A stretch of DNA of 64,000 nucleotides. It comes from Mesocentrotus franciscanus. Taxonomy: Eukaryota > Echinodermata > Echinoidea > Camarodonta > Strongylocentrotidae. Positions within the stretch are counted from its first letter, which is position 1, and the number at the start of each line of letters is the position of its first letter. The position numbers and the translations under genes are program-made. Location: NCBI GenBank assembly GCA_037976565.1, contig CP137672.1:26934877-26998876 (forward strand), read 5' to 3'. The notes under the pieces were generated by a model. It made no database searches, was not told the DNA's origin, and was given only the letters and a program-made list of their open reading frames with translations. Of the stretch, positions 1 through 64,000 are shown in pieces.

Positions 1-59
1 TGTCACGGATACCGCGATAGACCGTGAGAAAACTTGGTTAGACCTAACAAAACTTGAAT

Positions 60-300
60 ACAGAGAAAAAAAATTGCCAAAATCCAATGGCACACTACGT
101 TTCGGGCAAACCGGGCTGCCGTGGCGGCCGGGAACATAGTGTAAACGTAGCATTCGCCTTGCGTTCACCCGTCTTACTACGGCCTACTACTGAAGTTACC
201 GTCCCTTCGTGTTGTCTAATGTCCATCGCGGTGGCCTGAAACGTGATTGCCGTGGCCGCAGGGATCATAATGTAAACCTCGCATAAAGAATTCTGCATTT
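60..300. repeat. Short direct repeat upstream of the 7TM exon
   Basis: Two related GC-rich segments lie about 130 bases apart. One, near 117-165, contains GCCGTGGCGGCCGGGA followed by ATAGTGTAAACG. The other, near 248-285, contains GCCGTGGCCGCAGGGA followed by ATAATGTAAACC. No exon with splice sites was recognised here; it is probably intron sequence of the LGR gene or a small repeat. Short open frames across it have no recognisable domain. Confidence 0.35.
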
Positions 301-527
301 TCTTTTCCAAGAAATCTTACTCACACCACAATTTCCAATATCACAATCATGATGTAAATTATTGTGCTATTCTTAATTTCTCAAGTTAGTGACACTGGAC
401 TCTATTTTGAACAAAGTTGACGGAAACTTTGATTCTTTACGTACACCATCAATCAGAGCCCTTTAGCAAAATAATGTATTCCCTCCTTGCTCTGGCACAT
501 AACCGCCCTAACAAACGACTCCTTCAG

Positions 528-1689
528 AGACATTGTTTATTGGAAATATTTGTGTACATCTTTCAGGTCGACTGATGACTACAGACTTTGCTGTTTGTTC
601 GACGAGACAGATCTGTGCACCATTGCTTCCTCGAACTTTCTGGACTCCTGCTCCCGTCTCATGCCAAACACAATCTTAAGGGTAGCCCTGTGGGTCATAG
701 GGTTGGGCGCCCTCGTCGGCAACACCATAGTTCTTGTCTTTCGGTGTCGTACCGATCATTCAGTCAGCGCAAAGACTCAGGGACTGTTCATCTCCAACCT
801 GGCCATAGCGGATTTTCTGATGGGAATCTACATGATTATAATATCGTCAGCAGATTTGTACTACGGAGAGTATTTCTACCTCTTCGCAGAGCAATGGCGT
901 GGATCGGTCTCTTGCAAAGTCGCAGGATTCGTCGCTGTTCTATCCAGCGAAACGTCCGTATTCATACTTGCGATCATTACGATAGATCGAGTTCTTTGCG
1001 TCGTGTTCCCCTTTGGTAAACTTAAGTTTCGGGCTACTTCTGCTCGCGTTGGTGTGGCGCTGATATGGACCATTGCTTTTGTAGTGAGTATTGTTCCGTT
1101 GGTTGTTAGCTCCTACATCAGCGGTTTTTATGGCCTGTCAGATGTTTGTGTTGGACTCCCACTCAATGTCGAGTCAACAGAGACTGGAGAATTAGTATTT
1201 AATATCGAGAGAAGGGTGTGGGAATACCTCCAATATGAAACAACGAAGCGACCAAGTTGGGTGTACTCAATCGCCATCTTTCTCGGTGTGAATTTCTTGA
1301 TCTTCATCCTCATTCTGCTCTCCTATGTTGTCATATTCGTTCACGTTCGCAAGTCGGCACGCAGTGTGGCCAACCCGGCAGGCGGTTCGGGTAGTAGTGA
1401 CCGAGCTCGGGAAGTGAAGCTGGCAACACGCATGTCTATCATTGTCCTGACGGATTTCTTTTGCTGGATGCCGGTGATCATCATGGGTATCCTTTCGCAA
1501 ACAGGTGCTGTCACCCTCCCAGTATCCCTCTACGCCTGGAGCGTTGTCCTTATCTTGCCTATCAATGCAACCATCAATCCATATCTCTATACCTTCATCG
1601 CAATATGTGGTGGTTCAAAGACGAGATCTACATCAAACCCTTCGCCAAAGACCCACTCAACGACCGCGGTGTCTGAAACACGAGCATGA
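528..1689 (+). CDS. Last exon of a type C LGR GPCR (GRL101/relaxin-receptor-like), 7TM domain
   Basis: This exon encodes the seven-helix domain of a leucine-rich-repeat GPCR. The family sits in the plasma membrane and signals through heterotrimeric G proteins. An open frame runs from about 475 to 1689. The best acceptor is CTCCTTCAG ending at 527, which gives a phase-2 exon like those of the LRR exons downstream. With residues counted from codon 487, helices lie near 63-86, 98-120, 142-168, 186-207, 258-284, 314-335 and 346-370. Seen motifs are Cys143 with Cys221 in loop 2 (expected disulfide), DRV at 167-169 in place of DRY, CWMP at 326-329 and NPYLY at 364-368. A Cys-rich hinge precedes helix 1. 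After residue 370 the frame reads a low-complexity Ser/Thr tail, whereas the +2 frame gives WFKDEIY...KDPLN, repeated downstream, so the tail may be frameshifted. The LRR ectodomain is upstream of the window. Confidence 0.9.
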
Positions 1690-2025
1690 TATAGAAGTAT
1701 TGAAAGTGGTGGTTCAACATCTACCACAAACCCTGCTCTAAAGATCCGTTCCATAAACACCATATCTGTCAGAAACACGAACATGAAGTAGTAGTATACT
1801 ATCTTAATCTGTTGGTTCAAAGATGAAATCTACCTGAAACTCTCCTGTATAGACCCGTTAAACATGACCACAATGTCTGGTACACGAATATGCTGTAGGA
1901 TTATACTCAATCTGTAGATTCAAAGACGAAATCTACCTTAAACTATGCTTTAAAGACCCGTTAAATATGACCACCATATCTGGTACACGACTCACAAGAG
2001 CATGCAGTAGGATTACGCTATAATG
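1606..2025 (+). repeat. Four tandem copies of the GPCR C-tail coding segment
   Basis: A segment of about 100 bases starting TGGTTCAAAGACGA recurs at about 1611, 1710, 1813 and 1916 (spacings 99, 103 and 103). Each copy can be read as an open frame of the form WF(K/N)(D)(E)IYxKxxxKDPLN (arginine replaces tryptophan in the last copy). The first copy overlaps the end of the 7TM exon, in a different frame from the long ORF. The later copies lie in what would be 3' UTR. They are diverged, so the duplication is not recent. Confidence 0.75.
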
Positions 2026-2109
2026 TAATACAAAGTTCTGGTATTTTTAACATGATTTATGACACCAATGTTTCTTGATAATAATTTACATAAATAATTC
2101 ATATGCACT

Positions 2110-4140
2110 TACCATGTCAATTTGCGATCAACAAAAAATCAAGGAATTTAGTACTCTGAACACATTCAAGTTCGATACCATTTACTTGAATTGGATCAGG
2201 AAGATGATCGATGGTGTTTCTAAATGTATATAATTTGTCTTTTCAATGTTCAATGATAGTTTGTTGGCTTGTATGATTGTATCCAACTTTGAACCAAAAC
2301 TTATTCCGAATTAATTGTATCTAGGAGAATTTGTGGGTCATGACAGAGTCATCAGCAAATAATATGAAAGATAAAACATTAGTTATTGATCGTTTGAAAT
2401 CATTTATATATAGGATGAAAAGAAGAGGGCCAAGAAAAGAGCCTTGAGGCACCCCACAGGTAATATTTTTTAAAAATTTTGATGACTGCAATTATTTACA
2501 GAGGTTACGGTATATTATGTTCTGTCTGAAAGATAGCTTCTTAACAACTCAAAGGCCTTCCCTCTGACATCGTAGTGGGAAAGTTTATAAAGATGAATTT
2601 CATAGTAAATTGTGTCGAAGGCCTTTTAGAAGTCTAGAAATAAACCTTTTGTGTGACAAGTATTATCAATTGTACTAACAATTTTATTAATGGGTGTTAA
2701 CATAACATGACTTGTGGCGTATTTCTGTTTAAATCCAAACTTTTTGAGAGAAAATTTATGGTTCGTGTATACACAAGTTTTTTTTAAATATTTTGGAAAC
2801 AGAGATAAGTCAAGAAATTGGATTATAATTTCCCTGTTCACGTTAGTCATCTTTTTTTAAATACAGGTATTACTTTGGTTCTTTTCATGAAAAAGGGTAC
2901 GTCACCACATATAAAAAAGAGGTTAAATATATGGGTTAGTGGGATGACTATTTCGGAAATAATATGTTTAAGTAGTAAATTTGTAATGCTATCATATCGA
3001 GCGCTCTTTTTACTCTTTAAATTGTTAACAATATCAAATACCTCTACCTCTTGTACCGAGAAAAAAAAATAGAGATCACGAAATGAATGAAATAATTTAT
3101 TTGAAGTGAGGATGGCTTGTGCAAGATTTAGACCTATATTTACGAACTAATCATTGAGAGCATGTTTTTCCGACTAAAATCTCTTGAATATCCTGCTTTT
3201 TTACTGTTTCTATTAATTGTATGGATAATTAGCTTCCAAGTGTTTTATTGTCATTTCTATGAAATTCAATTCGTTTAAAGAAGTAATCCTTTCTTGCATA
3301 ATGTAAAATACTAACTTGTGTATTTTTATAAGTTTTATACTTGTTTTTGTTTGACTCTGTTGGCTAGGACTTGAATTTGTAAAATAAACGATTTTTCCTA
3401 TTAATTGAACGTAAAAGGGATTTTGTTATCCATGGAGCTCGCGGTGTCTTTCTATAATTTGAGTTTCTATTTGTATTTTGAACAGGTATGTCTCTTTCAT
3501 AATATCGAGTGAAGGTTTCAAGATAAGGTTTATATGCTTCATTTACATCGCAAGTTTAAAACCTGAACCCAGTTAAGTAAACTTAAGCTTTGTTTAAATT
3601 TATCAATATTTTCACAAGTAAACTTTCGACAAACTGGATTGGAACCTTTCCGTGTTTAAGATAATTGCAAGATAAGTAAGTTAGAATAATTTGGGAAATG
3701 GGCACTTACAACTGAGATTATGATATTAGAAATAGCTTGAACATACATATTTGTAAATATATTATCTATGAGCGAGGCTGTTGTCGCTTTGTTATTTGAG
3801 TATTTGATATATTTATGAGAGGCATAGAGGATTGCAAAAACAAAGTGTCCAGAAATTCATTGCATAATAAATTTTGATTTTCATCAAGCAGATTTATATT
3901 AGAATCTCCCATATTGAAGGGAGGCCTATCTCAAAAATAATTTGAGGATATTATTGTCTGTAAAGAAGCAATGAAATCGTAGTGATATTCGGTGGTCGAT
4001 GTACAACTGCTACCATAATATTTGTCCTGGTTGGAACAATGCTTTTTATGCATAAAGTTTCAACTGCATCTATCATGTAACTCAATTCTGATATTACTTT
4101 GTAATTCAATGAAGTAGAAATGTACAATGCCACTCCGCCA
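2110..4140 (-). mobile_element. Decayed CR1/jockey-like LINE (endonuclease to RT)
   Basis: Minus-strand conceptual translation gives, in order, pieces of an APE endonuclease (about 4133-3951, with ALYIS and the VVHRPPN block), an RT finger/palm segment (about 2850-2530, FLDF.KAFDT then SYLSDRT), and the GVPQGSFLGPLLFILYIND and FADDS blocks (about 2460-2340). An NKLSLN..KT segment follows near 2280-2230. The frame is broken by many stops and shifts. The 3' end is lost near 2110, and no target-site duplication was found. This is a dead copy in the same family group as the 24.9-27.5 kb element. Confidence 0.8.
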
Positions 4141-4199
4141 TCGCGTCTATTTATTCAACTATCAACAGCCATGTTATACCCGTCAAAGAAAAAAACATG

Positions 4200-6500
4200 A
4201 ATGAGGTTCATTACGTAACCATGTTTCGGAAAAACCAAAAACTGAACATGGAAACTGTTGTCTGACTAGATATAACGGATTTCATATATTCAATATTTTT
4301 ACTCCAGCTTCTAATATTGAAGTGCATCAGTGAAAAATTGTTTTCAAACTCTGAAGAATTTGAAATAAACTAATACACAGTAAACTATCGGGAAGATGGA
4401 AGTGCGGAAACAGGGTCATTTTGATCAACATGATATTTATACTCGGGGGTCAAGTCCGTATAAAGTCCGTGAACATTTAGTGATGAACAAAGAATTCTAA
4501 TTCAATGTGATGATACCAAGAAATATTTGGTGGACATAGAAGTTTTTGAAGAGCAGGAAGAGAAGGAAGAAAACAACAAGTGCTATATTCAAACAAAGGA
4601 GATAAAACAGTTTCTGTCATAAACAACAAGTTCACTTTTGGGGCAACTTGCTAACCTGGCAAATGTATGGAAGAGAAATGGAAACAAAGTACTAGTTATG
4701 CAAATACAGTGGTGTAACGTAACCTTACATATCATCTTCTATTGTTGGTCGATTAGACTTTGAAAACGTAGAGTACACCTGATGCATCACGCCACTTTTC
4801 AGCAGCAAAGCGCAGCTTCACAACCTATTAATAGAGTTTCTTTACCTCGGCCGACCATCTACAATTTTCCTTTGAGTCATCTTTGGTGAGGTCGTCAAAA
4901 TGGAAATTAAAATGAGAAACTTATACCACCGTCAGTTCGTTGTTTGAAATCTCGAAATCTCGAAATGAAATATAAAAACTCAAAATAGTTCCTGAAAGAG
5001 GATGGCAACGGATATCGGTACTTGCACTGTTGAGCAAATGTACACTCTTCAAATTGAGAATAATAAAATAAGCGATACCTTCAGCATGTCTGTACTGGTC
5101 AATGGGATTTCTTCTCGCAACGTTTTCACTGATAACTGAAATAAGCAACAATTTCATAGTACCGTTGCGTTCGCTGGACCCTTCATCTACGTGGAAAGCG
5201 AATACGAAAGCTGTGATTGTTTACGCGCGCTCAATCTTTGTATTTGGTTAATCTACTTTTTCGTTCGCGTTGATCTGATTATGTGAAAATTATACAGTTG
5301 TGAAAATTCCCAGTTGTGAACATTAGTGAAATTACAAATATATTTTGATTTTCTGGGACAGGATAAGATTTTGTTACATCTGTAGTGACGATATACGACC
5401 CTAGATATTTGTGTTGATCATCTATATTAAATCGTTGATATTAATTATGTAATCTATATTGTTTGATAGTGTGGTTTGTTCCTCGTGAGATCGTCAAGTT
5501 AAAAAGTACGACCCCGCCCTGGGAGTTCTACACATGAGTTGATCAGTGTCCTCTTAACTTTTTATTAAGTAGAGTCTCGTACTGTATTGCAAATTTGGTA
5601 GTTCTATATTTCTTAGGTGCTGAATGTACGTGAAAAATGAAGTAACATGATTAATGATGAGAAACACGTCAACAAATAGGATAAAAGTTTAAAATAAAAG
5701 GCACATAAAACAGTTTAAATTTCTCTATTTGTCTTCCTTTTTAATTTAATCATGGTTACAAGATTACATGAACAAATAGTCGTTTACCAATCTATCAACA
5801 AATTCATAATTTTCCAAAGTTATGCCATAATTATTATTGAGACATATTTTTGACAGCTCAAAATGATAAATTTAAAAAGTAGTGACTACACGACATATAT
5901 CTTGACACGATGTAATATCTAATAGTATAATAACATATCCATTTGAGTAATAGTGGATGCTGGAATCATTAACTGAAATGCAAGATTCTATGAATGCTGT
6001 ATCTATACGATACGGCCGGACTAAAATTAAGAAACCAAATTACATTCCAAAAAGTAGCCCCCGTCATGAAAAGAATCTCCATGAGAAACCTCAAGGGGGC
6101 TTTTTTGTAAATTAAAAAAGAGCGCCCTTCGAAGAAAAAAAATTTAATGACATGACATGACATCAGAAAACATTATCGCAACTATTTTCGAAAAAAATAA
6201 ACTCAAGCGTAATTTCAATACCCTATTGTACATCCCTTGTTAGTCATGTTTCGATTACGTAATACGTCATTGTCATGTTTCTACATTTCAATAGGTGGCG
6301 CACAAGGCAATTGGAATTAGGTGATTTTTCGAAAGTAGTTTCTATCGTACGTGTTCAAATATTCTTTCTACGAAGGCGTCATCTCGACTCATCATGAGTG
6401 AAACTGTGACAGATGGCTATTAAAGTAGCATTAACTACGTTTTTACTAAAATTATATGAGCATAGGATTCATGTAATATGGACTTGTAGGCTATACACAG
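4200..6500. other. Intergenic AT-rich stretch without a supported gene
   Basis: No domain-bearing exon was recognised. A possible minus-strand exon-like block (about 5098-5145, preceded by TTGCTTATTTCAG and followed by GTATCG) has a short open frame but no recognisable family. The section near 4430-4700 is A-rich and non-coding. The rest is AT-rich sequence with short spurious frames. Confidence 0.4.
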
Positions 6501-6535
6501 ATATCCGTAATATCAAACAAAATCACAGGACATAC

Positions 6536-6787
6536 CTACATATACGAGGGTGATGTTGAAAGAACAGTTTGTGTTTACAAGGCCACTGTTGTCGGTCACA
6601 GTGTAAATGACGTCGATGGGGTTGCTCATGGAGACATAAACTCCAGGTTCATAGTTGGCGCCGATGAATGCAATTCCAGACGCATCACTGGCTGTTAGTG
6701 GTGTCCACGTGATTGGTGTGGTGCTTGTGAGAACTGAGAATGTCCGGTTAGAAGGGCAGGATTTTACCATTGGAGGGGTGGTATCGA
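6536..6787 (-). CDS. HYR (hyalin repeat) domain exon
   Basis: This 252-base minus-strand exon has acceptor CTGACAG at its high-coordinate end and donor GTATGT at its low end; both junctions are phase 1. It encodes one complete HYR module, an extracellular Ig-like fold common in echinoderm adhesion proteins. It starts DTTPPMVKSCP, has a VIYTVTDNSGL core and ends with the C.F.I.L pattern of the last strand. No frame break is seen. It lies downstream, in transcript order, of the EGF and HYR-half exons at 7.1-11.4 kb, with which it probably forms one gene. Because the other exons carry lesions, expression is uncertain. Confidence 0.8.
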
Positions 6788-7068
6788 CTGTCAGGATATC
6801 ATAACATATAATAAGAACGTAGGTTTGTGTCTTTATGGTCTGTTATCCGGTCAAACCATCATGGGCTCAGACAAACTGACTCAAATTTAAATGGGCATTT
6901 AATTGTTATTTCGCTTGTATCTACCCGAACATTTATCCATCTTTCTCAAATTAAAGTGTTAAAAGAGTGTGCACATAAGATCAAGTATCTTGCTTTACAT
7001 AATATATTGAAAAAAGTAGATGAAAAGGCCAAATTACAAAACATGCTCTCCTTTATTCCAGTATTTAC

Positions 7069-7176
7069 GTTGACGTTGAATGTACAAGAAGATGCTTGGT
7101 TTCCGCTCACCAGCAACGATGTACTCAACGACAGTTGACCCGACAGGGTTGGGGTTGGTTGTTGAGTTTGTTGGCG
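7069..7176 (-). pseudogene. HYR C-terminal half, apparently frameshifted
   Basis: On the minus strand, after a TAG acceptor at 7177-7178, one frame reads NPVGSTVVEYIVA. A second frame, shifted near 7105, reads SGNQASSCTFNVNV before a GTAAAT donor. Together these match the second half of a HYR domain (the VxYxAxDxSGN...C.F.V.V pattern), so an indel appears to split it. The block could pair with the HYR first-half exon at 10215-10412. A sequencing error is the alternative explanation. Confidence 0.55.
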
Positions 7177-7959
7177 CTATCCATCGATTTTGATGATTTC
7201 CGCCAGGCTTTGTGTGAGAGGGCGTCTTGCTTTCTCTTCTGCAGCTCTACGTTTCAGTGATTCTGATACTTGCCCAGTTTGTGAGATAAAGACTTTCCTT
7301 GACCTTTGTTATTGGCGTAGTGCAAGGTTATGGAGGATCAATCTCTGTGCTCGTTGCTCATTATTTGTTAGTTATTTAATATTAGAACTGGCTGAAACTA
7401 ATATTTTTGAAGTTTTGGTGTCAATTTATAGGGTTAATGATAATGTGTCTTATATTTTAATATAGGATTTCTCGGTCAATTTCGTAAGCTTTTCATTCGT
7501 TTTGATACAAAGTTCATTCAAATTCGCGAAATAAAGCTGCCGGCGTGTAAATTTCATTCAAAATAACACTTTTTTCATTTGATTTTAATACTTATTTGGT
7601 CAATGGATTTAGCACTTGTTTCATTCAATTTAACATCCGCTTACAAATGCGCATTTTGCATTCATTTTCGTCTACAATGGCAAATCGGACGTCCGTACCA
7701 TTCAATTTCACTTTGGGTCATTCTAAATAATAAAGTTTTCATTCATATTCGCCTATGTTTACAAACCTATGGTATACATGGTATATTCACATGTTTATCA
7801 TCTAAATTAAACAAATGAGTTATATAACATGTATTGTCATTCAGATTGTATACGTGTATTCTTTAGTTTATGTCCACATGACATGAGTTATTGAGATGTG
7901 CGCGCAATGAGAAAACAATGTATCAAACTCTTTAATGATTGTGTAGCGTGATTGTGGTT

Positions 7960-8125
7960 GTTACTGTATGTGCTCGTGATCGTGATCGTGATTGTAATTG
8001 AGATGGTGATTACGATTGTGACTGAGATGGTAATTGTGACTGTGATCACGATCGTGATTGTGATTCAGTGTGATGGTGATTCAGATTTTGATGTGATTAT
8101 GATTGTGATTAAACTGATACTCATA
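7960..8125. repeat. Degenerate GTGATT/GATCGT microsatellite
   Basis: Imperfect hexamer repeats such as GTGATCGTGATCGTGATTGT run for about 165 bases. The 61-codon open frame across it is hydrophobic only because of the repeat and is not a gene. Confidence 0.85.
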
Positions 8126-8429
8126 GATTGTTCTTAACATGTTCAATACAGACTAAATATAATTTACACAAATATAAATGGCTTCAAAGAGATTACGAAC
8201 ATCGAATAAATTACCCCCAAAAAAAAAACCAAAAAAAACAACATGACAAATAAATCAATGTATAGAGTATTGATACCCCCACCATTATGGTACGCCACTC
8301 CAATAAATACAACTGTAGTCTGTAAACACACACTTTGCATGCACTTATATCATTGCATGTTCATAAAAAGACACTCTTGCTTAGTTCCATGCTAATTCTA
8401 TATTGATGTGGCTAGGTTATATCTACTTA

Positions 8430-8800
8430 AAGGGATTGGGTAACTTTGTCTCAGATTCTGAAACAAAATCCTGGATTTAGCTCATGATGCAATGATAATT
8501 ATAAACCTTTAGGTCAGTTAGGAACCCCATGATTTTTACAAGCCGATCGCCTGTCTGATTATCAAGATATTTATGATTGGAAATCGAAATCAAATTTTGC
8601 GTTTCCTAACGGTTTTCATAACACTGCAGTCTATTTGGGAAAACGAGTATGGTAAAACCGATCCATCAAAGATTTTTACTTTTGAGGCACTTCTTGATCA
8701 TTTTGAAGCGCAATTTTTTAGGGCTTCAATATTACACCATATCACGGACACTGATAACACGTAGGGCCGTGCATCTCAGATCTAACATTGTTAAACGATG
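8430..8800 (+). repeat. Dispersed repeat, + copy (mate at 20490-20850)
   Basis: The block begins near AAAGGGATTGGGTAACTTTG and runs past CTGCAGTCTATTTGGG to the GGCCGTGCATCTCAGAT region. A clearly related copy lies on the opposite strand at about 20490-20850. Both copies keep short open frames but share no recognisable domain. The terminal structure is unknown. Confidence 0.8.
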
Positions 8801-9348
8801 CCTTTAACACATGATCGTTCAGTTGCTAAATAGTGATGATTTAGTGGGTATACACCCCTAGTGAGGACAAATAACATGTTTGTTGCTTACCAACCCATAC
8901 AATTTGAAATGGATTTAGCATGGAACTAAGCTTGCGGGGTTCTATATATGATCATACTGGGTAAGATTTATATGTTTAATTTGTCTGCAAAACGTGTGAA
9001 ATTGTATGCAAAGAAACGAATTTGAATTCACGGAAGACGCTATTACGTAATCGCGAAGCGTCTCGCTTTAAATTGAATGAAAATTTTACGAAAAAGAAAC
9101 ACGTTTTAATTCGAATGAAAATAAAATGTTTTTGAATGATCGTTATAAGAATTTAAATGCTAAAAAACGAATTTGAACGAAAAATAACAGCTGCGGTGAC
9201 AGAATCGGCGAAATTGAATGAACTTAAAATTAATTTGTGTGGCCAACTTACGAAATTGACCGAGAAATCCTATAGTATGCGCATTTTTGGCTGCCATATT
9301 TGATTTGATTCAAACTTCGTATGTACATAATCTCCTCTCGCTTTGCTA

Positions 9349-9906
9349 CTTTTATGCCTTAAAGGTACTATGTCCCATTTGCAGGCCCAAAAAATGAAAA
9401 GGTTAAATTCCAACGGCATTTGAAAGACAATACTAATTTAGAACTTCCCTAAAAAAGGGGGCTTGAAAATGTCTTTAAGTGGGAAAATAACGACTACTAG
9501 TTGTCGAATCGACTTAGGAGCTATAGAGCCAGTAAGTAATAGTCTGATTTTTCAGACCATTGTACCGAATGGTCGTACGTTTTATGCTACGCAAAGATTC
9601 AATCAGTTTAATTTTGGCCATTACAAGAAGTGGGTTATTGATGTAGACAAATGCTCATGTACCTGATACAGCTCATTTTATGTATGTTATTACCAAAGAT
9701 GAAAAAGCCAGTCAGTCACTCAATAGTGTCTGACAGTGAAGTCTAGCAAGTAAACGGGTTTCCTTGCATAATTTGAATATTAGGACACTGCTAACGTTTA
9801 AATTTCACAGATAGGACATACATGACATATTCATAATTCCTGCAAAGTTCTACAGAATTTGATGTTGGCTGCAAAAGGGACATAGTATCTTTAAGGGCAT
9901 AAAAAG
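9349..9906. mobile_element. MITE-like element with inverted ends
   Basis: The left arm (about 9349-9387), TTATGCCTTAAAGGTACTAT then GTCCCATTTGCAGGCC, matches the reverse complement of the right arm (about 9866-9906) with few differences. The interior (about 480 bases) has a 67-codon frame at 9463-9666 with no recognised domain. No clear target duplication was resolved. Confidence 0.65.
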
Positions 9907-10214
9907 TGCAAGAATAAGAACGGTACAAACATTCTATAATAATTTTTTCTTTCTTTCCCCCTCCCCTGCAATTCTTTATATCTTCCAGTACCTTTTATAA
10001 AGGTAAAATGATTGACCAGTTTTCTTCTTTTCCAAGTAGTTTTTTTAGGTTAGGATTTGTCACCTCGAGTCTGCGATACATACGATTCCTCTGTCTTTCA
10101 TATTTAGGGCATGATAACATGAAATGTTCAATAGTTCAATAGAAAATATGACAATTGTCACAAAGGCAACTATCATGCCTTTTTATTGAGTACTTGTAAT
10201 AATTAAGTCTACAC

Positions 10215-10412
10215 TTGCCAAGATGGAATTGATGGGAATTGGTAGGAATTGATCACCCGATTTATAGTTCTGAGAGACCAGGACGACAGTTCCTTTTGTA
10301 TTGACAGCCGATGGTGCAGGGGTGAACTCTACCGACTTATTCGGAGTTCCAAGCTCAACGGCTCCACATGTTACAAAATTTGCCTGGGTCGTTGCAGGCT
10401 GATTTGTGTCAG
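10215..10412 (-). CDS. HYR domain N-terminal half exon
   Basis: This is a minus-strand exon with acceptor AAACTAG at its high end and a plausible GTGTAG donor at its low end: 198 bases, phase 1 at both sides. The translation has the HYR first-half pattern: ADTNQPATTQANFVTC, then VEFTPAPSA and GTVVLVSQNYKSGDQF, where the usual DN.G block is reduced to NTKG. It lies between the EGF exon (10831-10932) and the HYR fragments at 6.5-7.2 kb, all on the same strand with compatible phases. The donor is inferred from phase and could differ. Confidence 0.65.
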
Positions 10413-10830
10413 CTAGTTTACAGATTGATAGATAATATTGGTGAAATGAATGAAATAAACAGGAAAGTTGGAGAAACAAAATTCTTGATATAAATTTCCA
10501 AACATTTCACCCTACAGCCTCATACCCCTAAGACCAACGACCACCCGCGGCCAGTTCAGTTATGAGACTATAGGGTCGGTAACGGTTGGTATTTTCCTAG
10601 ATTCGAGTCTAGCATTACGAGATCGGTCAATTTATATTTTTGAAGTTCCAAATCTAATCCGACGTTCATTTTATTCAAAAATCCAATCGTAGTTTTGTCA
10701 TAAAGTGCGCGATTACCAAAAGAAATGATGACGAAAAGTAAACTACTTTTCTCTATTTGTAACTGCATCGTGTTGGATGATTTCATTATACCATAAAGAT
10801 ATGAAATGCAATTTTTATCTTTGTTCTTAC

Positions 10831-10932
10831 GTTCATGACACTGTTTTTCTTGAAATCCGAAAGAGCAGTGACATCTATATCCGGTCATAGTATCCTCACA
10901 CTAGCCGTTTTCACATGGATTCATGTCGCAAT
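10831..10932 (-). pseudogene. EGF-like exon with premature stop
   Basis: This 102-base minus-strand exon has acceptor TTCGCAG and donor GTAAGA, phase 1-1. It encodes a calcium-binding-type EGF module: CDMNPCENG, then a TAG stop, then C.DTMTGYRCHCSFGF...C. All six cysteines are present and the spacing is normal. The stop replaces the single residue expected between NG and C. Either the gene is a pseudogene, the exon is skipped (possible without a frame change), or this base is a sequencing error. Confidence 0.75.
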
Positions 10933-11143
10933 CTGCGAACATATATAATGAAAATGTAATGTAATGAATACAAACAGCACCCCTGAAATTAGAATTACCC
11001 CGGGTTTCTTAAAAAAGAGAAAAAAAATTTCTAAAAGTATCTAATGTATTCCTAGATACAATAATTTTTTTTTCTTTAGTCCAAACAAAAGTAGAAACAT
11101 TCTGTGAAGGATTTTAGAGAAAACCAGAGAGGAAAACAATCAC

Positions 11144-11380
11144 CAGGGAATCTGCAGACTCGACGTCCAGGAGGAACACCAAGTTTACTCTTCCTTCTAG
11201 GGCAACCGTCTGCTTCGAATGAATTTGGGATAAGCTTTGGGATGGCTTGTACCATGCTGCCATTGGGATGTCTTTTCTTCTGACAATCAAAGAACATTGG
11301 TAACGTGTAATTCAGGCCGAAACTGTCCGTACAAGAAGTCTTTGTCTCATTCATGCTTGTATCCGATGACACGAGTAGGG
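11144..11380 (-). CDS. Cys-containing extracellular module exon, family not recognised
   Basis: This 237-base exon is exactly 79 codons, phase 1-1, with acceptor CCTTACAG at the high end and donor GTGATT at the low end. It follows the putative signal-peptide exon at 12027-12087 and precedes the EGF exon. The translation begins LLVSSDTSMNETKTSC and contains a FFDCQKKRHPNGS block and a basic GCPRRKSKLG block, with four cysteines and two NxT/NxS glycosylation sites. No known domain was recognised. Phase, splice sites and neighbours support a real exon of the HYR/EGF gene. Confidence 0.6.
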
Positions 11381-12026
11381 CTGTAAGGAAGATACAAGGA
11401 GAATAGTTACCATGGTAACATAGATTTCTTTTCTCTCTTTTAGACTATCCTCGATATTACATATTACCCATGTGATGACCGAATTCGTATAGATTCGTTA
11501 TCATTTCTCCGTTAGGTCATAATCTTTCGTGTACTCTCTTCCAATCACTTTTCTCATGACATTTTACTTACTACATGTATTTCATTTTGTCTACTAACAT
11601 GACTAAGATCAAATGTGTGAGACCAACTACCACATGGCACGAACCGTCGATTTGTACACCTTATATTGAGAGAATTAACTTTTTGGAAGAAATATATTCT
11701 GGAATAGGTATGAGACTGATTATGCAGAATGGAATAATATGCTCTTAGTGAATTTTCTAGGTTCGTTTTCATTCTTTTTTCTTAAATAGAAATTAAGAGG
11801 AACCGTTTCGATCCACCCCTGAATCAAAGTGTGCCAGATTTTGCCTACAAAAGGTTCATTGCCGCACCTTGTTCATAGCTCATGACCAAATTTACATTCG
11901 ATGCTATTATGTACACGTACTGCTGTGATCTTCTATCCGGGGTTGTGTGATGAAATAAGGTGTCAGGATCATGTGGATGTAACGTGGACTTTGTGCTGTG
12001 AATTGGATATCGATGGATCGTCCAAC

Positions 12027-12087
12027 CTCTGGACGATGAACAGACAAAGGTGACGGAAATAATTATAATGAAATGGTTGTAATGCAC
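12027..12087 (-). CDS. Putative signal-peptide exon of the HYR/EGF gene
   Basis: The minus-strand ATG at 12087 starts MHYNHFIIIISVTFVCSSSR, a short hydrophobic leader of secretory type. A GTTGGA donor after 61 bases would give a phase-1 junction, matching the phase-1 acceptor at 11380. The donor is weak, so the exact end is tentative. The gene would continue to lower coordinates through 11144-11380, 10831-10932, 10215-10412 and 6536-6787. Confidence 0.45.
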
Positions 12088-12187
12088 ATGCTAAAAGGAG
12101 ACAATTCTCCGCAGAAAAACTAAATATCTCAACGTTTGATTAGTACGGAAGCCCATTAGTGCAACCATATGAATTTAATTTATGAGG

Positions 12188-12213
12188 AATTATCTGGCGG
12201 CCGCCAGATAATT
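12188..12213. repeat. Perfect 26-bp palindrome
   Basis: AATTATCTGGCGG is followed directly by its reverse complement. A short ATTGCAAATTGCAAATTG repeat follows. The surrounding sequence is AT-rich and non-coding. Confidence 0.9.
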
Positions 12214-12219
12214 GCAAAT

Positions 12220-14550
12220 TGCAAATTGTTTTTTAATATTCACTAGAGACAAAACCTGCTCTTTAAGTAATACCAGCACCATTATAAGTCATTAGAGATC
12301 AAATTATATAGAATCCTTAATCGAGGCATAACCTAAGACACATGACACTTAACATGTACTCAAGACACGACATGGAATGGTACCATCATGAATCCATGGT
12401 ACCAATATCATGATTGCACTGATCATGACATTGTTAAAATTTACTACGGCCATTTATATTTTGAAACAGCCAGTAGAGCTTTGGGTTTCCATTTATTTTA
12501 AGTCATAAATTAATGATGTAAAGTGAAGGTGACAGTATTGTATTATTGGGTAATATTGCACAATACTTCAAGATATATTACATTAAATTGTGCTGGTCCT
12601 TGATATGAATGGAAAATGCACATGAAAATGTTGACACTTCCATGGTCAAAATTACATAAACGCCTGTACTGACTTCACTATCATTAGTTTTTGTAAAGGG
12701 ATCTTGGTAAAAGGAAAGCACACACACAGGATTATACGAACTTTCAAAATGAGCGTGAAATGAAATAGGAAAAATAAGAGCTTCGATTTCAGAATGTGAA
12801 GTTTTATATCTCTCTACAAATCATTTTTCTCTTGTTATTAGTTTCAAGCTCTCAAAGTAAATAATATAGCTTTAAATGAATATTTCTAAGATCTTTACAT
12901 TTCTAGCATCCAGTGAGAAGCGCGTATTTAAAATCATCGCTTGTATAGCAGCTATTCGTAAAAGGTTCCTGTTCGAAATGATGCAAACAAATACAAATGC
13001 AATTCTAAAATGGAACCATGTATCAGAATCTAGGATATATAAAAACGTGCTCATGAATGCCAGTATTTAGTTTCAATATCTTTTAGAAAGTGAATCCATT
13101 AAGAAATCGATATGCTTGTATTTCTCAAAATTATAGAATTGAGAGTCATTGAATAGCTGAATATAATCATGATGATCAGATCATCCTGTAGGCACAGTCT
13201 TCCAATTCATGTATAGTAGATGGTCTTAAGTAAAACCATAACAACCCCAATATAACGATATCAATTTTCAGTGAATAAGAGAAAATTAGGCCAGAAGAGC
13301 TCATGTGCGGCGGATCCGACGATGGAGGGACAAGGGGAATTACCCCTTCCCTCCCTCCCCCGATTTTCCAAAGTCGAGAATAGGGAATTTTAAACAATGG
13401 AAGGTATACTCAGGGATGTCTCTGGTATATTACATCTCCTACCGTCCATTACGAAAACACAGTATCAGATCCGGGAGTTCCGGGCACGTGCCCCCGTACA
13501 CACTTAATCTTAAGTACCCATCGAGTATTTAAAAAAGAGAAAATGTTATACCCCCTCGTTGCGGCTTATTTAGATCTCCCGAACATGCCAAAAGAAACTT
13601 CAAAATATGATAATCTTTTTTACATTTTTGTAGACTTGGGCCCCCACTCCCGCAAGGGAATCCTGGATCCTCCACTGAAACAGAACTCCTCTTGTGGTAC
13701 GAAATGTCCTTCATACCCCACTCCTCCCCTCCTTTCAAGTCAGTAATCCTCCTTTGGTCTCATTCACACGTGCTTTGTTCAGTGGCAAATTCTCACCTCC
13801 GAAACACATGCGTGAATTAATAGACTAAGTATAAACTTTCTCGACCAAAAAGTGTGTAACGTACGATAATATATATACTTCGCATATATGACGTCAACAA
13901 TAAAACTATCTTTTAGCGATGAAAAAATGGGGTGAGGTGTAGAAAATTAATTAGAGAATTAAAAGCAGCGAAAATTGTCTAGTTCCTAGTAAATCTCGCA
14001 CTTTCATAGCAATCATGACCATGGCGCAAAAAAACGTTACAAGAATAACGGGTATCGTTTCTTCACCCCTAATTTCATTATTATACTGATTATATTGTAC
14101 TGATAAGTGTGATTGCAGCACCCCTCCCCCCTCCTACTTGCAAAACTAGATCCGCCTGTATGTATGATAAATTATGTGTATTCAAGTCTCATTGTCCGTG
14201 TTTATTTTTACCTATTAAACCTTTACAATCCTGAAGCGCACTCAATCCTGACCAGAATACTGGCGATTACCGGAGCGTGAAACCTATAAAGCAAGCACGG
14301 GACGCAATGCTAGTAGTTATATTACAGTCGCGGACCACAAACATGATCTACATGTAAGTGAAGTTTGTTCCCGGCGGTAGCCTCAATCATATAATTTCAA
14401 CCTGCATGCATGTTGCGAAATACTCAAGCTTTATAGGTCTGCAAAGGCAATCACGATCAGTTAATCTTCGCCTCGCTCTACATACCAATAGCTAGTGCAC
14501 ATTTGAGCTGATTTTAACAAAAAAATTGGACGTCGATTTGTGATAATATC
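12220..14550. other. Non-coding stretch before the second LGR gene
   Basis: No gene was recognised. The 13280-13750 part is less AT-rich and has C- and G-runs like a degraded repeat (GGCGGATCCG near 13309; GGATCCTCC near 13664). Paired overlapping frames there are shadows without domains. The promoter of the downstream LGR gene may lie near 14200-14550, but no clear TATA or initiator element could be picked out. Confidence 0.4.
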
Positions 14551-14556
14551 TTTTCC

Positions 14557-14665
14557 ATGATGACGCTTCACTCGAGGTCGTTCACGAGTTGGTTGGTTGT
14601 TATGATTGTTGACATTGCTGTCATAAACGTCGAGGCTCAGTTACAGGGAAACACGTCTAACCAAA
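14557..14665 (+). CDS. Putative first exon (signal peptide) of the second LGR gene
   Basis: The ATG at 14557 (a second ATG follows directly) opens a leader with the hydrophobic core SWLVVMIVDIAVINVEAQ, a good signal peptide with likely cleavage near VEA-Q. After 36 codons plus one base there is a GTAAGA donor (14666), a phase-1 junction. The first LDLa exon at 31249 needs a phase-1 donor, so the two fit, with an intron of about 16.6 kb. The long distance and the lack of transcript data leave room for another owner of this exon or for missed exons between. Confidence 0.55.
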
Positions 14666-14684
14666 GTAAGAATGCTAGGTTTCA

Positions 14685-14790
14685 TTTATTTATTTACTTA
14701 TTTGCTTACTTATTTATTTATTTATCTAATATCTACTTATTTATTTACGGGTGCATTCATTGATTTATTTATTCATTCATTTATTAAATC
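14685..14790. repeat. (TTTA)n / (TTAT)n microsatellite
   Basis: Imperfect TTTA tetramers immediately follow the donor of the putative first exon, within the intron. The open frames of repeated FIYL/LFIY are artefacts of the repeat. Confidence 0.9.
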
Positions 14791-15520
14791 ATTTAAAACA
14801 AATCTAGATACAAGTCATGTGCAATGTTTTCTTATTCATTTAAGACGAAGGAAAGAATTCCCATGTAAATGTAGAAGGTACTCGTCCAATTTTAATGATC
14901 TTTTAATACATGTATCGTCAATGTCTTTTAATGCCCTGAATGTTACTTTTCTAATTGATCTGATTTGAACAATAAAAGTTAGGTACAAAAACTGATGAAA
15001 GTCGTTTATAAAAGTTTTACTCTGCTGTGTAAGTGAATTATTTTTATTACTTAAACATAGGTTGACATGAAACTTTTGAAATATATGACCTGCATCAGTC
15101 CTTGCAACTTTTTGTGTGCTTTCCTTTGTATTGAAGCGTGCGCATGTATTCAATTATTCACCTTTCTTGTGAACAATCAAAGTGTAATACTTGTAGTAAT
15201 TGAAAAGCAATAGCTATCTTAAAATACATCCAATGTAAATATGAACATAGCAACTTCAGAATCCCGCGTGTTAGGCTAGATAGCAGATAATATACATGCA
15301 CATATAAGTGGCTATTTTCTCTTGTTGATTTATCATTATTATTATTATTATTTTGTTGCAGTTGTTGTTAGTAAGAATGCCTGAAAATCTCATGACTATC
15401 AAGCATCTGATTTACAAACTAATAACTGTACATACAGTAAGATACTAAATATGTGCAACGGTATTTCTTGAATAATCCGCTTTTTATGAGGATACCAATT
15501 AATTTGCATACTTGTATACA

Positions 15521-15524
<4 letters not shown>

Positions 15525-15558
<34 letters not shown>
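15525..15558. repeat. (TA)n microsatellite
   Basis: An uninterrupted TATATA tract of about 32 bases lies in intron sequence. Confidence 0.95.
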
Positions 15559-15565
<7 letters not shown>

Positions 15566-15736
15566 ATGTATTTATTTCTCTATTTTGTTTTGTTGCTGTT
15601 TTCTGTTTTGTTTTTTTTATTGATGATTGTGATTGAATAGCATTGTTACCAAACAAGGCCTCATGGAAGACCACCATAATTGGTGAAATGTGCCACCCTG
15701 TACAAATATCAGAAATAATAAAATAATAAATTACAC

Positions 15737-18054
15737 ACCGCGGGAACCTACACCTTCCATCAGAATGTTTAAGGTCTATTTTCTAGATCAAGTCGTAAAT
15801 ACAGGCCCACCGAAGGGCTTATTGTCTTGATTGAATAATGTAGTGGTCATTATTAAAACTGCTTGTTTTTATTAATGTCATTATAAAGAGGTAGGCATAA
15901 ACTACATAAATTATGTTCAGTTTTTTTCCTGAATTATGTACACAAACGTTTATTATTAGGATGGAACTCGCTCTAAATAATTGGTTGTGGTGAAAAAGGG
16001 CAGTTCATTATAATATACTAAGTAATGTAACTCGATGTCAGTCGGTACAATGACATAACATGTTTGTGTACTTTACTCAATGTACAGCTAGCATTAAAGC
16101 GTATAAAACAAATATTTTGCTGCTTTATTATGAATTAAGACGTAAGGTATTTGATCATAATGCATGAGGACACTGGATTAGTGAGTACATCTCACCTTGT
16201 TCATATAAGATAGATAGGATTTAGAAACTGACCGATTCGACAAACTATTTGGAAAATAGTGGAAATAAAACATATGTGGGCCTCGTGACTCACGATACCT
16301 AACAAAATACTTTCATTGAAGTTTATGAGATCTATCATTTTTAATCAGTGCGCTTTTCTATGCAATTGCTTCAAGAGGAGGAAATGAAATAGACAGCTAC
16401 GACCTCTTCCATTTCCTAATTAAACGCCATCATAACGAAAGTGCTTGAAATGTAGAAAGATGAGATATGATATTTCAATCATTCAACAATTCCCTTATAA
16501 AAGACTCAATAAACTGATAAACCTTGCACTCTTAAGAAAACTATTTTTAACTTTTATTTTAAACTATTGCTGCCTTTTGTAGGCATATTGTCTTACAAAG
16601 CGGTAAGGGATACATATATTGCAACATTTGTTGATATGATGAATATTTTTACAAATGATCCTCATACCTAAGGCCTGTATGCCAATGCCATTCTCATTCA
16701 CCAGAGACCTTTTGATTTTAGCATTCGAAAATTGTACATTAGGCGGAAATTATGAACTACGGTCATTTACAGTGACATAAACGAAAGGCGTGAAATTACC
16801 AAATATGAAAGGAATTAACGCAGAAAATAATGGGCACAAAATTAATGAAACAATAACCAATAAAACCCACTATAAAAGGGAAAAATTAGGTGCCCGCCTT
16901 GTCCTTCATATTTTCTATGACCTTATCGAGAAGAAGAAAAAAAATCTTGAAATATATTTCATTCGCCCAGGTGTCCACTGACTACATACTACTATAAGCC
17001 TATTTAGTTACTTCTTAAGTAGCTATTCAAGGTTTTAGGAATGTTCGTCCAGGTATTTGTATAATTCGGAGCACACATAAAGCAGATTTACAACATGTAT
17101 TAGATATTGTAAAAGTCAAAAGTGAAGAGTTTGGTCTACGCATGAATGTCAAGAAAACTAAGTCTATGATTTTTAGTAGAACAGAGAATAAGCCTAGAAT
17201 CTGTTTGAAACTCGATGGACATATCATTGAGCAGGTCAGTAATTACATCTACTTAGGACAAAATATCACAGATGATGCCAGATGGGAAGTAGAAATAAAA
17301 AGAAGAATAGAAATTGCTCGGATTACATTTCTGGCAATGAAAGACTTATTCACAGATAGAAAGGTGAAATTTGCGCTTGGGTTAAGACTAGTAATCTGTT
17401 ATGTATGGTTTGTCCTATAGAGCAGAAACATGGACAATAAGCAAGGCCATGGAAAATAGAATAACATCTTTTGAAATGTGGATATACAGAAGAATGACGA
17501 AAATATCCGGAAAACGAATGAAAACCAACAAAGAGATATTGCACATGGCAGGGCGTAAACAAATTGCACTGGTAGGAGTAGTTAGGGAGAGAAAAGTCAA
17601 ATACTTTGGTCATGTTAAAAGGCACCAAAGCCTCTTAAAGGATGTGTTGGAGGGAATAGTGGAAGGAACTAGATCGAGAGGGAGACCCAGAATCAATTGG
17701 GAAGAAAATGTCAAGAACTGGAGTGGACTAAAACTGTAAGAGTGCACCAGAATGGCAGAAGAGATGTTGCTATCAACCTCCGAACCGGGAGAAGATACTT
17801 AGATAGATAGATAAAGCAATGCAGGACTGTTCTGCGAATTCTTTTACATGCACCAGAGAGCTATTTTTCAAGCTGTGATTTTAACATTCAAAATTTCTCC
17901 TGGAAAGCTGAAATTTTGAAATAAGGTAGTTTATACATACTTGGTATGATGAGGTCAATAATGCGCCCTTCGGTGGACTCTTATATTCACGAATTAATCA
18001 AGAAAATTGATTTTAAGAACTGTCATGGAAGGTGTATGTGCCCGCGTTGTAGTT
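15737..18054. mobile_element. Inverted arms bracketing a 2.3-kb segment with a LINE fragment
   Basis: About 95 bases at 15737-15832 (CGCGGGAACCTACACCTTCC ... CCACCGAAGGGC) match the reverse complement of about 17963-18054 (CGCGGGCACATACACCTTCC ... CCACCGAAGGGC) at roughly 70% identity. They could be the ends of an old DNA element that later received the LINE at 17.0-17.8 kb. No target duplication is clear. A chance inverted pair of dispersed repeats is the alternative. Confidence 0.5.
17027..17815 (+). mobile_element. LINE 3' fragment (RT C-terminal part) with (GATA)n tail
   Basis: The plus-strand translation shows the end of an RT and its C-terminal domain: RMNVKKTKSMIF, VSNYIYLGQNITDD, RRIEIARITF, then after a frame break YRAETWTISKAMENRI, FEMWIYRRM and GRPRINWEENV. 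This is the pattern of the endonuclease/RT LINEs often annotated as craniofacial-development-protein-2-like. The copy is 5'-truncated and frameshifted near 17400. It ends near (GATA)n at 17800-17812, which looks like the LINE tail. Clade assignment is uncertain. Confidence 0.8.
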
Positions 18055-18864
18055 ATCCACACCTATCACCAATGGGTTCAACACATCATATGTTTTAATA
18101 TTTCAATCCGTTAAATACATGATTTTTCAAGAATTTCCTATTGGGTTACGATGGATAGCTTCAGAGCTCCCGGGGCCCCTCATGTGCCCCGAAAGTGATG
18201 TAATATTGGTTGAATAAACAAGTACCTTTAGCATAATATAATTACACACGTATGTAGAAAGATAATATATTATCATATAACTATAGTTTGATTCTTTTGA
18301 ATCACTTATGTTACATTTGGGCCCTTAACATGAGATTTTGGGTACCTGAGATATATTTAGCCATCAAAGACTCATACCCACATTGTGTCTTTGTATTTCG
18401 ATACCGAAGTAAAGATTCATTGTGATTCTATAACCCCAAAACTAATTTAAAGCAGTCCTCTTGACTGTCTAGTGTTACTAGTCCTTTCGGCCCTTTTGGG
18501 ACAACTTCAGGGACCTGTGATCTTCCGTGGGTCTTAACCTATACCATATTTCACCGTATTGTTCATAGTGTGTTTTCTACACCTAACCGGAGCATTTTCA
18601 GTGAACATATTTGTTCTGATAAGTCATAATTAGGTACACAGACAGCTCCTATAGGAAAATGGTGTTCACCTAAAATTTAATGTTGAAGACGATGCCACCG
18701 ACTGACTTTTGAAAATCGGTGCCCAAAGTTCCCAAGTGTTACGTTTTAGGGGTCCACAAGTGTTTTTTGTATGTATTTCTCAGCTTTTAGCTACATTTTC
18801 AAAGATTTGTTTTAGTCTGAAGTGATTTTTTTTTTAAATACCACTATACGTATTTGAACATTTA

Positions 18865-19060
18865 TGAAGAGATGCTGTGGTATAGTGGGTCATTCAGTAG
18901 ACTTTCAATTCAAAGGTTGAAGGTTGGACCCTAACGTCATTTGCCACTCTCCACCCATGCAGGTGTAAATGGGTACCTGGCAATTGCTGGGGTAATGATA
19001 ATTTCAGGACCCTCAGTAAGAAAAGAATTGATGCTAATGAGGCTGTTTAACTGTTCAATG
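18865..19060 (+). mobile_element. tRNA-like SINE, copy 1
   Basis: A pol III A-box-like TGGTATAGTGG at 18878-18888 and a degenerate B box GGTTGGACCC near 18922 are followed by the body TTTGCCACTCTCCACCCATG and AAATGGGTACCTGG. The same head and body recur on the minus strand at 20150-20325 and 50660-50835, defining a family. The B box is decayed, so this copy is probably inactive. Confidence 0.75.
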
Positions 19061-19284
19061 GAAAGCAATATGTTATTGCTTGCGGCAATAGCATGGAGTC
19101 CTTTTTAGATTATTGTCACTGCCTTTGTCGCTATGCTCTACTTAACTTAGGGGAATTCCATACTATTGTCATATTTAGTATTGTATTCTTCTCAATATGC
19201 ATTCAACATTTTCAACTTGTATTTCAAAATATGATAACTTGTATTATTTTATTGTTATTCGTATATATGATATATACGGTTCTA

Positions 19285-19811
19285 GGACACCTACCCCCTG
19301 GACAACCACCCCCGGATAACCACCCCTAGGAGAAAACCACCCTCTAGGAAAACTACCCCCCTTGGGCAACCACCCTCTAGGACGACTACCCCCAAGGACA
19401 ACTACCCCCTAGGACAACTACCCGCTAGGACAACTACCCCAAACAAATACCCCCTATGACAACCATCCTCTAGGTTGTCCGGAGGTAGTTGTCCGGGGGG
19501 AGTTGTCCTAGGGGGTAGTTGTCTGGGGGGTAGTTGTCCGGGGTAGTTGTCCTAGGGGGTAGTTATCCTCGGGGGAGTTGTCCTAGGGGGTAGTTGTCTG
19601 GGGGGTAGTTGTCCGGGGTAGTTGTCCTAGGGGGTAGTTATCCTCGGGGTAGTTGTCTGGGGGTAGTTGTCCGGGGGTAGTTGTCCTTGGGGGTAGTCGT
19701 CCTAGAGGGTAGTTGCCCTAGGGGGTAGTTTTCATAGGGGGTGGTTGTCCTAGAGGGTGGTTATCCTAGGGGTGGTTATCCGGGGGTTGGATGTCCAGGG
19801 GGTAGGTGTCC
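19285..19811. repeat. Strand-switching minisatellite (foldback)
   Basis: The left arm (19285 to about 19472) is built of degenerate 17-20 base units such as CTAGGACAACTACCCCC. The right arm (about 19473-19811) is built of the reverse complement, GGGGGTAGTTGTCCTAG. The outer ends are also complementary: GGACACCTACCCCCTGG at the left, CCAGGGGGTAGGTGTCC at the right. The right arm contains an internal duplication of about 75 bases (19500-19575 and 19576-19650). The whole tract can fold into a long hairpin. No coding sense. Confidence 0.9.
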
Positions 19812-20149
19812 GGATACGGATTAATACGCTTATTATTAAACATTAACAATACTTTCCCCTTAATCAACGTTGTTCGTTTCTAAAACCTTTTGGTTTCTAT
19901 GATAAATTGAAAAATAAGAAACTTCTTTCAAGACAACGTCCAAGCTATAGCTTAGTATTCACATCAGCATCAGCAACCTACACAGTGATATCCATGTAAA
20001 TACAATTTCGGACCAACTTGTGATGCATCATAAACATTATTCAAGACCACTACATTAATACTATTTTTTTTTTAAAGAGAGATAATACTTTGGTCTTATC
20101 TACGGAGGGTAGCCACATCAGTATTAAATGTTGCTTTTCATGCGGACCC

Positions 20150-20325
20150 TGCGATTAATATTACCCCCGCAATGGCCAGATACCATTTACACATGGATGG
20201 AGAGTGGCAAGTATAGATTAACGTCTGGCCAAGGGACCTTAGTGACGAGCCGGAATTCGAACAGTCGACCCTTAAATTGAGAGACAGGTGACTGAACCAC
20301 AATACCACAATACCTCCACTAGCAA
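20150..20325 (-). mobile_element. tRNA-like SINE, copy 2
   Basis: On the minus strand the head has TGGTATTGTGG (A-box-like) and GTTCGAATTCC (B-box-like). It is followed by a body with TTGCCACTCTCCATCCATG and AAATGGTATCTGGCC, the same family as 18865-19060 and in opposite orientation. The two SINEs flank the foldback minisatellite and about 1.1 kb of other sequence. Confidence 0.8.
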
Positions 20326-20489
20326 CGTTACCAACAATATCACCCGAGTGTCAAAGTTTATAACAAGTCGGTTTAATTTTGTCGTAAAGAAAGATTAGGA
20401 CAATTTGGGAACTCTATTTGTCTTTATTTCCGTGGTATGCAAACATGACATATTGGAAATCTCTTTAAAGGCATTATTTATCAATGCCA

Positions 20490-20850
20490 AATCTGAGATG
20501 CATGGCCGTACGTGTTATAAGCGTCTGTGATATAGTGTAATATTGAAGCCCTAAAAAAATTACGCTTCAAAATGATCACGAGGTGCCTCAAAACAGTAAA
20601 AATCTTTCAGTGACCGGTTTTACCATACTCATTTTCCCCAATAGACTGTAGTGTTATAAAAACCATTGTGAAAACGGTTTTTGAAATTTCGAATTCCAAT
20701 CATAAATATCTTCATAATCAGACGGGCGATCGATTTGTAAACGTAATGGGATTCCTGACTGACCTAAATGGTTATAATTATGATTGCAGCATGAGCTAAA
20801 TCCAGGACTATGTTTAGAATCTGAGACAAAGATACCCAATCCCTTTAGAA
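20490..20850 (-). repeat. Dispersed repeat, - copy (mate at 8430-8800)
   Basis: The reverse complement matches 8430-8800 over most of its length, including the AAAGGGATTGGGTA... end, the ATAGACTGCAGTG-like centre and the GGCCGTGCATCTCAGAT end. The minus-strand open frame here (80 codons) is partly shared with the other copy but has no known domain. Confidence 0.8.
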
Positions 20851-21364
20851 ACATGTAAAGGCGTACAGAGTCTGTTAATAATTGTAAAATGTTCATTACC
20901 CATATTTCTTTATTTGTTAAAAAGTAAATTGTTAATGTCTGAAAATGTGTTTTTATATTATGAAATAATATATGAAATAATTTGTTATTACATATTGAAC
21001 GCGGAAATAAAATTCAATCAAACAAGAAAACAAAATTATCATTCATTAAATACATGTTTGCTTGACGAATGAAATCAAATTAAATCATAACAGTTCAATA
21101 TCCATAAGCTATTGAAGTGTCTTGGTTCAATGATCATTCTACCATAACAAAGTTGTTGTTTTTAGCTCAAGTTCTTTAGCAGCCCACTTTTAAATTTCTA
21201 CAGAACAACGGCCTTTTTCGTTCCAGAGTCAAATCGAGAGCATTTATAGAGATATTATGTTCATTTATTCGGCAATCTACGTTAATATGATACTTGATAA
21301 GGAATTTATTATGCATTTCATGATTATCTAGTCTATTGAAGCAAGATGATCTGCGTTTCGTAAC

Positions 21365-21590
21365 TTTTACTACTATTACTACTACTAATAATAATATAAT
21401 AATAACAATACAAATAATGTTAATTTCAGTAGTAATAAAAATAACAATAATGGTAACGATGATAATAATAATAGCAATAATGATAATGATGATAGTAATA
21501 ATAACATTAATTATAATAATAATAATGATGATGATGATTACGATGAGGATGATAATTATAATTATTAATATCATTATAATTATCATACTT
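21365..21590. repeat. ATAATAATG-type microsatellite
   Basis: Over 220 bases of imperfect ATA/ATG trinucleotides. Ile/Met-rich open frames on both strands come from the repeat. Confidence 0.95.
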
Positions 21591-21830
21591 TGCACATTAA
21601 CAGTCGAGTTATTTTAACCAGACATGTCAGACTCAATTATGTGAAGTTGTGAGTGACTAAAAAAGAAAAGAAATGTAAGACAGCGTGATTCACCGACGAG
21701 GGATTTTATCATTATCATACTTCGCACATTAACAGTCGAGTCATTTTAACCAGACATGTCAGACCCAATTATGTGAAGTGGTGAATGATTAAAAAAAAGT
21801 GAGACAGTGTGATTCACCGACGAGGGATTT
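21575..21830. repeat. Two-copy tandem duplication of about 130 bp
   Basis: The segment with CACATTAACAGTCGAGT, ACCAGACATGTCAGAC and GATTCACCGACGAGGGATTT occurs at about 21590-21705 and again at about 21725-21830 with few differences. Non-coding; the second copy looks like a local duplication. Confidence 0.85.
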
Positions 21831-22549
21831 ATCTAATTACGTTGGATAAAAGCTTATTCCTCAATAATCAATTAATTTCATCAATGAAAGTGATCTGGTT
21901 TAATATGTCCACATGACCGATTGCAATGGAAAAACAATGCAGAAATCATCTTCTTGTGAAAAAGGTCATCAGATTATGACCAGTCACATGATTCAAGGGC
22001 TAGTTGGAAAGAGAAGAGCAAACGCGAAATGAGAAAGCGACGAAGAAAGTGATTAAACCCAAACAAAAATAATGAAAAGGATATTTCACTTTCATATCTC
22101 AACGTACGAGGGATAAGAAATAGGCAAAAGTAACAGATAAATAGAGGTCCAGTTTTTAGTGAAGCAAGGTACAGATATAATTTCCTTACAGTAAACATTT
22201 TTCATGGAAGATCTCGATAGTATTGTAAAAAGAGAATGGAATGGTACTGTTTTTATCGTTTGGAAGCAGTCCTTTGAGAGGTGTTTCAATAGTTTTGAAG
22301 AAGATTACTTAAATACCAGTCCTTAGATTCATTCATCAGATGATGGGAGGATATTGATAATATGTAATATGAAGAAGATGAAATCAATTCTAAAATAAAT
22401 TAAATTTGGAACAAAGAAATGCAGCAAGAAAGTAAATATCCGCGTAAAAAATAGGAAGAAATGTAGAAAATTATACCAGTGAATTTATAATACAACTATG
22501 TCGTAAACAAATATTCTTCCTTATACACAATAAACTACCCAGATCCTAC

Positions 22550-23690
22550 TGCAATCGATACATATTTTAAGCGACTAAAGAGCACTCAATTATGTTGTAA
22601 TGAAGTAGATGATGATGAGGGATTGCTTTCAATCAACGATGTTACAAATACTTTAAAGGGTATGAATATTAAAAGAGCACCAGGTATTGAAAGACTCACT
22701 TGTAGACTTTTACAGGGAATCTGTGTTGAAATACAGGATCTTGTTTTAGAAAGTCTAAATGAAAGCTTTAAAAAGGTAAGTTATTAAGCTCTATCAGAGG
22801 AATGTTATAATTACTCTACTGTACAAAGGGCGAGATGCCATGGAATTAGGAAACTGGCAGCCAATTACTCTATCAAACTCTGATTACAAAAACACCCGCA
22901 GCAGTATTGGCAAACGGACTCCAAACGATTTTACACCAACTAATTAGTGAAGACCAACAAGTAGGGTTCATTATAACAGGGAGTCCTTTCATCTCCTGAT
23001 TAAAGGCAGGAGTGGTATTCATAATGCCAGACTAGTTCAGGATAAAGGACTATAGTGATTTTAATGACAGTAAAGATGCTACTATTTTTGCCAATTTAAA
23101 AAAAGGTGATTAATACTTTAGAATGGAAATTTATTGGTATATGTTTGAAGAGATATGGTTTTAAAGATTCGTTCAGGAAATGGGTTTCAGTTATGTATTG
23201 CGATCATTATGTTAGTATTCTTATGAACGGATGGCTAACGAAGGACATAAAACCATCTAGAGTTATAAGACAGGGATGTCCCTTATTATCCGCATTGTTA
23301 TCCATAATTTACATTGAAGCTCTACTAAATGAGATAATGCAGTTAGCAGATATTGCTTGGTCAGGTACTACAGCTATCGAAATAATTAAATAATTTGAAA
23401 TTTATTCTGGTAAACATTTAAATAAAAACAAGACGAAATCTCTTTAGTTGGGGGCAAACACTCCATCAGTTAATATTGGAAGTATAGTATGGGAAAAGGT
23501 TTATACATAAAGTCACTAGGTAGCACTTTTTTGTAGAAATAAAGAAACAAGCTAGAATATGAATTGGTCCTAAGAGAGAATGTTTAAAATAAACCAATTA
23601 CTGAACCTGTTGAAACAGAGAAATCTCACATTCAAGGGAAAATAAAAATATTAAAATCTTTGACAAGTGTAAGAAAATCTTGGCTCAAAT
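22550..23690 (+). mobile_element. Decayed L1/Tx1-like LINE RT fragment
   Basis: The plus-strand translation gives ..GLTCR/LLQGI-type text near 22690, then KFIGICLKRYGF, FRKWVSVMY, SILMNGWLTK and RQGCPLLSALLSIIYIEALL at 23119-23335, the RT palm pattern of L1/Tx1 elements (the usual RQGCPLSPLLF block is altered). Multiple stops and shifts, and no YADD block was found. No ends or target duplication were identified. Confidence 0.7.
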
Positions 23691-23804
23691 CCTCAAATTG
23701 AAAACGTGAAACCTTTCTTTAAAAAGGCATGATTCCTCACGAAATGTGAATACCCTACATCACAACTTTTATCTTGACCAAAAATATATGATTTTTTTGT
23801 TGCC

Positions 23805-24345
23805 TCCGCTCACCGGAGATGGTGCCGGAGGCATCTTTTCTGGTTGTCCGTCCGTCCGTCTGTCCCGCTTTCTCGTTATCGCGATAGCCCAAGAACCACT
23901 TGAGATATGAACTTCTAATTTAATGATAGTATGTATCACCATAGGAAAACAATCTGATTATATTTTGGAGTAACTGCGTGAAAGGTCGATGGTCACAGCG
24001 GTCAATTTCTGAAATCACAGGTTTTATCCTTGTAATCGCGATATCTTAAGAACCATTAGATGTATTAGCCTCAAACTTTACGACAGTATGTATCAAAATA
24101 GGAAGACGCTCTGGTTAGATTTTGGATTAGTAGGTTATTGGTCAAATGTCATAAAGGTCGATTTCTAAAATCACAGGTTTTATCCTTGGTATCGCGAAAT
24201 CTTAAAAACCATTAGATGTATTAGCCTCAAACTTGGTAATAGTATGTATCACCATTGAAAGACAGTCTCATTAGATTTAAGGCATGTAGGTCAGAGGTCA
24301 CAGAGGTAAATCCTAAATTAAAGGTTTTTTGCCTTGCTATAGCAG
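23805..24345. repeat. Tandem repeat of about 155 bp, three degenerate units
   Basis: Units start near 23868, 24026 and 24179 and share ATCGCGATATCTTAAGAACC, AGTATGTATCAC(C/A)ATAGGAAGAC and AGGTCGATTTCTAAAATCAC. A GC-rich leader CTCCGCTCACCGGAGATGG with a (GTCC)n run (about 23845-23865) precedes them. No coding sense was found. Confidence 0.8.
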
Positions 24346-24669
24346 TATGGTATGTAAACATAGTGACGGTATTACTATAGGAAGATGATCTAATTACATT
24401 TTGGGCTAGTAGGTCACGATTAACTTGAATTGAACTGAATTGAATCGAATTTATCTTCTTCTGCAACATCAAAATCAAAGTACATTTCAGCAGTACACAT
24501 GTACAAATTATAACAATTTTTGTTTAAGTGTATGCAATATAAATTAAATGATGACATTAAAATAAAATGTAACTGATAACACAATACCAAGAATTATTCA
24601 TTAAGAAAGTTGCAGAAGAAGAAGTGCTATTACAACAAGCGATTGCTTGATAGCGTGATAGCCCGGTAT

Positions 24670-24780
24670 AGGGGGGGGGGGGTACGTTGATGATACAACA
24701 AATTTTAAAAAATGGTGATGGTGATGATGAGGATGATGATGTTGATGATAATGATGATGGTGAAAATGAAAATGAAAAAT
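24670..24780. repeat. G-run and (GATGAT)n microsatellite
   Basis: A run of ten or more G near 24672 is followed by GATGATG repeats at 24712-24770. The Ser-rich minus-strand frame over it is an artefact. Confidence 0.9.
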
Positions 24781-24906
24781 ATGCTGATGTAAATATGTCT
24801 GACACAGAAAACATATATAAGTATACGGGAGTTATAAAATAAAGTGATGGATGTTTTATAGAAATATGGAAATAATGTTGAATATTAATTCAGCACTGGG
24901 AAAAGA

Positions 24907-27500
24907 TCAAACAATGTACTCTGATAGAAATACTTTCTTCGTATTAAATTTAAATGAATTTAGGGTTTTACATGATTTTGTTGAGTCTGGGAGTGCATCC
25001 CATAAATCTGGACCATGATGTCTTATTGATTTATGTACGATCAATAATTTAGTATTTATCGAACGAAAGTCAAATGAATTCCGAGTAGGGTAAGAATGGA
25101 TAGTGTTAATTAATATACAAAAATTCTTAAATGAATCAGGAAGCAGGTTATTCGTGTATTTAAACATAAAAATCTAACTAGGTTGTGTGTTTATATAAAA
25201 AAACTTGTCAATGTTTTAAATTCATTAAATAATGGTTTGTATGGGCTAAGTAAAGGGAGCAAGCACAAATGCGGAGCGCTTTTGCATTAAAAAGTTAGGG
25301 TTAATTTTGTTTTTGCACTTGAAGCCCACACAAAGTTAACATGTGAAATGTATGGCAAGATGAGAGAGTTATATAGCATTAAAAGGGCATTTATAGCAAG
25401 AAAATGTGTTATCTTATATAGCTATATAGTATTCCAATATTCCTAGAAATGCATGTAATTATATGTTGTATGTTTTCATTCCAGCTAAGATTTTCATAAA
25501 TAAGGATACCTACAAATTTGGTACATTTCTTACGTTCTAAGACTATATTATCAATTACAATATTATAAGGAAAATCTGGGGTAAATGCACTTGTAGGTTT
25601 AAAGTGTATGAAACTCGTTTTATTAATATTAAGAGATAGTTTATTACTTTTAAAACAGTTTGATCATTTTGGTTATTCTAAATTGAGTGTATGAAAAAGG
25701 GCATCCAAATTCTCTATAAAAAAACATATTGGTGTCGTCAGCAAATAGTGTAAACGATAAAAGGGATGATGCATTGGTTATATCATTAATATACAATAAG
25801 AAATGAAGGGGATCTAATATTGATTTTTGTGGGACTCCACATTTAATTGAAAGATATTTCGATGAAACCCTTTATGAACCACATACTGTTGCCGGAATGA
25901 TAAATAATCTCTAAACCACGGCACGAGAGAGCAACTCTCCGAATTCCATAAACATGAAGCTTATAAAGCAAAATATTGTGATTTAGCGTATCAAATGCTT
26001 TTGACAAATCCATAAAAATCCCCATCACATGTTTTTTATTGGCCCTTGTATTATATATTTCTATCATACACTTTAACCAAAGCTAGGTCAGTGGAATATG
26101 ATTTTCTAAAACCATATTGATTTAGATCCAACATTTCATGGTTATTCTAAAATTTATATAACCTATTACTAATATTTTTAGAGAATTGTTGATATACTAG
26201 GATGGATAGATATGGGCCTATAATTGCTCATTTCATGCTGATTATCTTTATGATAAACAGAATTTACCTTAGCAATTTTAGAGTCTTAGGACACTTGCCA
26301 GATGATAAGGAAAGATGAAAAATGTGAGTTAGAGGAGAAGCAATTACATATATAATTTGTTTAAAAGCGATGTACTTATTCTGTCGTGACCATGTGCGTT
26401 ATTACACTTAATGTCCTTAGTTACATTAATTATTTCATTGGGATTAGTAGGGTTGAAAAACAGTAATGAAAATGTAGGTTCGGGAAGGAATCTAGAAAAC
26501 CTACTCAATCCTTATTCAATTTGTTTGCAAAAAAAAACAATTTAAAATATTAGCTACAAAATTATCATCAATAATGCTATCGTTCACTAGAAAACTTTCC
26601 TTTGGTAAATATTGCCTGATCTTTCCAATGATTTTATTTATAATTCCCCAAGTTATTTTAATGTTAGATTTTACTTTAGTTAGTTGTCCTGAATAATGCA
26701 TTTTACAGGAAGTTTGTATAACGTCGGTTAATTTATTCCGGTATTTTTTCATACCTATTTAAATTGTGTGTGGTTGCGTCACATATATAAACCTTATAGA
26801 GCCTGTTTCCCGTTTGAATAAATCTTACAATGGCCTTAGTTATTGATGGCATTTTACCAGGTTTATTATTACATTTACAATTTTTCAAAGGAAAATTTTT
26901 GTCATAAAAAAATTGTAGTTTTATATTAAAATTATCATACGCAATGTTTACGTTTGAAAGGGGAAATACATCTGACCATTCTTCATGGATTAAATCATTT
27001 TTATAATATTCAATATTCCGGGGTGTTTCTTTCCAGACCTATACATTATTAATTTGTTTCAATTTTCGGCGACCATATTATTATAACATATAACAAACAT
27101 TGGAAGATGGTCTGATATTTCTAAATAAAGTAGGCCACAAGTAATACTTTTCTCAATTTTTTTTTGAAAATATGTTCTCGATCAAAGTCGAAGAATGATG
27201 ATCAATTTTTGTGGGTTTGTTAATATGGGATAACAGGCGTTTGAATACATTACATTAAGACATTTTAAAGAATTATTATTCGATAAAAGATTGATATTAA
27301 AATCACCCATTAAATATAAATACTTATTTTCTCGAGAGAGAGAGTAGCAAATTATTTATCCAAGTTCTCATTAAATAAATCAACATGACCATTAGATAAA
27401 TAAGGCCGACGATAATACCTTTTTACTTCTAATTTCTCAATTTCCATTAATAACATTTCACTTTTTTCAAAACAAATATCATGACGAATTTTAAATGGTA
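24907..27500 (-). mobile_element. Decayed CR1/jockey-like LINE
   Basis: In minus-strand order: the endonuclease C-terminal part with YLMGDFNINLL (about 27340-27270), a linker with FVANILNCFF-type text (26752-26516), RT with FMDLSKAFDTLNHNILLYKL (about 26010-25950), CGVPQKSILDPLHFLLYIND and FADDTN (about 25840-25730), and the C-terminal end HSYPTRNSF ... HHGPDLWDALPDS (25167-24907). Stops and frameshifts abound. A further endonuclease N-terminal piece (about 29170-29100, IIGITETWLHSNL) fits the 5' part of the same element, so 27.5-28.95 kb may be a later insertion. Confidence 0.85.
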
Positions 27501-27859
27501 AATTTGTAGTGACGATTTCTCAATTCATTTATGAAATCAGGAAATTACTGATATACTAATTTTGATTTCATGTGTTACCGTGTAAACTCGACTCTAACGC
27601 AATCTGGTATTTAAGACAAGGTTAATTCTAAAGAAGATACAGGTGTATTTCCAAGACACGGACGGTAATTTATTATGTAAATAATGTTATTCTAGATTAC
27701 GGAAAATAACCAATTAGAACTCGCCCTTTTAGGGTGGTTCCGTCGGTTCCGTCGGCTCCGCGGTTTAACTCCTAGGTTTTATTACGTTTAGTTTAGAGCA
27801 GAGCAGTATCCCGGTTGTTGATACATTATCAGCTACACTTAGTGTGTAATTTGGTTACA

Positions 27860-27935
27860 TCTTTCTCCAGGATTCGAACCAATTTCTCCCCGAGATCTTC
27901 GGCATAGTTCCCAACAGCTACCATCTTCCCGCGTC
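27860..27935 (-). mobile_element. tRNA-like SINE head
   Basis: The minus strand carries GGTTCGAATCC (a perfect B box) at 27870-27880 and an A-box-like TAGCTGTTGGGA at 27909-27920, about 40 bases apart as in tRNAs. The intervening sequence does not fold into a convincing cloverleaf, so this is a SINE head or tRNA relic rather than a working tRNA gene. It belongs to a different family from the 18.9/20.2/50.7 kb SINEs. Confidence 0.5.
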
Positions 27936-28959
27936 TGTCTGGGCAGTTTCACTCTTGTGTAGAGTAGGAGAAATGGATGCCTGTGACCTGATAGCTGCTT
28001 TGTAACTCATCGCTAAATTTGTTTTTTTCCTGGTACTTATCGGGTATGTACTCTGTAATTTATGATAGCCCTTTCTAGCAAAAGAGACAAATTAAAAGTG
28101 ATTATTAGACTGAATTAATGATGCTAAATACGTTTGTAGACGACTTTATTTTCATTCATTAAAAGAAACATCGTCTTCTTTATAACAGTCATTATGTGAA
28201 AATGAAAATAGTAATGTCTTTGAATTTTAGCGATATTCAGTTATCAATATTGGGAACTTTCTTTCCGATGTGTTTTGAACGTCATGAGAGTGGACATCGG
28301 CATTTGTCCTGACATTGTGAAAGTCATTCTTGTCGAATTTCTCGAAAGTATGTACTTTTATTTCTTGTTGAAGAAATGTTACTAAAGAGTTATTACATTT
28401 GTAATACCATTACCAACTGGCCGAGATTTACATCGTCGCCAAGTTTCTTTTACCGGTATCGTCAATTTCTACCATGGGTCTTCGCTCCTAGACTACATGT
28501 AGTTCATCGAAGTTCAGGACGCCGAACATTTCAGCTTCTCTGAAGCAGAACATTGACAGTCGTCAAAATCAACGTCGCCACGTGTCTTCCGTCGACTAGT
28601 CTTCGCAGCGTTTTTGAAAGGCATTAAAGTTTGATATCCTATCATTTATATCTCATATATTCTCAAATCAAAGTTTATTCTATTTTTATTCAGGCCAAAC
28701 GGAATATCTTTGTTTGAACTAATAAGTTTAAGGAATATATACATTGGTAATTTGGTACTGCGTTCAATTAATTGACCAGTCAGGTTTTTATTCGCTTATA
28801 ATTACAGACATCTTCACTTTGTAAAATGTGAAACCAGTTCAATTGCTGAATGATAGATTGAATTCACTGAACTGTAATTATTTTGTTTCCAAGTGCTTAT
28901 TTATTTTGAGAGATAACGTAGTTTAAAAGTTGGGATGCTGAGTCGCCGTGTTTGATTGA

Positions 28960-29230
28960 TTGGTGTGTTTGAATTTGTTATTGCTTTAAAAACATATCAA
29001 TACTTTCACTCCCATAATTTAGAAAAGTCAGTTTCGTCCCAACAAAGTTTCATGAATATAAAAGGCTAAACCACTTTTTCTTCATTTAAGGTCTTCAACC
29101 ATTTCATAACTTATCAAATAAATCAGCTAAATTAGAGTGTAACCAAGTTTCTGTAATACCAATAATTGAGAAGGGACATTATCAAGAGTAAAAAGGAGCG
29201 TTTCCAAAGAATTAAAAATGTTTATTCAAA
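28960..29230 (-). mobile_element. LINE endonuclease N-terminal fragment
   Basis: The minus-strand translation near 29170-29100 reads IIGITETWLHSNLADLFD, the start of a CR1/jockey-type APE endonuclease. It probably belonged with the element now at 24907-27500, separated by about 1.4 kb. It is broken after about 40 codons. Confidence 0.6.
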
Positions 29231-29599
29231 TTTCTAGAGTTTATATAAAATAAACTACAATTCTGCGTTGCATTCATAAAATTGTCACTAAATTCCATTG
29301 GTGTGTAATATATAAGCTGCATTATCTAATTCAAAAATAGACTACTGAATTGGGTCAAGAATCATTTCTATCTAAAAACATACTTGTATTTTGATAAGGA
29401 CATATCATGGAAGAGCATAATCCCCATTGCGTATAAGGTTTCTGTGTGAGAAGAGCGATAGCGATGCAAGGTGAGCAATGAAGGTGTGGATGAAATGGAG
29501 TATGGAATGATGAACGATGAACGATGGATGTTACAAAATTCAGTGCATACGCCAATGCGATCTGCCCCTGTACGAGCTGCTCCACTCACCCGTCACAAA

Positions 29600-31240
29600 C
29601 AACTTCATCTCAATCGGTCATAGTCGTCGGTTGACATTTGAATATACACTTTTGTTTTCGTCTTGATATGTCACGAATAAATCCATCCATCCCTATATAC
29701 TGAATTTAGAGCAGAGGCATATAGAAGACACAGTCGCATTTGGCTTCTTTTATTCTTGTATTCGACAGCGTGGTGCCCCCATACATAATTTATATTCTCT
29801 CTAGTGCATTTTTTTTTAATGACAAAATAATTGTTTTACTTTTTTGGCTCGCTCGCTTTGTAGTAATGCTTAGAATCAAATGTGCCCTCATGTAAACATG
29901 GCACTTGACGAGTGCCAGAGTGATGCAAAATGAATATTCTACGATGATTTTAGGATTGAGGTGACGCGAAACTTTGTCCTTTTTAAAAGGGTGTCGTGAC
30001 TAAAAAGGATTTAAAAAACGCTGTGTTGTACATGTATATACAAGTGAAGATTGCATCGTTAATTATGAATTGGTTTTGTAAATATTTAAACGATGAATTA
30101 AATGTAAATTGCAATGCTATGTTGACTATTAGTTCGTACAGTTTAGTGGTAAAAGGTTAGTCTGAATTGCATAGGTTTTCTTAAAAACAAGATTCCTGAT
30201 TTCTATTATAACATAATTGTGACATTTTTATCGTTAAAAGACGACTTCTATTCAAAGAATGTTCAATCTTGAGTTTTTGATGGCTACGCAAAGAAATTAT
30301 TTGGCTGAATAGGAGTAATGTGTAAAAATAAAATGCTGGTTTATAATAATTTGATAAATTTAATTAATGCCTCTTTGTGAAGTGCCTCGTTTCGAATTAT
30401 TTTATTCACTTGTTATGGATAATTGTATTTTAATAGTAAGAATGCAAATTGCATTAATTACGTGATTTTAGCTGTTAAAAGACACAATGTATTGAGACAG
30501 AGGTCTGTGAATAGTAGAGATAAAATGAAAGGCCCAAATTTCTTTTATATTCATTCAAATACAAACCACAACAAACACCGTCTTAATTCTTGATCAACAG
30601 TTATTATTACTTAAATTGAATAGTTTTTAATTACGAACTTAAGTTTGCCAGATAATTTTCAGAAATCGAACTATTATTGATATCATGTTGGAAAGTGTGG
30701 ATATCAGACTTCACTAGTTTACATGTATATGGGTAGTCCAGATTCTGTCCGTTTTCATATATTTGTATTATTTTAATCATCTTTGTCCTCCTACTTAAAC
30801 ACACCCCCACACACCCCCACACACCCCACACACCCAACACAGCGTCATATCTCCACTGATCGCGCGATCCCCGAAAATACGCCCGTCGAAAAAAAGTTGG
30901 GTAAGAAAGAAGGGCAAGGACTGTCTCCGTTTTAGCGTTGAGGGTGTGTTATATTCTCAGCATATTGGGCGCGCTATACAGAAGCAGTCCAGGCAGTGGA
31001 TTAGTATATGGGTCAATGTTAATAATAATCATATCTGTTGATATATCAGTTTACATGTAGTTGACACTTGACACTAGATAATGTAGACGTATACTTCGAA
31101 AAGTGCAAACATATCATTTGCGTTATAGACATGCGCTATAATAAATCCTGAGACTGCAATTATTATAGATTGAAAGCCCCCTTTGGAAAGAAATCTTTAT
31201 AACATCACTTTTAAATGCAATATTTTTTAACCTTTTGTTT
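29600..31240. other. Intron stretch without recognised genes
   Basis: AT-rich sequence. A CACACCC-type microsatellite lies at 30796-30838. No exon or element with clear ends was seen. Confidence 0.5.
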
Positions 31241-31248
31241 TTTTGCAG

Positions 31249-31383
31249 CTATTTCAAAAAATTCTACAATCGACGGACATGAAGGGCGCTTTACTTGCGT
31301 CAACAGTAATCTGACCTTTGACATTGATGACGTTTGTGATGGACAATACCAGTGCCCTTATTTAGATGATGAATACATTTGCG
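31249..31383 (+). CDS. LDLa exon 1 of the second LGR gene (four-Cys form)
   Basis: This 135-base exon has acceptor TTTTTTGCAG and donor GTAAGT, phase 1-1. It encodes an LDL-receptor class A-like module: FTC ... FDIDDVCDGQYQC ... DDEYICG. LDLa modules of type C LGRs project from the N terminus and take part in ligand-dependent activation. The Ca2+-binding acidic cluster is kept. Only cysteines 2, 4, 5 and 6 of the usual six are visible; 1 and 3, which pair with each other in the canonical fold, are both absent. Confidence 0.85.
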
Positions 31384-31671
31384 GTAAGTTATACAAGCTT
31401 TGCAGGCTGATATTGTTTGGGTTTTTGTTTTGTTTTTGATACGTTACGGTGGGCCGGGGATATTCTCAAGGTTCATTATCCCGAAAACGAAATGATAAAA
31501 AAAACCTGTTTTGATTTTCGGAATAACGAACCTTCGGATAAACGGACCTTCGGAATAGCACAATATTCAGAATTATAAACCCTATTTTACTTTCTAAATC
31601 ATGAACCCGTGTTATACAATTATGAACTCTAAGTCCCCTGGTTGATAATACAAGCATACACATGCTTTCTT

Positions 31672-31901
31672 AAAGCCCCTTTCACACCGGATCTGCGTAG
31701 AGTGGCGTAGTGTGGCGTACCGACTACGCCGTAAGTACGCGAAAAAAAATAAACATGTTTATTTGTTTGCGTCCATCTCGCGTACCCCTTTGCGCCCTCG
31801 GCGTATAGTTACGTAGGCCAGCGTAGGGCAGCGTAAGCTCGGCGTAGTCGGTACGCACCACTACGCAACTCTACGCATGGCCCGGTGTGAAAGCCCCTTT
31901 A
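31672..31901. mobile_element. MITE with CTTTCACACCGG inverted ends
   Basis: TTTCACACCGG at 31680-31690 is mirrored by CCGGTGTGAAA at 31882-31892, with further GCCCC/GGGGC similarity outside. The interior is much less AT-rich than its surroundings and is packed with GCGTAG/CTACGC motifs that are themselves inverted around the centre (about 31740-31790). Flanking sequence on both sides has degenerate ACCTTCGGAATTATGAACC repeats (31500-31560 and 31938-31985), so the MITE sits within an older repeat. Confidence 0.8.
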
Positions 31902-33061
31902 GCAATCAGGTTAAACAATCATCATCGAACAAAACAAACCTTCGGAATTATGAACCTTTGGAAGACGAACCATCGGAAAACCAACGCCTCCCGCTCATTT
32001 TTAAGGATCTTGTATAGAAATATGCGAAGGCGTGAAAGCCCCAAGCAAGGTGCGGGTCTAGACGGCAGACGGGGAGGGTACCCTTCTAGCCCATGATAAA
32101 ATTAATTTCCCAAAACATAGAACCAAGAGATTCTCACAGAAAAATTCAATACTGAAACGACTGGCCGGGAGGCGTATTTTTTTATTTACACGCTACCGAG
32201 GGGGAATTTCTCGATTAATTCTAATGAAACCGCTCGCAAGGAGTCTAGACTGGATTGGAGAGCTCCTAATGCTAGTGTGAATTTACATCAAGGACATAGT
32301 TTGTTTAACTTTTTTTTTTGGTACACTTGAATGGTTATGGAACCTGTTCGTGTTCTAATCTTCAAATTTTAATATCATTCTGCATCAAATATAAAATATT
32401 GATGTCTATACTGTGGTATGTAAAGGCATGAACTTACGTAAATACATACAAATCTACTTTTGTTAACCAAGAAGGTGCACCGTAGTAATAAATTTTAACA
32501 AACACATCAACATGTTACCTAGACATCTTATCACCATAGCCATTGTAAACCATATATTAATAATACATGTAAAATATAGATTGAAGCAATTCTCGTCAAT
32601 TGGCTGTATCCTGAGTGTGATTTATATAATGGATTTTGAGTAATATTTGCATCTACCTGTAGTTGAAGAATAGATACAGTGCATAAACTGGAATATATGG
32701 AGATGTGGAGAAATCAAGTTGGAGCTCAATTGGAAGGAAGTAACGAGGAATATTAAAGCAAGAGAAACTGCATGGGAGATGAGGAAAGCAAGAAGTTATT
32801 GAAATCGAGAGATGACTCGCAAGATAGCATTGCATCAGTTATAAAGGAATGAATCCGTTATACAATGTCTGTGGTGGGTCCATGGTTGCAGGTAGGAATT
32901 CGGTTAGTGTAGGAGATTGTCGCGGAGCTTTCGCGAAAGCAAGTGTCGTATATAAAACAGTTATTGTCCTGGGACGGCCACAACCTGGATTTTATCATGC
33001 AGATGCACATATTTTTTATTGTAGAAATGTCTTGACTATCTTTATTGTTTTACACCGCCAG

Positions 33062-33190
33062 ATAATGAATATTGCAGTTCAGTAGAATACATTTGTGACT
33101 ACGAGGATTCGTATGCATGTATACCACTGGACTATGTTTGCGATGGATACCCTGACTGTGAACAGAACGGCATCGATGAGATATTATGCG
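33062..33190 (+). CDS. LDLa exon 2 of the second LGR gene
   Basis: This 129-base exon has acceptor CACCGCCAG and donor GTAAAG, phase 1-1. It encodes a canonical six-cysteine LDLa module: EYCSSVEYIC, YACIPLDYVCDGYPDC, then IDEILCG, with the acidic Ca2+ site. It lies between LDLa exon 1 and the LRRNT exon at 49823, which also needs a phase-1 donor. The polypyrimidine tract before it is good. Confidence 0.9.
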
Positions 33191-33254
33191 GTAAAGTCTG
33201 ATTTCTTTGCAAATTTTAATTTTGTATAAAAATCCACATTCCCCGTTACTAATG

Positions 33255-33350
33255 ATAATAATAAAATAATGATAATGATGATGATCACGAAGATAATGAT
33301 GTTGATAATAATAATGATAATGATACTTCGATAATGATGATAATAACAAT
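33255..33350. repeat. ATAATGATG microsatellite
   Basis: Imperfect trinucleotide repeat just downstream of LDLa exon 2, in the intron. Confidence 0.95.
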
Positions 33351-34073
33351 CCAGAGGATACAAGGCTGTTCCTTAGTCTATGAACAAATTCAAAAGAGTT
33401 ACAGAAGTATGTTTACACATGTTTTTTTAAGAAGTCAAGTAAAGTAATATTTCTTAGAAATGCAAGGAGTTTGTTATATAGGTGTAGAACAACGAATTAA
33501 AAGGATTTGAAGTCAGCCTGTTTTCGGGATTAGGGAGTGAGAAAGGAAGGAGTTGATCTAGATGTAAGGGAGTATGATGTTCTCTGCTATTGAAAGAGTG
33601 GGGACATAAATAGACGAAGTGAAGTTGATGTAGATTTAAAAGTTTGTACAATTATATGGTATTGAAATATAGTTAATAGTCATATATCAGTAAAAAGAAC
33701 CGTTAAATGTTGATAAACAATCTGAGATGAAGGTAATCTTGTACATTTATATATTTTCTGTCCTTTATTCCTTATTTCACGTCTACATGGAATGATTGTA
33801 AATTTTCAGATTAGCTCATTTGATTCTTCCTCATTTGTAAAGTCTTGTTTATGATTAGGTTATGATAGTGATTGTTATTTTTTGTTTAATCCTTTTGAAG
33901 ATAGATGTGGAATTTGAATCACTAATCTACCAAGTACCCTTTTTATTCCATAAAATCGAACATAACCTATTATATACAAAGGGATTTTTGTATCCTTTGT
34001 TAAGATTCTGAATCATAATTACCATGACTTCTAAGCATACTTCTATTTCGTGATCACTCTGTCTATCTATCTC

Positions 34074-34079
<6 letters not shown>

Positions 34080-34109
<30 letters not shown>

Positions 34110-34110
34110 G
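34080..34110. repeat. (AT)n microsatellite
   Basis: ATATAT tract of about 28 bases directly left of the inverted-end sequence at 34124. Confidence 0.95.
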
Positions 34111-34123
34111 ATAGGCCCGAATT

Positions 34124-34260
34124 CTGAAGTCCTGTCTAACTAAATTTCGTATTCTAAAGTCGTGTCTAAGTCGAGTCTAACTAAACAACTGTTTAAGTCG
34201 TGTTTAACTACGAAGTGGTGTTTAACTTTAGTCACGACTTCTGCGCATGCCCAGTAGGCG
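34124..34260 (+). repeat. Left arm of a large inverted pair (mate 49490-49646)
   Basis: GGCCCGAATTCTGAAGTCCT and the following run of GTCTAACT / GTGTTTAACT motifs are mirrored at 49490-49646, which ends in CGGGCC. ATA flanks both outer edges. The two arms enclose about 15.5 kb that now holds a LINE and a Ty3 element. They may be the terminal inverted repeats of one DNA element expanded by later insertions, or two halves of a split element. Confidence 0.6.
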
Positions 34261-34730
34261 TTAGTTCTGACATTTTGCAATGACAATGACAATGGCAATG
34301 ACAATTTATGACAATGACAATTTATGACAATGACAATTTACACATGTCACCCACACTGGAGTATTGGAGAAGTTTACAATCAGTTTGAATTTGTCAATTT
34401 AACACTGAAAAATATACAATACAAATCGAATTAATGTTAATCAATACAAAATAACACTATCGAAAATAGTGAGAAAAATTATGATGATAACGATAATAAC
34501 ATAATATTGATAATAATTAACAAAACGATAATAATAATTACAACGACAATTAATGACGAGATTAATGGAAGCAATTGAAAAAGAAAGTTACTGGCACCAT
34601 TAAATTGATATTTGAATTAATGAATTACTGAAAATATTCTTGATATCAATTTAATAATTTGATATAAGACAAAAAAGAGAAACATAAAGCTAATATTGAA
34701 CTCATAACATGTTTTTTGCACTTACTTAAA

Positions 34731-37700
34731 TTAATGAAAACGAAGCATTATTTTTCGACAGAATTTTACTAAGGTTAAACGTGTTTGTACATTATTGGAG
34801 TTAAAAAGCTGATCCATTTTCAGTGTATTTGGTCTTTCAATAAAATATTTATCGATAAACAATTTTCTGTCTGAACAAAAGATAGGGCATACAAACAAGT
34901 AATGAAACTCATCCCCAAGCGATTGCAAATTGCACAGCGTACATAGCCTCATTTCCCTGGGAGTATTTGAATATCTACCAGCTACAATCGGCAGGTAATG
35001 ATTGCCACAGCGAAAACGACTTAATATTGTCCGATCTCTTTTAATGAGATCGATTAAGTATCTTTCTAAACATAAAGAATGTTTGAAGATTCGATAGTTA
35101 ACACAATGCGAATTATCGTACATACAAGCAGACCAATACTGAGCATGAGAATCTTTCAATCGACGTTCCACAGTTTGTTTGACCCACTCACAGCTAGTAT
35201 TTTCACAAATTTCCCATAAATTAGACATCCCCATATTGTCCAGAGTCAGTTTGATTTTTTAAACCAAGGTGCCTGATAGATATTCTTCTCAAAGAGTATT
35301 ATTTTAAGATAATATACACCTTACCAGAAAATTTATCTTGTCCACTATGTACAATCCTACACCAGAAGTTTATCATTCTGCTTTCGATATATTTCTCAAG
35401 TTTAAGCCTCCCCAATTGACCAAGTACCATACAATTTGCAGTTGTTTTGCTCACAGAAAGGGCTTGCTTACAAAATTTCATGTGGAAAATTTCAAGATCA
35501 TGTAGCACTTCAAATCCCCATATCTCACTTCCATAAAGCAGAATAGGCAACAAAAGTTGATCAAATAATTCCAAGAGGATATCAATAGGTAAGTGCAGTT
35601 GGTAAGTTTTATATAATAGACTAAACATTGCTCGTCTAGCTTGATTAAGTTGCTTAATTTGTGCTTTACGAAATTTGTTGTTGTAGTTAAAAGTAGTTCC
35701 AAGATAGACGTATTCATCAACTGCTTCGACAATATCATCATCAAATCTAAATATAGGAATTGTGTGAACTTTACCACGAGAAAATACAACAACTTTGGTT
35801 TTAGCTGTGTTGACTTGAAGAAACCATTTTTACAGTAATCAGATACCGCATCAAGAGCAAGCTGAAGATCACTTTCAGTTTGTGCAAGAAATATTGTATC
35901 GTCTGCATACAGTAATGTTAAAAGCCTGAGATATACATCAATACCATTTTGATACGCAGCTGCTGCATCAATCTTGTCAGGAAGAATATTTATTCCTCCA
36001 AACTTTTCGCAAATGAATTGTTTGAAGTCATTTTAAAAAAGGGCAAATAGCATCGGAGATAAATTTTCTCCTTGTCGCACTCTAATGTTACAATAAAATA
36101 AAGAAGACTTTTCTGTACCAGAAATTACACATGACTTAGCCTGAGCATACATATGCTTAATTACATTGAAAAATTTACCATCAACATTATTCTTAAGTAA
36201 TTTATTCCAAAGAGAAGTCCTGTCAACCAAATCAAATACCTTCTTGTAGTCAATAAATGCACAATAAACCCTCTTTTTTAAAGAGAGATATAAATCGATC
36301 ACTGAATGGAGAACAAAAATATGATCAAGCGTTGAATGACCATTTCGAAAACCAGCCTGATCATCACCAAGCAATTCATTATCTTCGAGATAAGACGTAA
36401 GTCGCTCATTCAAGACTGCTGTAAACAGCTTGCCAAGACAACTTAGCAATGTTCTTCCTCTATAGTTGTTCGGATCATTAGGATTTCTTATAAAGAGGGT
36501 GAATGAACCCTATTGTCCATTCAGATGGTACAATTCCACTTTCAAATACAATGTTAAATAACCTAACAATTACAGATAAAACAGACTTTGTGCTACACTT
36601 CAAAAATTCATTTAGAACTAAATCATCGCCATGTGCCTTACCGTTTTTCAGCCTATTTATTTGACGTGTTACTTCTTCCCTGGTTATAGAACGATTGATA
36701 CATGTACATTGATTGCTCGAATGAATTTGGTCAGGTTCTAAAATATCTGCATTATCTCTATGATTTTGACTCAGACTACGAAAGTGTTGTTCAAGAGAAG
36801 GAATTTCAATTGGGGGGTTTTTCATTACTTAAACCGTTAGCTGAATAAATAATTTTCCAATATGCTTGTGGCTGATTGATTTTAAGATTTCTTAATTCAC
36901 TGTGGATTTTTAAATCAAAGGTGTTTTGAGCTGAACGAATAGCTTTTTTATACATTTTCTTAACTTTGGTATATTCCTTTTCAATACTATCAGAGTATCA
37001 GATTTGTCAATCTTCCTAAGATTTTTAAGATGAAAATACTGAGCCCTTAACCGAGCACAATTTGCATCAAACCATGGTTTCCCCTTTCGACCAGATTTAC
37101 AAGGTTTATGATTTCCATAGGTTTTTACCATTCCACTTGTTTTGGCCGCCGTAAGGTAAATAATTTTTTAATAAACAAGCTACATTATCGATTGATTCCT
37201 GATCAACCTGAATGTCGTGACCCTTTAAACGATCGACAGCATAATGTATATTTTCAACTAGAATTAGATCGATGTTATCAATAAAATCTTTAGCAGAATT
37301 TACACTCCATTCAATTTTCGTTGTTGATCCTGAATCTTTTTTCACTTTTTCTTCACTTTTACGTTTTTCAAATCTGCTTTCGATATTCAATCTTAATACA
37401 ATGGGATTGTGTTTATCAGACAAAAAAGGATCAAATATATCAACCGCAAAATTAATTCGAGCGATGCGGCACAATAATCAATGGTACTTGTGTTAGCACA
37501 TGTAAAATAACCTTGTTTATCCACGCCTACACGACCATTTGCAATAATCAGTTTAAAATGTCTACATAGTTCAAGAAATCTTTTGCCGTGGTTATTAATA
37601 ACAGCGTCGCTGTTACATCTTCTCAACCTTATGTTAAAAGTCTGAAAATACACAGTATCTATATAATCGTTATCAGAATCATTCACATAATGACTGTTAG

Positions 37701-39081
37701 CGCAATCCTCAATTTCTGAATAACCAGAGATTTCATTTTCAATACCTGTTCTTGCATTAAAATCTCCTAGAAGACAAAATGGCAAACTATGTACATTTTT
37801 TAACATGAGAAAATCAGAAGCAATGTCATCAAACATTGAATCGTTGAAATATTTTGAATTTTCAGGAGGAATGTAAACAGCACCAAGTATAAAAGGAAAT
37901 CCAAATGCCTCCTCGCTGATCTTTAACCAAAATACTGTTTCGGATTTAACCTGTTTTGACACGAAATTGAATATTTCTTTTCGTAGTAGAACACCAAGTC
38001 AATGAACACCACCAAACGGAAAGTTGCTTTGACTTGGTTTGTCTTTAAACAGGTATTTGAAGCCATCTGGTAAAACAGATTCATTTATATCGTCAACTTT
38101 GGTTTCACTTAAACATACAACATGAAAATCCTTAATGTACTGTTCTAATATTCCATCATTTAATTTTTTCTTAACCCGCAAACGTTTAAAATTAAAAAAT
38201 TAGCATACTTCGTCAACGAATTCACCGGGCCGACGTATCCCTATCCCATCAAGAAAAGACCCGATGAACGAAGACGGTCCTCGGACCGCCCGATCTTCAG
38301 GAGGTCATCAGGCGTGTCGATGATTACCTTCGAACCGCCATTCAGTATGCAAAAGATTCTGCCGTCGATGGTCCAAACTTTCTCGATACTTTCACGGTCT
38401 TCTTTTACCTTCCTAAGCATCTTAGCTCGGAGCGAAGTCAGATCTTCGGCGATGAAGATGTCCCGCTTTGTCTCCCTCAGTCGCCGCTTTTTCTTCATGA
38501 ACTCCGTCCTCTTATCTCTCCGCACGAACTTGGCCAAGATTGGCGCCGGCTTACCTGATCTCCCACCAGGTAGACGGTGTGAGACGCTGATGTCCTCCCT
38601 CGTCACCTTCACACCAATCTCCCTCCCCAGTTTCACCACCACCTCGGATGTGTCCTCCCCAGCTGTCTCAGGCAGACCATAAATCTTTATGTACTCGCGA
38701 CGGCTATATTGTTCAAGACGGTCCACCTCAAATCTTAAGAGGTTGGTCTGGGCGGATGCTGCTGCTGACGGAGTAGGAGGAGGAGGAGTCCTTTTTGTTC
38801 AATCCTTCCATGACGGAATCCATGGCCGCAGTCACTGCAGTTGCCACGGTCTTGATAATGATGGGTTGCAGGACCTCAATAACCTGTCGCACTAGGTCAG
38901 CAACCAGATCGTTGTTTAGCTTCGGTCCTGCAGACAAGGGCGTTGTCGAAGACTGCCTCTTCTTTGAGCTAGCACCGGTAACCATAGCGTAGCTGACAGC
39001 TTCCGATACCGAGTCTTTTAGAGTAGACTTCATTGGCTTCATTGACACTTCATCGTCTAGTACGTGGAAGTTACTCGCCAT
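34731..39081 (-). mobile_element. Nearly full-length non-LTR retrotransposon (two ORFs, inactivated)
   Basis: Minus strand, reading from high to low coordinates. ORF1 is at 39081-38241 in two frames: an N-terminal part starting MASNFHVLDDEVS, then an RRM-like ORF1p part with EQYSRREYIKIYGLPE and SVSHRLPGG. ORF2 begins near 38181 with an APE endonuclease (VVCLSETKVDD; LLGDFNARTG at about 37780). RT blocks follow at 36825-35880: INRLKNGKAHGDD, DDQAGFRNGHSTLDHIF, CAFIDYKKVFD, VRQGENLSPMLFALF and YADDTIFLAQ. The C-terminal region (35792-34731) has LPILLYGSEIWG and a CTLCN...H...C zinc-like cluster. Several frameshifts and stops inactivate it. The YADDT and RQGENLSP blocks suggest the jockey/CR1 superfamily broadly; clade uncertain. 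Confidence 0.88.
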
Positions 39082-39089
39082 AACAGGTG

Positions 39090-39690
39090 TCTAAGTTTGA
39101 CGTAACACTAAAGATATGACGTAATAAATGAGATGCGCGAATGATGAAGCGCGTTGCAACCAAAGATGTGATGAGGACGCGTAAAGTAAGCTAAGTGATG
39201 GTTGTTAACGGAACGGTTTTTTATATTGTTATGAAAATTGAGTAGATACGCGTATAACTTGTTGATATTCAAAAGTTCTTTTGCGAAAACACGAAAAATA
39301 GTCAAAAAAGGCTCCAAAATTGAGATTAAATATTTAATATTTAATAATTTATTGATTTCACGAGAAAAATTGCAGAGGATAGACCGAATGCACATGTGTG
39401 CGCGCAGCGGATAACGCGCACAGCTGTGCTGCCATGGTGATGTGATCGTGATATCGATATCGACTGCATGTACTGTGTACATAATGTACGTACACACGTA
39501 CTGTACTGCACTATGTGTATTATAAGATGGGTAGAAGAATCCCTGCAATCTGATTGGTCAATTACTGTGCAGTTATTTTTACTGGATGCACGCGATATCA
39601 ACACGATATATGCGATATTAGAATCGATAACACCGATATCCCGGCGCCGGTTGTTTACATCGTCTGCCCCAACAAAAAAAAAAACAAGAT
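39090..39690. other. Non-coding flank between LINE and Crypton-like fragment
   Basis: AT-rich near the LINE end, then several CGATAT/GATATCG motifs (39440-39640). No gene recognised; could be 5' sequence of the fragment at 39690. Confidence 0.4.
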
Positions 39691-39809
39691 GGCGAAAACG
39701 CGGCGGCGATTTGATTATCCAGCTTCTGTCAGAAGAAGAATTATCTAAATTGTTGGATGATTCAGATGCGGATAGCACGAAAAGGTCAATTAAATATGGA
39801 TTCTCATAG
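39690..39809 (+). pseudogene. Possible Crypton/DUF3504-like N-terminal fragment
   Basis: The plus-strand frame through 39809 reads LLSEEELSKLLDDSDADSTK then RSIKYG and stops. This resembles the helical N-terminal segment of Crypton-type tyrosine recombinases and their host relatives (pattern E(E)ELxxLLDDxDAxxTKRxIKxA). A nearby ATG at 39689 is in another frame and would need a one-base shift in the CGGCGGCG run. Nothing of the recombinase core was found downstream, so at most this is a first exon or dead 5' piece. Confidence 0.35.
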
Positions 39810-40370
39810 TCGGAAAAGTTTACACAGATCAAAAACGTCAATTTAGAAGCAAGAATTGGACAAACTAGCTGTAGTGTTATCATCGTTCTATTTCTAAACG
39901 ACAAGCTCTAGTCTAGGCTAGATCTAGAGCTAGTCTAGACTCTAGGTCTATGCTTCTGTACATTAAGACTGACGGTAAGTTGTATTGTATACGTATTACG
40001 TAGCTTAGTGAGATTAAGTCTCTTCAAGACATGATATGCAACGCTACTTTTTAGATCACTGTACTTGGGATATCTGTAACAAATTTCTATTCCCCGAGAA
40101 CACACGTATGTTTAACGCTGTGTTGGTGAAACTGAAGCGAGAGGGCCTGGAGAGGGCCTGGGGAGCACCACACATAAAGCCTCAATTTCTGACTCTCTGA
40201 GTCTGAGTTAAATTGCACCTCCCCAAAACTCAAATCAAAAGGCTTGCAAAACAAAGTGTTTATTAATTTAATGACTTTTTTTGTTAAGGTTTAGGTCATT
40301 ACATTTGTTTACACTAACAACAATCAAATTATGCAAATTTAAAAATCATGCTTTCCGGTATTTACCGGAT

Positions 40371-40374
40371 GCAT
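40371..40374. repeat. Target-site duplication of the Ty3 element (left)
   Basis: GCAT directly precedes the left LTR and recurs at 48863-48866 directly after the right LTR. Confidence 0.85.
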
Positions 40375-40556
40375 TGTAGGGATTCACTAAGTACAAACAG
40401 GAATGACCAGAGATCAGACAGGAATTGGAGATTAAAACACCTTTAATCAGGCGACAACGGCCTCCGAAACAACGATCAGAAAATCACAGACAACTCCATT
40501 TTTACAACTACCGATCACGATCATATCGGTATCGGTTGACGATAACAATCCCTATA
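40375..40556 (-). repeat. 3' LTR of the Ty3/gypsy element
   Basis: This 182-base copy differs from the right LTR (48681-48862) at two positions. On the element strand the LTR runs TATAGGGATTG ... AATCCCTACA. The purine-rich tract GGTGGGAGAG (complement of 40557-40566) abuts it, as expected for the polypurine tract that primes plus-strand synthesis. The near-identity of the LTRs indicates recent insertion. Confidence 0.9.
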
Positions 40557-41928
40557 CTCTCCCACCAAAAATACCCTCCGGGTTTTTTTTTTTTAATCAT
40601 TATTTTTAACATTTCCAAACTGCTTATAAAACAAGCAAAATCTCAAACAAGACATACGAGTGAAGCAATAATATTGGAGTCAAGCGTACGGATAAAACCT
40701 ACGACTACCAGTCCTTTTAACATGTGTGACTGCTGTCGGCTGTTTCTTGTTCAGAATACATCTATACATTATGTTTGCTTAATGCTTGTCTGCGCAAGAT
40801 ACTATCAGTACTCAAATATGTATACTGTAAGAATTATGAACATTGCATGCATTTGCACCCCAAAGGATAGCTTCTCTCCACAAAACAAAAAGATGCAATG
40901 TACATATATAATGTTAAACACCAAAAGGAAAACTTCCAAAACAGATTACCGTCTTAACCTGCTGAAGCATATCCATGTACTGCATTATAAAATCATCAAT
41001 ATAAGTAACACAACACCAGCACAGCTGAGTGTTCCTTTTTTTGTTTTCTTTTTTTTTTCTTTTTTTTTTTTCTTTTTTTTAAACATGTAACTCTTTATAC
41101 ACAAACATGCAATTTTTCCATACATGGCTAAAGTGTAGAATGTATGACAGCTTAAACGTACTTCATATCCTCTACAAGTACAAATCTGCATGTTCAGCAG
41201 GTCCGGCAAGAAGCATTTTTCTGAAATGACAAGTGATGTACCCAATTTCAATTCATGTATAGTGTATACCAAGGATTCAAGGAAACAGGTAGCTATAGTT
41301 AGTCAAACTAACATCTATGTACATGTATGTGTAAATTGTGAACTACACTCGGTTGTTAGTTCTTCTGTTTCGTTCATCTTCGAAACACAAATTCTATGTA
41401 CATGTATAACACTATATAAAATACTAGCTGCGACGACAGAAGATTTACAGTGAATCACAAGTTATTATACAGTCCCAATTTTCAACAATTTCCAACCGGC
41501 TGTACTTATCCAATTGATTGTAAATATAAGGAATCAACATATTAATATAATATAGTCATCAACATTTTTTTGAACAGTGCATAATTCTGCATGAGCCAGG
41601 AATAAACCACATGTGTATGCACCAATATAAATGGTTGACATTAACAAACATACAACATCCGGTATGATAAGAGTCCGTTAGAGTCTATATTAAGAGTCCA
41701 GATCAATTAAACTTTCCAGCATAGCGTCCATTTTGTTTCTATCGCAATCCATAGCCCAATGATGACAGTCCCGCTCTCGACCTAACTGCAATCTAGTCTA
41801 TAAAGGTAAGTCAATGTTATCGCGAGTCGCAAACTTTCAACCAGTCCTGATCTTGCTACAATACGCAACAAATTATAACAGTGTCGACACCATGCGAAGT
41901 ACTGTCTATGTTCGAAGCAATTAGCAGT

Positions 41929-42065
41929 TTAGCACACTTTCAATTGGTCCACATGAACGACGCGAGTCACCTTCTTGTTGGCAGCGTTAATCACATGGAA
42001 ATTCACTGGGGTTAGTTTTTTCTGCACAACAAACGGCCCAGTCCATCGTGGTGCTAGCTTAGCCG
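41929..42065 (-). CDS. Integrase C-terminal (GPY/F-like) end of the Ty3 pol
   Basis: The minus-strand frame reads LAPRWTGPFVVQKK and ends VVHVDQLKVC at a stop at 41929. WTGPF is the GPY/F-type motif at the integrase C terminus. It continues in frame from the pol ORF at 45656 if the 3582-base insert and one 8-base duplication are set aside, so the interruption was caused by that insertion alone. Confidence 0.85.
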
Positions 42066-42114
42066 CACTGGCGTACCTGAGGGGCAGGGGCAGAGTGCCC
42101 CTGACGGGCTCCAG

Positions 42115-42365
42115 GGAAAAAAAAAGAAAAGGGGAAAGGGAAAGGAAAAAAAGGGAAAGAGAAAAAAAGGGGAAAGAAAAGAAAAGAAAGGAAAGGAAAG
42201 AAAAAGAAAAAAAAAAGGGAAAGAAAAACAAGAAAAGAAAGAAAGAAAGAGAAAAAAAGAAAAAAGGAAAAGGAAAGAAAAAAGGAAGAAGAAGAAAAAA
42301 GGAAAAAGAAGAGAAAGGGAAGAAAAAGGGAAAAGAAAAGTAAAGAAAAAAATGGGGGAAAAAAA
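42115..42365. repeat. Polypurine (A/G) tract
   Basis: About 250 bases almost wholly A and G on the plus strand. The Lys/Glu- and Phe/Ser-rich open frames through it are artefacts of composition. It lies just inside the left end of the hAT-like element. Confidence 0.95.
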
Positions 42366-42719
42366 AAGACCATGGCCGTACGCACCGGGGGCAGTTGATC
42401 CCAGATATTTTGAAAACGTACAGTTTTTTTCCTGAAAATGTTTAACAAAGCTCACAAGTAGTGTAGGCCTATACCAAATCCTTCAATTCTACTTTTTGAA
42501 ATGCAAAAGTACCCTCATGACCAGTTCGGTCGCTCGAACTCCCACATCACTCCTTTCGCTTTTGAGTTTCTTCGAAAACTTTTTACGCATCTTTCCCCCT
42601 CCCCCACCAGAAAAATATTCCGCATACGGCCCTGAAAAAGACAAATGAAAATAGGAAAATATAAGTGATATAACAAATTCGAAACTATTCGCTGGCGCGA
42701 GCTGCTTGCTAGCCTATTT

Positions 42720-45600
42720 TGTATTAATTGTTTTCACTTGCTCGTCCCCCTGAAAAAAGAAAAGGATTAGCATTGCCTAGAATACAATTGCGCCTGCCCC
42801 GACGGTCCTCGACCTTCAACGATGGCAACAATAACACCCAATTTATGAACCAAATGTTACTAAAAGAGAGTAATTCATTATTTCTCGCTCGCTACGCTCG
42901 CTCGCGAATAAATGGAATAGACATTGCTTTGAAAATTGTGCCCACCCTTGACCTGCAACAATATCATTAAAAATGGAAGTGTTTTTTCGCCCTCTCGCCA
43001 AAAAGGAATTGATATCGCGTTAAACGCGATTGCGCCCATCCCGACCTGCACCAATAAAAACAAGTTTATGTATTAATTTCTATTAAAAGAGAATTGATTT
43101 TTTTGCTTGCTCGCTATGCTCGCTCGCCAAAATGGAATTGACATTTCTAACAAAATATGTGCGCCCCCTTGCCTGCAACAATAATCCCAGTAAATAAGTA
43201 CCAAACGTTATTTTAAGAGATATTGTTTCCTCGCTCGTCAGAATTGATGAATTGATTGATTTCAGTGATTGATATATGAGTTGATTTGTGTCACCCCGAC
43301 CTGCAACATAAAGATCTATGTTTATATACCAATTATCATTGAAAGAAAAGAGTATTTTTGCTCGCTCGCTATACGCTCACTCCCAAATATGTAATTAACA
43401 TCGCCTTAAGCGCGATTGTGCTTGCCCCAACTTGCAGCAAATCAGTAAAAAAAAAATAATAATAAGCCCCGACCTGCTAGGGTAGATGTTAATCTATGGG
43501 TGCGTTTATCGGGTCTTGCCGTCAGATATGTACATATCGAACCCCACTATCGAACCCCACTATCGAACCCCACTATACGAACGTGATTCTCAGGATGTCG
43601 CGTTTATCGGCTCTTCACGATTCAAAATAAAGGCCTTGTCTCTGCGCAGCTGCTTTGCGCCGTTTGACCCGGGAAGCAGATTAGCCTGGGAAGGTCCATA
43701 GAGCTATATGGTAAGGTCCGATTTGTATGTGGGGTTCAAAACAGCTTTGCGTTTATCGTGTCTCAGAAACGTGATTCTGGCTGTATGTCACATTCAAAAC
43801 GCACCTTTTTCGGCGTTACAATATGCCCATATCTAAAGACGTTTGAAATAGGGCTTTGCGTTTATCGCCTTAAAAATTTGCCTGAAAGACGTTTGAAAAC
43901 GCTGATTCTAGGCAAAAATTTGGTCGATAAACGCGACCTATGTTCCAATCATCATAAGACAATTATATTTTACGCTCGCTAGCCGAATGGAATTAACATC
44001 ATCTTAAAACATGATCGTGTCCACTCCAACCTGCAACAAAAAACTTAAGTTTACGTACCAATTATTATTATTGAAAGAATAGTGTATTTTCCAGCTTGGT
44101 TCGAGCTTGCTCGCCATAATGGAATTAACATCGCCTTTATGATTTTGCCCACCCTGACCTGCAACAATAAACCAAGTTCATGTACTAATCAACATTAAAA
44201 GAAAATTGATTTTTTTACCCTCTCTTGCTACGCTGTCTTTACAATTAACATCGCCAACAAACCTACAATAAATTACCAGTTAATAATTATGTACCAAACG
44301 TTATTCAAAGAATATTTGGTTTGCTCGCTAGCTACGCTCCTCGCCAAAATGGAATTAACATCACCTTAAACATGATTGTGTAAGCCCCGACCTGCAACAA
44401 AAACCTGAAAATTATGTACCAATCATCATTTTAAAAAAATTACGCTCGCTCGCCAAAATAGAAGTAACATCGCTTTTATTATAAATCACGCTTGTGCCGC
44501 CCCCAACATGGAACAATGAAACCAAGTTTATGTACCATGTTCTCACTAAAAGTAAAAGAGAAGTGATTTTTTTCGCTCGCTCGCCGAAGTGGACTTATGC
44601 TTACATTACTAACAAATGTGCCCGCCACTGACCTGCTACAATATCATTAAAAAGAGAGATGTGTGGTCTTTTTGCCTGCCCGCCAAAATGGGATTGACAT
44701 TGGCTTAAACATGATTGTACCCACCCCCGACCTGCACCAATTCATTGAGGACAATTAAACCAAGTTTAATTGGCAATTATTAAAACAAGAAGCGATTTTG
44801 TTTCTTGCTCGCTACGCTCGCTCGCCAAAATGAAATTAACATCGCTAACGTGCCCGCCCCAACCTGCAACAACCAGTTAATAATTATGTACCAAACGTTA
44901 TTCAAAGAAGTTTTGGTGTGCTCGCTCGCCAAAATGGAATTAACGTCACCTTAGACATGATTGTGTAAGCCCTGACCTGCAACAAAAAAACCTGAAATTT
45001 ATGAACCAATTATCATTACAAAAATTTGGCTCGCTCGCTACGCTCGCTCGCCAAAATAGAAATAACATCGCTTGTAATAATCACGTCCCTGTCATGGAAC
45101 AATGAAACCAAGTTTATGTACCATGTTCTCAATAAAAAGAGAAGTGTTTTTTCGCTCGCTCGCTACGCTCACTAGCTAGCTCGTGGAATTATGTGCCCAC
45201 CACTGACCTGCTACAATATCATTAAAAGAGAAATGTAGGGGGGTTGCCTGCCCGCCAAAATGGGATTGACATTGCCTTAAACACGATTGTGCCCGCCCCC
45301 GACCTGCAACAATGAAACAAATTTTATATAGCAATTCATTGAGAGAAAGGTGTATTTTCGCTCGCTAGCTAAAATGGGTGTAAAATCACCCTAAATACAA
45401 TATTATTCCCGCACCCGGTATGGGACAACTGAACCAAGTTTAAGTGGCGATTATTAAAAAAGAAGTGATTTTTTTCTTGCTCGCTACGCTCGCTTGCAAA
45501 AATGAAATTAACGTCGCTAACAAAAGAATGTGCCCACCCCGACTTGCAACAATACCAGTTTATATACCAAACATTAATTTGCATCGCCTTTTTTGTTTTG
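42720..45600. repeat. Tandem array of about 95-130-bp GCTCGCTCG units
   Basis: Repeat landmarks GACCTGCAACAA (or variants) recur near 42952, 43045, 43172, 43302, 43431, 44030, 44159, 44270, 44391, 44508, 44631, 44732, 44866, 44975, 45093, 45206, 45301, 45419 and 45540. Each is preceded by a GCTCGCTCGCC-type motif and followed by AAGTTTATGTACCAATTATTA-like text. Units are diverged, so the array is older than its host copy's insertion here. Confidence 0.85.
43493..43950. mobile_element. MITE inside the hAT-like element
   Basis: The left end near 43498 reads GGGTGCGTTTATCGGGTC. The right end near 43920-43937 reads GGTCGATAAACGCGACC, giving an inverted pair around GCGTTTATCG. TAT flanks both ends. 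It interrupts the tandem units on both sides. Inside are three copies of TATCGAACCCCAC (43537-43573) and more GCGTTTATCG copies (43610, 43750, 43858). Confidence 0.65.
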
Positions 45601-45655
45601 TTTCGGTCGCTTGCCCCCCCTGACGGAGTACCCCAGATACGCCACTGCTTAGCCG

Positions 45656-48599
45656 AGAAGTTCTTTTTCGCATTTGATAGAGGGTAAGTCTTTACCATGA
45701 CTTTGCTTCCTTCAGTGATGCGGCACTCATCACGGCTCTGGTCGTAATATTGTTTGGAGCTACTAACAGCGCGTTGACGATTGTGTGCGATTTCTTCTTG
45801 TGTAGGAATGTCTTTGTTTCCCTCGGTCTGCAGGCGGTTAGTCAAGGGAGAAGCCAAGCGTCGTCCAAACATAACTACTGAGGGTTCCACACCAAGTGTG
45901 TCATGACTACTGCTATTCAGGGCAAACGCGAGTTCAGCGAGGTGAACATCCCACTGTCGATGGTCAGATCCGGTGTAAGCTTGGAGCATGGCCTTGATGT
46001 TACGGTTCACCCTTTCGACCCAGTTCGTTTGAGGGTGATATGGCGTGATGAAGATCTGCTCTGTCCCCCAGTCTGCGCAGACTGCTCGCAGAACCTTCCC
46101 TCTGAATTGGGGGCCATTGTCCGAGAGCAGGGCTCCTGGAGGTCCATATCTACAGAACAGCTCCCTCACTAGAGTGGTCGCAACCGATTGGCTGGTAGCT
46201 GACTTCAAAGGCAAAATCTCCACAAACTTTGAGAAATGGTCGACAGCCACCAGAATATACTCATGCCCAGCATATGACTTTGGCAAAGGCCCCATAAGAT
46301 CTACACCAACCTTTTTCCAAAGCCTCGAGGAGGTACTAGACAGCATTTTCCCTTGACGTCTCTGGTAAGAAGTCTTCGTTTGAAGACAAACCTTACAACT
46401 GCGAATAAAGCTTCTCACAGACTGCGACATACCACTCCACCAGAGACCCATCGACTTCAACCTTTGGAGTGTCTTCTTCCTCCCAACATGCCCAGCTATT
46501 GGCTTGCAATGACACTCAACTAACACTGCATTCTGAAGCACCTTGGGGATAACTACACATTCTTTCTTATACAACACCATTTCCTTCAAACTGAAATCCG
46601 AGATTTTCTGAACAGGACCTTGATTCTCACCACCACCATTCTTTTGCTTTTCAAGGATCTGAATGACTGGCAAAAGATCTGGGTCACACTGTTGGGCCCT
46701 CAGGACAGAATCCTTTGTCAAATCCAAAGGAAGAACAACTTCATCTGTGAACTCTAACTTGCCAACACAAGATGGGCAAGAGTACTTGACTACATTCTCC
46801 GCCTCCTGAGAACCAATATGGACACAAACCTGGTGATACCACTTATCACAATAATCACATTGTACCCAGCCAACCGACTCATCATCCGGGGAAATACAAT
46901 CACTGGCAGCACATAAGTCATTTACATGTCTGTCACTGTCTTGATTCAACAAGACCCTGCTTAAAACTCCCACCAAAGGGGCAACACCATTCTCAGGAAT
47001 CCTAGAAAGTGCGTCCGGGACATGATGCTGCTTTCCAGGCCTATATATCACCTGAAACCGGAAATCCTGAAGCCTCAGAATCCAACGTGCAAGTCGTCCA
47101 TTCTGCTTCTTCTTCCGAAATAGCCAGCAGAGTGCCTGGTGGTCCGTTACAACACGACACTCTCTACCTTCCAGATATGGCCGCCATTTTTCGAGGGCCC
47201 AGACTACAGCCAAGCACTCCTTCTCGGTAGTACTATAATTCCTTTCTGCAGCAGACAGAGACCGACTTGCGTAGGCAATAGTTCGCGTCCCAGACGGTTG
47301 CTGCTGGACCAGGACTGCACCAACCCCAACATTGCTGGCATCGGTGTGCACAACAAACCTTGATTCTTCATCAGGGTAGCCTAGTATTGGCTCAGTGAGG
47401 AGGCTCTCCTTCAAGGCCTGAAAAGCATGGGTGCATTCAGCAGTCCAATTCCAGGGAACACCCTTCTTCTTTAACCCATGAAGGGGTGCAGCAACATCTG
47501 AGAAGCAAGGAATGAATTTCTGATACCAACCAGCCATCCCAAGGAACCTCTCTAATTCCTTGATCGACCTCGGTTGGGGATAGTTAACAATGGTGGACAC
47601 CTTCTCGGGGTCCATCTTGAGTCCATTCGAGCTGACAACATGGCCAAGATATTTCATTTCTTGGCAGGCAAACTGACATTTCTCAGTATTTACTGTCAGT
47701 CCCGCTTGTCTCAAGCAACAAAAGATTTCCTGAAGATCAGAGATGTGCTGTTCAATATCTGGAGAGAAACACACAATGTCATCCAAGTAGACATAGCAAT
47801 TCCGCCCTATCAGGCCATCAAGCACCTTGGACATCAACCGTTGGAAACTGGCAGGACCATTCACAACACCGAAAGGAAGGACCTTGAAGTGGAACAGACC
47901 CCTATGACAAACAAAGGCAGTCTTCTCCTCATCCTCACCTGCAACGCCCATCTGCCAGTATCCACTGCGCAGATCTAATGACGAGAAAACCGAGGCACCA
48001 TGCAGGGAGCTCAAAATGTCATCCACTGTAGGCATGGGGAAGGCATCAACCTTGGTAACCGTATTCAATTTCCGGTAATCGACACACATCCTGTATTTCC
48101 CGTTTTTCTTTGGAACCATCACTACAGGAGCGGCCCAAGGTGAGTCTGAAGGTTCAATCTTCCCCATGTCCAGAAGCTTATCCAACTCTTCATCAAGAGC
48201 CTGTCTTTTCTCAGGACTCACCTTGTAAGGGTGAGAGCGGATGGGAGAAGCCCCTCCCACATCAATTCTATGAATAACCATGTTTGTATGACCAGGTACT
48301 TCACTAAACACATCTGGGAAGTCTTGAAAAACCTGATCTAATTTCTGTCTATTCACTTCAGTTAGATCAAGTTTCTTCATCTCATTCTCAGCTTGGAGAT
48401 GAACATCGACTTCTTCTCCAACATGTGACATCTCCTGCCCTCCATTCAAAGAGAACTTAACTGGCCGCTCACTGGCCCCATTGCTACTTGTGCTAAAACT
48501 ACGACTGCCAAAATCTATGACAAGTTTCACCTTTTCAGCAAAGTCAGCACCAAAGGAGGATAGGTACTGGGAGCCTACCAACCACATGAAAGACCTCAA
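45656..48599 (-). CDS. Ty3/gypsy pol: RT, RNase H, PHD finger, integrase
   Basis: An open frame of 1076 codons runs from 48599 to 45369; the last part (below 45656) is hAT-like sequence. In order: a protease tail remnant (SQYLSSFGADF), RT (PYKVSPEKRQALDEELDKLL; CVDYRKLN; SSLDLRSGYWQM; VYLDD catalytic box), RNase H (VVHTDASNVGVGAVL; YSTTEKECLAVVWAL; VVTDHQAL), a PHD-type zinc finger (CDYCDKWYHQVCV ... YSCPSC, about residues 585-625), an H-H-C-C integrase zinc domain (HCKPIAGHVG ... CKVCLQTK), and the integrase core with all three acidic residues (VGVDLMGPL, LSDNGPQF, NWVERVNR). RT and integrase look intact, but without gag and protease the copy cannot act alone. Confidence 0.93.
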
Positions 48600-48660
48600 C
48601 CAAAACCAACAGTGTCAACGTCTCACAAATCCTTAGATTTCTTCCATCCCATAGCACAAA

Positions 48661-48679
48661 AATCCTGCCGATTACGCCA
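48661..48679 (-). promoter_or_regulatory. Primer-binding site of the Ty3 element
   Basis: On the element strand the 5' LTR is followed by one T and then TGGCGTAATCGGCAGGATT, complementary to a tRNA 3' end finishing in ...CGATTACGCCA. The acceptor stem and G discriminator resemble a serine tRNA, so tRNA-Ser is the likely primer (inference from general knowledge of tRNA ends). Confidence 0.7.
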
Positions 48680-48680
48680 A

Positions 48681-48862
48681 TGTAGGGATTCACTAAGTAC
48701 AAACAGGAATGTCCAGAGATCAGACAGGAATTGGAGATTAAAACACCTTTAATCAGGCGACAGCGGCCTCCGAAACAACGATCAGAAAATCACAGACAAC
48801 TCCATTTTTACAACTACCGATCACGATCATATCGGTATCGGTTGACGATAACAATCCCTATA
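48681..48862 (-). repeat. 5' LTR of the Ty3/gypsy element
   Basis: 182 bases, two differences from the left LTR (T versus A at 48712, G versus A near 48763). It would carry the element promoter. The 61-codon plus-strand frame common to both LTRs is not a gene. Confidence 0.9.
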
Positions 48863-48866
48863 GCAT

Positions 48867-48960
48867 GGCTATGGCAAAATCATGCGTCCGGTAATTACCG
48901 GACGCATGATTTTTTTACCGGACGCATGATTTTGCCATGCACCCGGTAAATCTGTAAAAT
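48867..48960. repeat. Palindromic CATGCGTCCGGTA repeat
   Basis: A perfect 28-base palindrome at 48881-48908 (CATGCGTCCGGTAA and its complement) is followed by another ACCGGACGCATG at 48918-48929. A related ATCATGCTTTCCGGTATTTA lies left of the Ty3 element (40345-40364), so Ty3 inserted into an older palindromic element. Confidence 0.8.
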
Positions 48961-49012
48961 AACAGATTTGTGTATTTTTGACGAATTTTGGGGCCCCATT
49001 TTATAAAACAGA

Positions 49013-49169
49013 TGATGCACAGGTTTAATTCGTGGGTCGGTGGAATTGTGTGCACGCGGTACCTTTGAATTTGGTCTAAAACCCACTCGGCTGCGCCTCG
49101 TGGGTTCAAACCATTCAAAGGTACCTTGTGCACACAATTCCTACCGACGCACTCAAACCTGTGCATCAT
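49013..49169. repeat. Long imperfect inverted repeat (hairpin MITE)
   Basis: ATGATGCACAGGTTT at the left is mirrored by AAACCTGTGCATCAT at the right. The arms continue with GGAATTGTGTGCAC and GTGCACACAATTCC, and with GGTACCTTTGAAT and ATTCAAAGGTACC, to a short GC-rich centre (CCCACTCGG ... CTCGTGGG). The whole can fold on itself. The open frames on both strands mirror each other and are not genes. Confidence 0.85.
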
Positions 49170-49489
49170 TTGTATACTGGGCACAATATAAACACAGTTC
49201 ACTAATAATATCAGTGCGTCACTGCTCGGAAAATACAGAAAAGAAACTTCTCCAACAGAATGGATAGTTTAGTATAGATTATGGAATTTCCAAGATGTCA
49301 CCATTAGATAAGAATATTTAATATTATCGTGAAAAAAATATATGGCTCCGCGAGAAAAATCCTGCAAAACGTATTTGAAATTTTAGAGGGTGCACGTACC
49401 ATCGTTCTCCCTTGCAAGTTCGGGGTCATCAAGTAGAGTGTACCGCACACGTTGAAAAGCAGCAGAATCGCGCTCTTAAACAGGACTTA

Positions 49490-49646
49490 AACAACCCCTC
49501 GCAGTTGTCTAAAGTTAAACAGGACTTAGACAGGACTTCGCGTTTAACTTAACTTAACCACGACTTCAGAATACGAAAAAGTTAGACAGGACTTTAGACA
49601 ACTGTTTAGTTAAACAGGAGTTAGACACGATTTCAGAATACGGGCC
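49490..49646 (-). repeat. Right arm of the large inverted pair (mate 34124-34260)
   Basis: Repeated GTTAAACAGGACTTAGAC / GACTTCAGAATACG motifs end in CGGGCC at 49646 and are inverted relative to 34124-34260. ATA follows directly, as it precedes the left arm. A CT-rich microsatellite (49660-49755) comes next. Confidence 0.6.
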
Positions 49647-49659
49647 ATAATGTCTATCT

Positions 49660-49755
49660 GTCTTTCTGTCTCCCTCTCTTATTCTTTCTCTCTCTCTCTG
49701 TCTTCTCTCAATCTCTCTCTCTCCCGCCCATCCCCTCTCTCTCTCTCTCTCTTTA
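49660..49755. repeat. (CT)n-rich microsatellite
   Basis: TCTCTCTC runs interrupted by TGTC and CCC; intron sequence 70 bases before the LRRNT exon. Confidence 0.95.
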
Positions 49756-49822
49756 TCTATGTGTGTTTTATCATCAAATGACAGTTTTCACGCTAATCAC
49801 ATCGGTGTTTCTCTTTTTATAG

Positions 49823-49928
49823 ATCCGCTAGATTGTGTGCCGTCTTGCCGATGTTCTGCTTACAGTGTATCTTGTGAAGGTCCTAACATCGTTGATGATA
49901 CCAACATTAGAAAATCAACAAGAGAGCT
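49823..49928 (+). CDS. LRRNT (N-terminal cap) exon of the second LGR gene
   Basis: This 106-base exon has acceptor TTTTTATAG and donor GTAAGT, phase 1 in and phase 2 out. The translation DPLDCVPSCRCSAYSVSCEG has the C-x3-C-x-C-x6-C pattern of an LRR N-terminal cap, followed by PNIVDDTNIRKSTREL. It switches phase between the LDLa exons (phase 1) and the LRR exons (phase 2), as in relaxin-receptor-type genes. Confidence 0.85.
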
Positions 49929-50262
49929 GTAAGTTGGAGAAAAAAATACATTTTAGAAATGTAGCTATCCCCCTTAAGTCTTCATTTCTCAAGCAATATA
50001 AGAACATGAATAACAATAAACACGTCGTGTGTCCGGACAGGTTGGTTATCTAGACAGCTGATTTGAAACACCATTTTTTTAAAATTGACATGCAATATTT
50101 AAATGATCTTTTAAGACTTATGTTATATAGTATTATAAATAACATGATGGTTAGGGCTATTGATGCATCTTTTTCGTTAAATCCAAATGCACAAGTGAAA
50201 GTTTTTTTTAATTCTTGTTAAGCTACCTTCTTTCTTCTTCTTCTACTTCTTATTCTTTGCAG

Positions 50263-50349
50263 ATATTTCATTGGGGAATGGATCAACGGAACGAAGATGC
50301 CATTATCGATGCCATTCAACGTGACAACATATCCGCTTTTAGTACAATT
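50263..50349 (+). CDS. LRR-region exon joining cap to first repeat
   Basis: This 87-base exon has acceptor CTTTGCAG and donor GTAAGG, phase 2-2. The translation LYFIGEWINGTKMPLSMPFN then VTTYPLLVQL matches the PxxxPxNVTxLxLxxN entry into the first LRR. One N-glycosylation site is in NGT and another in NVT. It reads directly into the 51880 exon. Confidence 0.8.
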
Positions 50350-50659
50350 GTAAGGAACACAAAGCTAGCACTTTAATAGTAAAATATTCATTATAGTATT
50401 TTAGTATTTTATAGTATATATAGATACATATAAATGTATATTCATATATGAAATCATAGCAAATGATTTACAATACTTATTCTTAACTAGCCAAAAACAA
50501 GACAGAGACCAGACCAAATAAAAGTTCTCTTTATCATTTTTTAATTAGCAGGCTACCCTGTGCACGTTAGTGCAGATCATGAATAACAATGAAAATATAT
50601 TTAACTTTTGTAACCTCAAAACACAGAATAAAAAAGAATCCACGTACGGCTGCCATTTT

Positions 50660-50835
50660 AGCGCTTTAGCATTTCAGGAATTAATTCCTGCCAGGTATCC
50701 ATTCACCTCTACTTGGTGGTGTGTGGTTAATGTAGATTCTTGCCAAAGGACATTAGTGCTGCGACAGGGATTTCAACCCCGTACCTTGTGGTTCACAGTC
50801 CGGAAACTTATCCAATGGACCACAACACATCTAGA
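50660..50835 (-). mobile_element. tRNA-like SINE, copy 3
   Basis: The minus strand has an A-box-like TGTGGTCCATTGGATAAG and a decayed B box GGGTTGAAATCCC. The body contains the ACTAATGTCCTTTGGCAAG and GAATGGATACCTGGCAGG landmarks shared with the copies at 18.9 and 20.2 kb. It lies in the intron between the 50263 and 51880 exons. Confidence 0.7.
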
Positions 50836-51016
50836 ATTAAGAAGTTTTACGATCAGTGCTTAGCCAATGACGTATATACATGCATGATTTTTAGCTCGTA
50901 ATAAGTTTTCTTGAACATAATCTTTCATAAAGAATCGTTTTTCTTCTATTTATTCAGTGATGTAATATCCATGAATAACAGATATGACAACAACAAGACT
51001 GTGGCAATGACAATAT

Positions 51017-51667
51017 GTGACCCTGCACTTCAAAACCACGGAAAAGTCGCCAGAGAATACTTTTTTAAAGTTTAGGGTTGATTCTGAAAGAGGAAATTCT
51101 CAGCTTTAAAATGATATATTACTCATCACAAATGAATGTCCATAAAATAAGAATGTCCGGTCCCATAGAATGTTAATATAGAGAAAAGGGTGTTTAAATT
51201 ATATTAAATATTTAAGCACCTTGACTCCCAAGGTCTTGTGCAAGGTGACGAAAGGAGGAATAAAACTCTATAGAAATTTCTATTAAGGGATAATCATATT
51301 GTCCTAAAACTTGGCGCACTAATTAAGAAAATCCTGTTCTTTATTCATTCAAAGGATCAATGTAATAGCTTATTCTGTTTTACAGTTATTGAAGATCAAA
51401 ATGAGACCAGACCTAAATAAATCAAAACTACTACAACAAACTCAGAAGAAGAAAAAAAACATAACAGTCTACAAAATACTGCCAAAATACCACTTTTAAA
51501 TTGTTTTGTGCTTCCAAATTTAGAAATTACATAACAAACAAGTATACTCTTTCAGGCTAAGGGTGAAAACAAATATTTGACCATCCTGTCCCAATACACC
51601 TTTATTGAGCTCTAACTGAAAACCACACTATGCGATCTTTGGGGGTGGTTTTGTGGTGTGGGGTGAC
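51017..51667. mobile_element. Probable non-autonomous element with GTGACCC ends
   Basis: GTGACCCTGCACTTCAAAAC at 51017 is roughly mirrored by the 51643-51667 end (GGGGTGGTTTTG ... GGGTGAC). ATAT flanks both sides (51013-51016 and 51668-51671). The arms are imperfect. No coding content. Confidence 0.5.
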
Positions 51668-51879
51668 ATATGTTGATTGTTTCCTTTCTGAATTTAATGC
51701 ATGTTTTAAAGTGATTAAGAGTTTTGGAAGCTGTTTACCCCCTTCATGTATCTGCATATCGCGAAGCGTTTTGTTTCGGCCTACGAATACAAATGATAAT
51801 CACTTCAAAGTTTTAGAAACTCAATTGACGTCTATTAATAATAAGGAATTCCATATACTTATCATGTCATGACTTGCAG

Positions 51880-51951
51880 AAATATTTACAATACTGGACT
51901 AAGGGAACTTCTTCGAGCGGACTTCGTGACTCTGACAGAACTCAGAATTAT
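51880..51951 (+). CDS. LRR exon 1
   Basis: 72 bases, acceptor CTTGCAG, donor GTAAGG, phase 2-2. The repeat reads NIYNTGLRELLRADFVTLTE then LRI, fitting NxIxxLxxxxFxxLxxLxxL. Together with the previous exon it starts the LRR solenoid that would bind a protein ligand outside the cell. Confidence 0.85.
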
Positions 51952-52084
51952 GTAAGGTTTTATTAATGTTTATATTACCATGAATCAATATGTAACTGAA
52001 AATAGTTTATAGGCAACTGTTAAGTGTGGGATTTGTAAAAAAATAAAATTGTAAATGGAAACAAAACTATGCCCAGTGGAAGGT

Positions 52085-52240
52085 GATTATATATAATAAG
52101 AAGAAGAATGATATTGATAGTAATAAAACTAATAATGATAATGATAATAATAATAATGATAATGATTATAATATAAATACTAATAAAATGATAATGATGA
52201 GAATAATAATGATAATAATAATAATAAAGATTATAATATC
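52085..52240. repeat. ATAATGATAATAATA microsatellite
   Basis: About 150 bases of imperfect trinucleotide repeats in the intron after LRR exon 1; the Ile/Tyr- and Asn-rich frames are artefacts. Confidence 0.95.
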
Positions 52241-52269
52241 TACATCTATACAACAAAAACTCCTAGATC

Positions 52270-53600
52270 CTAATCAAATGATTGGCCAAACACGTGTGAT
52301 TTATTTAATCAGATTATCAGACGTTATCTTTTCATTTCATGAAAAAACGTGCAGTAGTTTCCAGTACTATCCAACGATTTTAAAGAGAAGGTTGAGTTCT
52401 GGGAAGAGGTGAAAAATAATTTGTGAGCGTTATCATTGTATTATGCAAGTGTGGAAGAACGTCAGATAAAAAATGTACCCTGAAAAGCATGGCTCTTCAA
52501 ATGCCTTAATATTCTAAATATGGCATGTAACATCATAAAAATCGGGACGGATTTTTATGCCACGTGTTTGTGTAGTCCCATATACATCTTTCTGTGTGCA
52601 TTGCTTGTAACCAAGATTGGGCCAAATTTCTTATCATTTTTATGATTCCAGAACCTTGCAGTACACACCAATACTTGCTAGATGATCAACCTTTCTGATC
52701 GATTCCACAACGTTTCTTTCACAATGCAATCGCATGACCAGAACTCAACTTTATCTTTAAGTACGCGATGCATAGAAGCTATAGTGCACATTGAGGTTTG
52801 TGTGCTTATATCTTGTGGGGCCAATACTTGAGTATAACAATGCCCGTAAACGCGTACAGAAGTGTATAGTGCGATTATATATGTGTACACGCTAAAGTAA
52901 GCCTATCAAACTTGTTATGTATCCCGTATATTTATTCTTCAGTGATATTGACACGAAACAATTTTGAAATAAATTGGTTTTACATGAAAGGTGCATGTTT
53001 TCATTCGTGCATTAAAAATGTATCCGCGCTTGTTGAGACTGTTTGTGCATATCTAGTACTTAGCCTGACAGCTTCTTACGATTGATGCATACAGCCTCGA
53101 CCCGAGTGTGGATAGATCGTTCATGCATCATTTGTATATTATATTGCGCACATATCCATCCAGTGGAATGTTTACGGTGCCTATTATGTATTAAATGTCA
53201 CTGCACCCTGGCTTTTAACCTAGTTGCCCTTGGGCGCTAGTAACGTCAAGTTAGTAACACACTCCTCCAGAATCATCCCCTGTTATCTCATCTTGCTCAT
53301 TGAAATGCATACTACATCTACTAATAATAGTATCAATTAATTAAAAATAATAATAATGCTCTATGTAGTGCAATTTCAATAAACATGTTCAAATACGCTT
53401 TGCAATTATGTTATTTAACAGAGCAGGTGAGTTTTGAGATATTTTTAAGGTATTCAAAGATTGGGTAAAGATTGAAAGAAACTTGCGTAGAATTTTAGTC
53501 CAACCTGTCTTTCGCCGAGTGAAAAGTAAACGGTTGAACCGACATTAACTTATCTTGATCACCGAATAAAAATCTCTTTTGTTCTGTGTATTAAATCCTT
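52270..53600. other. Intron stretch without recognised elements
   Basis: AT-rich, with only short spurious frames. No exon with LRR sense and splice sites was found here. Confidence 0.5.
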
Positions 53601-53615
53601 TCATCATTCTTTCAG

Positions 53616-53687
53616 GAAATTACCATACAATAACATATTTCGGATCGAGGACCTTAGTTTCAGCAATTTGAACAAGTTGACCAAGAT
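53616..53687 (+). CDS. LRR exon 2
   Basis: 72 bases, acceptor TCTTTCAG, donor GTGAGT, phase 2-2. It reads KLPYNNIFRIEDLSFSNLNK then LTK, a standard 24-residue LRR. It resembles the C-type exons of the tandem cassette downstream (IEDFSFRDLNKL), suggesting it is an older relative of them. Confidence 0.88.
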
Positions 53688-54139
53688 GTGAGTATGAAAA
53701 CATTCATTTTAATAAAGTATGTCATGTATACATTTTAATGATGTTTATAGAGCACCAAACACCTGCGGAAAATGCTGTATGGCTAGAATGTATAACATCA
53801 ACCTCAACAAATTAATGGCATTCCATAGGTTAACGGTTAAGGAGTATGAATAAAGTAATGGATAACATAATACCCCGCGTACGGAACCCAAGTCCGACTT
53901 TGGTTGTGAAGGCGTGCGTCAACTAGTCAACTCAACAAGTCCCTTTACTGTTACTTGGACACTATTTCAAACTGCAATATGCCTTTCTAGAAGTAATATT
54001 TTGAATACAATATAGTGTCGTAAAACTTCTTGCATCAAGAGAGAAACCTTTTGTGTGATTGATACACTTAGTAATTGTAGTAGTTATATTAATACATCCT
54101 TAGCATGTAACATTTTTAACGGTTCCCATTTGCCTCCAG

Positions 54140-54211
54140 GGATATATCTTACAATATCATCGGTTCATTGTCAAATATTACCTTTACCGGTTTGAACAGT
54201 CTGACAGAAAT
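54140..54211 (+). CDS. LRR exon 3
   Basis: 72 bases, acceptor TGCCTCCAG, donor GTAAGT, phase 2-2. It reads DISYNIIGSLSNITFTGLNS then LTE. It is related to the A/B-type exons below (SLSSDTFAGLTGL). One N-glycosylation site (NIT). Confidence 0.88.
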
Positions 54212-54704
54212 GTAAGTTTTAAAAATCAACTTTCTACACATTAGCTTAGTTTTTTTTAGCTCATATTACATGCGTGCCTAGATTTTCCTCTCAATTGTAC
54301 ATTAATCAGTTTTTAAATGTTGGAAAACATTTGCTATTTCCAGCAAACGATCACTGTTTAGCGTACTAAAATGAACTAAAAAATAATAACAATATTTAAA
54401 TTTCGAACATCTTGAAATTGCGAAATTATTGTTGGTAAACGTGAATTCAAGACACGGTCTGAACGTTTCTGGAATGATCTACAGATTAAAATTTGGGATA
54501 AGGAACCAATGTGGGAGTAGAACATTAAATATATGCAAATACATATTTAATGTCAATTTAAGATTATGCATACAATTCAGGTGTACATTTATGTCCTAGT
54601 GTCCATTTATTGGAAAATGGTAATGTTGGTCGTCACACCCACTTCAAAATCACATTTTAATCATAAAAACTAAAATTTAGATAATCATAAGCAATTTAAA
54701 ACTT

Positions 54705-55139
54705 ATGCCCGGATTACATTTGGCCTGCGATTAGTCTACGGATCCCGTATCCAGGGGGCGGCCGTGAGATTTTCGTATGGATTCACGGGCTCCGCGATCT
54801 CTATGATTTTGTTTCGCAGAAAGTTATACAAATTTTAAAAATCGTAAGCCCGTAGTCCGTAGACATGTCGTAGGTGTCATTGCACAATCCCCGCACGGGC
54901 ATCGCGCGGAGGACTCGCGCTGATCGTGCAGCAAACGCACGATTTTCGGTGAACATGGATGCCAAAAAAAAACGCTTAAAAACGGCACGGCGGCTGCACG
55001 GTCACCGCGCCTTCTCCGCGCAACCTTTGCACGGAAGCTGCATGAGCTCCATACGATTACCGTGCGGAGGCTGCGGAGGCTGTGGAGACTGCACGGCTAC
55101 TGCATTGAAATTGCACGATTTCCATTCAATCTCCGATCA
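54705..55139 (+). mobile_element. MITE, left part, cut at the cassette-array breakpoint
   Basis: It starts ATGCCCGGATTACATTTG. A nearly complementary end (CAAATGTAATCCAGGCAT) closes the related copy at 58209. The interior is GC-rich with GCGGAGGCTGCGGAGGCTG. From 54928 to 55139 it matches 57862-58075. At GATCA (55135-55139) the homology stops and tandem-cassette sequence begins, sharing CAT at the junction. The 186-codon frame across it is an artefact fused to the LRR exon. Confidence 0.8.
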
Positions 55140-55204
55140 TGCTACCTTGAAGCAATATTTTTGTATAAACTTGTTTATAATGTATACTTTTCATCTGTGC
55201 ATTC

Positions 55205-55300
55205 AAACATGCTCTCTCTCTCTCTCTGTGTCTCTGTCCCTCTCTCTTTTCCTCTCTATCTCTCTATCTCTCTCTCTGTCTCCCACTATCTCTGTCTCTG
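55205..55300. repeat. (CT)n tract before exon A (recurs in each unit)
   Basis: TCTCTCTC/TCTGTC runs of 70-100 bases are present at about 55209, 57251, 59272, 61295 and 63334. Lengths differ between units, as expected for microsatellite drift after duplication. Frames of LSLSLSL are artefacts. Confidence 0.95.
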
Positions 55301-55358
55301 TATTTACAATTTACTGTATATACATAACATTCATTAATTCTCCTTTCTCTATCTACAG

Positions 55359-55430
55359 GGATTTGTCTGGCAATGTGATTGAATCATTATCGAGTGACAC
55401 CTTTGCCGGTTTGACTGGTCTTACAGATAT
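55359..55430 (+). CDS. LRR exon A, unit 1 (intact)
   Basis: 72 bases, acceptor TATCTACAG, donor GTAAGT, phase 2-2. It reads DLSGNVIESLSSDTFAGLTG then LTD, a standard LRR. It is the reference copy for the A exons below. Confidence 0.92.
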
Positions 55431-55850
55431 GTAAGTTTAATAATAGATAATAATATTGATGATAATGATAATATTAATAACGATAATGATGATGAAGATA
55501 ATGATCATTAACAATGGTAAAAATGATAATGATATCAATAATAATTAAACTGTCATTTCAATATTGCCAGTCATATCATCTTTATAATAATGATGTTAAT
55601 GTTTTGTCATCTATCATATATTTAGACTGTACACAATTACCAGCTTTCACACATTTTACAATTTATTTTCCACTTAACTTCTAAGGTCACGTTTTATCGT
55701 CCACCCTCTCCACCCCGGGCTATCACGCTATTAAACAAGCGCTTACTGTTATAGCCCTTCTTCTGCAGAAGAATATTATTCTGCTTCTTTATACACCACT
55801 TTTATTTGTGTATGTGTGTGTTATGAACTCTTCTCTTTTTTACCTTGCAG

Positions 55851-55922
55851 GGATTTGTCTCACAATGTTATTAAATCATTGTCAAGTGATACCTTTATGG
55901 GTTTGACTAGTCTGACAAATAT
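55851..55922 (+). CDS. LRR exon B, unit 1 (intact)
   Basis: 72 bases, acceptor TTACCTTGCAG, donor GTGAGT, phase 2-2. It reads DLSHNVIKSLSSDTFMGLTS then LTN. Its strong similarity to exon A shows that A and B arose by an earlier single-exon duplication. Confidence 0.92.
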
Positions 55923-56267
55923 GTGAGTAAAAATTTTTTATCTGTACATTTATTGTGTACATTTATCCCCGCTAATAGCACCTATTGAATCATAACTTAA
56001 CTTTATAAAGAAGTGCGCTCTAAATGAACTCATTGTATGATATTCTGTTCTTCATTTTCACGGGGAGCTAATTACAATTAAGCTTAATTAAATACTCAAC
56101 GTTTGGAGGAAACCTTAAATCTACAATTATAGTTTAATGGCAATTAAGTTCGTAATATTTCTCCAATTAAAACCAAAAAATCATCTATTAAATTGGGCAA
56201 AACTATGACAGAACCAATTTTCATGATTAAAAGATTGTATGACTCGTATAATTTTGTATTTTTTCAG

Positions 56268-56339
56268 AAACCTGGCATACAATAATATATCACAAATAGA
56301 GGATTTCAGTTTCCGAGATTTGAACAAATTGATAACACT
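56268..56339 (+). CDS. LRR exon C, unit 1 (intact)
   Basis: 72 bases, acceptor TTTTTTCAG, donor GTAAGT, phase 2-2. It reads NLAYNNISQIEDFSFRDLNK then LIT; units 3 and 4 have LTT. Related to LRR exon 2. Confidence 0.92.
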
Positions 56340-56381
56340 GTAAGTGTCTATATATTACTCTAAAAAGCGTTACGTTCTACT

Positions 56382-56611
56382 CAGGGGCGTCGCTATAGGA
56401 GGGGGTTAGGAGCACTAATTTCTTTATTTTTTGCTCAAGGGGGTGGGGTGGGTGTTGAGTAAAAAAATAGTGCTCACTACTCCCCCTTCCCCCGTTGAGC
56501 AAAAAAAATTAACAAACGTAGTGCTCCTTTCCCCCGCTTATTCGCCGACTAGATCCGCCCCTGTCTACACCCCCCCCCCACCCAACTGAAAAAGGTCTAG
56601 CGACGCCCCTG
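56382..56611. mobile_element. hAT-like MITE in unit 1
   Basis: The 14-base inverted ends CAGGGGCGTCGCTA enclose 230 bases with GTGCTC motifs around poly-A/poly-C runs. Flanks GTTCTACT (left) and CTTCTATT (right) are a likely diverged 8-bp duplication. Unit 2 has the empty site (about 58714-58721). Confidence 0.88.
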
Positions 56612-57039
56612 CTTCTATTTCGCTTAAGTATGTTTTTATATAGAAAATTCATGATAATTATCGGTGAATGAGAAATTAACAAACTGTTCAAATTGAAATC
56701 GTCGTTGATCTTATGCGCTGTGAATCCACTCAAATGTTTTTATATTAAACGATATTTTTGAAGGGGTAACAATATACCACGGAATATAATGATAGTAAAT
56801 AATAGTAATGATAATATATAAACATAATATACAATAGGAATAATCTTAGCACGGATTGAGGATTAAGGATTCAGTAATGTGAGCGAGTATGCATCGAGTG
56901 TGAGGTAGCTTCTTTGCTTCACTATGTTTTTTTTTTAAACTAGAAATGTACTTCTGAAGGGGGAAAAAAAACTCTTAGGAAGACAAATGTGATTGTGAAA
57001 AAGTGGAGAGGTACATATTCATTTGGAGGAAAAAACATA

Positions 57040-57045
57040 AGACGA

Positions 57046-57079
<34 letters not shown>

Positions 57080-57105
57080 AAGAGGGTGACAGGGAAGGAA
57101 GAGAG
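57040..57105. repeat. (GA)n tract (recurs in units)
   Basis: GAGAGAGA tracts at about 57043, 61080 and 63118; a degenerate form is at 59082 in unit 2. Intron sequence. Confidence 0.95.
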
Positions 57106-57408
57106 AATGAAAATCTATTTTAACTAGTTACTGAAAATGTTCTAAAAACAAGTAAATTGGTTACCAAACTTGGTTAACATGCTACCTTGAAGCATTCTTT
57201 TTGTATAAACTTGTCTATAATGTATACTTTTCATATGTTCAGTAAAACCTGCTCTCTCTCTCTCTCTCTCTGTCTGTCTGTATGTCTCTGTCCCTCTCTC
57301 GTTTCCTCTATATCTCTCTTTCTCTCTCCCACTATCTCTAGCTGTCTCTGTATTTACCATTTACTGTATATACATAAAGTTCATTAATTCTCCTTTCTCT
57401 ATCTACAG

Positions 57409-57480
57409 GGATTTGTCTCGCAATGTAATTGAATCATTGTCGAGTGACACCTTTGCCGGTTTGACTAGTCTTACAGATAT
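57409..57480 (+). CDS. LRR exon A, unit 2 (intact)
   Basis: 72 bases, phase 2-2, good splice sites. It reads DLSRNVIESLSSDTFAGLTS then LTD: an Arg replaces the Gly of unit 1. The preceding intron is of the b subtype (TTGAAGCATTCTTTTTG) shared only with unit 5. Confidence 0.9.
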
Positions 57481-57594
57481 GTGAGTTTAATAATTGATAA
57501 TAAAAATATTAATAATAATAATAAAGATAATAACTATAATGATGATGATAATAATAATGATGATAATAGTAACAATGGTAAAAATGATATTAGT

Positions 57595-57858
57595 AGCTGT
57601 CTGTTGCGAAGCGACAATGACCGCCTTCACTTTCATGAAGGCTGCTTGCAAAGGTGGGTAAGTACCGGTAGCTCTTGCAAGTTACTAACGGCACTCTCTC
57701 GGGGAACTGGTGGCAGTTTCACACCGGCGAGGACAAGCCAGGACGGGTGTGAACCACTAGACCCTGCAGGGACTGGTCGAAGGATGTCGGGAGTTCCTTA
57801 TTGTCAATCGACCTCAATGCTGTCACGGTGGCATGGTTTTCTGTTAGGGTTTGCTCCA
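57595..57858. other. GC-richer foreign segment in unit 2
   Basis: This sequence (with GTCTGTTGCGAAGCGACAAT and GGGACTGGTCGAAGGATGTC) is absent from the other units and clearly less AT-rich. It replaces the place where exon B would lie, directly upstream of the MITE copy. The plus-strand frame (57481-57915) has no recognisable domain. It may be a LINE UTR or other repeat; identity unknown. Confidence 0.6.
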
Positions 57859-57861
57859 AAC

Positions 57862-58209
57862 GCAGCAAACGCACGATTTTCGTTGAACATGGAGGCCAAA
57901 AAAAAAAACGCTTAAAAACGGCACGACGGCTGCACGGTCACCACGCCTTCTCCGCGCAACCTTTGCACGGAGGCTGCATGAGCTCCATACGATTACCGTG
58001 CGGAGGCTGCGGAGGCTGTGGAGACTGCACGGCTACTGCATTGAAATTGCACGATTTCCATTCAATCTCCGATCAGCCTCTGTACGGATTTGCCCCGGCC
58101 TGCCCCCGAGGGCCAATACAAGAAATGGCACAATGTTCGTAGATAATGTAAACACAAACATCGTAGCCCGTAGCCTCCTATACGCCCGGGGCAAATGTAA
58201 TCCAGGCAT
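57862..58209 (+). mobile_element. MITE, right part, in unit 2
   Basis: It matches 54928-55139 over its first 214 bases, then continues past GATCA through GCCTCTGTACGGATTTGCCC to the terminal CAAATGTAATCCAGGCAT. The left end is missing, replaced by the foreign segment. Together the two copies define the full element. Confidence 0.8.
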
Positions 58210-58248
58210 TTAATGAAAAACATTCCTTTTTTTTTCTCAGTTTTGTAG

Positions 58249-58320
58249 GAAATTGGCAAATAATGAAATATCTCGGATTAAAGTTTTCACTGTCAGTCAT
58301 TTGAACGAATTGACTAAACT
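58249..58320 (+). pseudogene. LRR exon with destroyed donor, unit 2
   Basis: After TTTTGTAG the sequence reads KLANNEISRIKVFTVSHLNE then LTK in 72 bases, a good LRR. The next bases are TTAAAG instead of GTAAGT, so the donor is lost and reading through meets a stop at once. It is a relative of LRR exon 2 rather than of A, B or C, and probably a dead exon. Confidence 0.75.
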
Positions 58321-58609
58321 TTAAAGCCCCCTCCTCTCCCGTACACTGTATAATCTGACTATACGATCCGATTTTTGAAAATTTGCAATAGCGTTTGATA
58401 TGAACATTCAAAATTCAAAATTCCTAATGATCGATGATTTGAATAGTCATATGATTAATATACCTTAAATTCTACAATATTAGTTTAATGGCGATCAAGT
58501 TCGTTATATTTCTCCAATTAAAAAAAATGCATATATTAAATTGGGCAAAACTATGACAGAACTAATTTTCATGATTGAGAGATTGTGTGTATAATTTGCT
58601 ATCTCGCAG

Positions 58610-58680
58610 AAACCTGTCATACAATAATATATCATGATTGAGGATTTCAATTTTCATGATTTGAACAAACTGACAACACT
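58610..58680 (+). pseudogene. LRR exon C copy, frameshifted, unit 2
   Basis: 71 bases between CTCGCAG and GTAAGT. The sequence follows exon C (NLSYNNIS) but has lost one base and reads TGA directly after ATATCA. It is unlikely to code. Confidence 0.85.
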
Positions 58681-59402
58681 GTAAGTGTCCATAAACTACT
58701 CTAAAAGCGTTACGTTCTACTTCGCTTGAGTAGGTTTTGTTATCCAGAATAATCATAATTATATTAAATGATATTTTTGAAGGAATATTAATATTTCACG
58801 GAATATAATGATAGTGTATAATAGTAACAGATATAATATATAATAGTAAGGATAATATATACACATAATATATAAGAGGAATAATCTATCAGGGATTGAG
58901 GATTGAGAATTCAGTAATTTCAGCGAGTAAATATCAAATGTGTTGTAGCTTCTTCGTTTCACTATGTTTTTTTTTTAAGTAGAAATATACTTCTGAAGGG
59001 ATTTTTTTTTTAAGGAAAACAAATGTGATTACGAAAAAGTGGAGTGGTACATATTTATTTGGTGGGGAAAGAGATGAAAGACGCGAGAAAGAGATAGAAA
59101 AAGAGTGAAAGGGGCAGGAAGAGAGAATGAATATCTATTTTAACTAGTTACTGCAAAAGTTCTAAAAACCAAGTAAGTTGGTTACTAAACTTGGTTAACA
59201 TGCTACCTTGAAGCAATATTTTTGTATAAACTTGTTTATAATGTATACTTTTCATCTGTGCATTCAAACATGCTCTCTCTCTCTATCTCTGTCTCTGTCC
59301 CCTCTCTTTTCCTCTCTATATCTCTATCTCTCTCTCTCTCTCTGTATTTACAATTTACTGTATATACATAACGTTCATTAATTCTCCTTTCTCTATCTAC
59401 AG

Positions 59403-59473
59403 GGATTTGTCTGGCAATGTGATTGAATCATTGTCGAGTGACACCTTGCCGGTTTGACTGGTCTTACAGATAT
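59403..59473 (+). pseudogene. LRR exon A, unit 3 (one-base deletion)
   Basis: 71 bases: the ACCTTTGCC of intact copies is ACCTTGCC here, shifting the frame. Splice sites are unchanged. Skipping this exon would keep the frame, since all neighbours are phase 2-2. Confidence 0.88.
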
Positions 59474-59895
59474 GTGAGTTTAATAATTGATAATAATAAT
59501 AGTAATGATAATGATAATATTAATAACGATAATGATGATGAAGATAATGATCATTAACAATGGTAAAAATGATAATGATATCAATAATAATTAAACTGTC
59601 ATTTCAATATTGCCAGTCATATCATCTTTATAATAATGATGTTAATGTTTTGTCATCTATCATATATTTAGACTGTACACAATTACCAGCTTTCACACAT
59701 TTTACAATTTGTTTTCCACTTAACTTCTAAGGTCACGTTTTATCGTCCACCCTCTCCACCCCGGGCTATCACGCTATTAAGCAAGCGCTTACTGTTATAG
59801 CCCTTCTTCTGCAGAAGAATATTATGCTGCTTCTTTATACACCACTTTTATTTGTGTATGTGTGTGTTATGAACTCTTCTCTTTTTACCTTGCAG

Positions 59896-59967
59896 GGATT
59901 TGTCTCACAATGTTATTAAATCATTGTCAAATGATACCTTTATGGGTTTGACTAGTCTGACAAATAT
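59896..59967 (+). CDS. LRR exon B, unit 3 (intact)
   Basis: 72 bases, phase 2-2, acceptor CCTTGCAG, donor GTGAGT. It reads DLSHNVIKSLSNDTFMGLTS: Asn replaces the Ser of unit 1 and creates an NDT glycosylation site, shared with unit 4. Confidence 0.9.
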
Positions 59968-60313
59968 GTGAGTAAAAATTTTTTTATCTGTACATTTATT
60001 GTGTACATTTATCCCCGCTAATAGCACCTATTGAATCATAACTTAACTTTATAAAGAAGTGCGCTCTAAATGAACTCATTGTATGATATTCTGTTCTTCA
60101 TTTTCACGGGGAGCTAATTACAATTAAGCTTAAATAAATACTCAACGTTTGGAGGAAACCTTAAATCTACAATTATAGTTTAATGGCAATTAAGTTCGTA
60201 ATATTTCTCCAATTAAAACCAAAAAATCATCTATTAAATGGGGCAAAACTATGACAGAACCAATTTTCATGATTAAAAGATTGTATGACTTGTATAAATT
60301 TGTATTTGTTCAG

Positions 60314-60385
60314 AAACCTGGCATACAATAATATATCACAAATAGAGGATTTTAGTTTCCGAGATTTGAACAAATTGACAACACT
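60314..60385 (+). CDS. LRR exon C, unit 3 (intact)
   Basis: 72 bases, phase 2-2, acceptor TTTGTTCAG, donor GTAAGT. It reads as exon C of unit 1, with LTT in place of LIT at the end. Confidence 0.9.
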
Positions 60386-60427
60386 GTAAGTGTCTATATA
60401 TTACTCTAAAAAGCGTTACGTTCTACT

Positions 60428-60646
60428 CAGGGGCGTCGCTATAGGAGGGGGTAGGAGCACTAATTTCTTTATTTTTTGCTCAAGGGGGTGGGGTGGGTGT
60501 TGAGTAAAAAAATAGTGCTCACTACTCCCCTCCCCGTTGAGCAAAAAAAAAAAAAAGTAGTGCTCCTTCCCCCCCCCCCGCTTATTCGCCGACTAGATCC
60601 GCCCCTGTCTACACCCCCAACTGAAAAAGGTCTAGCGACGCCCCTG
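60428..60646. mobile_element. hAT-like MITE in unit 3
   Basis: Same insertion site and ends (CAGGGGCGTCGCTA) as in units 1 and 4; it differs mainly in the length of internal A and C runs. Inherited by duplication, not a separate insertion. Confidence 0.88.
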
Positions 60647-61430
60647 CTTCTATTTCGCTTAAGTATGTTTTTATATAGAAAATTCATGATAATTATCGGT
60701 GAATGAGAAATTAACAAACTGTCCAAATTGAAATCGTCGTTGATCTTATGCGCTGTGTATCCACTCCAATGTTCTTATATTAAACGATATTTTTGAAGGG
60801 GTAACAATATACCACGGAATATAATGATAGTAAATAATAGTAATGATAATATATAAACATAATATACAATAGGAATAATCTTATCACGGATTGAGGATTA
60901 AGGATTCAGTAATGTGAGCGAGTATGCATCGAGTGTGAGGTAGCTTCTTCGCTTCACTATGTTTTTTTTTAAAACTAGAAATGTACTTCTGAAGGGGGAA
61001 AAAAAACTCTTAGGAAGACAAATGTGATTGTGAAAAGTGGAGAGGTACATATTCATTTGGAGGAAAAAACATACGAGACGAGAGAGAGAGAGAGAGAGAT
61101 AGAGAGAGAGAGAGAAAGAGAGAAAGAGGGTGACGGGAAGGAAGAGAGAATGAAAATCTATTTTAACTAGTTACTGCAAAAGTTCTAAAAACCAAGTAAG
61201 TTGGTTACTAAACTTGGTTAACATGCTACCTTGAAGCAATATTTTTGTATAAACTTGTTTATAATGTATACTTTTCATCTGTGCATTCAAACATGCTCTC
61301 TCTCTATCTATGTCTCTGTCCCTCTCTCTTTTCCTCTCTATCTCTCTATCTCTCTCTCTCACTCTGTCTCTGTATTTACAATTTACTGTATATACATAAC
61401 GTTCATTAATTCTCCTTTCTCTATCTACAG

Positions 61431-61501
61431 GGATTTGTCTGGCAATGTGATTGAATCATTGTCGAGTGACACCTTGCCGGTTTGACTGGTCTTACAGATA
61501 T
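61431..61501 (+). pseudogene. LRR exon A, unit 4 (same one-base deletion)
   Basis: 71 bases with the same ACCTTGCC deletion as unit 3, so units 3 and 4 derive from one frameshifted parent. Splice sites are intact. Confidence 0.88.
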
Positions 61502-61923
61502 GTGAGTTTAATAATTGATAATAATAATAGTAATGATAATGATAATATTAATAACGATAATGATGATGAAGATAATGATCATTAACAATGGTAAAAATGA
61601 TAATGATATCAATAATAATTAAACTGTCATTTCAATATTGCCAGTCATATCATCTTTATAATAATGATGTTAATGTTTTGTCATCTATCATATATTTAGA
61701 CTGTACACAATTACCAGCTTTCACACATTTTACAATTTGTTTTCCACTTAACTTCTAAGGTCACGTTTTATCGTCCACCCTCTCCACCCCGGGCTATCAC
61801 GCTATTAAGCAAGCGCTTACTGTTATAGCCCTTCTTCTGCAGAAGAATATTATGCTGCTTCTTTATACACCACTTTTATTTGTGTATGTGTGTGTTATGA
61901 ACTCTTCTCTTTTTACCTTGCAG

Positions 61924-61995
61924 GGATTTGTCTCACAATGTTATTAAATCATTGTCAAATGATACCTTTATGGGTTTGACTAGTCTGACAAATAT
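61924..61995 (+). CDS. LRR exon B, unit 4 (intact)
   Basis: 72 bases, phase 2-2. It carries the same Asn change (SLSNDTF) as unit 3. Good splice sites. Confidence 0.9.
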
Positions 61996-62342
61996 GTGAG
62001 TAAAATTTTTTTTTATCTGTACATTTATTGTATACATTTATCCCCTCTAATAGCACCTATTGAATCATAACTTAACTTTATAAAGAAGTGCGCTGTAAAT
62101 GAACTCATTGTATGATATTCTGTTCTTCATTTTCACAGGGAGCTAATTACAATTAAGCTTAAATAAATACTCAACGTTTGGAGGAAACCTTAAATCTACA
62201 ATTATAGTTTAATGGCAATTAAGTTCGTAATATTTCTCCAATTAAAACCAAAAAATCATATATTAAATGGGGCAAAACTATGACAGAACCAATTTTCATG
62301 ATTAAAAGATTGTATGACTTGTATAATTTTGTATTTTTTCAG

Positions 62343-62414
62343 AAACCTGGCATACAATAATATATCACAAATAGAGGATTTCAGTTTCCGAGATTTGAAC
62401 AAATTGACAACACT
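62343..62414 (+). CDS. LRR exon C, unit 4 (intact)
   Basis: 72 bases, phase 2-2, acceptor TTTTTTCAG, donor GTAAGT. Same reading as unit 3. Confidence 0.9.
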
Positions 62415-62456
62415 GTAAGTGTCTATATATTACTCTAAAAAGCGTTACGTTCTACT

Positions 62457-62669
62457 CAGGGGCGTCGCTATAGGAGGGGGTTAGGAGCACTAATTTCTTT
62501 ATTTTTTGCTCAAGGGGGTGGGGTGGATGTTGAGTAAAAAAATAGTGCTCACTACTCCCTTCCCCGTTGAGCAAAAAAAAAAAAAGTAGTGCTCCTTCCC
62601 CCGCTTATTCGCCGACTATATCCGCCCCTGTCTACACCCCCAACTGAAAAAGGTCTAGCGACGCCCCTG
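62457..62669. mobile_element. hAT-like MITE in unit 4
   Basis: Same site and 14-base ends as units 1 and 3; 213 bases, shorter in its C-run. Confidence 0.88.
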
Positions 62670-63481
62670 CTTCTATTTCGCTTAAGTATGTTTTTATATA
62701 GAAAATTCATGATAATTATCGGCGAATGAGAAATTAACAAACTGTTCAAATTGAAATCTTCGTTGATCTTATGCGCTGTGTATCCACTCCAATGTTCTTA
62801 TATTAAACGATATTTTTGAAGGGGTAACAATATACCACGGAATATAATGATAGTAAATAATAGTAATGATAATATATAAACATAATATACAATAGGAATA
62901 ATCTTATCACGGATTGAGGATTAAGGATTCAGTAATGTGAGCGAGTATGCATCGAGTGTGTATGCATCGAGTGTGAGGTAGCTTCTTCGCTTCACTATGT
63001 TTTTTTTTAAAACTAGAAATGTACTTCTGAAGGGGGAAAAAAACTCTTAGGAAGACAAATGTGATTGTGAAAAGTGGAGAGGTACATATTCATTTGGAGG
63101 AAAAAACATAAGAGACGAGAGAGAGAGAGAGAGATAGATAGAGAGAGAGAGAAAGAGAGGAAGAGGGTGACAGGGGAAGGAAGAGAGAATGAAAATCTAT
63201 TTTAACTAGTTACTGAAAATGTTCTAAAAAACAAGTAAATTGGTTACCAAACTTGGTTAACATGCTACCTTGAAGCATTCTTTTTGTATAAACTTGTCTA
63301 TAATGTATACTTTTCATATGTTCAGTAAAACCTGCTCTCTCTCTCTCTGTCTGTCTGTATGTCTCTGTCCCTCTCTCGTTTCCTCTATATCTCTCTTTCT
63401 CTCTCCCACTATCTCTGTCTCTGTATTTACCATTTACTGTATATACATAAAGTTCATTAATTCTCCTTTCTCTATCTACAG

Positions 63482-63553
63482 GGATTTGTCTGGCAATGTG
63501 ATTGAATCATTGTCGAGTGACACCTTTGCCGGTTTGACTGGTCTTACAGATAT
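63482..63553 (+). CDS. LRR exon A, unit 5 (intact)
   Basis: 72 bases, phase 2-2; the TTT of ACCTTTGCC is present. Protein sequence equals unit 1 (Gly form), although the upstream intron is of the b subtype seen in unit 2. Unit 5 is thus a mosaic. Confidence 0.9.
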
Positions 63554-63976
63554 GTGAGTTTAATAATTGATAATAATAATATTAATGATAATGATAATAT
63601 TAATAACGATAATGATGATGAAGATAATGATCATTAACAATGGTAAAAATGATAATGATATCAATAATAATTAAACTGTCATTTCAATATTGCCAGTCAT
63701 ATCATCTTTATAATAATGATGTTAATGTTTTGTCATCTATCATATATTTAGACTGTACACAATTACCAGCTTTCACACATTTTACAATTTTTTGTCCACT
63801 TAACTTCTAAGGTCACGTTTTATCGTCCACCCTCTCCACCCCGGGCTATCACGCTATTAAGCAAGCGCTTACTGTTATAGCCCTTCTTCTGCAGAAGAAT
63901 ATTATTCTGCTTCTTTATACACCACTTTTATTTGTGTATGTGTGTGTTATGAACTCTTCTCTTTTTTACCTTGCAG

Positions 63977-64000
63977 GGATTTGTCTCACAATGTTATTGA
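63977..64000 (+). CDS. LRR exon B, unit 5 (cut by window end)
   Basis: It starts after TTACCTTGCAG and reads DLSHNVI before the window ends. The last bases (GTTATTGA) differ from the GTTATTAA of units 1, 3 and 4. The gene, including its 7TM exon, should continue beyond. Confidence 0.85.
   Translation, partial: GFVSQCY

Follow-up and report, generated by a model that had tools for sequence, protein, structure and literature searches.

Probable expansion by recombination of an LRR exon block in the downstream gene of a type C LGR-like tandem pair in Mesocentrotus franciscanus

Two tandem receptor genes

The repeated region at the end of the window, by which we mean the entire stretch of 64,000 nt that was analyzed (Mesocentrotus franciscanus, CP137672.1:26,934,877-26,998,876, forward strand), probably represents the LRR exons of the downstream member of a tandem pair of type C LGR-like genes, within which an A-B-C-A block has been expanded by recombination. 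Both genes lie on the plus strand, and the amplified array is located in the second (gene 2). Copying of exon blocks in this manner could lengthen the signal-binding part of a receptor.

The encoded receptor would consist of a signal peptide, two LDLa-like modules, an LRRNT, an LRR solenoid, a short hinge, and a 7TM encoded by one exon (Table 1). In gene 2, the signal-peptide exon lies at 14.56 kb and is followed by LDLa-like, LRRNT, and LRR exons, and a single 7TM exon closes the series at 75.4 to 76.5 kb, past the window end (C7:27010143-27011351). This last exon is free of stops, and its protein sequence is 95% identical to that of gene 1, the closest paralogue found. In both genes, the 7TM is one open exon of 373 codons, and the open frame 475-1689 of gene 1 matched Pfam 7tm_1 (9.5e-27), with human RXFP1 as its best PDB match (4.8e-41). 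The junction by which the LRR ectodomain of gene 2 is spliced to this rhodopsin-family 7TM is a predicted one. As assembled, gene 2 contains 21 open LRR exons, 4 frameshifted ones, and 1 without a donor, while in gene 1, 15 LRR exons are open and the 7TM is intact. Of the gene 2 LRR exons, 25 have both splice borders: 20 of them are exactly 72 nt long, one is 69 nt, and four are 71 nt. The open LRR exons, when joined, matched Pfam LRR_8 (1.7e-143).

Table 1. Positions in the window of the features of gene 1, gene 2, and the LRR exon array
Feature	Position	Strand	Remark
Gene 1 (upstream tandem gene), single 7TM exon	567..1689	+	373 codons + stop; phase-2 acceptor
Gene 2 signal-peptide exon	14557..14667	+	tblastn of S. 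purpuratus P0121, 81% identity
Gene 2 first LDLa-like exon	31251..31394	+	85% identity to P0121; alone, without Pfam match
Gene 2 second LDLa exon	33061..33189	+	91% identity to P0121; Pfam LDLa 28.6 bits, cut-off 24.1
Gene 2 cysteine-rich LRRNT-like exon	49813..49929	+	82% identity to P0121
Gene 2 LRR cap exon, 87 nt	50263..50349	+	86% identity to P0121; AG/GT borders
Gene 2 LRR exon pre0, 72 nt, open	51880..51951	+	LRR exon scan
Gene 2 LRR exon pre1 (C-like), 72 nt, open	53616..53687	+	LRR exon scan
Gene 2 LRR exon pre2 (A/B-like), 72 nt, open	54140..54211	+	LRR exon scan
MITE-like element, left part; inverted end GCCYGGATTACATTTG	54706..55139	.	Empty site in gene 1; inverted ends
Displaced block (U1 + U2 exon A)	55138..57857	+	96.0% copy of array 3' end 63261-65984
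U1 exon A, open	55359..55430	+	
U1 exon B, open	55851..55922	+	
U1 exon C, open	56268..56339	+	
U2 exon A, open	57409..57480	+	Neither B nor intact C after it
MITE-like element, right part	57862..58209	.	214 bp of it duplicated
C' LRR exon relic, splice donor lost (TTTAAA)	58249..58319	+	Donor loss common to gene 1
C'' LRR exon, 71 nt	58610..58680	+	AG and GT borders present; stop after 8 codons
U3 exon A, 71 nt (1-nt deletion)	59403..59473	+	AG and GT borders kept
U3 exon B, open	59896..59967	+	
U3 exon C, open	60314..60385	+	
U4 exon A, 71 nt	61431..61501	+	1-nt deletion identical to that of U3
U4 exon B, open	61924..61995	+	
U4 exon C, open	62343..62414	+	
U5 5' intron, hybrid (recombinant) unit	63261..63481	+	U2/U6-type sequence joined to U1-type exon A
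U5 exon A, open	63482..63553	+	
U5 exon B, open	63977..64000	+	Crosses window end to 64048

Periodicity and content of the array

Homologous landmarks were found on the plus strand at 55139, 57179, 59200, 61223, 63262, and, past the window, 65305. This spacing of 2.02 to 2.04 kb, introns included, bears out the periodicity proposed in an earlier, sequence-only reading of this DNA; that reading was also right to place the array start at 55140, which is the junction of the displaced block. Within 55140-64000, 2401 pairs of shared 14-mers were separated by offsets of 1990-2080, whereas none occurred in any of 50 first-order Markov sequences. The LRR exons follow a layout of 72 nt (1+69+2) in phase 2-2, bordered by AG and GT. 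Three 72-base exons per regular unit, as had been claimed, are present, with frame and splice sites intact, in two of the five units (U1 and U5) and not in U2, U3, or U4; exon C of U5 (at 64395) and the last A exon found (65535-65606) lie outside the window. U2 is a rearrangement junction: its single exon, A, is succeeded by duplicated sequence from the array 3' flank, by a portion of the MITE-like element, and by two LRR exons, one lacking its donor and one frameshifted.

The starting point would have been an A-B-C-A block of four phase-2 LRR exons of 72 nt with a 2-kb spacing, which is common to gene 1 and, judged by LRR type and order, is also present in an S. purpuratus relative. Unequal recombination between homologous A exons and introns would then have produced the six A positions of gene 2, and a larger duplication, combined with a deletion, would have placed one block inside the MITE-like element. 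The end states of this rearrangement can be read from the sequence directly; the order of events is one that we infer. The displaced block does sit inside the element, and within the left part of the latter, 54928-55139 is 96.7% identical to 57862-58075.

Signs of recombination and conversion between units

The four full-length units differ by 1.4 to 3.4% (28 to 69 positions, pairwise), against mostly ~9 to 13% for unique blocks between gene 1 and gene 2, which supports the suggestion of a recent tandem amplification; its placement within a receptor gene of type C LGR-like kind is backed by the build described above. Concerted evolution, raised in the same reading, finds support in the hybrid unit U5 and in a conversion-like tract shared by U3 and U4. 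The 5' intron of U5 is 13 to 14% different from those of U1, U3, and U4 and aligns with U2 and U6, while exon A of U5 differs from its counterparts in U1, U3, and U4 at 0 or 1 position. U3 and U4 share an identical run of 639 bp that includes the 1-nt deletion (0/20,000 permutations; P = 0.002 without microsatellites); identical runs in the other five unit pairs were not significant without microsatellites (P = 0.09 to 0.20). Conversion or later duplication would keep the units alike and would also have spread the frameshift between two units.

Broken exons and the product of gene 2

Besides the three 71-nt exons of the array (58610, 59403, and 61431), a further 71-base LRR exon of gene 2 was found at 69041, and all four frameshifted exons have kept AG/GT borders and consensus-like donors. 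Since 4 of the 25 LRR exons with both borders are thus frameshifted, ordinary inclusion would lead to an early stop. This contradicts the claim that each added unit contributes exactly three LRRs and leaves the frame unchanged: a frameshift is shared among the copies as well, and translation through the 71-nt exons ends at 58610. Joint restoration of the frame by the three 71-nt array exons was considered and dropped, as translation including them stops at once in 58610. Once the 71-nt exons are left out, translation is open through to the gene 2 7TM. Loss of one LRR exon is tolerated, because the donor-less C' is common to gene 1, whose found exons are open.

We give not quite even chances to the possibility that the gene 2 haplotype was recently inactivated, such that the amplification is a neutral by-product of repeat recombination and broken exons pile up without being selected against. 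The four frameshifts point in this direction, as does the fact that two units share one of them inside an identical tract. However, the 7TM of gene 2 is open over its 373 codons, with a dN/dS of 0.317 between the two genes, and polarization against P0121 revealed no excess of amino acid changes in gene 2, either in the 7TM (8 versus 6, with 3 unclear) or in the other 11 exons (5 versus 9 in gene 1, with 2 unclear), a comparison from which the second LDLa exon was omitted because its length differs between the two genes. The occurrence of the donor-less C' in gene 1 also speaks against inactivation. Somewhat more doubtful, in our judgment, is that the frameshifted exons are skipped, yielding a receptor with ~21 LRRs, or receptors of several lengths through alternative splicing of symmetric exons. 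Phase 2-2 LRR exons would keep the frame, as reflected in the open translation to the 7TM without the 71-nt exons, and the 7TM is under purifying selection; yet the four exons retain their AG and GT borders and consensus-like donors, and four separate skips would be required. A full-length product from the present haplotype, which we regard as less likely than not, requires precisely this skipping of four 71-nt exons, and we consider an inactive or truncated allele a little more likely.

If the exon at 58610, which has splice borders and a stop 8 codons in, is included, the product might instead be truncated: an ectodomain of LDLa and seven LRRs that is secreted without a 7TM and serves as a decoy. 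This is very unlikely, since downstream exon junctions after an early stop normally trigger decay of the message, and here many such junctions follow. Also improbable, if slightly less so, is an assembly artefact in which haplotypes or reads of a shorter array were stitched into a longer one around 55-58 kb. Sea urchin heterozygosity covers differences of 1.4 to 3.4% such as those between the units, and block 55138-57857 is an out-of-place 96% copy. On the other hand, the four full-length units all differ from one another, the hybrid junction lies at a homologous point, the borders of the duplication fall within an inserted element, and gene 1 independently carries its own, older repeat of the A-exon region (88%).

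Relatives and LRR number

Returning to the expansion of the A-B-C-A block by recombination, the phase 2-2 symmetry of every LRR exon lets any count of intact exons join without a frame change to give one longer solenoid, and LRR number can therefore drift with little penalty. Where such a change matters, it would be expected to alter the shape of the ligand-binding face in its N-terminal half, as well as the distance between LDLa and 7TM. The predicted S. purpuratus proteins P0239 and P0121 have 14 and 10 open LRRs, respectively; P0239 has C-A-B-C-A where P0121 has four LRRs fewer, and since the two differ at this same place, LRR number here is evolutionarily labile. These differences between paralogues and species (10, 14, 15, and 21 open LRRs) lend indirect support to the earlier suggestion that ectodomain length may vary between individuals. 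It is conceivable, albeit rather unlikely, that the stretch between LRR2 and a constant tail of seven LRRs is a region of hypervariable length in an expanded urchin receptor family, where recombination and symmetric-exon splicing make ectodomain length differ among individuals, and perhaps transcripts, as a germline diversification system of a hormone-receptor-like GPCR. Symmetry alone does not indicate selection for changes in length, because phase 2-2 LRR exons also occur in three array-less distant relatives. We also considered whether the entire receptor family amplifies such cassettes. In 10 kb upstream of the 7TM of each of these three genes, we found 7 to 8 phase-2 LRR exons, in a scan for phase-2 exons of 69, 72, or 75 nt, and no exon-bearing repeat of ≥150 bp (0 of 3).

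Matches of at least 1.7 kb to the 2-kb unit were confined to genes 1 and 2 among the 40 scored of 3415 candidates; the 7TM had at least 119 matches in the genome, split and partial ones included (103 of 426 candidates scored). Repeats in a paralogue region (C21:512000-551999) are different, forming a 3' cassette with ~78 to 92% identity, and similar repeats occur at C21:610000-659999 (~82 to 90% for LRR-exon-bearing matches). Relatives matched both Pfam LRR_8 and 7tm_1; LDLa scores of the orthologues P0121, P0122, P0239, and P0240 (19.9 to 22.4 bits) are under the cut-off, and none is listed for P0241. The best PDB match of P0239 is RXFP1 (2.9e-71). Its predicted model places strands about every 24 residues throughout the cassette, with a pLDDT of 86 to 95 for the block; as the overall mean is 71.7, with residues 18-156 below 50, only the LRR part was used. 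Foldseek matches of this model were chiefly LGR4 and glycoprotein-hormone receptors, with low whole-chain TM-scores, among those matches, of ~0.3 to 0.5 by query length.

Comparison with known systems

Type C LGRs such as RXFP1-2 are described as having an N-terminal LDLa, LRRs of ~24 residues, and a 7TM (PMC4561518), a plan that gene 2 has in common with them: its second LDLa exon exceeds the Pfam cut-off (28.6 versus 24.1 bits), and both LRRs and a rhodopsin-family 7TM are present. P0121, with 10 LRRs, matches RXFP1-2 in number as well (PMC4561518). Unlike RXFP1-2 as described there, the genes reported here have two LDLa-like modules, 15 to 21 open LRRs, and a one-exon 7TM, and because about ten LRRs is not what gene 2 (21), gene 1 (15), or P0239 (14) has, we use the label "type C LGR-like." In some RXFP/LGR3 genes, introns interrupt the regions that encode TM2 and TM5 (PMC11863921), whereas genes 1 and 2 have no intron interrupting the 7TM. 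The closest proteins bear GRL101-like database names, and echinoderm GRL101-like receptors likewise combine LDLa, LRR, and 7TM (PMC6267866, PMC8286064); according to PMC8286064, each ambulacrarian species studied has one GRL101 orthologue, in contrast to the many 7TM matches in this single genome.

Amplification of LRR exon cassettes has already been described in ciliates. The Tetrahymena LRR genes resemble the array in having LRR exons of constant length (90 bp) with phase-2 introns and an exon number that varies from gene to gene, and unequal crossing over within one gene was proposed for them, with repeats that include introns and a mobile element near the units (PMC6564038). Gene 2 shows the same near-constant LRR exon length with phase-2 introns and intragenic, intron-containing repeats, and exon number differs between paralogues and species. 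The Tetrahymena case, however, concerns LRR genes that number in the thousands and are built of 90-bp exons in a ciliate, while here the exons are 72 nt long, belong to an animal GPCR, and form a 2-kb unit of three that was found at length in a pair of neighboring genes. PMC6564038 also cites plant pathogen receptors as examples of LRR exon shuffling. Among ranked open-access full texts, we found no description of LRR exon-cassette amplification in an LGR-type GPCR. With a pair of neighboring genes that share a 95%-identical 7TM and have 15 and 21 open LRRs, and with the 10/14-LRR pair of S. purpuratus, the effect of solenoid length on ligand binding and on LDLa-driven activation is directly testable. 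The common frameshift, in turn, shows that such arrays can pass on damage as well as new repeats.

The sea urchin SpTransformer genes provide another likeness: they show repeat-driven instability and have GA/GAT short tandem repeats next to the duplicated unit, and both conversion and unequal crossing over have been discussed for them (PMC8634487). They are, however, immune genes that have been duplicated and whose repeats lie within a single exon, as opposed to LRR exon cassettes of a GPCR. As a separate observation, and a weak lead, short tandem repeats include not only five GA-rich tracts but also an uninterrupted GA run at -21965 and, in other places, CT and GAT tracts.

The gene pair and its exon array

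Gene 1 and gene 2, a pair of LGR-like receptor genes whose structures are all predicted from sequence, follow one another head to tail. The 7TM domain best matches sea urchin predictions named "GRL101-like" or "relaxin receptor," with identities of 96% and 95% to the S. purpuratus predicted proteins P0121 and P0239 and of 87% to another predicted protein, P0001 (in a search restricted to shorter proteins). Combining LRRs with a 7TM domain and having one LDLa exon that exceeds the Pfam cutoff, the gene 2 product is predicted to be a type C-like receptor whose LRR number departs from that of known members; the LDLa scores of relatives lie slightly below the cutoff. Its 7TM domain is encoded by one exon, unlike that of some RXFP/LGR3 genes (PMC11863921).

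Gene 2 carries an array of ~2-kb units (U1 to U6) with LRR exons A, B, and C, in which the anchor-to-anchor steps are 2040, 2021, 2023, 2039, and 2043 bases. Shared 14-mer pairs at offsets of 1990 to 2080 numbered 2401, versus 0 in each of 50 Markov control sequences. The array LRR exons consist of 1+69+2 nt in phase 2-2. The LRR exons of gene 2 comprise 21 with an open frame, 4 with a frameshift, and 1 lacking its donor; the last of these, C', is one of two damaged C-like exons (C' and C'') in this gene. In gene 1, 15 LRR exons are open, and the donor-less C' recurs there.

Predicted features of gene 1 and gene 2 in window coordinates (LDLa-like, LRRNT, cap, and LRR exons of gene 2 located with P0121 plus an exon scan)
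Feature	Position	State or remark
Gene 1 7TM exon	567-1689	one exon; ends gene 1 at the left edge of the window
Gene 2 signal-peptide exon	14557	start of gene 2
LDLa-like exons	31251, 33061	
LRRNT exon	49813	
Cap exon	50263	
Anchor in intron 5' of exon A	55139, 57179, 59200, 61223, 63262, 65305	
U1		A, B, C open
U2		A open; B absent; then donor-less relic C', then C'' of 71 nt
U3, U4		A of 71 nt, identical deletion in both; B and C open
U5	64395 (C)	A, B, C open
U6	65535 (A)	A alone
LRR exon 3' of array	66300	69 nt
Open LRR exons 3' of array	67526, 68230, 69724, 70234, 73645	open
Extra LRR exon 3' of array	69041	71 nt
Gene 2 7TM exon	75356-76478	end of gene 2, 11 kb beyond the window

Origin of the array

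Substitution differences among U1, U3, U4, and U5 range from 1.39% (U3-U4) to 3.40% (U1-U5), and without the 5' intron, where U5 deviates, the six unit pairs differ by 1.4 to 2.2%; divergence between gene 1 and gene 2 in most unique blocks is 9 to 13%. In U5, the 5' intron is of the U2/U6 type but exon A is of the U1 type, with the switch located between intron and exon markers ~40 bases apart, and such a hybrid would be the product expected from unequal exchange between the last A exon and an internal one. U3 and U4 share an identical run of 639 bp that spans exons A and B and takes in the deletion, their differences lying elsewhere; this run was matched in 0 of 20,000 permutations (p 0.002 without microsatellites). 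The longest identical runs of the five other pairs measure 206 to 246 bp, with p values of 0.002 to 0.13 on the whole unit, partly because the U5 intron is divergent. Since the test without microsatellites gave 0.09 to 0.20 for these five, conversion is supported for U3 and U4 and for no other pair.

The sequence of 63261-65984 recurs at 96.0% identity in the block at 55138-57857. This block is embedded in a MITE-like element absent from gene 1, and 214 bp of the element flank it on either side (96.7%). A tandem duplication reaching from the element through the 3' flank of the array, followed by deletion, would yield such a displaced block. The element (54706-58209) has inverted ends, and a second copy lies on contig C9 (L025, 7203-7740; 82 to 90%).

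At one threshold, five GA-rich tracts were found in 120 kb, all in C-to-A introns of gene 1 or gene 2. Short repeats have been proposed to aid mispairing in SpTransformer genes (PMC8634487); by analogy, the GA tracts offer only a hint of such a role, because a perfect GA run is also present at -21965. The nearest process found is the unequal crossing over proposed for Tetrahymena arrays of 90-bp phase-2 LRR exons (PMC6564038), and the ranked results of searches of open-access texts showed no description of an LGR with an amplified LRR-exon cassette.

Coding capacity of gene 2

Gene 2 may quite possibly be a recently inactivated allele, given that the exon at 58610 keeps both splice borders but meets a stop after 8 codons and that three more LRR exons are frameshifted. 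Against this, the 7TM frame is open and has a dN/dS of 0.317 relative to gene 1 (18.5 synonymous and 18.5 nonsynonymous changes); the ratio is 0.656 (7 and 16) over eight unique LRR exons. Polarization with P0121 likewise assigns 8 of the 7TM changes to gene 2 and 6 to gene 1 (3 unclear), and, in 11 other exons, 5 to gene 2 and 9 to gene 1 (2 unclear). More tentatively, gene 2 might produce a long receptor through skipping of the frameshifted exons, as its translation without the 71-nt exons stays open through to the 7TM domain. With an open, constrained 7TM domain set against broken LRR exons, the inactivated allele and the long receptor are thus close rivals.

In mammalian type C LGRs, the peptide is bound via the LRRs and the LDLa module is required for activation (PMC4561518). 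Since LRR2 and the constant tail enclose the amplified exons, a gene 2 receptor, if made, would have a longer N-terminal part and LDLa modules moved farther from the 7TM domain.

LRR number in relatives

P0239 contains 14 LRRs, namely, pre0 and pre1 (those ahead of the array), C, A, B, C, and A plus the seven-LRR tail, and P0121 contains 10, as if without C, A, B, and C; the same pattern scan counts 13 in each of the Lytechinus proteins P0122 and P0240 and at least 12 in P0241, although all these counts come from predicted proteins and isoforms and may therefore overlook skipped exons. The additional LRRs of P0122, P0240, and P0241 sit in the same interval as those of P0239. The A, B, and C types match up between the two genomes by residue identity, with A and B near each other (17 to 20 of 23 residues in most comparisons). 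Within P0239, the C pair and the A pair each differ by 1 residue and are further from their M. franciscanus counterparts, which may reflect concerted evolution or, alternatively, duplications that occurred independently. Across the cassette, the P0239 model places an LRR strand about every 24 residues with high confidence, and the added LRRs are therefore predicted to extend a single solenoid.

Other copies and neighboring elements

The genome searched, that of a sea urchin related to S. purpuratus, comprises 773 Mb in 21 contigs, and the window corresponds to C7:26934877-26998876 on its plus strand. Among the best 40 of 3415 candidates scored, which makes the counts lower bounds, at least five unit matches of ≥1.7 kb were found, all within gene 1 or gene 2, together with shorter matches (71 to 95%) at C21:0.53-0.65 Mb and small intron fragments on many contigs. 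Paralogues at C21:532000-551999 and 640000-659999 (L017, L018, L022, and L023) repeat another, 3' LRR cassette at ~78 to 92% identity; as this differs from the cassette of gene 2, separate genes have amplified separate parts of the solenoid. In another LGR gene, a tandem array with 53-bp spacing (94 to 98% identity) lies between LRR exons (L024 2135-2884, reverse complement). Counting partial ones, at least 119 matches to the LGR 7TM domain occur in the genome (contigs C7, C9, C21, and others), with 103 of 426 candidates scored. The ambulacrarian species studied in PMC8286064 are reported to have a single orthologue each of LGR3, LGR4, and GRL101, and the expanded group may fall outside that count.

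Antisense within a gene 2 intron, a Ty3/gypsy-like Pol frame is open at window positions 45369-48614 (minus strand). It contains RT, RNase H, and the zinc-binding and core domains of integrase, and a PHD finger (27.1 bits; cutoff, 24) separates the RNase H part from the integrase part. Several antisense open frames at 34731-39090 (minus strand) look, judged from the frames, like a non-LTR retrotransposon. At 19282-19811, two arrays of 16-bp period abut, their consensus units being rotated reverse complements of each other.
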